In this document: in pieces, positions 1-64,000 of the stretch
Position numbering within the stretch: the first letter of the stretch is position 1
How the letters are laid out: every line of letters starts with the position of its first letter
Assembly (NCBI RefSeq): GCF_000247695.1
Contig: NW_004624781.1
Coordinates: forward strand, 10,158,943-10,222,942
Source: Heterocephalus glaber
Taxonomy: Eukaryota; Chordata; Mammalia; Rodentia; Bathyergidae
Length of the DNA stretch: 64,000 bases
Direction of reading: 5' to 3'
Notes under the pieces: generated by a model
The model's input: only the letters and a program-made list of their open reading frames with translations
Database searches by the model: none
What the model was told of the DNA's origin: nothing
Program-made: the position numbers and the translations under genes

Positions 1-123
1 AGAGTGTTCCATTTCATTTCCGTTTGGGGTTGCTGTAGGTGATCTGGAAGTCTGGTTTTGAGACTTATTTATGTGTTTTCTCATTTCAACTGGGGCAGGG
101 GGCTGTTAGCACCTGCACGGATT

Positions 124-309
124 ACTTCCTCTGAGCTGGGAGAGGTGGGACAGGGGCCGGGAGCAGAGGTAGGGATGGTGGCCCAAAAGCCCTTTCCTGT
201 GGGCTGGGAGTAGTGGGAGGGATGGTGGCCTGGAAGCCCCTTCCTCTGGACCAGGAGCAGTGGGATGGCGGCTCAGAAGCCCCTACCTCTGGGCAGGGAG
301 CAGCGGGAC
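124..309. repeat. minisatellite, ~43-47 bp unit
   Basis: Three diverged direct repeats of a G-rich unit that opens with GGGATGGTGGCC and closes with GGGAGCAGYGGGA. They start near 172, 218 and 262, and a weaker partial unit lies upstream from about 124. Unit length varies slightly and internal substitutions are common, so this looks like an old short VNTR rather than coding repeats. An ORF through it has no recognisable domain. Confidence 0.75.
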
Positions 310-370
310 TCAGTACTGTGGTCTGGTGGTCTGGTGCCCTCTGCGTCTTTGCAGTGTGGAACCAGGTGGC

Positions 371-533
371 TGCCTGTGTGCAGTGGGGTGACTCGGCGTC
401 TTCCGTGGGACTTGGGACCTAGGTAGGGCATGCACAGACCTGCCTGTCTGCAGTGGGTTGATTCGGTGTGTTCCCTGAGACTCGGGACCTTGGTAGGGCG
501 TGTGCAGACCTGCCTGTCTGCAGCAGGGTGATC
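371..533. repeat. minisatellite, exact 70-bp period
   Basis: Two full 70-bp units (380-449 and 450-519) and the start of a third, each beginning GCAGTGGGKTGAYTCGG and ending CAGACCTGCCTGTCT. The register is exactly 70 bp with roughly a dozen substitutions between units. It lies immediately after the shorter-unit minisatellite but has an unrelated unit. Confidence 0.8.
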
Positions 534-1094
534 GAATCACTTTTGAAATTGAGAAAATACCAGAGAAAACATGCCAAAAGCCACGTATGTATCGCTGTAT
601 GTGCCAGAACTGAGTTGTTCTGACATCTCTAGGTAACTGATCTACCTTTTGTTCTCTCAACTGTTAGTCATTTGAGCCCTTTCTGTGTGCCGTGCATAGT
701 ACTGACCCCAGGGAATGCAGCTCGGTACAAGACGTACACGTGAGTAGCCAACAATGGCCATGTTTTATTATCACCCGTTACAGCAACTCTCATGAGAGCA
801 CTGAGCTAAGGAGTGTGAAAAGGCCACCTGGATGGGGAGTGGCAGTGGCAGATGCTCTGAGAAACAGGGCAGGGCAGGTTGCCCTGAGAACTGAAAAAGA
901 ATCATTCACAGGAGGAGCTCAATACATAAAAACAACTGCCTCCTACAACCTATAATACCTAACAAGTATATTAATGGCCTTCGCTTTCCTGTCCTGCACC
1001 TTCTAGCCTTCTTTGTATTATGCACTACCATCCTCCTGTCCAGAAAGGCTCTCTCTTAAACTCCCCTCCTCTCAGATGTAAATGTCACCTTCTT
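534..1094. other. unique sequence, nothing recognised
   Basis: No ORF with family similarity and no clear repeat was seen. The short ORF at 692-955 has no recognisable domain. Confidence 0.5.
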
Positions 1095-1109
1095 AAAAAG
1101 TCCTCCCCT

Positions 1110-1196
1110 GGGTCAGGGATTTAGCTCAGTGGTGCTGTTGCCTGCTTTGCAAGTGCAAGGTTCAGAGTTTGATCCCTGGTACCAAAAAATAAAAAT
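1110..1196 (+). mobile_element. ID-type SINE (tRNA-derived)
   Basis: The body has a pol III A-box-like start (GGATTTAGCTCAGTGGTGC) and a B-box-like GTTTGATCC. It ends in CTGGTACC plus an A-rich tail. It is flanked by the 15-bp target site AAAAAGTCCTCCCCT at 1095-1109 and 1197-1211. Confidence 0.93.
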
Positions 1197-1211
1197 AAAA
1201 AGTCCTCCCCT

Positions 1212-1261
1212 ACCTGCTGCACAAGTGCAAGGACCCAAGTTCGATCCCCGGTACCAAAAAA
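1212..1261 (+). mobile_element. truncated ID SINE in the same target site
   Basis: This 3' half of an ID element starts at the CCTGCTGCACAAG part of the body, lacks the A-box half, and ends CCCCGGTACC plus poly-A. It is flanked by the second and third copies of AAAAAGTCCTCCCCT (1197-1211 and 1262-1276). Its body differs from the neighbouring copy at several bases, so it is not a simple recent duplicate. Confidence 0.85.
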
Positions 1262-1276
1262 AAAAAGTCCTCCCCT

Positions 1277-2475
1277 AGTCACTCTGTCTAAAAATAGTGC
1301 CATCTTCACTATCCAGGTCCATGTTTTTATTTTCTTTCAGAGCACAATCATTACCCGACATCATATTATCCTTTGCTGGTACACTTTGCTCATTTTCTCT
1401 CCTACAGGGAGAGCCCCTGTTAAGGCAGGGACTTTGCTCACTCATTCATTGCCCTGTCTACTGTGCCTAACGCTATGTGGCATATATTAAACACTCCATA
1501 AATACGGTACTTCCAAAACTATGCTGAATGGAGATAGGAAGATATGGAATAAGCAGATATGAATAGAGGGCCTAGGACCAAGCTTGGAGTCAGGCCAACA
1601 TTTAGAAATTCAATAAAGGAGGAGGCCAAGACACAGCAGCCACGGAGGCAGGAGAAGACCAGGTGAGTGTGGCAACATGCAGTCAAGACAGGAAAGTAAG
1701 AAGAAGGAGAACTTTAAACAATTTAAGTCAAGCTAGGAGGTCAAGAAAATGAGATAGAGACATGGTTGGTATTGCCGGATGAAGGACAGTGGTGACTTTG
1801 ACAAGAACAGTTCTGGGAGAGTAGGATTGACAGGAGCCAGACCAGCATGTGTTAAAAATGTGACTGGCAGGTGAGCAAATACAGACAAAAGTGTTGATGA
1901 AGGAGCATGAGAGAGACAGCACTGTCACTGGAAGAGAATTTGGAGTGTAAGGTTTATTTTGGTTTAATGTGAAAGAATCAAAGTATGTTTGGAATATCTA
2001 AACTACGGGAGATACAACAGGGGAGAGAAAGGGAGCCAGAAATAACTGCAGAAGCAAGAGAGGGTCCAGAATATATGTGAAAAGAAACTGTTATCGAAAC
2101 CCACCTTCCCTGTTCTGCCAGCCACAGCATCTTTCCACCCTGATCCAGGTCATAAGGGGAGCTCTCCCGTGTTTGCCAGTGACCACTGGGACTACTCCCC
2201 TATTCCTCAGCAGGGTCTGGTCCAGAGAAAGCCTGGGACTTGCTTCTAAAAGCACTCCCAGAAAACTGAGGAAGCACTTACCCAGAAGACTTTGGCAAAC
2301 TTCCTTATCCAGCATTTTACTGATCCAAAGTGGGCTGCAGTCCCAACACTGGACTAGTCCCTGCCATGCCAAAGGTGTTAGTTTTAGAGTCATCGGGCAC
2401 ATTGCTTAGCTGAGTATGATGTCAGCTTCTGCAGAGGCAGATACTTCCTCCTGGTGAACCAGCAGAAAGACCAGA
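1277..2475. other. non-coding, possible old L2/MIR-type tail
   Basis: No gene was seen. Around 1400-1510 the sequence resembles the common mammalian '...GTGGCATATATTAAACACTCCATAAATA...' 3' tail of an old L2/MIR-type repeat. The remainder is unassigned. Overlapping ORFs on both strands near 2077-2409 have no recognisable domain. Confidence 0.4.
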
Positions 2476-2580
2476 AAGACCTGGCTTCAAAAATAGGCTC
2501 TGTGTGACCTTGGAGGAAATACTTAATTTTCTAGAAGCTTCGTTTTGTCTTTTCTACAATACTGAGTATGAAAGTGGGAA
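2476..2580 (+). mobile_element. MIR-like SINE, old
   Basis: Contains the MIR core order: ACCTGGCTTCAAA, CTGTGTGACCTTGG, then a pyrimidine-rich stretch and TACAATACTGAGTATGAAAG, where MIR has the 'cctcatctgtaaaatggg' part. Diverged but colinear. Confidence 0.6.
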
Positions 2581-3234
2581 GGCCTAAAGAAGATGATTTC
2601 CCGTAGTCATAGCAAGATTCCTAGTGATGGGGATAGGCAACCCTTTTTTTCCAAATATAATTTAAACCCTCCCTCTTCTGCTCATGCAAATGAACAAAAT
2701 TTTGCAGAGTGGCTTTATGGACATCTGTGGTTCTACTCCAAAGTCTGTACAAAGGGCAATCTATTAAGAATATGTCTGGGTGACTGCACTAGAGACATAA
2801 ACACAAAGAATCACATCTTTCCATTCCAATGGGTACGCACTTCAGACTCCATCTGCCATGTTCCAGGCACAGGAACAACAAAGGGACAACCACTATCACG
2901 TGGAGGTTTGCATCATTTGTGAACATTAAGGTCTTGATGCCATAGCTTCAAGTGACTGATACTACTATTTATCCTTACACAGGAAGTCCACGTTTTATTT
3001 GGAAAAAGAGTGGGATTGCTTTTGCAGGTTGGTAACAGTTCCTGGTTTAAATAGAGCCAACGCTTCCCATGTCTGTCTGTAAGTAGATGGTGCCTCATGG
3101 GTCAGAACCATCCATCCAGTGCCCTGAATGTTGATCTTCACCTCCTGGTCACCTGGGCCAGAGCTGGCACACCTTCCCCAATACCCAATCAGCCTAGACC
3201 TCTACCTTTACCATCGTCACCCTTCTTAATTTTA
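2581..3234. other. non-coding, nothing recognised
   Basis: The short ORFs on both strands have no family similarity that I recognise. No clear repeat was seen. Confidence 0.4.
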
Positions 3235-3480
3235 TTTTTTAACTGATTCAGATTTATACAACAGTTGCTAAGTACATAAAGAACTTCTCATATGCCTTTC
3301 ATTCTGACTTTTCAAATGTTAATACTTGACCGTATTTCGATCATTATCATTATCTAGTCATAATCCATCTTTTAAAAAATGAGCTTAAATTAAACCATCG
3401 TCAGATTTAATTTCTTAACATTCTGCTTTCGTCTCAAGCAAGATCCTTCCATGTCTACCCATTACCTGGAAATTTGGGCA
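3235..3480 (-). mobile_element. possible old L1 3'-end fragment, antisense
   Basis: The stretch with TTTATACAACAGTTGC, CATATGCCTTTCATTC and AATGTTAATACTTGAC is colinear with the antisense of an old mammalian L1M-type 3' region as I remember it. It is diverged and the boundaries are approximate. Confidence 0.35.
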
Positions 3481-4399
3481 TTGAAATCTAAGATCCACTG
3501 TCATATCTTCTGGCCCCAGCCCTCTGATCCTGTTCTCCAGAGTCCCCTTCCCAGTGTTCTTCGCTCACAGAGGACCCATTCACCACATCACCCAAAGATC
3601 TGTTTACAGAACCCATTTTTCATCATGAACATAAAATGGAACACTGTTTATAAGCACACACCTGCCTTGAAACTTGTAGAAGAGCTAGAGAGAAACAGTT
3701 AATGATACAAAAACGTAACACCAAGAGTCGACAGCTCAGATTGGAGGTGACTGTCTATGAAGCCTTCTACTGACTGGAGAAGGCTCCTTGACAGGAAAAG
3801 TCATTAGGAGAACTCAGGGCTGGGAAGCTACAGCACTGTGGCTAAAGCTGAGTTCCCTCAGCATTTGACTGGGCCAAAGGTACCCAGTTCTTCCAAGAGC
3901 TTTCTCCTCTAGCAAACAAGTATACATGTGGGTCCCCGGGCTTGCTCATGCTCCTGTGCCCTTCTGGAGTGCCAGTCTTCTGCCCATCTGACCCATAACT
4001 CCTGCTCATTCTGCAGCCTCCCCACCCCTACCCCTCAGACAGCAGCCTCCCTGGAAAGATCCAACCCTCCCAGGCGGCAATCCTTCCCCTTTGAGCCACA
4101 GACTGTCTCCATTCCTGGTGCACAACCGTCTGGCTTCAGTTGCCACTTTGCCCTATGAAAGAGGGACAATGCCATTTTGTCTTTCATTTCCAGCCCAGTA
4201 CGTGATGCATAGCAGCCACTCGATGAATGTTCAGTGCAGTTGGTTATGGACAGATCATCCTCTCTTTTCATCTTTAAGACAGTACTATGATGTGGGCAGC
4301 CTGGGAGCAGACTTAAACTGCCAGGACCTCACCCCATGTGCATGAAACTGACAGTGATATACTGGTTGGGGGTGGGATTTGGAAGCTAATAGTGATGAT
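3481..4399. other. non-coding, nothing recognised
   Basis: There are several short overlapping ORFs in both directions without conserved motifs. Near 4195-4235 there is an L2-tail-like phrase (ATAGCAGCCACTCGATGAATG). Confidence 0.4.
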
Positions 4400-4560
4400 G
4401 TTGATGATGTTGTTGATAACTCACATTGCATATTTACTCTTACGGCACCACGCTGAGGATTCTGTATACTTCCTTGTTTTGTACAGCAATCCTATGCCTA
4501 AGAAGAGGTATGATGGAAAACTGAGGCCCAGAGACAAGCCTGGATTTCCCAGGGGAAAAC
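4400..4560 (-). mobile_element. MIR-like SINE, antisense
   Basis: The order is ATTTACTCTTACGGCACC..., GCAATCCTATGCCTAAGAAGAGG, then GGAAAACTGAGGCCCAGAGACAAGCC and a trailing TGGATTTCCCAGG. It matches the reverse complement of MIR ('aaccctatgaggtagg ... aaactgaggcacagag'). Confidence 0.7.
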
Positions 4561-4707
4561 CCAAGTACACATTAGTAGAGAAGTACGCGGATTTTGGAAC
4601 CCGCTAGTCTCTCTTCTGTGTATGAGCCTCTAGGAGTTGCTTTCTTTCTCTGTGCCTCTATTTCCTCATTTTGAAGTAGAAATGTCACGTTGTCTACTGT
4701 GGAGGGG

Positions 4708-4790
4708 TTTTTTTGGTACCGGGGATCTAACTCAGGGTCCTTGCGCTTGCAAGGCAGGCAGCGGAACCACTGAGCTAAATCCCCAGCCCA
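4708..4790 (-). mobile_element. ID SINE, antisense
   Basis: T-run, GGTACCGGGGATCTAACTCAGG, CTTGCAAGGCAGGC and CACTGAGCTAAATCCCCAGCCC, the reverse complement of the ID body. The flanking direct repeat TACTGTGGAG is at 4695-4704 and 4791-4800. Confidence 0.95.
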
Positions 4791-4800
4791 TACTGTGGAG

Positions 4801-5909
4801 GTTTTTGTGAGGATAAGATGAATTAGCAAGTAAAGTGCTGGCTTATTCTCGGCCTAGACACCTATTTCAGACACCTGGTCAACCAAGACCAGGACATCAG
4901 GATACCAGGCCGGAGGTGAAGGGACAGAAAAAGAGCTCAGAATCAGTGGGGCCTTGTTCTCTGCAGGAAGTCTAGAGCCTGGCTTTTCAGGCTGACTTCT
5001 CCCAAGGTGGACTCTGCTCTGGCCCTGACCCTTTCTTTCCTAACACTGACCACACTGAGGCTCAGGTAAGCGGGTCTGCGTCACCTGATCCCAGCCTGCT
5101 GGGAATTTGTGTGATCTGTCATTGCCTCAGAGCCATCACCTGTGTGGGGACTATAGATCTCAGTTATGCCAGAGCATGTCCTGCAGGAGACTGCAGTGGG
5201 GCTGGAGTACCTTCCAACCATTTGCATCAGGACCTCATGCTGCTGGGAGCTGGGGGAGGGTGAGGAGTGCTGTAGGGAGAAGAGGGTTTGTGTTGCAGAC
5301 ACTTAGAGCCACCTGATAGGCAGATTCTCCAGACCATAGTGCCCTTAAGAGGGCCTTGGGCCATGTTCTCCTCAAAATGGGGGAAGAACCATGGGGGAGC
5401 CATGTAGGAAGGGCCAAAGCTTCTGCCCCTGGAGGGGGGACGTTCTCTGAGAAAAAGAAGGAGGAGGGTGCCAGGGTGGCTCTTATAGTTCCAAACAGAA
5501 CCAATCTGGGCGTCACAGTACCAGGCTTACACCTTATTCCACTTTTCTCTGCCAGCTAGGAAACCTGTCCTGAGGTCTTGTCAAATCCGCTTGGGGCTGA
5601 AGGCCTTCTGTGTGGGCACCTTTGGGGATGGGCTGTGGGTTTTCCAGGAGACCCACAGGGCAGGGTAAGCCAAGCTGCAGCTGATGGTGCAGCCTGTACC
5701 CAGAGCACTGTGGCTGCAAAGAAAGGCAAGAGGCAGGGTAGCCATGGGCCCTGGCAAAGCAGTGATCAGTGCAGGTGAACTGGAAGTGAAAGGGGAGGGC
5801 TCGACTGTTTGAATGTGGCCACAAGACTGTGTTTCCACGCAACTGTAAGTGTAATTGACATAAGGTGAGAACAGGAAGGAGAGGAAACTGTCATTGTCGA
5901 TCAATGCCT
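4801..5909. other. unique, moderately GC-rich, no gene recognised
   Basis: ORFs up to 126 codons occur on both strands and overlap each other without any recognisable domain, signal peptide or conserved motif. I read them as chance ORFs in a GC-richer stretch. Confidence 0.45.
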
Positions 5910-6100
5910 TCTCAACCCAAGGCATTGTTCTAAGTGCTTTGTATCTGTTAAGATATTTCATCCTCAGGCAACCTGCTGCTCTTTATGTAACGATCAATTT
6001 AATAACCTGTTACTGAATTATTACTCTGTTACTTCTCTAGGTCTAGTATTGCCCAAGCTCAACAATTACTGAGGACTTGAACCCAGACAGTCTGGCTTCG
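5910..6100 (-). mobile_element. MIR-like SINE, antisense
   Basis: GGCATTGTTCTAAGTGCTTTGTAT, then TTTCATCCTCAGGCAACCTGC, and near the end GGACTTGAACCCAGACAGTCTGGCT. This is the antisense MIR order, with the middle diverged. Confidence 0.7.
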
Positions 6101-6262
6101 GAGGTCAAGTTCTTATCACTACTTATTTCTGTGGATGTGGGGACTGAGGAACAATGGAGTGGTAAAGGAGAAAGAATATTAAAAACAAACTTCAAATGTC
6201 TCACAATTCTTTTCCAGAGATGAGTCTGAAATTGCAAGGCCTGCACAAATCAAGTCTTGCTG

Positions 6263-6366
6263 GGCTGGGGATTTAGCTCAGTGGTTCCGACCCCTGCCTC
6301 ATAAGCCCAAAGACCAGAGGTCGATCCCGATACTGAAGGAAAAAAAAAAAAAGAGAAAGTAAAAAA
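6263..6366 (+). mobile_element. ID SINE
   Basis: GGCTGGGGATTTAGCTCAG through GGTCGATCCCGATACTG and an A-rich tail. A perfect 18-bp target-site duplication, ACAAATCAAGTCTTGCTG, lies at 6245-6262 and 6367-6384, indicating a recent insertion. The GGTACC end is mutated to GATACTG. Confidence 0.95.
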
Positions 6367-6384
6367 ACAAATCAAGTCTTGCTG

Positions 6385-7774
6385 AGAATGTCCCAGTGAA
6401 GTTTACCCTGAGACATAAGTGCTATAACTATACCCAGATTCAAATACAGCTGCCAGTATTCTAGCCATTTTCCCCAAAAGTGAATATTACAGTGCCTGGC
6501 GCTGTTTTAAAAATAAAACAACTACATACATGCTTAGAAAGGGGACCGATAGAAATGATTTGTGGAATAACTAACTGGAGACAAAAGCAAAGTGTAACTT
6601 TAAGAGCTGTGAATGGAACATCTGATGTGGTTTGTTTCTGTATCGATCATGTGGCAGGAAAAACAAATGCTTTAATCAGTTCTGCTCTTTGTGTTTCCAT
6701 GTACTGTAATAGGGTCACGGTTACAGTGTCATTTTTGTTCCAAAGAACAGAAATGCAGAAGGGGAAAGGACTAGACCGCAGTTGTATCAAGGCTGTGTTT
6801 TCCTTCTGCCATGGTTTGCTATGGGCTTCCTCCTCTACTCAACAGGAGAGAAGTTTATGGCCTGGCTGGTATGGAGCCCTGACTCTGCTCCTTCTGGAAA
6901 CTTGTAATTTCATGAAAGAGCGAGACATTTTCACAGGGCCAGAGAAAGCGAAAGACGTCCACGGAGGCCAATGTACACATGAAGGCTGATTAGAGCTAAC
7001 GCCCAAGGCCCCTTGTGCACAGCCAACCCTGTGGCCTTCTCATCTGCTTTCGGCCTCCTGGCTCCCTGGGACCCAGCCTGAGGGAGGGTAACTCACTGGC
7101 AGGGTGCTCCCCTTTGACACACTTCGAGGGAAGTGGATGCACATGGAGAATGTGATTTTCCTAAGTTCAGAGGTCTGGGCTGGCTCAGCTCACAGGGAAG
7201 CCTGGAATATGGAGTTGTTCTTGGGAGGTTCTTATGGTAAGTGTTCTTGGGAGGCCAGGGCCAGGGTCACGTCTGCAGATGCAGGAAAAGAGCTTGCGTC
7301 TTCTAGGAAGGCTGGCTTACTGTGGGCTGGAGGGTCGTATTCCATTTCTGGCCACATTCATTCCTAACAAGAGAGCTCGGTGAGGAAAGTGGATGGGCAT
7401 AAGGCCTGGGGTTGGACAGGTGCCTGCGAATGGTTGCATGGGGCCTGCTTCCCGATCTCTACCCTCACCCTCCAGAATCTGTTCCCAGGAGCTTTTATGG
7501 GAACTGAACATTTGCAGAATGGATTCTATTTACACAGCTTCCCCATGATACTTTCTAATGGGCTTTCTCATTTTTGTTTAGCCCTCAGTCATCAGTGTTT
7601 GCACAAATTTTGGCTTTTACTAACTTGGTATATTTCATCCTTTCCTCCCCAAGCCAATTTCCCCTAATTCCTCAAATTACACATATATAAAGGGCAACAT
7701 TTTTGTTTAAAGAAACACCCAGTGTTTCCTAACCATAATTAAGCTTTGTTTTTATGATTTCCCTGCCATTTGTA
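6385..7774. other. unique sequence with a long ORF of no known family
   Basis: The longest ORF (6480-6989, 169 codons, plus strand) has a high Cys/Ser content. It shows no hydrophobic signal peptide, repeat or motif that I recognise, and no intron signals or CpG island around it. I treat it as a chance ORF but note it because of its length. Nothing else was identified. Confidence 0.35.
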
Positions 7775-7990
7775 GGGAGGCAGAGTGACATCAGGCCATC
7801 TGGGTTCCCTTTACTATCATCCACTTACAACCTGTGTGAACTCAGGTGATTTACTTAAGTTCTATCCACTTCAGTTTTCTCCCTTGAAAAGTGGGACTAA
7901 TAATACCTTATTCAGAGTTGTACTAAGAGGCAGAGATAAAATACGCAAAATCCTGTCATAAAGCCTGGCTCATAGTAAGCAATCAGCCCT
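7775..7990 (+). mobile_element. MIR SINE, well preserved
   Basis: Colinear with MIR over about 200 bp: CCATCTGGGTTCC, ACAACCTGTGTGAACTCAGG, CAGTTTTCTCCCTTGAAAAG, GGACTAATAATACC and AAAGCCTGGCTCATAGTAAG. Confidence 0.85.
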
Positions 7991-9044
7991 GGATGACTCC
8001 TCATATTTCAAAAAAGAGGGCATTTCTATGCTTTTCAATTCCCTGGAAAATGAATGACAGCTATAATTCTAGGAATTTGCAACTGATAAGGTGAGAATTG
8101 GCTCAAAATGTATGCAGCTTTCAAGTATTATTACTTAGGGGAAAGTTTAATATTTCATGGGCTGTTTGAATATAAGAATCAAAATAAGCTCAGTTTTCAT
8201 TGTGTAAAGCAATCCTGTTCCTTGTCTGTCTTGATGAAGTGCAACCCTATTCTGTGTCTGTCTTGATGCATTAATCTAATTCCTTTCTTTTTCTCATAGA
8301 AAACGACTTTATTTGTATTTGTGGGAAAAATCAAGGACATAAAGACCTGGGTGAGTGAAGCAGTAGCTAATGGGACTCTTCAAGCAAGACAGAATGATAG
8401 CTATGGCAATGGGAGAGTTAAGAACAATTATGCCACCATCAGTTCTTTCTACAGCAAATTTCTTTAGCCGAGGAGAGGAACATTTGTCCCTCCATTGAAG
8501 GTCTTTGTATAGGTGGCCACCAAAATTTCAGAGGTCCTAGAAATATGACCACATAGAAAGATGGCTTGTCCTTACTTCCTTCTTATCCTTTGTTTCTTTT
8601 GGCCCAAATAGAAAGATGGTCCTCAAATCATGAGTACACTGAGGCCATTCTCTACTGTTCCCAAATATACTATGTCCTGGAGAGAGAGACTGTGCTACTC
8701 ACTGTAAGTGTACCAAATTTCCCTTGATTTCTGACCAGTTTTCTACAAATATCCACCCAGGGGCAGTGCCCTCATGGACCTTTGAAACTTGAATCCACTC
8801 TTGGAAATTCAGATTCATATTTCTGACTCCAAGAACATGGGGCCACCAATGTCCCATTGCTTCCCAGGAAATCTTTTATGTTCTAATCCCAACACCCACC
8901 ATCACTTGTCCTTTTCCCTCTCACAGAAAGCAGGGATCTAGCCACCTCTTTTTGTTCTTTTGTAGAAAATCCTATTCCTTGGCTTCCAACTCCAAAAGTC
9001 TAGAAAAAAGCTTCTGACACTGTTACAATATCAGAATATTGGTA
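7991..9044. other. non-coding flank upstream of the PRAME-like relic
   Basis: No repeat was recognised with confidence. A speculative 51-bp exon-like segment (8300-8350) is listed separately. A near-duplicated phrase occurs at 8210-8275 (CTTGTCTGTCTTGATGAAGTGCA and TCTGTGTCTGTCTTGATGCA). Confidence 0.4.
8300..8350 (+). other. speculative coding-exon-like segment
   Basis: A pyrimidine-rich tract followed by TTCTCATAG precedes 51 bases that are open as 17 codons (K T T L F V F V G K I K D I K T W). The segment is followed directly by a strong donor, GGTGAGTG. The length is a multiple of three. I do not recognise the peptide, and no partner exon was found nearby. Short open segments with splice-like ends also occur by chance, so this is only a candidate. 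Confidence 0.15.
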
Positions 9045-11095
9045 GCATATCCCACAGTGACATGGAGAGGGCTCCAGGTGATAGAGGAATTAGTGGCAAC
9101 AATCTCGGCAGTGATCCGTACCAAACATGGCCATCTTAGGCTGCCTTATGATCCCTCAGGGTACACAAGGGCTCAGCACAAAGTTGGGGAAGTCTCCCTG
9201 GTTGAGATTACCCAGGTCATCATAGCTCTCCAGCAGGGCAGGATATTGTTCTAGATTTAAGTGGCTCTTACTGGCAGTGTGGCCAAGCAGGTACTTCAGG
9301 GAAGACATGGAGACATCATGTCATAGAAGCTGAAGGTGGTGAGCTGGATGCAGCGTCTGAGGGCAGGCACTGATCTGGGAATCTACCATATAACATGTCT
9401 CCAAGTCCAAGGTGGTGCAGCAAGTCTTCAGCAGAAGTCCCAGGGGCTTGGGAGTAAGTTTGGTCAGTCTGACTCCACTCAGATCCAGGTCTCTTAGCTG
9501 ACTGATGCTCAGGTAATGAGACAGACGCTACCAGTCTGAATAGTACTGGGCACTCAATAGATAGTTCCTGATAAATAAAAGTATCATCAGATTATTTGCA
9601 GTAAACTGTTTAAGGAGACACCTAAGGATAAAGCTTCCCGGTCAGTTATTGAGAGAGTTTTCGAGGGGGAAATAGGCACAGTTCATGTAGGACTTCCGGA
9701 GGCAGTTCAGTTCCCGGAGATGAAGAATGGACTCAGCTACATGCTCTGCATTTCTCCTCGAGGTACAGTAGTACTTATTAGAGAATTGAAAGACAAGAAG
9801 CTTTTGAAGATTTCTCACCTGGCCCAGCTAAGGAGCAAAAGAAGCCATGTCTATTACACTTCGAGAGCGACACACTTTCACTTCCTGTACACAGTTCAGC
9901 TCTAGCATCTTCAGGATATTCACGAAGACGTAGAAGGGCATCTCATGCATCTCCATCTTGTTACAGCACAGGTGGGCCAAACGTCTTCTCAGCTGGGGCC
10001 ACTTGGAAAGGTCAGTTTGGAATCCATTTAGAGTTCTGCTCATGCTGAGAAGGTCTGCCATCACTTTCAAGAGCTGCTTCTTCCTGGTCATGGACAGTCG
10101 TCCACTCTTTGGTTCCCACTTCTGGCATCTGGTGACCATGTGTGAGCTGTGGCTCTGGCCCCTACCGTTCAGAAGTCCCGGTGTTACAGTGGTGTGGACA
10201 CAAATAGTCCAGGTTCTTGTGTACAGCAAAGAAAGAATCACCAAGTGTACACCTTTTAGTAAGTAGTAAGTAGCTACATTTTTTGAACATCTTGGGCCGG
10301 TAGCAGGAACGGGTAGAAGGAAGAGGAAATCAGGAAGAGGAACTCTTCCCCCCGCCCGGTATTGGGGATTGAACTCAGGACCTTGCACTTGAGAGGCAGG
10401 CGCGGTGCCACTGAGCTAAATCCCTGGCCCAGGAAGAGGAACTCTTGAAGAGCGACTAGTGAGCTTCAACACAATTCAGACTTCCGGTATCTGAAGGGTC
10501 AGACACCTGTGACTTCAGGTGCCTCCCATTGCGGCCAGGCAACTCTGACTCCAGATAACTTTTATTCCATCTCTCACTCATGTCGGAACTAATGGTCTGC
10601 CCCCTCGGGCATCACCACCTCCTAAGCTTAAGCATGGATAATCGCGAGAAAGATTCCATGTGCACAGCTGAATGCAGGGAAGGGAGTGGCTCACTCAGTT
10701 TCCTTGTTTCTGACTATCACTGGTGCACATCCCTGAAATCCAGCCACTGCAGTTTCCACCTGCTGGGCTGAACCTTCTGGTTCAGCAGCATATCAAGTCC
10801 ACCCAGCACAGCTTTTAACGTCTGTTAGTTTCTCTCCTCTAGTTGGATTATTTCCAGTTTGGTTCGTGAAGTCTCTGGTTTCCTCATCTCCATCAGGGAG
10901 CCAGGAGAAGGGCCAGACCTGCACCATGGGCTTCAGGACCTCGCTGTGCTCCCCCATAAAGGCTTCCTCAAACATTTCACGAAAGATCAGGGCAAGCAAG
11001 TTGTGCAGAGCAGTGCAGGCTACGGTCTCACTCCTCAGCAGGCTCTGCATGGCCAGCTCATACAGAGGGAGTGGGCTCTGTGTACTCAGACTGAT
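9045..11095 (-). pseudogene. PRAME-family leucine-rich-repeat pseudogene
   Basis: Reading the minus strand, the parts of a PRAME-type protein appear in order. The N-terminal block is near 11085-10890 (LYELAMQSLLRSE, then HSEVLKPMVQVWPFSWLP). Next come [10 protein letters not shown] and [10 protein letters not shown] near 10800-10720, then LAHLCCNKMEMHEMP near 9980 and LGQVRNLQKLL near 9800. The C-terminal part runs to about 9045, with SISQLRDLDLSGVRLT, YPALLESYDDLGN and a Cys-rich end. PRAME proteins are LRR-type substrate adaptors linked to cullin E3 ligases and are expressed mainly in germline. This copy is dead: TAG at 9828-9830 replaces the Tyr expected before LGQ, and several further stops and frameshifts follow. 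An ID SINE (10348-10430) interrupts the middle. The expected start codon reads ATC. The usual junction after the WPF block shows no large intron, so a retrocopy is possible. Confidence 0.87.
10348..10430 (-). mobile_element. ID SINE, inserted in the PRAME-like pseudogene
   Basis: Antisense ID body (GGTATTGGGGATTGAACTCAGG ... CTGAGCTAAATCCCTGGCCC; the KpnI-like GGTACC end is mutated). A perfect 16-bp target-site duplication, AGGAAGAGGAACTCTT, lies at 10332-10347 and 10431-10446. The insertion post-dates the PRAME-like sequence and supplies a spurious start codon to a 186-codon ORF. Confidence 0.95.
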
Positions 11096-11224
11096 GGGTT
11101 TGTAAGGAGAAGGATCCAGATGTGCACACAGGCAGGTAGCAAGGCAAGACTGGAAGCTTCAGGGCTGAGCCTAGAGTCTAATTTTTCAGCCTTGTCTTGC
11201 TTACTAATGCATCTGCAGCACCTA

Positions 11225-11307
11225 GAATAGTACTGGGCACTCAGTAGATATTTCCTGATGAATAAACGTATCATCAGATTATTTGCAGTAAACTGTTTAA
11301 GGAGACA
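11225..11307 (-). repeat. 83-bp near-copy of 9538-9620
   Basis: The 83 bases at 11225-11307 match 9538-9620 with four substitutions and no gaps. At 9538-9620 the block lies in the C-terminal half of the PRAME-like relic. Here it lies between that relic and the ALAD retrocopy, and its 5' flank also resembles an old L2-type tail (CAGCACCTAGAATAGT). It could be a PRAME fragment moved by local duplication, or a shared repeat. Confidence 0.75.
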
Positions 11308-11339
11308 AAGAAACCATATCTATGTATCTATATAGCCCT

Positions 11340-12320
11340 TCTTTCTTAAAATTTAAATTTCTTTATTTTCAGTTCTAAGAGCAGCACTTACTTTGTTTTT
11401 TCACTTCTCCAAGGGCCCAAGAGCTTTCTCAAGTTCTAGTTCCTGGGTCCGCACACTCTTTTCTCCTCTTTCAGCCACTGCTGCAATTGAGGTGTGCAGT
11501 AGGTGGTGATGACATTGGCACCTGCTTTTCAGAAGGCAGTCACCGGGGCCTTGAGGTCAAAGGCCCTAACCGAGGCTCCCAGCCACAGCATGACAAACTC
11601 TCTGGATACATGGCATCCGAAGTGTTTGTCCTTTAGCTCCTGCACAATGTCTAGGTAGCACACCCCCAGCTTTATCGTGAGCATTCAGGCCCCTTCCCAT
11701 ATAGCCCAGTCCATATGCAGAAGGCCAGCACTGGGCTCCAGGGAGACTTCCCAAAGTTGGGCCTGACTGAGTTGCATCCCATAAAGCCCATAGAAATAAA
11801 CGGGAAGTAAATTTGGTGCTGTAGATCATCACTGATACCCTCTTGCCAAGTCCAAGGCCCTCCTTGATGGCTTCCGCGTGTCCATCCATCATGTCCTGTG
11901 CCAGCCCTGGAGACACCCCTCTGCCCAGAATGATCCACTCTCACTCAGAAGCCACAGTGACCATGGGAGGTGTAGGGGAACAAGCAGACATTGCAGGCCC
12001 CTAGGAGGCTGGGGGAGATGGATCACCTCAACAGCTCAACTCCTCAGTCGATGCAGAGCCCTGAATCACCCTTGGGAACTCTGCAGGGGTTGCCAAAAGA
12101 TCAGGACTCAGAACAGGCCTTCATCCACCGGGGGGCTTCAGTATCTCTTCTAGCTGGTCACACCACACCTGGGAGGCGGGCAGCAGGCTGCATGTTATCA
12201 GGAACATCCAGGACAGACAAAGTTAAGTAGACGAGGTGAGAGGCACGGAGGATGGCGGCTGCTGTCAGGTCCGCAGCAGTGGGGAAAGCAGCTGCTGTGC
12301 AGAAGAGAATGGCTACAGGG
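11340..12320 (-). pseudogene. ALAD: ALAD (porphobilinogen synthase) retrocopy
   Basis: Intact ALAD joins two 5-aminolevulinate molecules to make porphobilinogen in cytosolic heme synthesis and is about 330 residues. Here the minus strand carries most of the gene in order without introns: LLHSS near 12300, the VPDNMQP region near 12205, VLIF, then NVCLFPYTSHGHCGF followed by a stop. Next are QDMMDGHAEAIKEGLGLGKR and RVSVMIYSTKF near 11890-11810, [23 protein letters not shown], and finally AGANVITTYCTPQLQQWLKEE near 11480. It is broken by frameshifts and stops throughout, and the initiator is lost. The part corresponding to the terminal stop has changed. Beyond it the sequence still looks like 3' UTR and carries AATAAA (complement of 11362-11367) before an A-rich stretch, as expected for a processed retrocopy. 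Confidence 0.92.
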
Positions 12321-12449
12321 TGAGGCCTGGCGGGCACAGGGCAGTCTCCTGGTTGGAAATGGGGTGTCTGCTCAGTGCTCAGCTCTGCCTTCCGAGGGGC
12401 TCTGACCTGTTACTCTAGTCACTACCATGACCACTCAGTCTCCCAAGAC

Positions 12450-13045
12450 CCACATCACAATCTAGTTTTTAACTGATGTCCAGAAATATAAAATTGTATA
12501 TAAACAGTTTATGGGGTAACATGATATTTTGATACATGTATGCATTACATACAATGTTTAAATCATGTCTATGTTTAAAACATGTCTATGTCCTCACACA
12601 TCATTTCCTTGTGGAAAAGACATTCAGAATCTTTTCTTCTAGTTTTTTGAAATATGTGGTACAATAATATTACCCATGGTTATCCTACTGTGCCCTAGCA
12701 CACTAGAATTTCTTACTCCTATGTAATATAACTTAATATCCATGGATGAACCTTTCTGCAGCCTTCTTCTCCCAGCCACTGGTAACCACCATTCCACCCT
12801 CAATTTCTATGAGATCAGTTTTTAAGATTCCACACGAGTAAGGTTTTGCAGTACTTGCCTTTCTGTGCTTGGCTTATGTTACTTAACATAATGATCTCTA
12901 GTTCCATCCATGGTGACATAAGTAGCAGGGTTTTATTCTTTTTTATAGCTGAGTATTATTCCATTGAATATATGGACCATACTTCATCAGTTCATCAGTT
13001 GATAAACACCTGGGTTGATCCCATTTCTGGGCTATTTTGAATAGT
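12450..13045 (-). mobile_element. L1 3' fragment, antisense
   Basis: Colinear with the reverse complement of an old L1M-type ORF2 C-terminal/3' region: CCAGCCACTGGTAACCACC, GTTCCATCCATGGTGACAT, TTTTATAGCTGAGTATTATTCC, CAGTTGATAAACACCTGGGTTGATCC and GGGCTATTTTGAATAGTG. 5'-truncated and diverged, with no usable ORF. Confidence 0.85.
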
Positions 13046-15594
13046 GTAGGCTTTCTTTTTGAGTTTCTGACTACTCTAGAAATTACACTAAATATAAGTA
13101 AATGAGTGCTCTTTCTTGGGGCATCCTTGGGAGGGTAGCAGTGGCTGAGGGAGGGGTGCCAGCGTGCAGGCACGGAGGAAGTTCATCACGTGTGGTGTGC
13201 TCTGGGAGGCCTGAGAAAACAGGATTCTGGATAGAATTCCAACCCTGAAGGGTTCAGAGGTGGCTGAGCAAAAGTAACCCCACTTAGCAAGGCCCAGCAT
13301 CAGAACCAAGAAGAAGCAGAGGAAGGGAGATGAAAAGGAGAGAGCTATCCATAAAAAGTCCATGAGGAGAGGGACCAGATGAGGACAACTGAACCCATGA
13401 TCAGCAGAGGCAGTCCCTGTTGGCAATGGCTCTTGTACCAGATGTCCCGATTGCAAAGAGGTGTGCAAAATCTCAAACTGACTGAGTTTAGACTCTGAGT
13501 TCTCTGTTTAAATATGAAAACACTGATTTAGCTTAGACCTAAAACGTGTATATTTTGCCTAGGAATTCTACCAGACGAAACACTTTTATGATATCTAAAA
13601 TCAAGTATTTAAAATCAGGTGATTTGAAAAATATCATAGGTAACAAAACAAAATTTAAAAAACACCTGCTGTCTAAAAATCCCCATAAATTGATACGGTC
13701 TAGCAGGTGCCACAGTCACAGTTCAATTCATAAGCAATTGTTCATCAGAAATGCAGCTGTTTGTTGGAATTCTAGCTGAGTTGAACTTTGGTTGGAGTTG
13801 GCCAGGTCCGGAGAAGCAGGTGGCTGGGGGGAGACCTGTGGAAGGGTTACATAAGCCAGTGGTTGGATTTGTTTTCACTGGGACAATGATGTGAGGCTGC
13901 TGCAGAGGCTGCTTCAGGCAGGATTCTGATGCTCACCTAGGTGACCCTGGGAGACCTCAGGGTCCCAATGCTTGTGAATCTTACCATTTTGGTTATCCTT
14001 AGTTTTGCAAGAGCACCAGAAGATGTGTGGTTCAGCCATAGGCAGTGCATGTCAACTCAGAATTTGGGTTGGAGGACACTCAGAAATTCAGGGTGGTTAG
14101 AATAAGAGGCTGGGAAAGGGGGAAACTTCTGGGTCTCAGAATGGGATGGGGAAAATACAAGAAATGAGATCAGAGAAAGAATTAGGTTGGTCTAGATGGA
14201 GGCTGGAGACCACCAATAGAAACCCAGTTATCAGACCAAGGGCTAAACTAATTGCTAAGCAGATGTGATGATGAATCATGCAATATATGGTTGGTCTGAA
14301 GCATCTTTTTGAATTCAAACAAGATGGGTCCTGAGAAGTGGGAGCCACAGTATCGTGCTGGAGTGGATCCTGCAACCTTGGCTGGGAAGTGGATGGGACC
14401 CCAGAGTGTATATCAGCGCCTGCAGACTTGGCCTGCAGTGTAACAAGTCGACGAGAGTCCCACAGGATCTAGGCCTCATTGCCCCAGTGAGACTGGAGGG
14501 CAGGGACCATGTTGCCTACTTCTTTCCATCCAGCGCACCCACTCATCATGTGTTTCATGCTCAGTAAATGTGTGCAGTGAATGGATGGATGGGTCATGGT
14601 TTCCTCAATTTACAAAAAAAGGTTGGAAAATCATTTTCTCCGTGGTTTGCTACCTGAAAAGAAGCTATCTTCCAGTTCCAGGCACGGGAAATGACGAGAG
14701 AATAATCAGCGAGTTAGAAGGAGGGTTTGGGGCCTCACCGGCAAGCGGAGGTGTCTGGGGCAGGGCTGTGGCCAAGTCAGAGATGGTGAGGAACATTTCA
14801 CAGGTGCGTTTGGTCTCCCGCACCACACGCCCCGTGGGTCTGGAGTCCTGCGGAGAATGGACCCGAAGGCAGGCTGCACTGCTTCTCAGGCCACCGGCAT
14901 TTCCAGTCGTGCACACGTCCCTTTCATTTCAAGTGTTGCTCACCAAGTCCTCCCGTCCCCTGTTCCCGGAAACCTCATCCTCAAGCACACCCCTCCCCCT
15001 TCACCGGAGCCAACCTCTCCAATGCCCGAGTCCCACCCGTTTAAACACCTAGGACAAGAGCCAGGTACCCTCTGCTCCTATGGCAATCACTGTAAGCGGG
15101 AGGGGAGATCTAGACTTCACCTTGGCCTGATTCAGAGATAAGGGGAGAGAAGTAGAGATTCTCCATCTGTGCCCAGAAAGCCCATGGCTTGCTGCTGCCT
15201 TCCCCTGAAGCTCTGTAGGGGCCACGGGCAGGCGAGAGGAGCTGATGGATACCCGAGGCTAGAGAGAGAAGAGATCAGAAAATGGGCGTGGGTCTCAGGG
15301 GGAGCTGGGGTCAGACCAAAATCAGCATAAGGGTTGGAATAGAGGGTGGAGTCAGCTCAATTAAAAGGCAAGGTCCAGAGAGACACCAAAACTCTGAGAT
15401 GACAATTTACATCTTAAGTAATTTTGTCCTTTGAAGGTAGAAAGAGCCTATATTGAAAGTTCCAGTGGATAATCTAAAGACATGGTTTAGATTCACACCT
15501 GGGTGGTTCTTCTATTATTTGTAGTCTCCATGTTATTATGATGATAATACTCATCTCTGCCCTGTGTGGCCATGTGGAGAATCCTAGCTAAGAT
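13046..15594. other. non-coding; no gene recognised
   Basis: There is a 126-codon minus-strand ORF (13088-13468), hydrophobic in the middle, and plus-strand ORFs at 14570-15141. None carries a motif I recognise. 14680-15040 is locally GC-rich with some CpG but is too short and weak to call a CpG island. A weak L2-tail phrase lies near 14545. Confidence 0.4.
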
Positions 15595-15725
15595 TTCGTG
15601 GACCCGGGCTCTTCACTGAAAATCCACTCACTTCTCTGGCCTCAGTCTATTTCTCTGTAAAACAGAACATTAGCAACACTCTAAATAAGCTTGTGAGAAT
15701 TGAATGAAACACTGTTTTAAGATTT
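15595..15725 (+). mobile_element. MIR SINE
   Basis: GGGCTCTTCACTG..., CACTTCTCTGGCCTCAGTCTATTTCTCTGTAAAACAG and TAAATAAGCTTGTGAGAATTGAATG give the MIR order in plus orientation. Confidence 0.75.
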
Positions 15726-17143
15726 TTTTAAAGGCCAATGGCCAAAATCATTTGAGAGAAAGAGTTATAATTATGTATTATAAACTAGCTACAGGAGGGG
15801 TTGTTACACATGGAGACTGTACAGAATATTAATGTTTTAAATTTATTTCACATGTTGTTTAGCTTTTCTCTTACATGTCAGATATTATTAGGGGCCTCTG
15901 AGGCCGAGTTTTAAAACCAAAGAAAGACATCAATGAAATGTCCAATAAACTGTGAGCCCTACCCAGACTCCTGATAAGATATTTACATTTCCACTTACTA
16001 CTGACGCCAAGAACAAATACTAATGTAAGACTGGATAGTGAGGGAAACATGTTTTAACAGGTAAAAAGGCTTACCAAGTCTTGATAACAGGCTGCTCGAG
16101 CCATATTTCTGCTCTCCCAGAGACACAGAGGCTCTGTTGCTATTGGTTGCTATTGATTTTTTGCTACACTATCGCAATGATCCTATCACAATTTCACCTC
16201 TCTAACATTTTGTAAATAGTATCCTTATGGGATTTTTTGAACTACTAATGTTTGAAAGAATCTTAATGGCATAGCTGCTCAGAAGTATTAGTGGGGTAAC
16301 CTTGATTTCTAGTGGTGGAACTTGTGATCAAATAGGGGCTTTGGGAGCTGAGGTACAAATTGTCAAAATGCCAAATGGAACAAAAGGAGATGTTTATTAA
16401 TTAAAATAAAAATAGTTCTTAAAGACCTGGGATAACTCGAATGAAAAAAAATTATAAAGGTGACACCAGAAGGAGAACTGAAGAAAGGACCAGGAATCTT
16501 AGTAAAAAAAAAAAAAATTAAGATTGCAATAGTGAGGGTGATGCCTAGTAGAAAAGCTTAAAAAATGAGATCAGACATTCAGAGTCATCTCATGTAATCT
16601 GTATCATATACCTGTACCATTTTACTAGAAATTATTTTAATATGAAGACTATGCTAGCATTTTAGAAAAATTGCAAACTGAGAGAAGACAACCACAATCT
16701 TATCACCTGAGTATAATTGCTAAAATCTTTCCATATTCCCTCCTGTCCTTGTCTACATGGAAGACCAGAATGGCTGCCCCAAAATATGATGTGCAGTGGA
16801 GCTGAAGGCAGGGGAGCAGAGGCAGGAGAGTTCTCGGCCTTCCCTCACCCTGGCTAAAAGCAGGATGTAGATTTATAAAGACCCCTTTCTACCAGGAAGA
16901 CAAAAGTTAGCGAGGGAAGACAGATTTAGACCCCCCGAGGCCTAGAATCAGAGAAATCTACAGCAACAGACTGTGCTGACTAGCTTTATCTGCCAGGTGT
17001 TGGCTTTCTCCCAAGTTACCACTCAGAGAGACTTGAAGACATTGTTTGGATCGTTTTTTGTTTTTTTTTTAAAACAATTTACTGTTCTTTGTTGAAGAAA
17101 GTATCCTAAGACTCTCTAGGTGTCTTCATGTGTATATGAAATA
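15726..17143. other. A+T-rich non-coding; possible unassigned old repeat
   Basis: No gene was seen. 16750-17030 (CCCCAAAATATGATGTGCAG ... TCTGCCAGGTGTTGGC) has the look of an old LTR, but I could not assign a family. Short A-runs lie at 16507 and 17060. Confidence 0.35.
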
Positions 17144-18386
17144 CAGCCATGTGTCACCTAAGAGAATTCATCCCAAGAACTGAGTCACTCAGAGGTTTCG
17201 TCACTGTGCATGCCTTCCACACACTCAGACGGCACAGCCCACTCCATACTTAGTCTGCACAGTGCAGCCTGTACTCTTGCAGGGCAGTATTGTGCCAAAT
17301 ACTATAGGCAAGTGTAACACAATGGTCCTCGTGTATCTACATTTATCTAAACATAGAAAAGGTGCAGTCAAAATCTGATACCAGAGACAAAAAATGGTGC
17401 ATCTGAGTATAGCATGTACCTGGAAGGGGCTTCATGACTGGAGGTGGCTCTGGAAGGCTTCGTGGGGGACGGGGAGTACATGTGAAGGCCCAGGACAGTG
17501 CTGTCCCGCCCTGCTGTAGACTATATTCACTGCACACTTTGGCTACACTACCTACATTTTTTTTTTTTTTTTTGCTATCAGGGATCAAACTCGGGACCTC
17601 GCGCTTGCAAGGCAGGTGCTAGAACCACTGAGCTAAATCCCTGGCCCCTACACTACATTTATATAAAAGCGTTTTCATTTTATTAATAAATTCACCTGAG
17701 TGTACTGTAACATTTTTACTTTATGAACTTTTACTTTTTTTAGCTTTTTAAAACATTTGACTTAAAACACAAACACCTTGTACAGCTCTTCCAAGTGTTT
17801 TCTTTCTTTGTAGTTTCACTCTATAAGCTTTATTTTCTATTTAAACATTTTAAACTTTTACAATGCTTCTGTTAAAAACTGAGAGACAAACTCACATTAG
17901 CGTAGGCCGACACAGGTGCAGGCCCATCAGTATCACCATTTCCCACCTCCACATCTTCCCCCTGTTGGTATCAGCGGTGGCAGTGTCGTCTTCTGTGACG
18001 TCAGTGCCTGTTGTGGAATGCCTCTTGAAGGACTTGTCTAAGGCCGTGGGACAGTTAACTTAAAAAAAAATAAATAGAAGTACTCTCAAAAAATGATAAA
18101 AGTATAGTACTGTATGGTAAATATGTAAACTAGTAACATACTTGTTTGTTATCCTTATCTCATGTTATGTATTATACATAATTGCATGTGCTGTACTTTT
18201 ATGTGACTTGCAGCTTGTTTACACAAATTTGCCACACATACACACAGACACAAGTAATGTGTCACACTATGATGTTACAATGGGTACAGCAACATGAGGC
18301 AATAAGAATTTTCCAACTCCCTTATAATTTCATGGGACCAAACATTGCATACATGGTCTGAAACATCTTAATGTGGTGCATAGCTG
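17144..18386. mobile_element. pogo/Tigger-type DNA transposon, near complete
   Basis: The element begins CAGCCATGTGTCAC, and the reverse complement of its right end begins CAGCTATGCACCAC. This is a matching terminal inverted repeat with CAG...CTG termini, and it is flanked by TA on both sides (17142-17143, 18387-18388), the target of Tc1/mariner-pogo elements. Internal phrases such as TAAACATAGAAAAGGTGCAG and the TATAATTTCATGGGACCA near the right end fit the Tigger4/Zombi-like family as I remember it. No transposase reading frame survives. An ID SINE is nested at 17557-17648. Confidence 0.8.
17557..17648 (-). mobile_element. ID SINE nested in the Tigger-type element
   Basis: T-run, CAGGGATCAAACTCGGGACC, CTTGCAAGGCAGG and CACTGAGCTAAATCCCTGGCCCC. 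A direct repeat of about 10 bp related to TACACTAC..ACATTT lies on both sides. Confidence 0.93.
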
Positions 18387-18795
18387 TATATGTGTCAAAT
18401 AACTTGTTTGTTTCTCTCTTGCTAATCTGTTTTGTGTAACTGGGGTTCCTTCCAACTAACAATGCATGGGAATTTAATTTTCCCCTGATTATCTATTTAC
18501 TTACTTTTCAAAGTTGTATACTTCATGTAACATTATACATTTATACTATATTTACGGTCTTCATAAATCTTAGTTTTCATGCTTATATTTGTCTTTCTCG
18601 CTTTCTTCAGTCACTTCTTGTCCCAGGAATAATCAGATTTCTTCAGCTTTTTTTTTTAAAGAAATCTTCCTTAGCTCTTTATTTTAATAGATTTGATAGA
18701 TATTGTCAAATGAAAAAGAGTAAGACACAGAATGGCAAAACTATGTATGGAATGCTACTTTCCTCAGAAGTTACACGTCCTCTTTGGTTACAATG
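18387..18795. other. A+T-rich non-coding
   Basis: No gene or confident repeat seen; short T-run at 18650-18658. Confidence 0.4.
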
Positions 18796-18808
18796 AGCAT
18801 TGATTTTT

Positions 18809-18905
18809 TTTTTCTTTTCTTTTTTTTTTTTGGTACCAGGGATTGAACTTGGGTCCTTGGGCTTGTGCAGCAGGTGGCGAAACCACTGAGCTAAATCCCT
18901 GGCAC
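18809..18905 (-). mobile_element. ID SINE, antisense
   Basis: Long T-rich tail, GGTACCAGGGATTGAACTTGGG and CACTGAGCTAAATCCCTGGCAC. Target-site duplication AGCATTGATTTTT at 18796-18808 and 18906-18918. Confidence 0.95.
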
Positions 18906-18918
18906 AGCATTGATTTTT

Positions 18919-21302
18919 GAGACTCCTCTAGTTAGGAAAGGTTGTAATTCTACCAACAGCAAAGCTTTTGTGCTCTTTTAGCAATTCTTTGGCAGCTTTC
19001 CCTTTCCCCTAGGAATACTTATCTTCCCTATATATCTTAATCTGATAAAAAAAATTTGTATTTTTTATCCTGGGAGTCAGCCCTATGAAGTCATAGCCTC
19101 AGCTTTCTAAAGCAACGACTAACAGCTGGTTCTCCACATGGAGGACCAGGGAAGGATTGCTGCAAACCCTTAGACTCGACCCAGAGCTCAGTCTTAGCAC
19201 TGTACTTCCATGTCCTAAACTGCTTGATTCTCTGCATGCCCCTCAGCTGGTTTGAGGGGGAAGAACCCTCACACATACACATAACTTCCACCGTCTTCGG
19301 GGCAAGGATGGACTCCGTACACCAGCAGCTCTCTAAAGAGGTCTCTAGCTCTCCAAGTTCCTTCTAGATTTCCAAATGATAAGAGGTTTCCAGCGCTCTT
19401 CTTTGAAAACAAAGCTATCCCTTTGCCCCATCGTCATTATAAATAACTTGTGCAATCATTTTTCTCAAGCAAGTAGGAAGACAAAACTAAATCAAGTTGT
19501 ACTGGGAGATAAAGCAAAAGTAGTAAACTTACCAGGCCTGCTTTGGTCCCTAAATAAATGAAACCTTAAACTCCAGTAAGTCTAGATTCCGACCTCTATG
19601 ATCCCATTCTTTCTTAATGGAATGGGGAATGCCATTCACGTCTTACCAATTCTAACAAAAACTTTACCCTGACTTTTACCATGCGGATATCTGATTATGA
19701 TGTTTGAGGACATGATAATCATGTGAAAAAACATCACCGCTTTTCCATAATAACTTGCATAATAACTCCTAACAACATAATAACTCCTATAACATAATAA
19801 CTCCTAATATTGAGGGCTCTTTCTCTTTAAATGTCTATCATGAATTTATTTTGTGTGTAAGCCAGTCCTTCTGCGATCTGACTCTCTGAACTAGTTGAGA
19901 GTACACCTCTCTTTTTTTCCTGAATACTTTTGTCTTTGAATCTTTTTCAAATCTTCAGAGTTGGTCTAGTATTTACATTGGAATATGGGCAGTGATGGAA
20001 ACCTATTGTTTTGGAATCTCATCCAAAACTCAGATCAAAATCATTCTTTTGGGTCATCCTGCCAAAAAGCCAGGTGCAGAATTGGGATTCAAAGCTGGGA
20101 AATTTGAAGCAAGCACAATTTCTACCATGCTTTGTTTCCCCTGGGTATCCTAAATTTAAATGCCTGAGTTTCACTTATCATTTTAATTGCATTCAGACTT
20201 TCATTTCTCCTGGTGTGACAGACAGCACTGTCACTAAGGCCCCCATTTTCCCTAGGTGACACTGGGGAAAGAGGTTGGTTGTGAGAATCAGTTGTCCTAG
20301 TGACTCTAAAATCCTAGCATATGAGCTGCCATGACATAAATTTAATTCTAGAAAGAAAAAAAAGTCACTATGAATCTTATTGTATGGGTAAGTTTTAGCT
20401 CTGTGGTAACTAAGAGATCATCCAATCATGTCACATCCCACCTAGGTTCCAGACTCTGTAATTCCTTCTCTTTCCAATACTGGAATCACTTGGTTCCTAC
20501 ACACAGGACTCCCTGTGCACAGTGACTTCCAACACAGATGGAAGTAGGTGGTTTTCAGCCAGTTTCATTCCTGCATTCTGGGAACTGAGAACTCGACACT
20601 GATACTATCCTATCACTCCAGCATGCCCTGTTCTTATCACTGAACCTTAACTTTGGACCACTACGCTGCTTTTTTAGAAAATTACCCAGAACCCCTTTAT
20701 CTTCAAAGTATTCTAACCCAGAACCTTAGGAGAGATTTTTCTCATCTTTTTAAAATTTGAGCCCACAACTGTGCCTGGGCTCCATTTACTGATCATGAGC
20801 GTCATCACTTCTCCACTGCCATCATTTGCCTGAGCTATGACAGGTGAACAGCACAGCTGCTCACTCAGTGAGGCCTCCTTCAAATGGGCACTGGGAACTT
20901 CCCATAGGCCAGGCCCTGCTAGATACTGAGATCTGGCAAGAAGCCTTTTGTTACAGGTCCTTATTGCAAATATTTCCTAGTCTTTTGTTGCTGCTACAAC
21001 CTCAATGAGGGGATAAGATAGGTCCCAATACAAAGGGCCATTTAAAGGGATTATGAAAAATTGGTATCTGTTCTCCCCATCCCAGTTTCTCTTCCTATTT
21101 AATTGCTTCACTGAACATCAACATTTGCTCTTACAACTGTGGGCTGGAGGAAGCAAGGCATGTTTAGGATATGCACAGTAAAAGGGGGCCAGATAAAAAC
21201 ACCCCCTGAAGCTTAGTGAATTGGGCAGACTACTGAGTTCATCTGTTCCAGCCAGGTGCTCTCACACCACTGCCTTCTAGCATAAATCATCAGCTCAGCC
21301 AC
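18919..21302. other. non-coding; no gene recognised
   Basis: The short ORFs have no motifs. 19735-19805 contains three imperfect tandem copies of a phrase built on CATAATAACTCCTA. Otherwise nothing was identified. Confidence 0.4.
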
Positions 21303-21329
21303 TTTTTTTTTTTTTTTTTTTTTTTTTTT
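21303..21329. repeat. poly-T run (27 T)
   Basis: This homopolymer marks where the second contig begins after the gap, where it is 30 T long. Such runs are common break points for assemblers. Confidence 0.95.
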
Positions 21330-21529
21330 AGTTTAAGCCATTCCCCTGCTCACTCCAAGACATCTGTGGAACTACCCCTCTCAGTACTGGCTTCACACCT
21401 TATCTTTTTTTGGGCCACCTGTTGCCCCTAATGGATCCCACTGTGCTCCCACATCCTACTTCGCCTGCTGGGGAGTCAGGAGCGTGAGTGATCCTAGTAT
21501 TCTGAGGCAGGTGACTGAAGTGGCACTGA

Positions 21530-22340
21530 AGTATTCAGACGCTCCTTGTTTAATAACCGAGTTCCATTCCTGAAACTAGATTATTAAATGAATTGATCCT
21601 TAAATGAGGAATTATACATAGTATGTACAATATTCAGAACAGAGAAATGGTGATCGACAGATTTTATAAGACCATGCTCCAAATCACTCCCTTCCGCATC
21701 AAAACGGGCAAATCATATATTTTTTGCATATTGAAGTAAAAAAAGCAACCTCATATAAGGTTGCCTCAATACCCAAAAAATGTCAGATAGCTTATATTCC
21801 TCAGTAAGAGACATTATAGAAATAACACACATTTTTGAAGACATTTGCCTTTTCATGAATGCTGTTTATTTGCACAACATGCTTAGTGAGTGTACTTAAA
21901 ACACAATAGGCTACAGGCACTTCTTGTTTGAGGATTGAGTTCAGTTCTTATGGCTAGGTCAAGCAAAATGGTTGCTAAATGAGAAATTGTATATACGAGG
22001 TACATTACAATATTCAGAACAAAGAAATGGTTAAAGGAAACTCCAACTTGATGACTTTTATTTGCGTAACTCTTACACGCAATACTGTTATGTGTAACAA
22101 CATAAAGCTACAGTACTTTACTGTACAGTAAAATCAGCAAAAATTACAGTGTTGTATAAACGAGGTAAAAGACATTGAGGCTTTATCGATAAGATGTACA
22201 GAACTGTACAAAAAAGACAGTTCAAAAGTCTGAGCGGCAGGTGAACAGTCGTTAACCTGGTAAGCCATTAAATGCGGAATTTGTTCTGACGTCCCCCATA
22301 TTCACTTGTATTTGTTCTCATTCATTTGTATTGTCCTCAT
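21530..22340. mobile_element. Tigger-like DNA element(s), tandem ends
   Basis: Two diverged direct copies of one terminal segment are present. The first is near 21539-21655 (CCTTGTTTAATAACCGAGTTCC ... ACAATATTCAGAACAGAGAAATGG). The second is near 21918-22035 (CTTGTTTGAGGATTGAGTTCAG ... ACAATATTCAGAACAAAGAAATGG). Downstream TAAAGCTACAGTACTTTACTGTACAG and AGTCGTTAACCTGGTAAGCC fit a pogo/Tigger-type non-autonomous element. The family is not assigned with certainty. Confidence 0.6.
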
Positions 22341-22510
22341 GTCCCTCATACTCATTATTAAAATGAACAAAAGATATATTTAGGATCGATGGCACGCTAG
22401 GAACTGTACAAAGAATTCCCAGAGCAACTCGCAGCCAGCAGACTCACATATAAAAATTATCATTGAGGGTGATAAAGGGCTGTCAAGTTCATTCATAAAA
22501 TTCACTGATG

Positions 22511-22620
22511 GGATGCGGTATTGCTCAGTGGTACAGTGTGTGCTTAGCTTATGAAGGAGCCTAGGTTCAATGCCAGCACCAAAGAAAGAAAAAGAAAAAA
22601 GAAAAAAAGTACAGGGGTGA
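22511..22620 (+). mobile_element. older ID-like SINE with GA-rich tail
   Basis: GATGCGGTATTGCTCAGTGGTACAG, GTTCAATGCCAGCACC, then an AAAG/AAAAAG tail. It ends in AGCACC rather than GGTACC, so it is a different and older subfamily from the other ID copies. Confidence 0.75.
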
Positions 22621-22667
22621 TTTTAAGGTGATCCCCATCCCCAGGTGGGACGACGGGTGGTGTCAGG

Positions 22668-22965
22668 CACTATGTTAGGTGCTTTGCCTCCTTCAAAATC
22701 AGCTTCGTAAAGTAGAACCTACTTCTCAGTCGTGTGTGGCCATGCGTGGGCGTGTTCGCACAGACGCATGCGCACGCACAGACGCACGCACATGACGCAT
22801 GCACATGCGCTCTTTGACTCCCGTGTTCAAAACCGTGGAAACTAATGCTGAGAGCGAGCCACCTGCCGGGATTTAGTCAGAAGCTTAGAATTCAAAGCCT
22901 GACTGCCTCCTGGTCTTGGATAAGCCGCCCAGCCTCTCAGAGCCTGGGTTTTAGAGGGTGGAGAG
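22668..22965. mobile_element. MIR-like fragments around a CpG-rich simple repeat
   Basis: 22668-22735 resembles antisense MIR (GTCAGGCACTATGTTAGGTGC). 22885-22965 resembles sense MIR (CAAAGCCTGACTGCCTCCTGG ... CAGCCTCTCAGAGCC). Between them 22770-22812 is a CGCACAGACGCA-type degenerate repeat with dense CpG. Confidence 0.5.
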
Positions 22966-24451
22966 GGGAGCTTACGGGAAGCCGAGTCTGTGGAGACTGC
23001 AGCCACGATTACTTGTGACCGTGTCTCCTCCATCCCAGGTTCGGATGTTTATTTAGAGAAGGTCTGGGGCTCGCTCCCCAGGCCAACCTCCTAGATGCCT
23101 GCGGCTCTGAAGCGTCCGAATGCCCTGCTGCGCCCTCATCTTCTCCTCCCACTCTCACATCTGGGTGGCACCCCCCGGGCCCTGCTGCCCTGGGTGCAGG
23201 GGATGCCAGGTGTTGCTGGGAAACAGGAGGCAATGAAGGAGAAAGGGCAGCGGGCTGGGAAAAATAGGAAGTTGATGCAGCTGGATGATGATGGGGACTT
23301 TTTTTTTTTCCTTTTTCGGCTGGGAGATAAGGGTGTTTTTGTTAGTTTAAGGGGGGCAGGAACTCACATCAGTTATCTGCCCAGACCTTGTTTATGGATA
23401 GCTTCAGACTTTGAGACCTGGCAAGTGCTGGCACTAGGCAAAACTGAAGTGTTTTTAGCACAGAGGAAAATCCCCAAAGTCTCTTGATTATCGTTGCAGT
23501 GCTCAAGTCTACAGAGGGAACAAACACCCAGGCTTGGCCCTACTCACTCCGGAGGTCGCAAGCATGCTACAGAGGTACTGCCACTTCTGTTTGGTTTCTG
23601 CTAAGACAACACCGGGACCAGGACACTGTCAGGGTGGAAGTGTGTCCTTCTCTGGTCTGGGGTGAACTACTGCATTAGCTAGTCAGGAATAGCAAAGGGC
23701 TTCCAAAAGCTCCAAGGCCTGGAGGGTGGATAGCCAGATACAGACTCTGCACAGCCCTTGCAACTAGCTTTCTGGTTCAGCGTTAAGACCCGGTTAAGAT
23801 CTACCCGGTGTGACCTACGACCCGCTTCACATCAGCACCTCTGCCACATGCCCTTTACTTTTTGTCATTCTCTGATGTTGCAGGTGCCTTTTTATACCTC
23901 CATACCTTTGCCTCGGCCTGCAGACCCTCCTCCCTCAGCTGTGCCTGTTGACATTTTCGTTTGATGTGGTCTTTTTCTGAACTCTTTGCAGAATGGCTCT
24001 GCTGCTGCCTCTTGGCAGTGGAGAAGTCATTGTGCTGCAGGTTACTAGGACACATTGTTCATAGCAGGAGATTAAAACTGTCATCCTCTGTAAGTCCTCT
24101 GTTAGTGCTCATTTTAAGATTATAGGGGACCATGACTATAATATAAGTGGGGAGGAAGGAAGAAAAAGGTTGTCTGGGTGGTGAAAGCACAGGGAAAGGA
24201 ATCATTGGAGGAGAGGAGTGGTGGGAGTCAGGATCAGGCTGAGTGAGCTTCTGTAAGCCCTGAGAACAACCATGGTTCCCATGACCATGGAGCAGGGGTG
24301 TCCATGGGAGAGAGGGAAGGCCATCAATAAGGGGCTGGCTAAGAGTGGCTAGCAGTTGAGAATATAGTATCCCATGGGACTTGGCAAATGTGGGACCGAT
24401 TTAAGCCATGGTTGGTATCCCAGGGGCTTCAGAGTCTTAAGATTGCTAAAG
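22966..24451. other. non-coding; no gene recognised
   Basis: A 130-codon ORF at 23095-23487 is low in complexity (poly-F from a T-run) and has no known domain. Nothing else was identified. Confidence 0.4.
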
Positions 24452-24774
24452 CAGAGTTTGGCAAACTCCAGCCCACATACTAAATCTGACTGGCTTCCTA
24501 TGCATGTAAGGCATGGCCTGCAATCTAAGAGTGGTTTTACACTTTTAAATAGTAGGAAAATTCAAAAGGCTTCATAATATGTGAAAATTGTATGAGATCC
24601 AAATTTCAGGGACCCTAAGTAGATTGAATATAGCCACACTTGTCTTTTCCATGGGTCTGTGGCTGCCTCACACTTCAGTAGCAGAGTTGAGTAGCTGGGA
24701 TACAGGCTGTTGGCTGTAGAGGCCTAAACTATTTACTCTCTGTCCCTTGGTGGAAAAAGTTGACTGACCTCTGC
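24452..24774. mobile_element. hAT/Charlie-type non-autonomous DNA element
   Basis: The left end is CAGAGTTTGGCAAACTCCAGCCC. The right end, read in reverse, begins CAGAGGTCAGTCAACTTTTTC, giving a diverged terminal inverted repeat of the mammalian 'caggggttggcaaact' class. Interior phrases AGCAGAGTTGAGTAG and CTAAACTATTTACTCTCTG are typical of that class. The exact MER/Charlie family name is not assigned. Confidence 0.75.
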
Positions 24775-25440
24775 AGTAAAGTCTGGGAACTGAGCTATGA
24801 CTTTACACTGCAGTTCTCTGAGCCGTACAACAATTCTAGATTGTCGTTGTTTTGGTATTCTTATTTAGCACAAGTACAGCTTTGTAAACTTCTTATCTTT
24901 TCCATTCTGGGATGGGAGAACGTGATCAATCAGCCACCACCAGTGATCCTGCACGTCAACCCACCCCGATTTCCACTCCAGCTTCTGCTGCCCATTTTAG
25001 TAACTGCATACCTTGGCTTTCTCAGGATTCCCCAGTCTCCCCTGCAAATCTAGTGGGATTCCTGGAGGAGGAGCCCAAGGAGTGGGGATCCTCCACCTGT
25101 GGCCCCAAGGGCTTTCTGTTCTCACAGCAGCCCAATTTGTTGAAATTTTCCAGTTGAATCTTCTCACTGGTTTATAATGGCATTTGACAGCATACATTCA
25201 GGTAGCATATAAATTCAAGTTTAGGTCTTGTTTTTCCCGTAGGTGCTGCCTCTGTCCATCTTTGGACCTAGTTGTTTGCCCTACATTTTAATTCTCCGAT
25301 GGGTCAAGAAAAGTCATTAATTTCCAGCATACTGTCTTTTCCCTGTTAGGGGAAGAACATGTGTTTTCTGGCTTTCTATGCACAATTTGGACACTGAAGA
25401 CTGAAACAGTTTATGCCCTACACAGTTTTCTTTCTTTCTC
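24775..25440. other. non-coding; no gene recognised
   Basis: ORFs of 60-97 codons on both strands have no known motif. Confidence 0.4.
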
Positions 25441-25629
25441 AGGCACTGGGGATTAAACCCAGGGCTGTTCCACTGAGCTACATTCCCAGCCCTTTTTATT
25501 TATATTTTATTTTGAGACAGGGTCTCACTAAGTTGCTAAGTTGCCCAGGCTAGGCTCAAACTTATGATCCTTCTGCTTCAGCCTCCCAGAGTGCTGGGAT
25601 TACAGGCATGTGCTACCACTCCCTCCTGG
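25441..25629 (-). mobile_element. B1/ID composite SINE (B1-dID type), antisense
   Basis: An ID-related half (CACTGGGGATTAAACCCAGG ... ACTGAGCTACATTCCCAGCCC) joins directly to an antisense B1 monomer (TTGAGACAGGGTCTCAC ... GCCTCCCAGAGTGCTGGG ... GGCATGTGCTACC). Confidence 0.9.
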
Positions 25630-25852
25630 CACTATTCCATTGTTTTTGTTAGTATAACTTTATTATTCCAGGAGACTCTTGCTCTGGAAAAATATAACTT
25701 GATTGCTAGTTATAGGAACTTACTGAAAAATCCAGCAACTCTTCAGTAAAATCATCAACTGTTAAGGCCTTAATACATTGAGTCCCTCACTTCAAAATCC
25801 TCACCTTGTGGTTTCCAATAATAATGGCTTCCTTTGCCATAATCCTTCCCTA

Positions 25853-25934
25853 GTTTTTTTTTGTACCAGGGATCGAACTCGGGACCTTGCACTTTGAGGG
25901 AGGTGACGGAATCACTGAGCTAAATCCCCGGCCC
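25853..25934 (-). mobile_element. ID SINE, antisense
   Basis: T-run, GTACCAGGGATCGAACTCGG, CACTGAGCTAAATCCCCGGCCC. TCCTTCCC at 25843-25850 and 25935-25942 is the target-site duplication. Confidence 0.94.
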
Positions 25935-26128
25935 TCCTTCCCCAATTTTAATCAAGCTCACCCTTTCCTCTGCTTTACAAGACCTACCTCAGTATGACCT
26001 CCTAACTCTCAGTAAAATCCTACCTTGTTTTACTGCTTGAAGTCACCATGAAAGCTCTGTGGAAGTAGTGTTCTCTCGTATCCATGTAAGCAATAAGCTT
26101 GGCTTTGTCCTATCAACAGGAGTCTGTG

Positions 26129-26225
26129 GGCCAGGGATGTAGCTCAGTGGTGCCACTGCTTGCCTCACAAGCGCAGGCAAGGTCCTGGGTTCCATGCCCA
26201 GTACCAAAACCAAACCAAAACAAAA
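26129..26225 (+). mobile_element. ID SINE
   Basis: GGCCAGGGATGTAGCTCAGTGGTGCC, GCCTCACAAGCGCAGG, CCAGTACC, then an (AACC/AAAC)-type tail. Confidence 0.93.
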
Positions 26226-26534
26226 ACCCCCCAGGAGATTGTATTGTTTGGAAAGCTAGTATTTGACCCAATTTTAAGTCTTTGCATCTTATTATCATGA
26301 TTATGTTTTATCTCTTTCCTGTTTTTCTATAGGATTATTTGCCTCTGTGTTTTCAAAAATATTTTGTATATTAAGGGTATCATTTCTTGTGATACGTTAC
26401 TAATATTTATTCTAATTTGTCTTTTGTGGATTTTTTTATTGTAATTTTATTTTACATAGGCAGATTTATCAGCTTCTTACTGTGTCTGAGTGTTGCTCTA
26501 TGGGAAAATTCTCCCCAGTCACAGTTTATAAGTG

Positions 26535-26894
26535 TGTCTTAGTCACCTTCTTAGTTGCTGGTACAAAATACTGGTCACCTGCAATTTAAAGGAGAGGTTT
26601 ATTTTGGCTTAGGTTTTAGGGTTTCAGTACTTGCATGGTCAGCCGTATGGGGGAAGGGCCTGGGTGGAGGAAAGCTGCTCACAGCATGGTGGACAGGAAG
26701 CAGAGAGTGAAGAGAGGATGAGAGCAGGGAGAGACACCCTTCCAGGTCATGCTTGCAGTGGCTCCCCTGCCCTGCCTAGACCCTACCTCCTAATAGCAAA
26801 TCCGCTGTAGTGCTTCCACGGTGCAATCCTCTTCCAAAAGCCCTGCCTGTGAGCTCATGAAGCTTTGTGGGGACAACTAGATATAAACCACAGC
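26535..26894 (+). mobile_element. interspersed repeat, 'TTAGTCACCTTCTTAGTTGCTG' class
   Basis: Starts GTGTCTTAGTCACCTTC and runs through GGTTTATTTTGGCTTAGG, GGAGGAAAGCTGCTCACAGC, GTGGACAGGAAGCAGAGAG and CTACCTCCTAATAGC, ending near GATATAAACCACAGC. This order is a common dispersed rodent/mammal repeat that I recognise but cannot name safely. A short piece of the same repeat lies at 45152-45198. Confidence 0.6.
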
Positions 26895-28167
26895 GCAGAG
26901 GAATCCACGATGCTTTCTTCAAATGCTTGTGGTCGTGTGAATTGATCTGTTATCTGCATTGAATGTATCTTGATACATAATGAGAATAAAAGATTTGCTA
27001 ATTTTATCTTTTTTCATATGGCTGTTGAATTGAGTTATCCCCAGTACTGGGATATTCTAAAGTCTAGTTTGTCCTTAACTGATTTTACATGTCCTTATGC
27101 TGATTCACAAAAAATAGCCAATAAGAAAAAAACAAGCCAACTCTAAAGTTGACTTGGGAGATGAAATGTGTGGACTAATTCCCCCTCCAAAATATTTTTG
27201 CCAAAAAAGGAACACTAAAGGGATGCTTACCTTATAAACCACTTAAAAAAATAAAAGTGAAAACAACTCTGGGTAGTAGTTGAAACTGAGGCTCATGACA
27301 AAGATGATACTTAAATCTCTGAGAGGTAAGATAGAAAATATTTCTAAATTTTATTAAGACAACTGGCTAGCATTTTAGAAAGAGAATTTTTGACTTGTTT
27401 GTATACATACGTGATGATATAGTCAGAGGAAAATTGAGACCTTCCCTTTGGGCCCAGGGACTTACTAGCTTAATACTTCATGTAAGTAGACTCCTTTCGG
27501 AGGATCACCAGAATGAATTAGAAAGATACTAAACCTAAAGGAATGCACAATTTTATTGTGATCAATCATGTTGATGTAAGAGTAAACAGTAAACATGATT
27601 GATTGACTAGGATGCAGTAGAGAAGCAAACTTAGCTCTGCACAAATGAAGTGCTTAACTTAGCAGTGCTCTGCTGTCCAGCTGTGCTGAGTGACCAGCGG
27701 AGTGCTGCAGTGCCGGGAACTCCTGGTGCACATATTCTCTGCCCCTGGCCTGGAAGCAGCTGCTCCCTCTGTTCCAGCAGTCTGTCCAGCTGGAAGTCAG
27801 CTGATGGGTGTAAGTGTGCAGTACCTTCTGGCTTCCCCACCCCCAGGCCCAGCTCTCTAGGCCAACCATAGCTGAAGGCAGCCATAAAGAAGGCTGGCTT
27901 TTGTCTGTTTAAAAACGTTGATGTAGATGTGTGTGTTCTTTGTCATTAGGTCTAACCCAATGTACACAAATGCCAGATGTGTTGCAGTGCAACTACAGGA
28001 ACTGCAGGATCCGAGAAAACCTTGAAAGGAGTGAATGGGAGGAGGGAAAGGACTGGCAGTCACTAGAGGAAGATTTGAGGGAAGAGGAGCTTTTTTATTT
28101 TTATTTTTTCTTGGCTTTGTTTCTGAAGATGAGAGTGATTTGAGGCAATTATACTGAGGGAAAGGAA
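26895..28167. other. non-coding; no gene recognised
   Basis: A+T-rich. Short overlapping ORFs at 27631-27885 on both strands have no known motif. A local inverted pair, GATCAATCATG / CATGATTGATTG, flanks 27560-27606. Confidence 0.4.
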
Positions 28168-28275
28168 ACTAGAGCCACACACCTGTAACCCAGAACTCTG
28201 GGAGGGTGAGGCAGGAGGATCACAAATTGAAGCCAACAATCTAGGTGACTTAACAACTTAGTTAGGCCCTGGCTC

Positions 28276-28312
<37 letters not shown>

Positions 28313-28352
28313 TTCATAATAATAATAATTTAATCCCCCATACTGCAAAAAA
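28168..28352 (+). mobile_element. B1/ID composite SINE with internal (AAT)n
   Basis: B1-like start (GAGCCACACACCTGTAACCC ... GGGTGAGGCAGGAGGATCAC), then CTCAATAATAATAAT... and a short ID-like end, TTAATCCCCCATACTGC, with an A-run. The (AAT)n expansion sits at the B1/ID junction, at 28276-28330. Confidence 0.85.
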
Positions 28353-29454
28353 GAAGTTTAAGACAGAGGAGAAAATTCTTTCTATAATCTCATCAATAAC
28401 AACTTCAATTATCGCTCAAGGTACTAATTCCAGACTTTTCCTGCAAGACCCATATTATAACTACCTACAGGACTTTAGCCTCATCTGTGGTGTCTTAAAG
28501 GAGTCTTGATTAGTGTACTTAATAAATAATTTGAATTATTTTAAACCCATACCACCTAATAGCAGGGAACAAGTTATAAAGGATGAAGTCCAGAGTCTGG
28601 ATAACATAAGGATTAGTCTCCAATAGATAGGAATGAGTGAGGAGTAAGAGTAAGTCATGATACAAGAGAATTAGTGTTCAAAATGCAGCAAGAAGAAGCA
28701 TCTTTTTCTACAAATTTTATGCACACCCTGCCCTTTTGGGCATTAGTACAAATGTCCTTTTCTGACTGGAGGTGGGAGGTACTTCTGGTTTTAGTAAAAG
28801 GAAGCCAGGTCTCATGCTCCACCTATTGGTTGACTGAACTTGGGGGAACTGCCCCTACAGAGCCACTTCTGAAAACTTACCAAGCTGAACTCTGTGAATT
28901 AAAGTGGCTCTTCTACTTTGAGCCTGAAAGAGTTGCCCACAGGTTTGGCTTGCTCTTATTTACTGGTAGAGCTGTAATGTACAATGAGTTGGCTTGGCCT
29001 AAAGGACTGGGAAGAGAGTAGACAAACTAGAGAGGTGCTGTGTGTTAGAGGGTGTGGAGCAGAGAGAGGGCTGAGGATGGTGTGTGATGGGAGAAGTTAT
29101 TGACCAACTATCTGCAGGAGTGACCTGGTAGCATCAAGGTCTCACCTGACATTAATAACTTACTTTCCTGTTTCTTGTAACTACAATAACTTTATTAATT
29201 CAGTAGTACTACTGAAAAGTGATTATCTAAGTTTTCCCAGGGATGTGTGCATTTCAAACAGCTTGCTTTAATATCACTGATTCAGGAACAGTCAACATTT
29301 GTACTGTCACCCTTTGTTATTTGAGGCTACAAATCATTGGATATCAGAGTAAAATGCAAGCAGTTTCCTGTCACCTCACCATGCTTATTTTTTCTTAGCC
29401 TTTGGTTGAGAAAGCAAAGAGCACTGGCTCTCCTCAGAGCGATCTTGAGGACGG
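28353..29454. other. non-coding; one 115-codon ORF of no known family
   Basis: The ORF at 28674-29021 has no recognisable domain, no CpG-rich promoter and no splice context. Treated as chance. Confidence 0.4.
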
Positions 29455-29690
29455 CTTCTAGAAAGAGACTGGCAGGGTGTGAATCTTAGCTCCAATATTT
29501 AAGCTCTGCGATCCTCAAGTCATTCACTCTCTTTCTGCCTCATTCCCGTCAACCTGTATCATGTGCATGATGACAGCACTGGCGCTCTGTACTGTGAGGA
29601 TGAAATGAGACAATCCATGCAACAATCCCTTGCCCAGGGTCCAGGATCTAGTCAACACTGTGTGCATTAGAGCTTGAAAGGAACTCCTGA
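29455..29690 (+). mobile_element. MIR SINE
   Basis: GGTGTGAATCTTAGCTCC, CTGCGATCCTCAAGTCATTCAC, CTGTGAGGATGAAATGAGAC and CCCTTGCCCAGGGTCC, in MIR order. Confidence 0.75.
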
Positions 29691-30935
29691 GAGCATTTAT
29701 AGCAGAGTGGCAAACCTCTGGCTTTGTTTCACATCACTCTTTCCCATCAGCACCAGGCCTGAAATAAGACTAGTCTCACAAAGTAATGTTTGCCACAGTC
29801 ACATTTTCAGGAGCAGATGATTTTGTGTATTTGCCTGAGGGACAAATAGACTTCCTGGTCTCAGGCTATCATCCTGCGTTTGTAGGGTCAGTGTCAGGAG
29901 TTTAGTGTGAGTCTGGGTGAAATGCATATGGCCCAAACCTGTTTGAAAACACTGCGGAACCAGACCACTGACGTTATAGCCTTTATGTTTAATTTGCTTA
30001 CCCTTATTCTCTTGGTGTTAAATATGCTCTGGCTATTGTTCTCTGTTTAGGTAAGGGAGGAAGATAAAGAGCCTCTATCCTGAGAAACCCTGGATTATGA
30101 AAAATCCACAGTGGCTATAGACCAACTGTCCAGATGCCCTTGGGCAACTGGTGGCCATTGAAACCCAGGGCCATGTAGCTCACCCAACCTGTTACAACTG
30201 AAGTTGATAGACCAATTTAAAAAAGTATTTTTCCATTCCCTTTGACAGGCACAAGGGGACATATGTTCATTTAGAGGCCAAGAGAATCAATGTTGCCCTG
30301 AGCTCCATGTGGAATGAAAGGCTCTGCCGCAGTGTAGGCCATGAGAAAATGTCACTGACCTGGATTCTCTGCTGAACCAACACCATTAAGAGCTACTGAC
30401 CCAGTTTCCACATGACCTTCACTTTCCCTTTTTGAATTTGGATTACCTAGGTTACCACAGGTACTAAGAGACAGGGGTTCTGTTATTCAAAAGACTTGGT
30501 GTGATTTGCTCTAACACTCTGTTAGGAACAGTTGAGATTTAGGACTGAGCCTGAGATGCTCTTGGATAGTATGGCACATAGACCAAATTCTTTATTTTGA
30601 GGAAATTTGGCTAAAACAAATGTCATTTTTACCCCGTGTTACCTTTTAGTCCCTGGTGGTGGCCCCTGAGGCCGTTGTGGGGGTGGGGCAAGGTGAGCGC
30701 TTAGGGTAGATTGGTAGAAATGGTGCATGCTGGGTACAGTATGGGTTGGTGGGGAGTGGACTGAGGTGCAAGGCACCCTGGGTAGGATGACAGTGTAGAG
30801 CCCCTTTAAAGAATGGCTGTTTATTTAAGGAATAGCCTGTCAGTGTTGGTTTGTTTGGGAGAGCAGTGAGGCACATGTGTCACCACTCAGAACCTCTGCT
30901 CCCTGGTCTGGACAGTTCAGCTGTACATCCAAATA
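29691..30935. other. non-coding; no gene recognised
   Basis: No recognisable coding or repeat content. Confidence 0.4.
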
Positions 30936-31107
30936 CAGTCGTGTGTCTCTTAACAAAGGGGACATATTCTGAGAAACGTGTCACTGGGCAATTTCTTCAT
31001 TGTGCAGCATCATACTTAACTAAGTCAGCTACTGTGTCAACCCTGTGTATGATCTGGGGGGCCACTGCTGTGTGTGTGGCTCATCATTGACCATAATGTT
31101 GCTCAGC
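30936..31107. mobile_element. Tigger-type element, short internally deleted copy
   Basis: CAGTCGTGTGTCTCTTAAC is preceded by TA and followed by GACATATTCTGAGAAACGTGTCACTGGGCAATTTCTTCATTGTGC. The right end is diverged (ATCATTGACCATAATGTTGC). Same family as the element at 17144-18386, but in the opposite order. Confidence 0.65.
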
Positions 31108-31251
31108 CCCTCAGCAGAGCCCAACTCACCTGTATTACAGAGCACCCCTCTTGGGGTTTACCCTCGTGGCAAGCAGCTGATACAGTCCTGAAAGGAGTTG
31201 CCATAACTGGGGTCTTTCCCACATCATGGCATTTTTAGGGGCTTCAGGTGG

Positions 31252-31351
31252 NNNNNNNNNNNNNNNNNNNNNNNNNNNNNNNNNNNNNNNNNNNNNNNNN
31301 NNNNNNNNNNNNNNNNNNNNNNNNNNNNNNNNNNNNNNNNNNNNNNNNNNN
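31252..31351. other. assembly gap, exactly 100 N
   Basis: A run of exactly 100 N, the usual placeholder for a gap of unknown length. It separates the two copies of the 10-kb block. Confidence 0.99.
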
Positions 31352-31383
<32 letters not shown>

Positions 31384-31581
31384 TTTAAGCCATTCCCCTG
31401 CTCACTCCAAGACATCTGTGGAACTACCCCTCTCAGTACTGGCTTCACACCTTATCTTTTTTTGGGCCACCTGTTGCCCCTAATGGATCCCACTGTGCTC
31501 CCACATCCTACTTCGCCTGCTGGGGAGTCAGGAGCGTGAGTGATCCTAGTATTCTGAGGCAGGTGACTGAAGTGGCACTGA

Positions 31582-32392
31582 AGTATTCAGACGCTCCTTG
31601 TTTAATAACCGAGTTCCATTCCTGAAACTAGATTATTAAATGAATTGATCCTTAAATGAGGAATTATACATAGTATGTACAATATTCAGAACAGAGAAAT
31701 GGTGATCGACAGATTTTATAAGACCATGCTCCAAATCACTCCCTTCCGCATCAAAACGGGCAAATCATATATTTTTTGCATATTGAAGTAAAAAAAGCAA
31801 CCTCATATAAGGTTGCCTCAATACCCAAAAAATGTCAGATAGCTTATATTCCTCAGTAAGAGACATTATAGAAATAACACACATTTTTGAAGACATTTGC
31901 CTTTTCATGAATGCTGTTTATTTGCACAACATGCTTAGTGAGTGTACTTAAAACACAATAGGCTACAGGCACTTCTTGTTTGAGGATTGAGTTCAGTTCT
32001 TATGGCTAGGTCAAGCAAAATGGTTGCTAAATGAGAAATTGTATATACGAGGTACATTACAATATTCAGAACAAAGAAATGGTTAAAGGAAACTCCAACT
32101 TGATGACTTTTATTTGCGTAACTCTTACACGCAATACTGTTATGTGTAACAACATAAAGCTACAGTACTTTACTGTACAGTAAAATCAGCAAAAATTACA
32201 GTGTTGTATAAACGAGGTAAAAGACATTGAGGCTTTATCGATAAGATGTACAGAACTGTACAAAAAAGACAGTTCAAAAGTCTGAGCGGCAGGTGAACAG
32301 TCGTTAACCTGGTAAGCCATTAAATGCGGAATTTGTTCTGACGTCCCCCATATTCACTTGTATTTGTTCTCATTCATTTGTATTGTCCTCAT
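31582..32392. mobile_element. Tigger-like DNA element(s), second copy
   Basis: Identical to 21530-22340. Confidence 0.6.
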
Positions 32393-32562
32393 GTCCCTCA
32401 TACTCATTATTAAAATGAACAAAAGATATATTTAGGATCGATGGCACGCTAGGAACTGTACAAAGAATTCCCAGAGCAACTCGCAGCCAGCAGACTCACA
32501 TATAAAAATTATCATTGAGGGTGATAAAGGGCTGTCAAGTTCATTCATAAAATTCACTGATG

Positions 32563-32672
32563 GGATGCGGTATTGCTCAGTGGTACAGTGTGTGCTTAGC
32601 TTATGAAGGAGCCTAGGTTCAATGCCAGCACCAAAGAAAGAAAAAGAAAAAAGAAAAAAAGTACAGGGGTGA
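32563..32672 (+). mobile_element. older ID-like SINE, second copy
   Basis: Identical to 22511-22620. Confidence 0.75.
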
Positions 32673-34503
32673 TTTTAAGGTGATCCCCATCCCCAGGTGG
32701 GACGACGGGTGGTGTCAGGCACTATGTTAGGTGCTTTGCCTCCTTCAAAATCAGCTTCGTAAAGTAGAACCTACTTCTCAGTCGTGTGTGGCCATGCGTG
32801 GGCGTGTTCGCACAGACGCATGCGCACGCACAGACGCACGCACATGACGCATGCACATGCGCTCTTTGACTCCCGTGTTCAAAACCGTGGAAACTAATGC
32901 TGAGAGCGAGCCACCTGCCGGGATTTAGTCAGAAGCTTAGAATTCAAAGCCTGACTGCCTCCTGGTCTTGGATAAGCCGCCCAGCCTCTCAGAGCCTGGG
33001 TTTTAGAGGGTGGAGAGGGGAGCTTACGGGAAGCCGAGTCTGTGGAGACTGCAGCCACGATTACTTGTGACCGTGTCTCCTCCATCCCAGGTTCGGATGT
33101 TTATTTAGAGAAGGTCTGGGGCTCGCTCCCCAGGCCAACCTCCTAGATGCCTGCGGCTCTGAAGCGTCCGAATGCCCTGCTGCGCCCTCATCTTCTCCTC
33201 CCACTCTCACATCTGGGTGGCACCCCCCGGGCCCTGCTGCCCTGGGTGCAGGGGATGCCAGGTGTTGCTGGGAAACAGGAGGCAATGAAGGAGAAAGGGC
33301 AGCGGGCTGGGAAAAATAGGAAGTTGATGCAGCTGGATGATGATGGGGACTTTTTTTTTTTCCTTTTTCGGCTGGGAGATAAGGGTGTTTTTGTTAGTTT
33401 AAGGGGGGCAGGAACTCACATCAGTTATCTGCCCAGACCTTGTTTATGGATAGCTTCAGACTTTGAGACCTGGCAAGTGCTGGCACTAGGCAAAACTGAA
33501 GTGTTTTTAGCACAGAGGAAAATCCCCAAAGTCTCTTGATTATCGTTGCAGTGCTCAAGTCTACAGAGGGAACAAACACCCAGGCTTGGCCCTACTCACT
33601 CCGGAGGTCGCAAGCATGCTACAGAGGTACTGCCACTTCTGTTTGGTTTCTGCTAAGACAACACCGGGACCAGGACACTGTCAGGGTGGAAGTGTGTCCT
33701 TCTCTGGTCTGGGGTGAACTACTGCATTAGCTAGTCAGGAATAGCAAAGGGCTTCCAAAAGCTCCAAGGCCTGGAGGGTGGATAGCCAGATACAGACTCT
33801 GCACAGCCCTTGCAACTAGCTTTCTGGTTCAGCGTTAAGACCCGGTTAAGATCTACCCGGTGTGACCTACGACCCGCTTCACATCAGCACCTCTGCCACA
33901 TGCCCTTTACTTTTTGTCATTCTCTGATGTTGCAGGTGCCTTTTTATACCTCCATACCTTTGCCTCGGCCTGCAGACCCTCCTCCCTCAGCTGTGCCTGT
34001 TGACATTTTCGTTTGATGTGGTCTTTTTCTGAACTCTTTGCAGAATGGCTCTGCTGCTGCCTCTTGGCAGTGGAGAAGTCATTGTGCTGCAGGTTACTAG
34101 GACACATTGTTCATAGCAGGAGATTAAAACTGTCATCCTCTGTAAGTCCTCTGTTAGTGCTCATTTTAAGATTATAGGGGACCATGACTATAATATAAGT
34201 GGGGAGGAAGGAAGAAAAAGGTTGTCTGGGTGGTGAAAGCACAGGGAAAGGAATCATTGGAGGAGAGGAGTGGTGGGAGTCAGGATCAGGCTGAGTGAGC
34301 TTCTGTAAGCCCTGAGAACAACCATGGTTCCCATGACCATGGAGCAGGGGTGTCCATGGGAGAGAGGGAAGGCCATCAATAAGGGGCTGGCTAAGAGTGG
34401 CTAGCAGTTGAGAATATAGTATCCCATGGGACTTGGCAAATGTGGGACCGATTTAAGCCATGGTTGGTATCCCAGGGGCTTCAGAGTCTTAAGATTGCTA
34501 AAG

Positions 34504-34826
34504 CAGAGTTTGGCAAACTCCAGCCCACATACTAAATCTGACTGGCTTCCTATGCATGTAAGGCATGGCCTGCAATCTAAGAGTGGTTTTACACTTTTAA
34601 ATAGTAGGAAAATTCAAAAGGCTTCATAATATGTGAAAATTGTATGAGATCCAAATTTCAGGGACCCTAAGTAGATTGAATATAGCCACACTTGTCTTTT
34701 CCATGGGTCTGTGGCTGCCTCACACTTCAGTAGCAGAGTTGAGTAGCTGGGATACAGGCTGTTGGCTGTAGAGGCCTAAACTATTTACTCTCTGTCCCTT
34801 GGTGGAAAAAGTTGACTGACCTCTGC
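34504..34826. mobile_element. hAT/Charlie-type element, second copy
   Basis: Identical to 24452-24774. Confidence 0.75.
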
Positions 34827-35492
34827 AGTAAAGTCTGGGAACTGAGCTATGACTTTACACTGCAGTTCTCTGAGCCGTACAACAATTCTAGATTGTCGTT
34901 GTTTTGGTATTCTTATTTAGCACAAGTACAGCTTTGTAAACTTCTTATCTTTTCCATTCTGGGATGGGAGAACGTGATCAATCAGCCACCACCAGTGATC
35001 CTGCACGTCAACCCACCCCGATTTCCACTCCAGCTTCTGCTGCCCATTTTAGTAACTGCATACCTTGGCTTTCTCAGGATTCCCCAGTCTCCCCTGCAAA
35101 TCTAGTGGGATTCCTGGAGGAGGAGCCCAAGGAGTGGGGATCCTCCACCTGTGGCCCCAAGGGCTTTCTGTTCTCACAGCAGCCCAATTTGTTGAAATTT
35201 TCCAGTTGAATCTTCTCACTGGTTTATAATGGCATTTGACAGCATACATTCAGGTAGCATATAAATTCAAGTTTAGGTCTTGTTTTTCCCGTAGGTGCTG
35301 CCTCTGTCCATCTTTGGACCTAGTTGTTTGCCCTACATTTTAATTCTCCGATGGGTCAAGAAAAGTCATTAATTTCCAGCATACTGTCTTTTCCCTGTTA
35401 GGGGAAGAACATGTGTTTTCTGGCTTTCTATGCACAATTTGGACACTGAAGACTGAAACAGTTTATGCCCTACACAGTTTTCTTTCTTTCTC

Positions 35493-35681
35493 AGGCACTG
35501 GGGATTAAACCCAGGGCTGTTCCACTGAGCTACATTCCCAGCCCTTTTTATTTATATTTTATTTTGAGACAGGGTCTCACTAAGTTGCTAAGTTGCCCAG
35601 GCTAGGCTCAAACTTATGATCCTTCTGCTTCAGCCTCCCAGAGTGCTGGGATTACAGGCATGTGCTACCACTCCCTCCTGG
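35493..35681 (-). mobile_element. B1/ID composite SINE, second copy
   Basis: Identical to 25441-25629. Confidence 0.9.
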
Positions 35682-35904
35682 CACTATTCCATTGTTTTTG
35701 TTAGTATAACTTTATTATTCCAGGAGACTCTTGCTCTGGAAAAATATAACTTGATTGCTAGTTATAGGAACTTACTGAAAAATCCAGCAACTCTTCAGTA
35801 AAATCATCAACTGTTAAGGCCTTAATACATTGAGTCCCTCACTTCAAAATCCTCACCTTGTGGTTTCCAATAATAATGGCTTCCTTTGCCATAATCCTTC
35901 CCTA

Positions 35905-35986
35905 GTTTTTTTTTGTACCAGGGATCGAACTCGGGACCTTGCACTTTGAGGGAGGTGACGGAATCACTGAGCTAAATCCCCGGCCC
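35905..35986 (-). mobile_element. ID SINE, second copy
   Basis: Identical to 25853-25934, including its target-site duplication. Confidence 0.94.
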
Positions 35987-36180
35987 TCCTTCCCCAATTT
36001 TAATCAAGCTCACCCTTTCCTCTGCTTTACAAGACCTACCTCAGTATGACCTCCTAACTCTCAGTAAAATCCTACCTTGTTTTACTGCTTGAAGTCACCA
36101 TGAAAGCTCTGTGGAAGTAGTGTTCTCTCGTATCCATGTAAGCAATAAGCTTGGCTTTGTCCTATCAACAGGAGTCTGTG

Positions 36181-36277
36181 GGCCAGGGATGTAGCTCAGT
36201 GGTGCCACTGCTTGCCTCACAAGCGCAGGCAAGGTCCTGGGTTCCATGCCCAGTACCAAAACCAAACCAAAACAAAA
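36181..36277 (+). mobile_element. ID SINE, second copy
   Basis: Identical to 26129-26225. Confidence 0.93.
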
Positions 36278-36586
36278 ACCCCCCAGGAGATTGTATTGTT
36301 TGGAAAGCTAGTATTTGACCCAATTTTAAGTCTTTGCATCTTATTATCATGATTATGTTTTATCTCTTTCCTGTTTTTCTATAGGATTATTTGCCTCTGT
36401 GTTTTCAAAAATATTTTGTATATTAAGGGTATCATTTCTTGTGATACGTTACTAATATTTATTCTAATTTGTCTTTTGTGGATTTTTTTATTGTAATTTT
36501 ATTTTACATAGGCAGATTTATCAGCTTCTTACTGTGTCTGAGTGTTGCTCTATGGGAAAATTCTCCCCAGTCACAGTTTATAAGTG

Positions 36587-36946
36587 TGTCTTAGTCACCT
36601 TCTTAGTTGCTGGTACAAAATACTGGTCACCTGCAATTTAAAGGAGAGGTTTATTTTGGCTTAGGTTTTAGGGTTTCAGTACTTGCATGGTCAGCCGTAT
36701 GGGGGAAGGGCCTGGGTGGAGGAAAGCTGCTCACAGCATGGTGGACAGGAAGCAGAGAGTGAAGAGAGGATGAGAGCAGGGAGAGACACCCTTCCAGGTC
36801 ATGCTTGCAGTGGCTCCCCTGCCCTGCCTAGACCCTACCTCCTAATAGCAAATCCGCTGTAGTGCTTCCACGGTGCAATCCTCTTCCAAAAGCCCTGCCT
36901 GTGAGCTCATGAAGCTTTGTGGGGACAACTAGATATAAACCACAGC
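36587..36946 (+). mobile_element. interspersed repeat, second copy
   Basis: Identical to 26535-26894. Confidence 0.6.
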
Positions 36947-38219
36947 GCAGAGGAATCCACGATGCTTTCTTCAAATGCTTGTGGTCGTGTGAATTGATCT
37001 GTTATCTGCATTGAATGTATCTTGATACATAATGAGAATAAAAGATTTGCTAATTTTATCTTTTTTCATATGGCTGTTGAATTGAGTTATCCCCAGTACT
37101 GGGATATTCTAAAGTCTAGTTTGTCCTTAACTGATTTTACATGTCCTTATGCTGATTCACAAAAAATAGCCAATAAGAAAAAAACAAGCCAACTCTAAAG
37201 TTGACTTGGGAGATGAAATGTGTGGACTAATTCCCCCTCCAAAATATTTTTGCCAAAAAAGGAACACTAAAGGGATGCTTACCTTATAAACCACTTAAAA
37301 AAATAAAAGTGAAAACAACTCTGGGTAGTAGTTGAAACTGAGGCTCATGACAAAGATGATACTTAAATCTCTGAGAGGTAAGATAGAAAATATTTCTAAA
37401 TTTTATTAAGACAACTGGCTAGCATTTTAGAAAGAGAATTTTTGACTTGTTTGTATACATACGTGATGATATAGTCAGAGGAAAATTGAGACCTTCCCTT
37501 TGGGCCCAGGGACTTACTAGCTTAATACTTCATGTAAGTAGACTCCTTTCGGAGGATCACCAGAATGAATTAGAAAGATACTAAACCTAAAGGAATGCAC
37601 AATTTTATTGTGATCAATCATGTTGATGTAAGAGTAAACAGTAAACATGATTGATTGACTAGGATGCAGTAGAGAAGCAAACTTAGCTCTGCACAAATGA
37701 AGTGCTTAACTTAGCAGTGCTCTGCTGTCCAGCTGTGCTGAGTGACCAGCGGAGTGCTGCAGTGCCGGGAACTCCTGGTGCACATATTCTCTGCCCCTGG
37801 CCTGGAAGCAGCTGCTCCCTCTGTTCCAGCAGTCTGTCCAGCTGGAAGTCAGCTGATGGGTGTAAGTGTGCAGTACCTTCTGGCTTCCCCACCCCCAGGC
37901 CCAGCTCTCTAGGCCAACCATAGCTGAAGGCAGCCATAAAGAAGGCTGGCTTTTGTCTGTTTAAAAACGTTGATGTAGATGTGTGTGTTCTTTGTCATTA
38001 GGTCTAACCCAATGTACACAAATGCCAGATGTGTTGCAGTGCAACTACAGGAACTGCAGGATCCGAGAAAACCTTGAAAGGAGTGAATGGGAGGAGGGAA
38101 AGGACTGGCAGTCACTAGAGGAAGATTTGAGGGAAGAGGAGCTTTTTTATTTTTATTTTTTCTTGGCTTTGTTTCTGAAGATGAGAGTGATTTGAGGCAA
38201 TTATACTGAGGGAAAGGAA

Positions 38220-38327
38220 ACTAGAGCCACACACCTGTAACCCAGAACTCTGGGAGGGTGAGGCAGGAGGATCACAAATTGAAGCCAACAATCTAGGTGA
38301 CTTAACAACTTAGTTAGGCCCTGGCTC

Positions 38328-38364
<37 letters not shown>

Positions 38365-38404
38365 TTCATAATAATAATAATTTAATCCCCCATACTGCAA
38401 AAAA
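38220..38404 (+). mobile_element. B1/ID composite SINE with (AAT)n, second copy
   Basis: Identical to 28168-28352, including the (AAT)n length. An unstable microsatellite of identical length in both copies argues that they are the same DNA. Confidence 0.85.
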
Positions 38405-39506
38405 GAAGTTTAAGACAGAGGAGAAAATTCTTTCTATAATCTCATCAATAACAACTTCAATTATCGCTCAAGGTACTAATTCCAGACTTTTCCTGCAAGA
38501 CCCATATTATAACTACCTACAGGACTTTAGCCTCATCTGTGGTGTCTTAAAGGAGTCTTGATTAGTGTACTTAATAAATAATTTGAATTATTTTAAACCC
38601 ATACCACCTAATAGCAGGGAACAAGTTATAAAGGATGAAGTCCAGAGTCTGGATAACATAAGGATTAGTCTCCAATAGATAGGAATGAGTGAGGAGTAAG
38701 AGTAAGTCATGATACAAGAGAATTAGTGTTCAAAATGCAGCAAGAAGAAGCATCTTTTTCTACAAATTTTATGCACACCCTGCCCTTTTGGGCATTAGTA
38801 CAAATGTCCTTTTCTGACTGGAGGTGGGAGGTACTTCTGGTTTTAGTAAAAGGAAGCCAGGTCTCATGCTCCACCTATTGGTTGACTGAACTTGGGGGAA
38901 CTGCCCCTACAGAGCCACTTCTGAAAACTTACCAAGCTGAACTCTGTGAATTAAAGTGGCTCTTCTACTTTGAGCCTGAAAGAGTTGCCCACAGGTTTGG
39001 CTTGCTCTTATTTACTGGTAGAGCTGTAATGTACAATGAGTTGGCTTGGCCTAAAGGACTGGGAAGAGAGTAGACAAACTAGAGAGGTGCTGTGTGTTAG
39101 AGGGTGTGGAGCAGAGAGAGGGCTGAGGATGGTGTGTGATGGGAGAAGTTATTGACCAACTATCTGCAGGAGTGACCTGGTAGCATCAAGGTCTCACCTG
39201 ACATTAATAACTTACTTTCCTGTTTCTTGTAACTACAATAACTTTATTAATTCAGTAGTACTACTGAAAAGTGATTATCTAAGTTTTCCCAGGGATGTGT
39301 GCATTTCAAACAGCTTGCTTTAATATCACTGATTCAGGAACAGTCAACATTTGTACTGTCACCCTTTGTTATTTGAGGCTACAAATCATTGGATATCAGA
39401 GTAAAATGCAAGCAGTTTCCTGTCACCTCACCATGCTTATTTTTTCTTAGCCTTTGGTTGAGAAAGCAAAGAGCACTGGCTCTCCTCAGAGCGATCTTGA
39501 GGACGG

Positions 39507-39742
39507 CTTCTAGAAAGAGACTGGCAGGGTGTGAATCTTAGCTCCAATATTTAAGCTCTGCGATCCTCAAGTCATTCACTCTCTTTCTGCCTCATTCCCG
39601 TCAACCTGTATCATGTGCATGATGACAGCACTGGCGCTCTGTACTGTGAGGATGAAATGAGACAATCCATGCAACAATCCCTTGCCCAGGGTCCAGGATC
39701 TAGTCAACACTGTGTGCATTAGAGCTTGAAAGGAACTCCTGA
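39507..39742 (+). mobile_element. MIR SINE, second copy
   Basis: Identical to 29455-29690. Confidence 0.75.
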
Positions 39743-40987
39743 GAGCATTTATAGCAGAGTGGCAAACCTCTGGCTTTGTTTCACATCACTCTTTCCCATC
39801 AGCACCAGGCCTGAAATAAGACTAGTCTCACAAAGTAATGTTTGCCACAGTCACATTTTCAGGAGCAGATGATTTTGTGTATTTGCCTGAGGGACAAATA
39901 GACTTCCTGGTCTCAGGCTATCATCCTGCGTTTGTAGGGTCAGTGTCAGGAGTTTAGTGTGAGTCTGGGTGAAATGCATATGGCCCAAACCTGTTTGAAA
40001 ACACTGCGGAACCAGACCACTGACGTTATAGCCTTTATGTTTAATTTGCTTACCCTTATTCTCTTGGTGTTAAATATGCTCTGGCTATTGTTCTCTGTTT
40101 AGGTAAGGGAGGAAGATAAAGAGCCTCTATCCTGAGAAACCCTGGATTATGAAAAATCCACAGTGGCTATAGACCAACTGTCCAGATGCCCTTGGGCAAC
40201 TGGTGGCCATTGAAACCCAGGGCCATGTAGCTCACCCAACCTGTTACAACTGAAGTTGATAGACCAATTTAAAAAAGTATTTTTCCATTCCCTTTGACAG
40301 GCACAAGGGGACATATGTTCATTTAGAGGCCAAGAGAATCAATGTTGCCCTGAGCTCCATGTGGAATGAAAGGCTCTGCCGCAGTGTAGGCCATGAGAAA
40401 ATGTCACTGACCTGGATTCTCTGCTGAACCAACACCATTAAGAGCTACTGACCCAGTTTCCACATGACCTTCACTTTCCCTTTTTGAATTTGGATTACCT
40501 AGGTTACCACAGGTACTAAGAGACAGGGGTTCTGTTATTCAAAAGACTTGGTGTGATTTGCTCTAACACTCTGTTAGGAACAGTTGAGATTTAGGACTGA
40601 GCCTGAGATGCTCTTGGATAGTATGGCACATAGACCAAATTCTTTATTTTGAGGAAATTTGGCTAAAACAAATGTCATTTTTACCCCGTGTTACCTTTTA
40701 GTCCCTGGTGGTGGCCCCTGAGGCCGTTGTGGGGGTGGGGCAAGGTGAGCGCTTAGGGTAGATTGGTAGAAATGGTGCATGCTGGGTACAGTATGGGTTG
40801 GTGGGGAGTGGACTGAGGTGCAAGGCACCCTGGGTAGGATGACAGTGTAGAGCCCCTTTAAAGAATGGCTGTTTATTTAAGGAATAGCCTGTCAGTGTTG
40901 GTTTGTTTGGGAGAGCAGTGAGGCACATGTGTCACCACTCAGAACCTCTGCTCCCTGGTCTGGACAGTTCAGCTGTACATCCAAATA

Positions 40988-41159
40988 CAGTCGTGTGTCT
41001 CTTAACAAAGGGGACATATTCTGAGAAACGTGTCACTGGGCAATTTCTTCATTGTGCAGCATCATACTTAACTAAGTCAGCTACTGTGTCAACCCTGTGT
41101 ATGATCTGGGGGGCCACTGCTGTGTGTGTGGCTCATCATTGACCATAATGTTGCTCAGC
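40988..41159. mobile_element. short Tigger-type element, second copy
   Basis: Identical to 30936-31107. Confidence 0.65.
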
Positions 41160-41303
41160 CCCTCAGCAGAGCCCAACTCACCTGTATTACAGAGCACCCC
41201 TCTTGGGGTTTACCCTCATGGCAAGCAGCTGATACAGTCCTGAAAGGAGTTGCCATAACTGGGGTCTTTCCCACATCATGGCATTTTTAGGGGCTTCAGG
41301 TGG

Positions 41304-42239
41304 CCTTTCCAAGGCTGCCCACTGCCGCCATGCTGAGAGGAGAAACAGAAGGCTCCACAGTGACAGGCTGCCTGCCTGCTCTGAGTCCGCACATGGGCTC
41401 GGCCTCAGAGCCTGGATGGTGTTGGCACCCAGTAAAAGGCCTGGGAGGGACCACTGGCGGACATAATGTGACTTTACGGAGGCGATTACTGTGTTCTGGA
41501 ATTAGGTAGAGACAGTAGTTGCACATCTTTGTGAATACACTAAAAGCCATTGGACGGCACCCTTTTTAAGGGAGAATTTTTATAGTATGTGGATTATATC
41601 TCAATGAAAACAACTCTGAGTCTATCAGAAGGGAAAGGAGGAGGAAGCTGGTGTGACTTCAGCTCTTCCCGTCACAGTATAGCCACCGTAATTATGTTAT
41701 TATGTCACCTTATCTCCTGGCCAAGGCAAACACCATAAAATCAAAGCCATTTGAGCAACCGTGCCCCACAGTTTCTGGGAATCTCTGGGGCTAGTTTTGG
41801 TACGAGTTCAGTCACTTAGTCCCAGTGCAGGTAAAAACAGGAGCAGTACACGAGGCGGAAGTTGGGCTCAGTGCCTGTACACAATAGCACAAGCAAGTGA
41901 GAATTACCATGAGAACAGCACGTTTCTGAGTCACTGGTGAACAGGTAAACAGAAGGAAGTCAGGGGGGTTACAGCGCTGTGTGCAGTAATGTTGTGCTGA
42001 GGGGGAGACCAGCACTGTGTTCCCCTCATTGTTGTGCTCACGAGAGGCTCAAGAGGGGCCCCCATTCAATCAAGTAACCTCATATTCTAAAGGCAGTGTG
42101 GCTGCACCAACTTGTTAGGAGAGCTTCCTACAGCCACAGTAATACCTGGAGCCTACTGAGGGTGTGGACCCTCACCAGGATCCCCCTGGAATGAGTGGGA
42201 AATTCAACAGAGGAATGTCCAGGGTATACTGCCTGCACC
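41304..42239. other. unique sequence beyond the overlap; no gene
   Basis: Overlapping short ORFs at 41278-41550 on both strands have no known motif. 41575-41625 resembles a generic repeat 3' phrase (TGTGGATTATATCTCAATGAAAAC). Confidence 0.4.
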
Positions 42240-42405
42240 TGTCAAACCTAAAGGGAGTCATATACCCTGCCTGAGCCTCAGTTTCTTCATCGGGAGGATA
42301 GCAATATTAGTAGCTCATTCCTGATAAGATTACAATGAAGATAAAATTAGTTACTGCATATGCACACTGTCTGGCACACAGTGAGGTGTCAAAAATACAG
42401 TCGTT
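42240..42405 (+). mobile_element. MIR SINE
   Basis: CCTGAGCCTCAGTTTCTTCATC, TGAAGATAAAATTAGTTACTGC and CTGTCTGGCACACAGTGAGG, in MIR order. Confidence 0.8.
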
Positions 42406-42863
42406 CTCCTTGGCTAAGAGGTTGCTTGGGGAGGTAGTACGGCCTTATTGAACAGAGACAGTGCAGTGCCAGAAAGTATTTCTTCTGAGAGCACTGGTCA
42501 TGCTCGCCAGCTCTGTTGAAGGAATCCCTATTTTGTGACCTGGGCTAATAGACCAACAGAGTTGTCATAGAGATTGTATGCAGAGGAACATGAAGCAAAG
42601 CAGAGTATGGGGGCTTCCGGAGCCCCTCTCCAGAAAGCCCAGGGTGCAGACTGTCTCCTGCCTTGTCTTCCGACATGATGAGCTGCCTCATGATGTCCTA
42701 CCTGGCTCATAAATCACATTTTCTTTCTGTAGAAATCCCAGGCTCCTTTCTGTGAGGGATGAAGCCCTTGAGACTGGTCCAAGTCCCTGCCTGCCCTCCC
42801 TTCTGCTGGTCCTTCCTTCAGTCAGCCTTTCCCCTGCCCTGGTTGTGCCCTGCAGGGATCCTC

Positions 42864-43342
42864 TGGCTATGGGTTGGATGTGGTTTGTCCCCCAAAAGTG
42901 TATGTGCTGGAAGCCTGGTCCCAGTATGATGAGGCTGAGGTGGTAGAACCTTTAGAAGGTGGGGCCTCATGGAAGATGCCTAGTCCTGGGGCCCCATCTC
43001 TCTAATGGATTAATCTCGGAGCAATGGGAGTTTGACTGACTGGGTCCGATCTGTTAAGAGTGGATTAGAGTTCTCGCGAGAGCATGGGATGTTATAAACG
43101 AGCAAGCCTGGCTCTTCTCTGTGTCCTGCTTTCTTCTCACACACATGCCCCTTCTGGTCAGGGCTGATTCCCATTCTGCTGCTCTGCCAGGCTGTGATGA
43201 AGCTGGCAGACCTTTGGTAGGATGTCACTGCCATACTGTTTCAATCTCCAGCCACCACAATTATGAGTCAAGTAAACCTCTTCCCTTATATACAATCTAG
43301 CCTCCGTTATTTTGTTATAGCCATACAAAGCCATCTATGACA
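42864..43342 (+). mobile_element. MaLR-type LTR (MST/MLT1-like), solo
   Basis: Begins TGG, ends CA. Contains GTGGTTTGTCCCCCAAAAG, AGAAGGTGGGGCCTCATGG, GAGTTCTCGCGAGAGCATGGG and, near the 3' end, GAGTCAAGTAAACCTCTTCCC. This order is characteristic of mammalian ERVL-MaLR LTRs. No internal coding region adjoins it, so it is a solo LTR. Confidence 0.82.
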
Positions 43343-43892
43343 CCTGTGTGCCTCTGGACGTGCCAGTCCCTTGTCCCTTGGCCCAGATTACCCTGACCCC
43401 TCACCTCCCATTGCTGCTCATCCTTGAAGGTCAGTTTCAACTGCTGCTGCTTCCAGAACCTCAACGGGAGCCTTTTAGTTCTTCCAGCCATCACAACCAC
43501 ACATGACTCCTCCTTAGTTCCCTTCACCATTACTAACCCATCAGTAATATTTTGCACATATTCAATAAGTGATAATTCCTTAGAAATGTTTCAGAATCTG
43601 CCTCCCTTGCAATGTCCACAATAAGTTTGTGTATGTGTTTACTTTATTGCTGATTCTGTGCATGCCAAGAAGTACTGCCCTTCTTCATTTTACAGGCTGG
43701 TGGTTATGTTTCCTGCACCCACCTTCTCCTAGAAATGCAGGTAAACATACTTGTGTGAATGCAGTTGTCATGCCATGGTTTACTATTTCTGTCATTCTTT
43801 CTTTCTCCCCAAGATAAGTTGTAAATCCCTTTCCTTCTGGCCTAACATATGCCCAGTCACCCCTTCTCACCCTAGCAGTCTTTTTTCTAACT
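43343..43892. other. non-coding; no gene recognised
   Basis: Short ORFs on both strands have no known motif. Confidence 0.4.
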
Positions 43893-44090
43893 GTGGTCAT
43901 GTGGCACGTGACTGTGGTTCAGTCAGTGACCATCGACACGTGACAGTGGCTCCCTCGAGGCTGTGTCACCTAGTGATGTCATAGCTGTCTTAGTTTGTAT
44001 AAGCATACGCTGTGATAGTCACACAATGACAAAACTGCTGAGTGATATATTTCTCAGACTATGTCCCTGTCATTAAGTGATGCTTGACTG
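43893..44090. mobile_element. Tigger-type short element (MITE-like)
   Basis: The left end, GGTCATGTGGCACGTGAC, pairs with the reverse complement of the right end, CAGTCAAGCATCACTTAATGAC, as a terminal inverted repeat. The internal TAGTCACACAATGACAAAACTGC and TTTCTCAGACTATGTCCCTGTC belong to the same family as 17144-18386. It is about 200 bp long, an internally deleted copy. Confidence 0.72.
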
Positions 44091-45151
44091 TGTATCCGAA
44101 GACATTACACATGATTCTCTGGTTGTTGAGACAGTACATGAAAGTGAATAAGCACACATTAGAATCTGGCAGAAGAAGGTTGTATGGCCAGGATGCATTT
44201 ACCTTAATTGTCTTCATTGGGTACAAGATGGAGACATGCTGATTAAATTACGAGAAAATGAAATATTAAGAATCTATCTCCTTGCCCATAGGTATTTTCT
44301 CTTGGAGAACAGGGCTATCATTTATCCAGCTCTGTGTCTCTAGTGCAGCAGCATTTCGAGATTCCCTACTAAAAGTTTATCCCAAGAATGAATGAGTGAA
44401 TGAATTGGTAAAGATAGGATGACTAACATGTAGGATGATCTTAGGCTTGAAGATAATTGTGAGAATTACAATGATTATTTTTATGTGGTTCCAAGCAGGA
44501 AGTACTGCAAAGGCATCAGCCCTTTTCTTGGAGGAGATAATGTACAATGTTTACAGATGACAAAGAGAAAGCAAGCTATTTTTAAAGTTTGCCATTTTTT
44601 TAAGGTTAATGATCTGCAGAATGAAAACCATAGGCGCCAGGAAATTGAAGTGTAAGACACGGGAGGGAAAGGAATGGGAAAAATTACAAAACGGTTTTGA
44701 ATAGGCTCATCCTGGTTCAGGCAGAGTGCATGTAAATGAGGCTGGCATGCCAGTCAGTTGTCTCTGAGGATTTATGAATAACAGGAAAGTAACAAAAGGT
44801 TAGAGAGAGGAAAGCATGGCCCTTATTGTCAAAAAAGGAGAGAAGGAGTTGTATAGAAACTCTCTAATCACTGTTAAATAAATGTTGTATGAACTCTTGG
44901 GCCAGTGAGTTGAAATTCACTTGGAGTCAACAGTGATTCATTATAAATCTTCCCCAAGTTTATTCCGTTTTCAGTAGCTATCAGCAGGTGAGATCAAGGG
45001 TATGCAGTAGGTAGAGTGCACTTGGTATTAAGCAGGCATTAGACAGACCCTCTCATGGTAATTTGGGGACAAGATAGGGAAATGCTTATCTCTTATCTCG
45101 AACTGTGAGTTAGTTTAATCTATAGCTTTTTGAGAGAGAGAACCTAAACAG
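44091..45151. other. A+T-rich non-coding; no gene recognised
   Basis: No ORF of note and no confident repeat seen. Confidence 0.45.
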
Positions 45152-45198
45152 GAAAGCTGCTCACCTCATGGTATCCAGGGAACAGAGAATGGGGCTGT
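45152..45198 (+). mobile_element. fragment of the 26535-26894 repeat class
   Basis: GGAAAGCTGCTCACCTCATGG followed by CCAGGGAACAGAGAATGGGG parallels 26670-26715. Confidence 0.5.
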
Positions 45199-46435
45199 TA
45201 AATCAACAGCCTATAGGTCACAGTTAGACTGCTTTCACTCTGTGTCACTATCAGAGCACCTCTATAGGTGACAGTGTGACCATTGGTATGGCAGTCATTT
45301 TTAGATACACCAGGCTCCGTACCACACTTTTCCCTCTAAGTTGCCAGCACAGGCTGAGTGCCCCACCTACCAGCATGTCTCCTTAAATTTTTGACAATGC
45401 ACCTGTTTGGAAAAGGAGCCCAAGGGAGCATGACAGCCTTCCTGCTGCCCAGGGATGCTTGAGCTCTCCTGTGCTCGGCCCACTTCCTGCGCTGTCTTCT
45501 CTGAGATACCTGTTTCCTTCAACACAGTGGCCATTTTTTGTTGAGTTAGTTTGAAGGGTTTTTGTCCTTTGTTCCCTCATGAAGATCCTCACGTTACACA
45601 GGAACCAAATGATAGCGTTTGCCTGGTGGAGGCAGGGAGTCAGAGAAAAGAAGATGGCACAGTTACTTTCTCAGCCCTGGACAGAAGGTAGGTGCCTGTA
45701 CGTAGGAAGGGAAGTTGGCTTCCCTGATGCAGCACTAGGAAGGCACTTGAAACAGTTGGTGCAGGGGTACGGGTGGAATCTGTTTGTTAACTCAAGTTTG
45801 ATAATCATTCCTTTGATTCTTGGTTAGAAACAGGGGGCTTGCCCTTTTAAAACAGGCATGGAAATGCCTTTTATTTTGTTCTCATGTTTTCTGCATCGTT
45901 GCTCAGCAGAGAGAAAGCACAGCCTGTTGGTGACATTAATATTAACTTGTACAAAGGGAAACATGAATAATGTTTAGTTCTAGCAGAGAAGAACACATGG
46001 CAATGATGAGAGAAATGTGAGTAAATTATTCTGCCAGTGACTCAGAAATCTGCTGCTTCAAATGAATCATTTGTGGGGCCCAGCAAGTATCACTGCAGAA
46101 GGTACCAATCGAAACAGGGACAAATCTGACATTCTGTAGTAGCTCTTTTTGTCATTTATGGTCCAAAATAGATGAGCCTTGGCACATGCAAGTTTATTGC
46201 TGGAATTAATAAAGGCTGGCCTTAGGCCAGGATTTAGAATAGCTGTTGCAGCTGTCTGAAAGATGGAGAGATGTGGCTACAGGCCTCCTGGGCTCATCCT
46301 CATTCTGTAGGCCCAGATTCAAGCCTGGGCTGGTGTCTCCCTCCATCTGTCCAGCCTCTAGTGGTCTAGTGGGCGCTGTCTTTCCCCGTGATTAGTGAAA
46401 GGCTTCATCTCTACACCTTAGGATGATGTGTCATG
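45199..46435. other. non-coding; no gene recognised
   Basis: Short ORFs near 45383-45827 on both strands have no motif. Confidence 0.4.
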
Positions 46436-46464
46436 ATCTCTCTCTCTCTCTCTCTCTCTCTCTC
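46436..46464. repeat. (CT)n microsatellite
   Basis: About 14 uninterrupted CT units. Confidence 0.95.
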
Positions 46465-47894
46465 CAAACCAAACCACTGTGTTTTTTTCAAGCTCTCCAG
46501 CACAGACTGCCATAAAGGTCACTGATCATTCAGGGACTTCTGTCTCCCATGGGGAAAGGGATTTCCTGCTTGGCCCTGTGTAGTATCTGCCGCTATCCTG
46601 AGTATGGAGCTCAGGAATCTCCTGGCACTTGGGGTTGCAGTCTGAGCTGGGAGGCTGGGAGGCTGGGGGCTTAGGTTCTCACTGTGTTTCTGTTCCAGAT
46701 GGAACGGCACTTCACACTTACCTGGCCTGGTTTCTGCATCTTCGTTGGACTGGGTATCAGAGCCTATCAAATCCTTGTGCAGAGATATTTCCACAGAATG
46801 CAAACCCTTGAGTCAAATTTCATCAAAAATGTTAAGAGTATCTTTAAAACAGACTAAGAGCAACAAGAGTAATCAAATGTATACATTTGAATTGCATTGT
46901 AACTTGAACGGGTAGAATATTTGAACACATTCATTTGTATTTCCTTGTGAACTTATTTTGTAGTCTTGAAAGGGCCTTGTCTGGACTTCTTCCTTGTGCA
47001 TAATGAATTATTTTGTAGAAGTGTAAATACCGGGAGGGTTGCCACTCCTCAACAGTCTTGTCTTAAAATCTGGGCTGTGTTAGCATAGTTCCCGTGTGCC
47101 ACACTGGATTAAAGGCCATGCCAAGTTTAGATGCATCTGCTTGGCATGAAGTCTCATTACAGACTAACTCTTGCTTTTGCAGTGACTAGCCAACGGTAAG
47201 CATGTTGCAATGTAAAAATACCATATTATGCTTTAAGCAATCACTGTGCTATCTGGATGCCTTATTGCCAGATATTTACACACATATGCATATAGATACA
47301 TAACATAATCTTTCAAGCCATACCGATAGTTTTATCAGTGTCTCCTGAAGTCAACAGAAGGGGTGTTGGACTAGAACCACTAAGAGTTACTTATCTCTGT
47401 GGCAAGCTTTTCCTGATACTGAGCAACCAAAGCAAAAACAATAGCATCAGCAATATAATAAGTTACTGAAGGAGATAGAATACTTAACTGTTATTTAATG
47501 ACTCGATTTCAAAACAGCTTCTTGCTCATATTTTTTTCAGGTTTTAATGAGCAAAAGTTATCAATTTAAACTCAGTTTGTGTTAATAAAATAAGATCTAT
47601 ATCTGTTTTAAAACCACTAGGATCCAGGACCAAATGTAATTTGAAAGAAGAGAGGTATTTTCTACTAAAAATGGTTGCAGTCCCTTGAAAGCATGATTCC
47701 TCCTACTTCTGTTGCAGTTCTAGCTTAGGCTACCCTTATGAAAAGGAGTCACCTACTTGATGTGATCTGGGAACACTAGAAGGATCCTTGCTGTTGATGA
47801 GGTTTTCTTTACCAAGAGGTAAAGCCTTTCTTTTGCACAGTTAGGCTGGATAGTTAGGCCATGCTTCATGGAAGTAGAAATTCACACTGAAGTA
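46465..47894. other. A+T-rich non-coding; no gene recognised
   Basis: Two short overlapping ORFs near 46519-46811 on opposite strands, no known motif. Confidence 0.4.
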
Positions 47895-47905
47895 GGAAAG
47901 ATTGA

Positions 47906-48055
47906 CTTTCTTTCTTTTTTTCATTCTTTCTTGTGATGTAATTCAGGCTGGCCTTGAACTCACTATGTATCCCAGGCTGGCCTCGAACTTGTGGTGATCC
48001 TCCTACCTCAGCCTCCCGAGTGCTGGAATTGCAGGCATGTGCTACCACATCCAGT
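47906..48055 (-). mobile_element. B1 SINE, antisense
   Basis: AGGCTGGCCTTGAACTCAC, CAGGCTGGCCTCGAACTTG, CAGCCTCCCGAGTGCTGG and GGCATGTGCTACCAC. The doubled AGGCTGGCC phrase reflects the 29-bp internal duplication typical of B1. Target-site duplication GGAAAGATTGA at 47895-47905 and 48056-48066. Confidence 0.95.
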
Positions 48056-48254
48056 GGAAAGATTGATTTGAAACTTCTCAGAGTCAGTTTTACTGTGAAG
48101 AGCTTTGTATTCGTAAGTGGGGAATTTCAAGGACAATAGAAACTGGAATTTTCTGATTTCCCCAGTGGTTTTGATGAGATAATTTTTTTTTTCAGACACT
48201 GGGGAAAATGATTTTCTGGTGACTAGGGGTATGATGGAGGGGGTTCAGATTCTG

Positions 48255-48420
48255 TAGACTACTGTGACTCTCTGTGCTAAGGGACATTCTCACATTTGTG
48301 ATCTTTTAGTCGTCACAGCAACTTTGCAAGTAGTTACTATCATTTCCAAATAAAAGTTAAGGGAAGGGAGATACTGAAAGATTAAAAAGTTTGCTCAAAA
48401 TGAACTGCACAGTAAAAGGC
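48255..48420 (-). mobile_element. MIR-like SINE, antisense
   Basis: CTGTGCTAAGGGACATTCTC, TCGTCACAGCAACTTTGCAAG, GTTACTATCATTTCC and AAAAAGTTTGCTCAAAATG, in antisense MIR order. Confidence 0.65.
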
Positions 48421-49289
48421 AAATTAAAATTGAAAGCTGGGCTTTCCCCTACATCCCTCTTTTGCAGGGAAGACAAAGCCAGTCTTCCATGGCTACACCT
48501 AGAAGGAGCTTGCGGGTGCCAGGTGCATAGCCAGCAGGGACAGTTACCCGAGGAATCAGGAGGTCAGTGAGTATGAATTATTGGCCTGACTTTTAAGAAC
48601 TAGGTTTGACATTTGCAGAGACTCACTATAATCTGAGCAGAGGCATGTCTCTTGGTTTTGACCTGAAGAAGTACAGCATAAAGTTCCTGGCAAGAAGCAC
48701 CAAGAAGGAAAGCAGAATGAGTTTCTATCTCCGAACCTGGGCATGTGAAGCTTTGTATTTATTACTGATTGATAATAGTTGCAAGTCCTTATATCCAGCT
48801 GATTGTGGTTAATGATTGAACCAGGGTGTGATAATGTTGTTGGACTGCCATTCTGTTCATGAGGCTTTTGAAAATAGCCTGACATTCCTGGTGGACAGAG
48901 ACTGTCCCTTTTGGTGCCCTGTACCTAGTAGGTGGCACACCCATTTCCTAGCCGAGCTATCCCCAGCAGAGATGGGGCCCAGGAATGTATACTACAAACC
49001 ACTGGTGATGTTGTTGTAAGTCAAGATTGAGACTTATTTACCTTATACCTAGTAGGTGACAATTTTTTTTTCGCAAATTAGTGAATGGACAATTGAGTGT
49101 TGTAACTGCAGAAATGTGTCCCTCTTGCCAGCCCCAGCTGTGGCCTGTGTGGATCTACCATTTTTCTCACCAAAGCCACTGTGCACTGTGGGGATCTAGC
49201 ACAGTCCCACTGCTGTGTGATGCAGGGTCTTCTGATAGGCACCTTGAGCTTGAGGACATTCTGCCTGCTTGGTGTGGGCTTTCCTTTTT
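48421..49289. other. non-coding; no gene recognised
   Basis: ORFs up to 109 codons on both strands have no known motif. The phrase CTGTACCTAGTAGG(T)GGC at about 48920 and ATACCTAGTAGGTGAC at 49045 hint at one short shared tail. Confidence 0.4.
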
Positions 49290-49618
49290 GAAGTCCTTAC
49301 CCCCAGTACTTCCGAATGTGACCATATTTAGACACAGGGTCCATAAAGAGCTACTAAGTTAGAGAGGTCTGCAATTCCATATGCCTGGTGTCCATATGGA
49401 AAGAGGCTGGGACACAGACATGCATGAGAAGGAAGATCCCGTAAAGACACAGGGAGAAGATGGCCATCTGCGAGCCAAAGGCAGAGGCTCGGAAGAAAAC
49501 AACCCTGCCGACAGGGTTGATCATGGATATCTAGCTTGGAAACTGTGGGGAAATCAGTTTCTGCTGTTTCACTCACAGAGTCCATGGTCCTTTGTCACGG
49601 TAACCCTAGTGAACTAAA
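49290..49618 (+). mobile_element. MaLR-type LTR 3' part (MLT1-like)
   Basis: CCGAATGTGACCATATTTAG, GGCTGGGACACAGACATGC, GCCATCTGCGAGCCAAAGGC, CTGCCGACAGGGTTGATCATGG and CACGGTAACCCTAGTGAACTAA follow the 3' two-thirds of an MLT1/MST-type LTR. The short ORFs overlapping it are artefacts of the LTR. Confidence 0.72.
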
Positions 49619-51484
49619 CCCAGCCAGCTGCCGTGTTCCCAGTCCTGTGTGCTGCAGTCTGAGGCGCTTCCTACCCAGCGCACCTTCTTCCTTCCCCCTC
49701 TGCTGGCTGGTATTACGGTGTGGAGGCTCTCCTGGCCTGCTCTGGCTCCTCTGCTCCTCCTCACAGGTCCCCCCCGACAATTCTCTTGCATGCTTAATCC
49801 ATATGCTTCTCAGAGGACTCAAACTAAAAAATGTGAAGGAGACAATTTTATTCAGAGATGCAAAGCATTCTTGAGACTATTAAAAAAATGAATTTGAATA
49901 CTAGAGTAGGTAATAGATTTCTTGACAAATGAGTTCACACTTACTAGACTCATGTACTACTTGTTAGTGTAGACAAATAAAGCGGTGTTTCCTCCCGGCC
50001 CTCTGGTGCCAACTGTTGTGGGGCTGCCTACTCCTGATGGGGTAGGCACCTAACATGTGGGGAAACTGAGCACTCAAATAGTTCAGTGTCCCAGTCAGTC
50101 ACCCAGGGTTGCAGAGCTCACACGTAGTTCTTGACAATCCGAGGATGCATTTCTTAGAAGGAACTAGGAACTCTTACCTGAAATGGTATGTTCAGATGAC
50201 CTATGAATTATTCGTCAGTGCTTCTGGTTATCTCTGGCTCCTATACTGGCTGTCTGATCACGCACACAGTTGGAATGCTGTCTTTCTCCCATTCACCAAC
50301 ACCCGAGCTACTGCCAGGCATGAGCTCCTGATAACGTGAATAGATTACCTTTTTATGAGCTGTCACCCAGAGTATATCTTGGCTTAGAAACTGAAGCCAC
50401 AGCACATCTGTGCAGGCAAGCAAGGCTGGCTTGAGCTGGCAGCAAACTGGGCTGGAGCTGCCTCTTCATCCATCTGTCACATCCTAAGTGTTTTCCCCAG
50501 CAAGCAGGCTGAGCCTACCCTTACCAGCTCGCAGTGACGTGGGGATAGAGAAGCTGGGCAGAGGCTTCACCTGAGCGTGAGGACCTACATCATTCCTGTT
50601 TCTTCTAAATCTTCTGTTAATCAGAGCTTGTGCCATTAGCACAGTGGAAGGAAGCTCCTAATTGTAAGTGAAATGAACACCCTCTGCCCTCTCCATACCT
50701 CCAAGGATCAGGGACCAGTTGGGAGGTGAATCATAAAAAAATCATGCAAGTCTATTACTGAGTTTTGGGTTTTCCCTTAAATTTTCCAACCAAGTCTAGT
50801 GCCTCATTTGATCTACATTCCTCACAGCTCAGACACATTAGTGTGTTCCATCCAGGATCTGTTTTCTTCCTCCCTGGTACCAGCACACCAAGTTTCCTTT
50901 GAAAATAATTACACCATCTTTATTCTTAGGTGGTTTCTGTAGCATCAGCTCCACCCCCCAGCTCCAGGAATGCGTTCTGATTGGTGGAACCAGTCAACAG
51001 GATTGTTGATCCAAGCAAGGGGTAGACTATTAAGCTGGCCCAGGACAGTGAATTTAGGACTTGAGCTGGGAATGCATGGCTTCTGATACTTTCTCCTCCC
51101 TGGGTTTGTGATGTGAAACTATGTAGCCAGGAATTGCTGGAGCCATAAAAAATCAGCTTAAAGCTCTAGGGTAGCCTCTGGCCTCTGCCAAAAAGATAGA
51201 ACCCTAGGATATCCAAGCCTGTATTGTATAAGCCTGTAGCTTATACAATTTTGCTCCTCCAAGAAAATGAACATGTAATTGCAAATACAAAGTTAAGGAC
51301 AAATGTGAGTATTTTACCAGAATGAGAAGAGATCACAATAAATTGCAAATTGGAAAGAGCTCACAGAAATCACAAAATCCAGGAAAACAGCACATTTTTA
51401 TTACCATCTAACACAACTGTACAGTACTTTTCTCATGTAGTTGGTTGCATTATTGTTTTATCTCCTTCTATGACTATGATTTTA
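49619..51484. other. non-coding; possible unassigned old repeats
   Basis: ORFs at 49536-49891 run out of the LTR without known motifs. 50860-51190 (TTCTGATTGGTGGAACCAG ... GCTGGAGCCATAAAAAATC) looks like an old dispersed repeat, but I could not assign it. Confidence 0.35.
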
Positions 51485-51498
51485 TAATATTGTTTTTT

Positions 51499-51595
51499 TG
51501 CTTTGTTTTGTTTTGGTTTTGGTACCAGGGAATGAACTCAAGACTTTGTGCTTGCAAGGCAGGCATGGTGCTGCTGAGCTAAATCCCTGGCCCTG
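51499..51595 (-). mobile_element. ID SINE, antisense
   Basis: T/G-rich tail, GGTACCAGGGAATGAACTC, CTTGCAAGGCAGGC and GAGCTAAATCCCTGGCCC. Target-site duplication TAATATTGTTTTTT at 51485-51498 and 51596-51609. Confidence 0.95.
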
Positions 51596-51609
51596 TAATA
51601 TTGTTTTTT

Positions 51610-52300
51610 ATAGAAAGGATAAAAAGATAGTCTTTCTTTAGCATGAATTGTTGAAAACCTTTTATTATTGGTGGTTTAGAAAATTCTCAGTATCATAACT
51701 CATTATCAGTAAGGTCACATAACACTGCTGTCAAATAAGGGGAAGCCTATGTGTCATTACCTTCATGATAAATCTATCTTTTATTCCTATTCTCTATGTC
51801 AAGTGCATGTTAGTTGATGCCTCCCAGACTCTCAAGAGGTTTATATGATTTTGGCTCAAATTCCTGTCCTAGGCCTTATAAAAAAATCAAACACCTTCCT
51901 GAAGATTTCTGCAGTTCCTAGGGAGGGTCCTGTATTCTCATGATAGGTATTATTGGGCAGCCAGCATCTCTTGACTCAGTTTCCAATGACAGGATTTTTG
52001 GTTTTTCCTCCTGCCCTGCATCATTAATACATGTTCTTCAATGAGACACCATTCAGGGCTGGAACACATGTCCCATACTGAAGGCCAGAGATACACTGCA
52101 TTCCTCCTGCCCACTACAGTTGGTTCTGCGATGGGCATGAGTCTCACAATGCTCAATTAGTTTTTGGGTGAAATTTTTTGGGAAGAGATGCTTGTTTTCC
52201 CCTGAGAAGGTATGAGGTCTGACAAAGTATAAAAATTACGTGGACTATGTGAGCTGGTGTGGAAAGAGGGAGGTTAAATTTAGTCTTTTGCTTCTTCTTT
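51610..52300. other. A+T-rich non-coding
   Basis: No gene or confident repeat seen; one short minus-strand ORF at 51950-52156 without known motif. Confidence 0.4.
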
Positions 52301-52414
52301 CTTTTTTTTTGAGAAAGGGTCTGACTAGTCCAGGCTGGCTTCGAACTTGTGGTGATCTTCCTCCCTCTGCCTCCTGAATGCTAGGATTACAGGCATGAAC
52401 CATCACACCTGGCC
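52301..52414 (-). mobile_element. B1 SINE, antisense
   Basis: T-run, GAGAAAGGGTCTGACTAGTC, AGGCTGGCTTCGAACTTG, GCCTCCTGAATGCTAGGATTAC and CATCACACCTGGCC. Confidence 0.94.
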
Positions 52415-54078
52415 TTCCTTGCTACTTTTATAGTGTTTTGGGAAAATTTGTGTCCTATTATTATGCTGACAGATGTCAAGTTAGTGCCAAAGGAAAGAAA
52501 AGATAACTGAGGATAACAGGTTAAAAAAGGTGGAAAGTTTGTGCTTTTAGAAAGGGGAAGGCATCCAGCTTATTGACGTTGAGGAGCAAATGAGGGGCCC
52601 AGCCAAGGGGAAGACAACTCTTGGTAGGCAAAAGGGTTTATCAACACTAACTAGTGGTCCATCTACTTCATGTTATGTTTAATGAACTGAGCATTTGAGT
52701 TGGGAGGACCCTTCCTAAAAGCCAAGCTTTAAAAATACAAAGATTTCATTATCAAAAAATAAATTTCTTGTTCAATAGGAGTCTGATTTTTAATTTTTGT
52801 TAATACTGCCTCTCAAACCTCCGTAACAGTAGGAACCCTCATGTATATGTAGATATGAAAACTTAGGACACCATCGCTCAGCCTATGAGTTCTCACATTA
52901 CTTGCAGATTCCAATGATGGTATCTTTTTTCTCAGTCTCTGGTAGTATATGTTTACAGATCTGTCCTACATATTAGACTTCAAGTTACCTCAGAAGATCT
53001 TGCATTTTCCCCAGCAATGTCTGGCATATGGTGGACAGTCACAATAAGCTAGATGGGCCTAGGTGTAGAATCTCATTTCTTTCACTGCTGGCCAGATGTC
53101 CTTGGAAAAATTATTTTACTCTTTGTGAATGCTTTTAGGATTTTTGATGCAGAACATGTCCTCTTTCTCCTGAATAAGGGAAACTAGGAAAAGATCAGTG
53201 ATTCCCTAGCAAACTGTTAAGGACAGGAATGGCGAGAATTTATGGCAATTGGACCCTGACTCAGGAGTCTAAAATGTCAGTATTTGTTCTATCATGAGGA
53301 AACCATTTCTGGTGCTTGTCTCCCAAATCCAGCCTTTTCATGGGTGAGAGGAGATCTATAACCCATGGCAACTCCTAGACATGGTGGATAGAACTCTACA
53401 TAGAAGGAACCATGCAGCTGGATTCTACACACAGCTGATTAAATATTTGAACAACTCATTTTATAATGTGACTTCACTAAGTGCCTACCTATTGCACCAA
53501 AGCCATTGGCAATTAGATGGCTCAGAAATAGCCTATGAATGAAAAGGCATATCTTTCATGGCTTAAAATAGAAAAATCAGTAATGTTCTGAAGGTCATAA
53601 ATGGAGATATTGGGATGTATGCCATGTATAATGACTCAGAATTAAATCTGTAACAGTGGGACTCCTCAGAGACTGCCCAAATTTTACTACATGACAAGCA
53701 GTTATAAAATATGATTTAGAATGTGTGTTCTGGTGGTAAAACCCAATGAATGCAGCTAAGGTTGGGATTTACTTTTATGTTAAGCTCCTGGAGAGCAGTC
53801 ACTTCCTTTTGAGCTCTCCATGGTTGCCTGGCTTCCTTTGACGTCGATGAATTAGGCAGGTTTCCTTCTAAAAAGAATCTAATGAGTTGGAATTTTCCAC
53901 TCATATTGTCTTACACCCAGATTTTTTGGAAAGAAAAATGGAATTTCATAAAATAGAAAATATCAGTGTTCATCCTATGTTAAGGGTAAGGGATCTTCAC
54001 AGCAACTTTTTCTTTACTTTCACATATGAAATGTGATGAAAATGTATTGCTACCTGAGGGTTACAGGAAGTGAAAAAT
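52415..54078. other. A+T-rich non-coding; weak MIR trace near 53090
   Basis: No gene recognised. 53085-53150 has a weak MIR-like phrase (GATGTCCTTGGAAAAATTATTTTAC). Confidence 0.4.
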
Positions 54079-55429
54079 AGAAAGTTACAGGGTTGAACAG
54101 ACATTTCTCAGACAAAGAAGTAGAAGCAGCAAATAAATATATGAAAAAATGTTCAACATCACTGGTCATTCAAGAGATGGAGATGAAAACAACACTGAGA
54201 TTCCACCTCACCCCAGAAAGAGTGGCTGCTATCATGAAATCAACCAATAACAAATGCTGGCGGGGGTGTGGGGAGAAAGGAACCCTTCTCCATTGTTGGT
54301 GGGAGTGCAGACTGGTGCAACCACTACAGAAATCAGTGTGGAGATACCTCAAAGAACTAGGACTGGAAGTCCCGTTTGATCCAGCTATTCCTCTGCTGGG
54401 TATCTTCCCCAGAGAATTAAAAGAATCATACCACAGCGATATATGTGCACCCATGTTTATAGAGGCACAGTTTGTAGTAGCTAAAGCTTGGAAACAGCCC
54501 AAATGCCCATCAACTGGAGACTGGATAAAGATGTGGGTTTTTTTTATAAAACGGAGTACCACTCAGCCATAAAGAACGAGAAACTAGAGACATTTATAGC
54601 TAAATGGATGCATATAGAGGCCATACTCTTAAGTGAAATAAATAGGACACACATGGGTAAATACCACATAGTTTCTCTAGTGTGAAAAACTGAAAGTGTA
54701 AATAAGAATTAAAATGATTTAAACAAGTAATTGATAATTTGAAATAGGAAGAAAAGGTCCAAAGGGGTAGGGGTTGTCAGGTAAAAGGGCCGAAGACCAA
54801 GACCAGACCAGGCCACAACAAGCCTTTATTAGGGGAATAGATCTGCTTGGCTGTCTCTGAACAAAGGAGAGACAAAAGCAATATGGCTGGGGCAGGGAGA
54901 GTCTTTTATAGAGACTGGGGTGGGGTTTGTAGGGGCTGAGGCGGGGGTGACTGAGGTAGTGACTAGGGAATGGAGGAGCCGGTGATGTCACTAGGTGGTA
55001 AGAGGTGAGCGAGTATTAGGTTACTCTCTAGGTGGGAACAGGGGCATGCTGGGAAGAAGGGTTTGTTCTTTGGTGGGAGCAACCATCTTGGCATGACGTC
55101 ACACAGGGGAAGGGGCAAGGCACCATAGGAAGAGGGCAGCAACTATACATAATAGCTGCTGAGGTGGTGGGAGACCTATCAGGGGTGGTGGGAGGGGAAG
55201 GGGAAAGGAAAGAAGGGAAAGGAAAAATTATGAGAAAAGGAAAAAATGGAAACAAAGTCTATGTAAATAGGGAAGGGTGGAGGGGGTGAAGGATGCACAG
55301 GTAATGGGGAAAAAATAACCAAGATACATCATGTATAGGTACAAGCGCCCAATGATAAATGTAAACGTATTGTATACATAAAATGTACCAATTAATAATT
55401 TAAGGAAAAAAAAAGAAAGTCACTGGGTT
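54079..55429 (+). mobile_element. 5'-truncated L1 with TSDs
   Basis: The element carries the last part of ORF2 and a 3' UTR of about 0.7 kb. Phrases in the first frame include NRHFSDKEVEAANKYMKKCS and [21 protein letters not shown] frameshift at the T-run near 54540 moves the end ([19 protein letters not shown]) to another frame. The 3' UTR includes a G-rich, purine-rich stretch (55170-55290), and the element ends in AAAAAAAAA near 55413. The flanks AGAAAGTTACAGGGTT (54079-54094) and AGAAAGTCACTGGGTT (55414-55429) match at 14 of 16 bases, consistent with target-primed insertion. ORF2 encodes endonuclease and reverse transcriptase in full-length L1; only the C-terminal tail is here, so it cannot move itself. 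Confidence 0.93.
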
Positions 55430-56560
55430 TGCAAACACTTGTGTTTTTAAGGCAGTTTTGTGATGTCCCACAAATATTTCAGTGATGGCTAGATACTATC
55501 CTGGCTCAGTTTGGTAAATACACTTAATATTAGTTGGATACATACTTCATCCTTGACAGTGTAGAAGGTTATTCCCAGAACTTGTTTTCAAGATAAGCTT
55601 TAATATTGCTATTTTAGAATGGAGGCAGCTGAAGTTTAAAACTTGATTTCGTATGTCCATTATCACACCACTAGCAAATGTCTCACTGTCACCCCATCTT
55701 TTCTCTATTTACAGCATGTTTCTGAAAAGCATCTTAACGAAAGCATGTTAATGAAAGAATCATTAAGGTGGTCTTAAAAATCTGTTGATTTGGGCTTGGA
55801 ATGTAAACCCTTTGATTTGGATGTTTGTCCTTCACACACAAAGATCTGGATCTTTTGGGAGAATGCTGCAGGAGACAGGGCCTTGGATAACTTGTGGTCT
55901 CCCTGCTTGTACCTCCCACAGTGCCAAAATTATAGACAAATCCCTTGGTTTTAACTGCTCAGAGTCATTTCTGTTTTCCTAGGTGTACCCTGTTTAATAC
56001 ATTGGGGTATGTGGGGTACCAGCCCAAGGCTATTTTTAAGATCTCAGTTAGATTCAGCAAGAAATTGTACCTTATCATTTACATGTTTACCTGAAGACAA
56101 ATACCTATGGTAGAGTGAGACCATCAAGTGTTTGAGAAACTAGAAACATTCAAGTGTGGTGGAGAATGAAGTCTCTGGATCTCCAGCAATCTATTTCTAA
56201 AGCAGAATCATGACGGTACTCCAGGTCCAACTCTTTGCAGCGACTCCCATTGCTGCTTGGAACACACTGCTGGCAGCACCTTACTAAAACTCAGGAAGGA
56301 GGGAAGACTCCATGTCCCGCTCCACTACCCCACATTCAGCCATGTCTACCCAGTGACCATGGGACAGAATCTGCCTTGTGACTCTCAGAGGAACAAGGTC
56401 CCTAGGGTAGCTGAGAGTTTCCAGCCAAAGCATATTCTTCACCAGGACTTTGGCAGTTTGTTTGTCTTGATGTTATAACAAATGAAATATTTCCTGGAAT
56501 AAAATTCATTGATAATTAAACCTACCTGCACATATAATTTTTAAAAAATCAATACACTGT
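55430..56560. other. non-coding; no gene recognised
   Basis: Short ORFs on both strands have no known motif. Confidence 0.4.
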
Positions 56561-56649
56561 CACAACTATTAATACATGGAGAAGTAAAATAAAGGCAATA
56601 ATGATGAAATTTTCCCCAACATGTAAACAATAAGGTATAATTTCACTAG

Positions 56650-57060
56650 AAGACATGATGAATGGTCTGATTATTGCATCTGTGCATTAATAAATGAGTT
56701 GGACTTTAAGCACAGGCAGCAGATAAGATGCCACTCTGTATATAAAATATAAAGGAAACCAAAACAGCCTGGTACCCATGAAGGGCAGTAAAGTAGAAAC
56801 TAGTATTAGGATGCATAATGGCAGACCAGAGTTATTTGTCTATGATAAGAGAAAGCAGGAAATAACCTTAATTGAAGAAGGGATAACAGACCAAAATAAA
56901 CTGCATACTGATATAGTGGAGAAGATGAGTAACATGGCATTCTTCCTAATGAGCTGGGATTTATTGATCCCTGCTATATCCGTTATTGCCTTTGTTCTCA
57001 TATGGACCAAGGAGTGATAAGGTTTCATGGGAAATACAATTCCTGTCTTTTAGTTCTGCC
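56650..57060 (+). mobile_element. remnant of a non-L1 LINE C-terminal endonuclease-like domain
   Basis: A 79-codon ORF (56778-57017) contains GRPELFVYDKRKQEITLIEE, GITDQNKL and VIAFVLIW. After a one-base frame change near 57000 the reading continues as DQGVIRFHGKY. This order (RPxxFVYDKKxxEITLIE-x-GIT ... IPxVLTWDGVVTKFH) is how I remember the C-terminal domain after the reverse transcriptase in some non-L1 LINEs, with a PD-(D/E)xK-like restriction-type endonuclease. The RPE/E positions would be the metal-binding residues. No RT domain was found upstream. Upstream of the ORF, one frame of 56655-56720 reads RRHDEWSDYC, possibly part of the same protein. Family identity is memory-based inference. 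Confidence 0.5.
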
Positions 57061-57108
57061 ACATGTTGAGTTTTATATCCCATCTCTAGTCCTTAAAAAG
57101 TCTTTGGG

Positions 57109-57198
57109 GCAGGGCTGGGGATTTAGCTCAGTGGTGCCGCTGCCGGCCTCGCAAGTGCAAGGTCCCGAGTTCAATCTCTGGTACCAAAAAAAAAAAAA
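57109..57198 (+). mobile_element. ID SINE, best-preserved copy
   Basis: GGGCTGGGGATTTAGCTCAG, GGTGCCGCTGCCGGCCTCGC, AAGTGCAAGGTCCCGAGTTC, AATCTCTGGTACC and an A-run. A diverged target-site duplication, AAAAAGTCTTTGGGG / AAAAAGAGTCTTTAGGGG, flanks it. Confidence 0.95.
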
Positions 57199-57840
57199 GA
57201 GTCTTTAGGGGCCATATATATGTACTGTACTTTACTAGGTGAGAGAATATTAGCGATTTTTCTGGAAAGAGCAGTTGTTCAGGTGATGGGATAGATATTG
57301 AGCATCATGACTAAGATGGAAAAATAATAGGGAACTCTAAAATAAATGTATAGTTTCAATCCTAGATTTCTTATCATTGTTATAAAAATTAGAAATAAAT
57401 AGTAATAACATTTTAAGTACTAAAAGTTTTATTAATGAAATGAATACAATTCTTGCATTTAATATACAATCCTTATTTTAATAATATTTGGATCTAAATC
57501 TGCCAAAGAATCTGGTATATTTGTTAACTGGAGTCCTAAATCTTTGTTACATTTCTACACGGGACAGCTCTCAGTGTAGACTAACGTGTGTGTGCACGTA
57601 GACAAAGGTGCATGGCATGATTCTCTATCGGGTGACAAACTCTTGGTACATTTCCAAACACAACAAAGTACACACTTTCCACATAGTAGTTGTATTCTTG
57701 GAAAATCAGCATATATTTTAAAGCAATGCAAAAATGACTTCATTTTTTATGTAAGACAGAGATTGTAGGCTCATATAATTGTACAAAGGAGTTTCCACTG
57801 TACATTTATCTGCTAGAACATTTGGAAGCCATGCTAAACT
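57199..57840. other. A+T-rich non-coding
   Basis: No gene recognised; short ORFs at 57555-57768 on both strands without motif. Confidence 0.4.
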
Positions 57841-57883
57841 TTTTTTTTTTTTGATGGTCCAAGCATGTGGTGATTTTTATTAA
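57841..57883 (-). terminator. poly-A tail and AATAAA signal of the FAM107B retrocopy
   Basis: On the minus strand, CTTAATAAAAATCACCACATG is followed about 26 bases later by a run of 12 A (57852-57841). This is a fossil of the parent mRNA 3' end, not an active terminator. Confidence 0.85.
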
Positions 57884-58004
57884 GAATAACTTTGGTTCTA
57901 AGAATTCCACCGTCAATTCTGTAATACTTTCCATTAAAAACAATTATACAGGAACAAATACAAAAAATATTAAATTATGAAAACAAATCCATTAAGGCTC
58001 CCTT

Positions 58005-58029
58005 TATATATATATATATATATATATAT
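58005..58029. repeat. (TA)n microsatellite
   Basis: About 12 TA units inside the 3' UTR-derived part of the FAM107B retrocopy. Confidence 0.95.
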
Positions 58030-60930
58030 GTATAATATACACTCAGACAAGGCAAGATTTCCCATAGTAGAAGAATAAAGTCAACTGTTACAGCTTATAA
58101 AGCAACACTACTTTACTATCAGACTGTAAAACACTCAACTCTTTTAAGAAAACCACGGAGTGGAAAAATGGAGCCATTTTTCTCCAAAAAAAAATAAAGT
58201 GGCTCAAAGCACAGGACTGTGCTGATGTTCCTGAGCCCACCGGTCTGGACAGGACAGCACTGAGGAGAGACTGGCTCCCTTCCGAGCTCCATCCTGTGAT
58301 CCAGCCGATCAGACCTCAAGAGCCTCATTGCCCGCACCTCTGCTGTTTAGCACAGCTCCCCACTTCATGCTGTTTACAAGTCATCTTCTGGCTGGACTTG
58401 TAGTAGTAACCACAGATAACTCTGCAGATTTGTCTGCGGTCAGGAGAGAATGCTTTTTTAAATTAACTTTTTCTTGGTGATGAACGATTTCTACGGAAGT
58501 TCTAGGAACAGAATTCATCCTTGTCAGGGACCCTGGTTGGGCCCTTGAGAATTTGGTCAAGTGGCAGAATTGCTCCAAGGACACAGATCTACGTCCAGTT
58601 AGATAAAACAATTTGAGCCAAGCCAGATTTCTACTTTACTAACCACATCATCAGTCCACATACACAAAGAGCTCTGAATGAACATGGAATCAGACATGTT
58701 CTTTGAAGATCATCAGTTACTGCACTTTCTTCTCTCAAAGGAATGGTGAAAGAGAGAGTCACCACTCCAGTCTTTGAAAGCAAACTATTATAAAGCAGTA
58801 TTTTATCTTAAGCGTCTTGTATTTTATTCAAATAATACTTGCTGATGAGACAAATAATCCATTTCGGATGTAATCAACTAACACATTTCTCCAGCCTCCA
58901 CTTACCCATAGGGTGTTCACGTTAGGATTGAATACGGGCCTGTCAACTGCTAAAACTAAAAACTCGCACAGAAAGCTAATGTCTACTGTGCTAATGAAGG
59001 GCTCCAAAGCCCCGGTCCAGCTCTCTGTCGTCACTAGAGGAAGTATAAGCAGAGTCTGTAATGTAAAAGTTACTGGCTGAGCTGTCTCTGTGAAGAATAT
59101 ACTAAATCCACCAACATTACACCAGCAGTATAAAATGACTTTTGCATGAGCGCTGGGCTGCTCTTGTAACTTGGATGTCTCTCTGAGGAGCATGTTAGCG
59201 CGTGTGAGGAAGACGGGCCGGCCCGCACTGCTCCTTGGCTTTCCTGAGAGATGCAGTAATACAGTAGTCATCAACATTGCCTCTCTCGACAGCACTGGGC
59301 TGAGAAAATAGTAAAGAAATATGTGCCCATTAATCAGAAATTATCAAAGTTTGGATTCTAATGATATCAAAATGTTCAAACACTGTAAAATCTTCTCATA
59401 AAGCTCCCCATGAACGTCCCCCTATACTGCTTTCTGGAAAGTTAAAAGCTTCTGGGCCTTCGAATTCTGAAACTGCTGACTATGTCCGCTTTCCACAGGA
59501 CTGCGGAATCATTTCATCTAGAAGGACCAGCTCAGCACAGTTTAAGAGTGAAACCGCAGAGACACCTCACTGACTATTAAAGAACACCTGCGCCAACACA
59601 CTGCACCTTGCTGGGTGTGGAACAAACACCACCGCACCCACACTGCCCCGCAGAGGAGCAAGACAGATGAAGACAGAGGCTTGCATATCCCTAGACCTTA
59701 CCCTGTTTCTGAAGTTTAGTGCCAACAAAGGTAGCAGCTGTGCTCAACATCCATGTTAACATTCCCTGCGGCAAATTCTAACATGGGAGAAAGTATAAAT
59801 TAAGAAAAAAATTGGACTCTCAAAATAAAATTTACAAATATTGGATGTAACAGATTAAATGCATTTCTATGCAATCTAAATTATCTAAGATAACCACGAG
59901 AATTAAACATCTTTTCTTTAGCTTTTCAAAGAAAAAGTCTCCATGCCCTAAGAAATTTGGACTAGAAGAAAAACTGAATAGTGCAACTCTCAAGAATTTA
60001 TTCCAGTGTCCTCTTCCTTTTTCTTGCTAGTTTTGTCCTGCTTAAATCTCTGAATACAGGTCCATTATTCCAATTTAAGTGTTGGTCAATGTCCTTCGTT
60101 TGGCGAAATGGGAACTGCAACAGTTGTAGACAGTTTATTCACCCAGACTGTGGGAAAATCAACCGAAATCCCTTCTCTAGGCAAGCTTCTCAGCTGGCTG
60201 GAATTCTCTTTGGCGCTCTGGCTCTGAGACTGGCACCAAAAAGCACCCAGACCTATATCTCTCATGGTGACAGTGGGACAGGCCTTGGGCAGCCTTGGCC
60301 TAGCCTCCTGGGCTTGAGCCACCTCCTGACCTGTTCTGAGATTTCACTTTCACAAACTCCGGGGCATTTTCTTGCTCTTCTTAAAATTTCTGCTTCTCAG
60401 GTTCAAGGTGCTCCAATTTCTGCTGCTGCTTTAGTAGTTCGATTTCCAAGTCAGATTTCCTCTTTTGTGCTTCCTCTTCCTTCTGCTTTATTACCTGGTC
60501 CCATTTTCTCTTTCCCATCACTTTCTGCAGTTCTGGTTTATTCTGAGGAGCAAGACCCTTTTTCTGATTCATAAGGGGCTCCCTGTGAAGATCCTGGTGG
60601 TTCCGGCTCATCTTGACAGGGTTGGCCAGTTTCTGGGCCGAATCAGCTCAGGGTTGTCATCGTCTAGGTAGTCTGGCTTGGCCATGAGGTGTCTTGGTAT
60701 GAGGAATGAGTCCCTGGGGTCACTCTTCTCAAGCGGGCTGTCTCGGTGCGCACAAAGGCACGCGGTCCCTCCCGGCGCGGCGCCCCACGGCGACCTGAGG
60801 GGGCGACGACCACGGCTGGGGCTCAGCAGGCTGCTCTGACCTCGTGGACGGTGGGCAGGGCAGCTCCTGGACTTTTCTTTGTTGTATAGAACCATCGTGC
60901 CCATTACAGGCTGTTCAGCGCCTCCCGTCT

Positions 60931-63151
60931 TCCCACCAGGTGTGCAGAGTTCCTACAATCATTTTGCTGACACCTAACTCCCACCTTGGGTTTCCAGTGT
61001 GAGACACGCTGAAATACGCTGTCAGCCCGTGGAGAACCACTGCGTTAAGCCTTGAATTTATCTAATCTGCCAGTTGCCCAGCAGCTAGATTCAGATCCAC
61101 ACTCATGCTAGCAGCAACCATTGTGACTCAGCCGCTGGCTGTTGCCCTGCACCTTGCTGGTGTTTCTTGCCTGGGATGTGACCCAGCTGCTGCGGTTCCA
61201 CACGGCATTAACAGCTCATTCTTTCACCTACCCTCCTCCACTCTTGGAGCAAGCAGCAGGGAGTCCACTGAGGGGGATGTGAGCCAGGGAGAATCGGGAG
61301 CAGATTTTTAACACGTACCCCATTGAAATGATGCAACATGTTGACTTGTAAACCTTTTGCCACCAGTATGGCAAGTATAACAACTGTTTATTCAGCAGGA
61401 TTCCTCTGGTTGCCTTCCCTCCCTAGTAATTCAAGGGCTCAGGATCTCTTTAAGATTAAGTGCGTATTCATCAATTCCCTGTCCAGATACTACCCAGGCT
61501 GCTGCTAGCCCATAGTGCTAGCCAGTAGTGGCAACAGTGCCTTCATGTGAATTACTAGTAGGAAAGTGCCACAATACACTGATATTGTTATAATAAATCC
61601 ACAGATCTCTACTGTCTACTCTGGGAATAACCCTTACCCAACCTTTCCTCCCTCAGTGCACAGTTGCATAAAGCACTGAGGCAGCCTTGGCCTATCTGTC
61701 TGTATGATATAGTTCAGGCCACTGCTATATCCTGGGCACTGTCGACGCTAATCATATTGACTCTGAATTAAGTTACTAGTCACTCACTGATCTGCTGCTG
61801 CATATCAGGCCCTGCTCAGCACTGAGAGGGAAACATGAAAGGGTTTAGGAGGTCGCCCCTTGAGGAACTTCTCATTGAAGTTTGTGAAAAGAAACTGTGC
61901 TGCGTATAGTCCTGGCTGCTGCTTTTGGGTCAGTAATCTGAGGTTACATAATTTGGTGAACCTTATTATAGTTGATTTTATAATAGGGATTCAACTGTTT
62001 CCTACCAGTGTCACAGTTGTTGAGAAATGAGGATTTGAAGAAAGATGTTGGCAACTTAGACATTTTAGAAATATGGGCTTACATGACTTCCTTCTATATG
62101 GCATAATATAACACAGTGTAACAGCTTTGGAATCGGAGTCCTGCCATTTTATTGTACCCTCTTGCCTTTTAGGGACTCAATTTTATCTTGAGACCAGTTG
62201 GAAGATACTTCATCTTTGAAAACGCTGCTGAGCATTTTCTTCAGGTGAATTCTTGGTGAGCACCTTTCATTTTTTTCAGTTGACAGTGCACGTAGGAGGT
62301 GCCTGTCTCAGAGAAGACTGTGAACTTGTAAGAAAAAGTTGAGAGATAGCATTAATTAGTGCTTTACATAAATGCAATCATCATGTTCCTCTAGGAGCTC
62401 TTCAACCTCTCCCTCATGACTACAACTCCCTGATAAAGTTGTCCCCAACCCGGGAAGATGAGCAAACAGTGCAAAAGTCCTCAGCAGGATTGGTGTGGGA
62501 CTCACCCCTGGACTCATCACACTTCTTGCGTGCAGGCACTGGAGACTGACTCTAGTCGTTCAAACAGAAGAGGAGCTTATTGTCAACACTGTTTTCTCAG
62601 ATGCTCTCATGCAAAGCTGGCAGGCCAGGTTTCCGAATGGGGAAACGGAGGCCCCAGAGTCAGAGCAAGCACGGAGAACACATCCTGTTCCCATCCAGCT
62701 TGTGAGGACACTGAGGGAGGCTGCCGCCATCAGCGTTGACACCGGCCTGCTGCCCCTGCCCCTGGTGCTCTCTCACCCCAAGCCCTCTTCCCTTTAGCAG
62801 AGGCTCAAGCTGCTGCCCTGGTTACGGAGAGGGCTGGGAAGTGAGCGTGGCCTCTTCAGCCTCGGGGGGAGCTGGGCCTTGAGTCCCACTAAACCTCTGC
62901 CTTGAAGGATTTCTGAGGCGCTTAGGTGGTCAAAGACAGACAACAGTCATTCGTTTTGAGGAATGACAACAGGGAACTATCAGAACATGACTATGTTTCA
63001 TCTTACTCAACTGATATTTCACTTTTTAGGTTTTCATCCCCTTTCTTGAAAAATGAAAAAAAAAGAAAACCACCACAGTAGCATTTTTGCTATTTCCCCA
63101 AGAGCTTATGCTTGAAAATAAATATATTCACTCATTCTTCCTTCTTTCCTT
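60931..63151. other. non-coding; no gene recognised
   Basis: ORFs at 62458-62797 overlap in two frames without motifs. 60995-61050 has a weak resemblance to the end of a MER5-type element (GGAGAACCACTGCGTTAAG). Confidence 0.4.
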
Positions 63152-63274
63152 TGTTTTTTTGTTTTTGAGACAGTGTTTCACGAGGTATGCCAGGGAGGAC
63201 TTGGACTTACAGCGATCAGCCTGTCTCAGCCTCTTGAGTGCTGGGATTACAGATGTGCACCACCATGCCTGGCT
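63152..63274 (-). mobile_element. B1 SINE, antisense
   Basis: TTTTTGAGACAGTGTTTCAC, CAGCCTCTTGAGTGCTGGG, GATTACAGATGTGCACCACC and ATGCCTGGC. Confidence 0.93.
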
Positions 63275-63644
63275 CTTTTTTCTTTACTTAAGAGACCAAG
63301 ACAGTATTTGATGTGCAGTGTTTTTTTTATTGCTAGTCTGTGTCTCTTATCACTTAATCCCCCCGACCAAGAACTTACTGTGACTGCCTGTTGTCTACCT
63401 ACAGTGAATCCAAGCTCCTTGCATCTCTTTTCCGTGAGTGACCAGCCCTGACAGGCCACCTTGCCTCATAGGCTTGCTTTTACATGTCCCTTTGGGAAAG
63501 CCAGACATGGAAGTGACCCTGAGCTCATATAGCCAGTGTGTGGGCTGCAGCCTGTAGACTGAGAAAGACTGAAGTGATGATGTCTCAATTGTGTAAATCA
63601 TAAGCATCGAATGGGCTGTTGTATTTTAACTTGAGCACAGTATT
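63275..63644. other. non-coding
   Basis: No gene or confident repeat seen. Confidence 0.4.
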
Positions 63645-63766
63645 AGCCAGGAATGGTGGCACACACTTGTAATCTCAGGCTGAGGTGGGAGGATCCCATG
63701 AGTTCAAGGCCAGCCTGAACTACTAGCAAGACCTTGTCTCAAAAAACGTAAAAAAAAAAAAAAAAA
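63645..63766 (+). mobile_element. B1 SINE
   Basis: AGCCAGGAATGGTGGCACAC, CTTGTAATCTCAGGCTGAGG, GTTCAAGGCCAGCCTGAAC, CTTGTCTCAAAAAACG and a poly-A tail. Confidence 0.95.
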
Positions 63767-64000
63767 TGAATATGCTATTAACTGTATAAGCCCAGAAACC
63801 AAAATCATACTTAGAGACTAACCTAGCTAGATTTTCTTTCACTTCTGGCTGTAGTATTATGGCCCTATTGTACAGATTTTGATATGGCCTTGTTCTTTGT
63901 GACAGTGGAGAGGGAAAACACCATAAAGGTCAAAGAATATTTACACTCCACTCCAATGGCCTACAGGCAATAAATCACCATTGCATGGTATTGTGAGTCC
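63767..64000. other. window end; nothing recognised
   Basis: A+T-rich; no recognisable feature before the window ends. Confidence 0.4.

What the first reader, a model, noticed from the sequence alone, without database searches (positions are those of the whole stretch)
21303..41303. False 10-kb tandem duplication across a 100-N gap
21303-31251 and 31352-41303 are the same sequence at a constant offset of 10052. The left copy stops at the last base before the gap, and the right copy starts at the first base after it, inside the T-run that also opens the left copy (27 T versus 30 T). One substitution was seen (G31166/A41218), 86 bases from the gap edge. Even the (AAT)n tract has the same length in both. 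This is what two unmerged overlapping contigs or alleles look like. Gene or repeat counts in this window would be inflated.
Basis: partly seen in the sequence, partly recalled or inferred. Interest (0 to 1): 0.85.

Follow-up and report, generated by a model that had tools for sequence, protein, structure and literature searches.

The report
False duplication from overlapping contigs
A 10-kb stretch appears twice in this mammalian genome assembly, almost certainly because two overlapping pieces were placed end to end without being merged, so it is a known kind of assembly error and not biology.

Summary
21303-31251 and 31355-41303 match over 9,949 columns with one substitution (G31166/A41218) and no indel. 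The left copy ends on the last base before the window's only N run (31252-31351). The right copy starts on the first base after it, inside a T run (T30 versus T27); these two runs are the window's only homopolymers of 18 or more bases. Both inner block edges coincide with contig edges, as an overlap of contig ends must; a genuine tandem repeat would need the assembly to break exactly at its junction.

The layout fits the "homotype" false duplication, type 1, of the Vertebrate Genomes Project (passages of PMC8081667). Divergence of 0.01%, with the substitution 86 bases from the contig end, favours one haplotype over two alleles, not decisively. A real, very recent duplication is not excluded without reads, but is unlikely (about 6%).

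The source is a mammal (LINE-1 ORF2), probably a rodent (SINE types, recalled). None of the seven long frames within the left copy reached a Pfam cut-off. Ordinary artefact; low interest.

The parts
21303..31251 (+). Left copy of the block = 3' end of the left contig
   Evidence: Matches 31355-41303 over 9,949 columns, 1 mismatch, 0 indels
21303..21329 (+). T27 run that opens the left copy; the left contig runs through it into sequence on its left that is not part of the duplicated block
   Evidence: one of only two homopolymers of 18 or more bases in the window
31166..31166 (+). Only substitution, left copy (G), 86th base from the contig end
31252..31351 (.). Scaffold gap, 100 N, the only N run in the window
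   Evidence: that 100 N stands for a gap of unknown length is a recalled convention
31352..31381 (+). T30 run at the very start of the right contig
31355..41303 (+). Right copy of the block = 5' end of the right contig (31352-31354 are extra T)
   Evidence: the match ends exactly where the left contig runs out
41218..41218 (+). Only substitution, right copy (A)

Best explanation
An assembly error: two contigs that overlap by about 9.95 kb were scaffolded end to end with a 100-N gap instead of being merged. Left contig = left flank + block; right contig = block + right flank. The genome carries the block once. Most likely both contig ends come from the same haplotype (VGP 'homotype' false duplication, type 1). 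The right contig starts inside a long T run whose length differs between the two contigs (27 versus at least 30), which suggests that uncertainty of the homopolymer broke the overlap graph there. Shown: the identity, the edges and the gap. Inferred: single copy in the genome, same haplotype, and the T run as cause of the break. The confidence here is for the same-haplotype form; false duplication of either form I put at about 0.92.
For: The inner edges of the duplicated block coincide to the base with both gap edges. One substitution and no indel in 9,949 columns, outside the T run. That substitution lies 86 bases from the left contig's end; a uniform position would give this with probability 0.009 for that end, 0.017 for either end (a post hoc test on one event). 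For alleles, the probability of 0 or 1 difference at the five heterozygosities tried is 0.41 (0.0002), 0.041 (0.0005), 0.0005 (0.001), 5e-8 (0.002) and 6e-11 (0.0027). A random contig start would fall in a homopolymer of 18 or more bases with probability about 0.0006 (post hoc), so the T run is probably causal. Passages of PMC8081667 describe overlaps at contig boundaries, often one corrected read long, that scaffolding turns into tandem copies with a gap between.
Against: No reads, depth or k-mer data were available, and the whole assembly was not searched. The substitution and the T27/T30 difference show that the two copies are not one sequence used twice; they could be a real allelic or paralogous difference. 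Passages of PMC9516828 say heterotype cases were much commoner than homotype in the assemblies studied there.
Confidence: 0.75

Rival explanations
1. False duplication of the allelic kind (VGP 'heterotype', or a mis-assembled duplicated overlapping contig): the left contig carries one parental haplotype of the block and the right contig the other.
For: The gap between the copies and the edge geometry fit equally well. One substitution and a homopolymer length difference are what two nearly identical alleles would show. In a nearly homozygous tract low divergence is expected: at a heterozygosity of 0.0002, 0 or 1 difference has probability 0.41. Passages of PMC9516828 say that heterotype cases were much commoner than homotype in the assemblies studied there.
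Against: Heterotype duplications are described for regions where the haplotypes diverge (passages of PMC8081667 and PMC9516828); here divergence is about 0.0001. The equal (AAT)n tract and the end-placed substitution favour one haplotype.
Confidence: 0.17
2. A real, very recent tandem duplication of about 9.95 kb, with an assembly break exactly at the junction of the two units.
For: Sequence alone cannot exclude it. A de Bruijn assembler can break at the edge of a repeat, which would put the gap at the junction (general knowledge). The copies are not perfectly identical.
Against: The break would have to fall to the base at the junction. The two block edges (20303-22302 against 40304-42303) share no direct homology that could drive unequal crossing-over: one search gives two short inverted matches at chance level, 19 columns (E 0.041; 21413-21431 against 41287-41305, so it touches the right edge but its partner lies 110 bases inside the left edge) and 17 columns (E 0.49). 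No microhomology at the junction (base before the block C against last base of the block G; base after the block C against first base of the block T; bases printed). Passages of PMC9516828 say the separating gap was not found for the true duplications they examined.
Confidence: 0.06
3. The T run is the poly-A tail (minus strand) of a retroposed copy and the block is a retroposition product.
For: A long T run opens both copies.
Against: No exact direct repeat longer than 9 bases links the 30 bases left of the T run with the left block or with 41290-42500 (inexact repeats were not sought). Both copies carry the T run and the same SINE-like insertions in the same places, as one locus seen twice would.
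Confidence: 0.01

Closest known systems
[quoted passage not shown] passages seen)
   Same: Overlap at contig ends, turned by scaffolding into tandem copies with a gap between; near-identical; length compatible with a long or corrected read
   Different: No difference found in the layout; the depth and k-mer criteria could not be tested, and the read length of this assembly is unknown
Heterotype false duplication, flanking-contigs form (PMC8081667, PMC9516828; passages seen)
   Same: Same layout: one contig enters the block from the left, the other leaves it to the right, gap between
   Different: Expected to show haplotype divergence; here 1 substitution in 9,949 columns
Duplicated overlapping contigs, DOC (Kelley and Salzberg 2010, PMC2864568; passages seen)
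   Same: Two neighbouring contigs align at their facing ends and should be joined
   Different: Explained there by haplotype divergence and judged by mate pairs, which are not available here

Membership tests
Homotype false duplication at a contig boundary | Duplicated copies separated by an assembly gap | tested here: met
   100 N at 31252-31351, the only N run
Homotype false duplication at a contig boundary | Duplicate lies at the facing ends of the two contigs | tested here: met
   Block ends at 31251 and restarts at 31352, to the base
Homotype false duplication at a contig boundary | Length about that of a read | tested here: inconclusive
   9,949 bases is in the long-read range, but the sequencing method of this assembly is unknown
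Homotype false duplication at a contig boundary | No haplotype-specific k-mers, or one copy below haploid read depth | not testable with these tools
   No reads available
Heterotype false duplication | Haplotype-level sequence divergence between the copies | tested here: inconclusive
   1 substitution in 9,949 columns plus T27/T30; fits alleles only in a nearly homozygous tract
Heterotype false duplication | Half depth on each copy, with single-copy k-mers in both | not testable with these tools
   No reads available
True tandem duplication | Contiguous sequence across the unit-unit junction | tested here: inconclusive
   The place where a junction would be is a gap; reads were not available to look for it
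True tandem duplication | Homology or microhomology at the breakpoints (common, not obligatory) | tested here: not met
   No direct homology between the edges and no shared bases at the junction

The most novel reading that the evidence does not exclude
A real tandem duplication of about 10 kb, so young that only one base differs, perhaps polymorphic in the species, with its junction lost in the gap.
Probability: 0.06. Interest if true: 0.2.

Novelty: already known. Interest (0 to 1): 0.06.

Why it matters
Only as a quality flag. Features in the block are counted twice; copy-number, segmental-duplication or repeat statistics from this assembly should mask one copy. It is a clean example, with a probable trigger (a long T run of disputed length) visible at the contig start.

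Tried and rejected
Retroposition (T run as poly-A tail): no flanking exact direct repeat longer than 9 bases found. Unequal crossing-over between repeats at the block edges: no direct homology there; two short inverted matches at chance level, one of which touches the right edge. Coding content of the block: the 7 stop-to-stop frames of 100 aa or more that lie wholly within the left copy (an eighth, 31181-31483, runs into the gap and was not scanned) were scanned with 3 frames from outside the block. One block frame had a sub-threshold hit (Terminase_6, 15.5 bits against a cut-off of 27); the other 9 of 10 had none. This negative is weak: the LINE-1 ORF2 fragment among the ten also had no Pfam match, and shorter exons were not tested. 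tRNA genes: 0 (bacterial code). Rfam families: 0 at gathering score.

Naming the species: LINE-1 ORF2 shows a mammal. The tRNA-derived and B1-like repeats look like rodent ID and B1 SINEs by recall. Two paper searches (listings), passages of a beaver/kangaroo-rat retroposon paper (PMC5335264) and of a pocket-mouse assembly paper (PMC9348616) did not settle the species, so none is claimed. Three of the five heterozygosities tried (0.0002, 0.002, 0.0027) are figures that appear in PMC9348616.

Literature on the error: searches (listings) led to the three papers of which I saw passages. One search returned only two of those three. One search found 32 papers, of which 8 were listed and none opened.

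Copy number of the block in the whole assembly: never obtained, because the genome search did not complete. Its holdings are described as prokaryote genomes, so this assembly may not be held at all.

Full report
Observation. The window has one N run, 100 N at 31252-31351. At a constant offset of 10052, 21303-31251 equals 31355-41303 with one mismatch in 9,949 columns, G31166 against A41218, and no indel. The right contig opens with T30 at 31352; the left copy opens with T27 at 21303. Among 39 non-self pairs over 60 columns in a self-BLAST (15 printed) the block is the only long one; the next is 114 columns at 78%. The (AAT)n tract is 54 bases in both copies.

Geometry. The left copy ends at the last base before the gap, and the right copy begins at the first base after it. 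In two contigs whose ends overlap this is so by construction: the left contig holds left flank plus overlap, the right contig holds overlap plus right flank. In a true tandem duplication it requires that the assembly broke exactly at the junction. There is no sign of a duplication mechanism either. The stretches 1 kb either side of the two outer edges (20303-22302 against 40304-42303) share no direct homology; the comparison gave two short inverted matches at chance level, 19 columns (E 0.041; 21413-21431 against 41287-41305, touching the right edge, its partner 110 bases inside the left edge) and 17 columns (E 0.49). The bases that would meet at the junction share no microhomology (bases printed: the block is preceded by C and ends in G; it starts with T and is followed by C).

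Same haplotype or alleles. One substitution in 9,949 bases is 0.01%. For alleles, 0 or 1 difference has probability 0.41 at a heterozygosity of 0.0002, 0.041 at 0.0005, 0.0005 at 0.001, 5e-8 at 0.002 and 6e-11 at 0.0027; the true heterozygosity here is unknown. The substitution is the 86th base from the left contig's end; a uniform position gives 0.009 for that end or 0.017 for either end. This is a post hoc test on a single event, so it is weak; that consensus tends to be poorer at contig ends is general knowledge. The T27/T30 difference does not discriminate between alleles and homopolymer error. Against my reading, passages of PMC9516828 say heterotype cases were much commoner than homotype in the assemblies studied there. 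I favour the same haplotype, about 0.75 against 0.17.

Why the break there. The right contig starts inside one of the two copies of the only homopolymer of 18 or more bases in the window. A random start would do so with probability about 0.0006 (post hoc). The likely sequence of events, inferred, is that reads disagreed on the T-run length, the overlap across it was not accepted in one path of the assembly graph, and that path was emitted as a separate contig that still shared about one read length with its neighbour. Scaffolding then ordered the two contigs correctly and placed 100 N between them without testing for overlap. That 100 N marks a gap of unknown length is a convention that I recall.

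Known kinds. [quoted passage not shown] Passages of PMC2864568 describe the same layout as duplicated overlapping contigs. I saw only the passages returned, not the whole papers. Two layout criteria are met (gap between, facing contig ends), the length criterion is inconclusive because the read type is unknown, and the depth and k-mer criteria could not be tested.

Content. The source is a mammal: the frame 54081-54569 (+) matches LINE-1 ORF2 at E 1.4e-68. tRNA-derived and B1-like short repeats look like rodent SINEs by recall. The seven frames of 100 aa or more wholly within the left copy have no Pfam match at its cut-off; this is a weak negative, since the LINE-1 fragment scanned alongside had none either and shorter exons were not tested. 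Of the 53 stop-to-stop frames of 100 aa or more in the window, 7 are second copies from the right block and 1 (31181-31483) is a false frame through the N gap, so even a simple frame count is inflated.

Limits. The whole assembly and the reads were out of reach: the genome search was busy six times. The verdict rests on the geometry, the near-identity and the literature description. I put a false duplication of either kind at about 0.92 and a real, very young tandem duplication at about 0.06.

Noticed in passing
9538-9620 and 11225-11307: An 83-base direct repeat, 95% identical, with sharp ends and 1,604 bases between the copies; no further similarity between 8500-10800 and 10900-13000 at E 0.001. 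Unexplained.
   Followed up: partly
54081-54569 (+): Open fragment of a LINE-1 ORF2 C-terminal part (E 1.4e-68 to solved LINE-1 ORF2 chains). The same search also matched a chain named Cilia- and flagella-associated protein 61 (9d2f_J, E 1.7e-11) over query residues 15-86, which may mean LINE-derived sequence in that deposited chain.
   Followed up: no
154-531: Two neighbouring minisatellite-like arrays, 154-308 (periods 47 and 43) and 370-531 (period 70).
   Followed up: no
31181-31483: Stop-to-stop frame through the N gap that a naive gene caller could report as a protein.
   Followed up: yes
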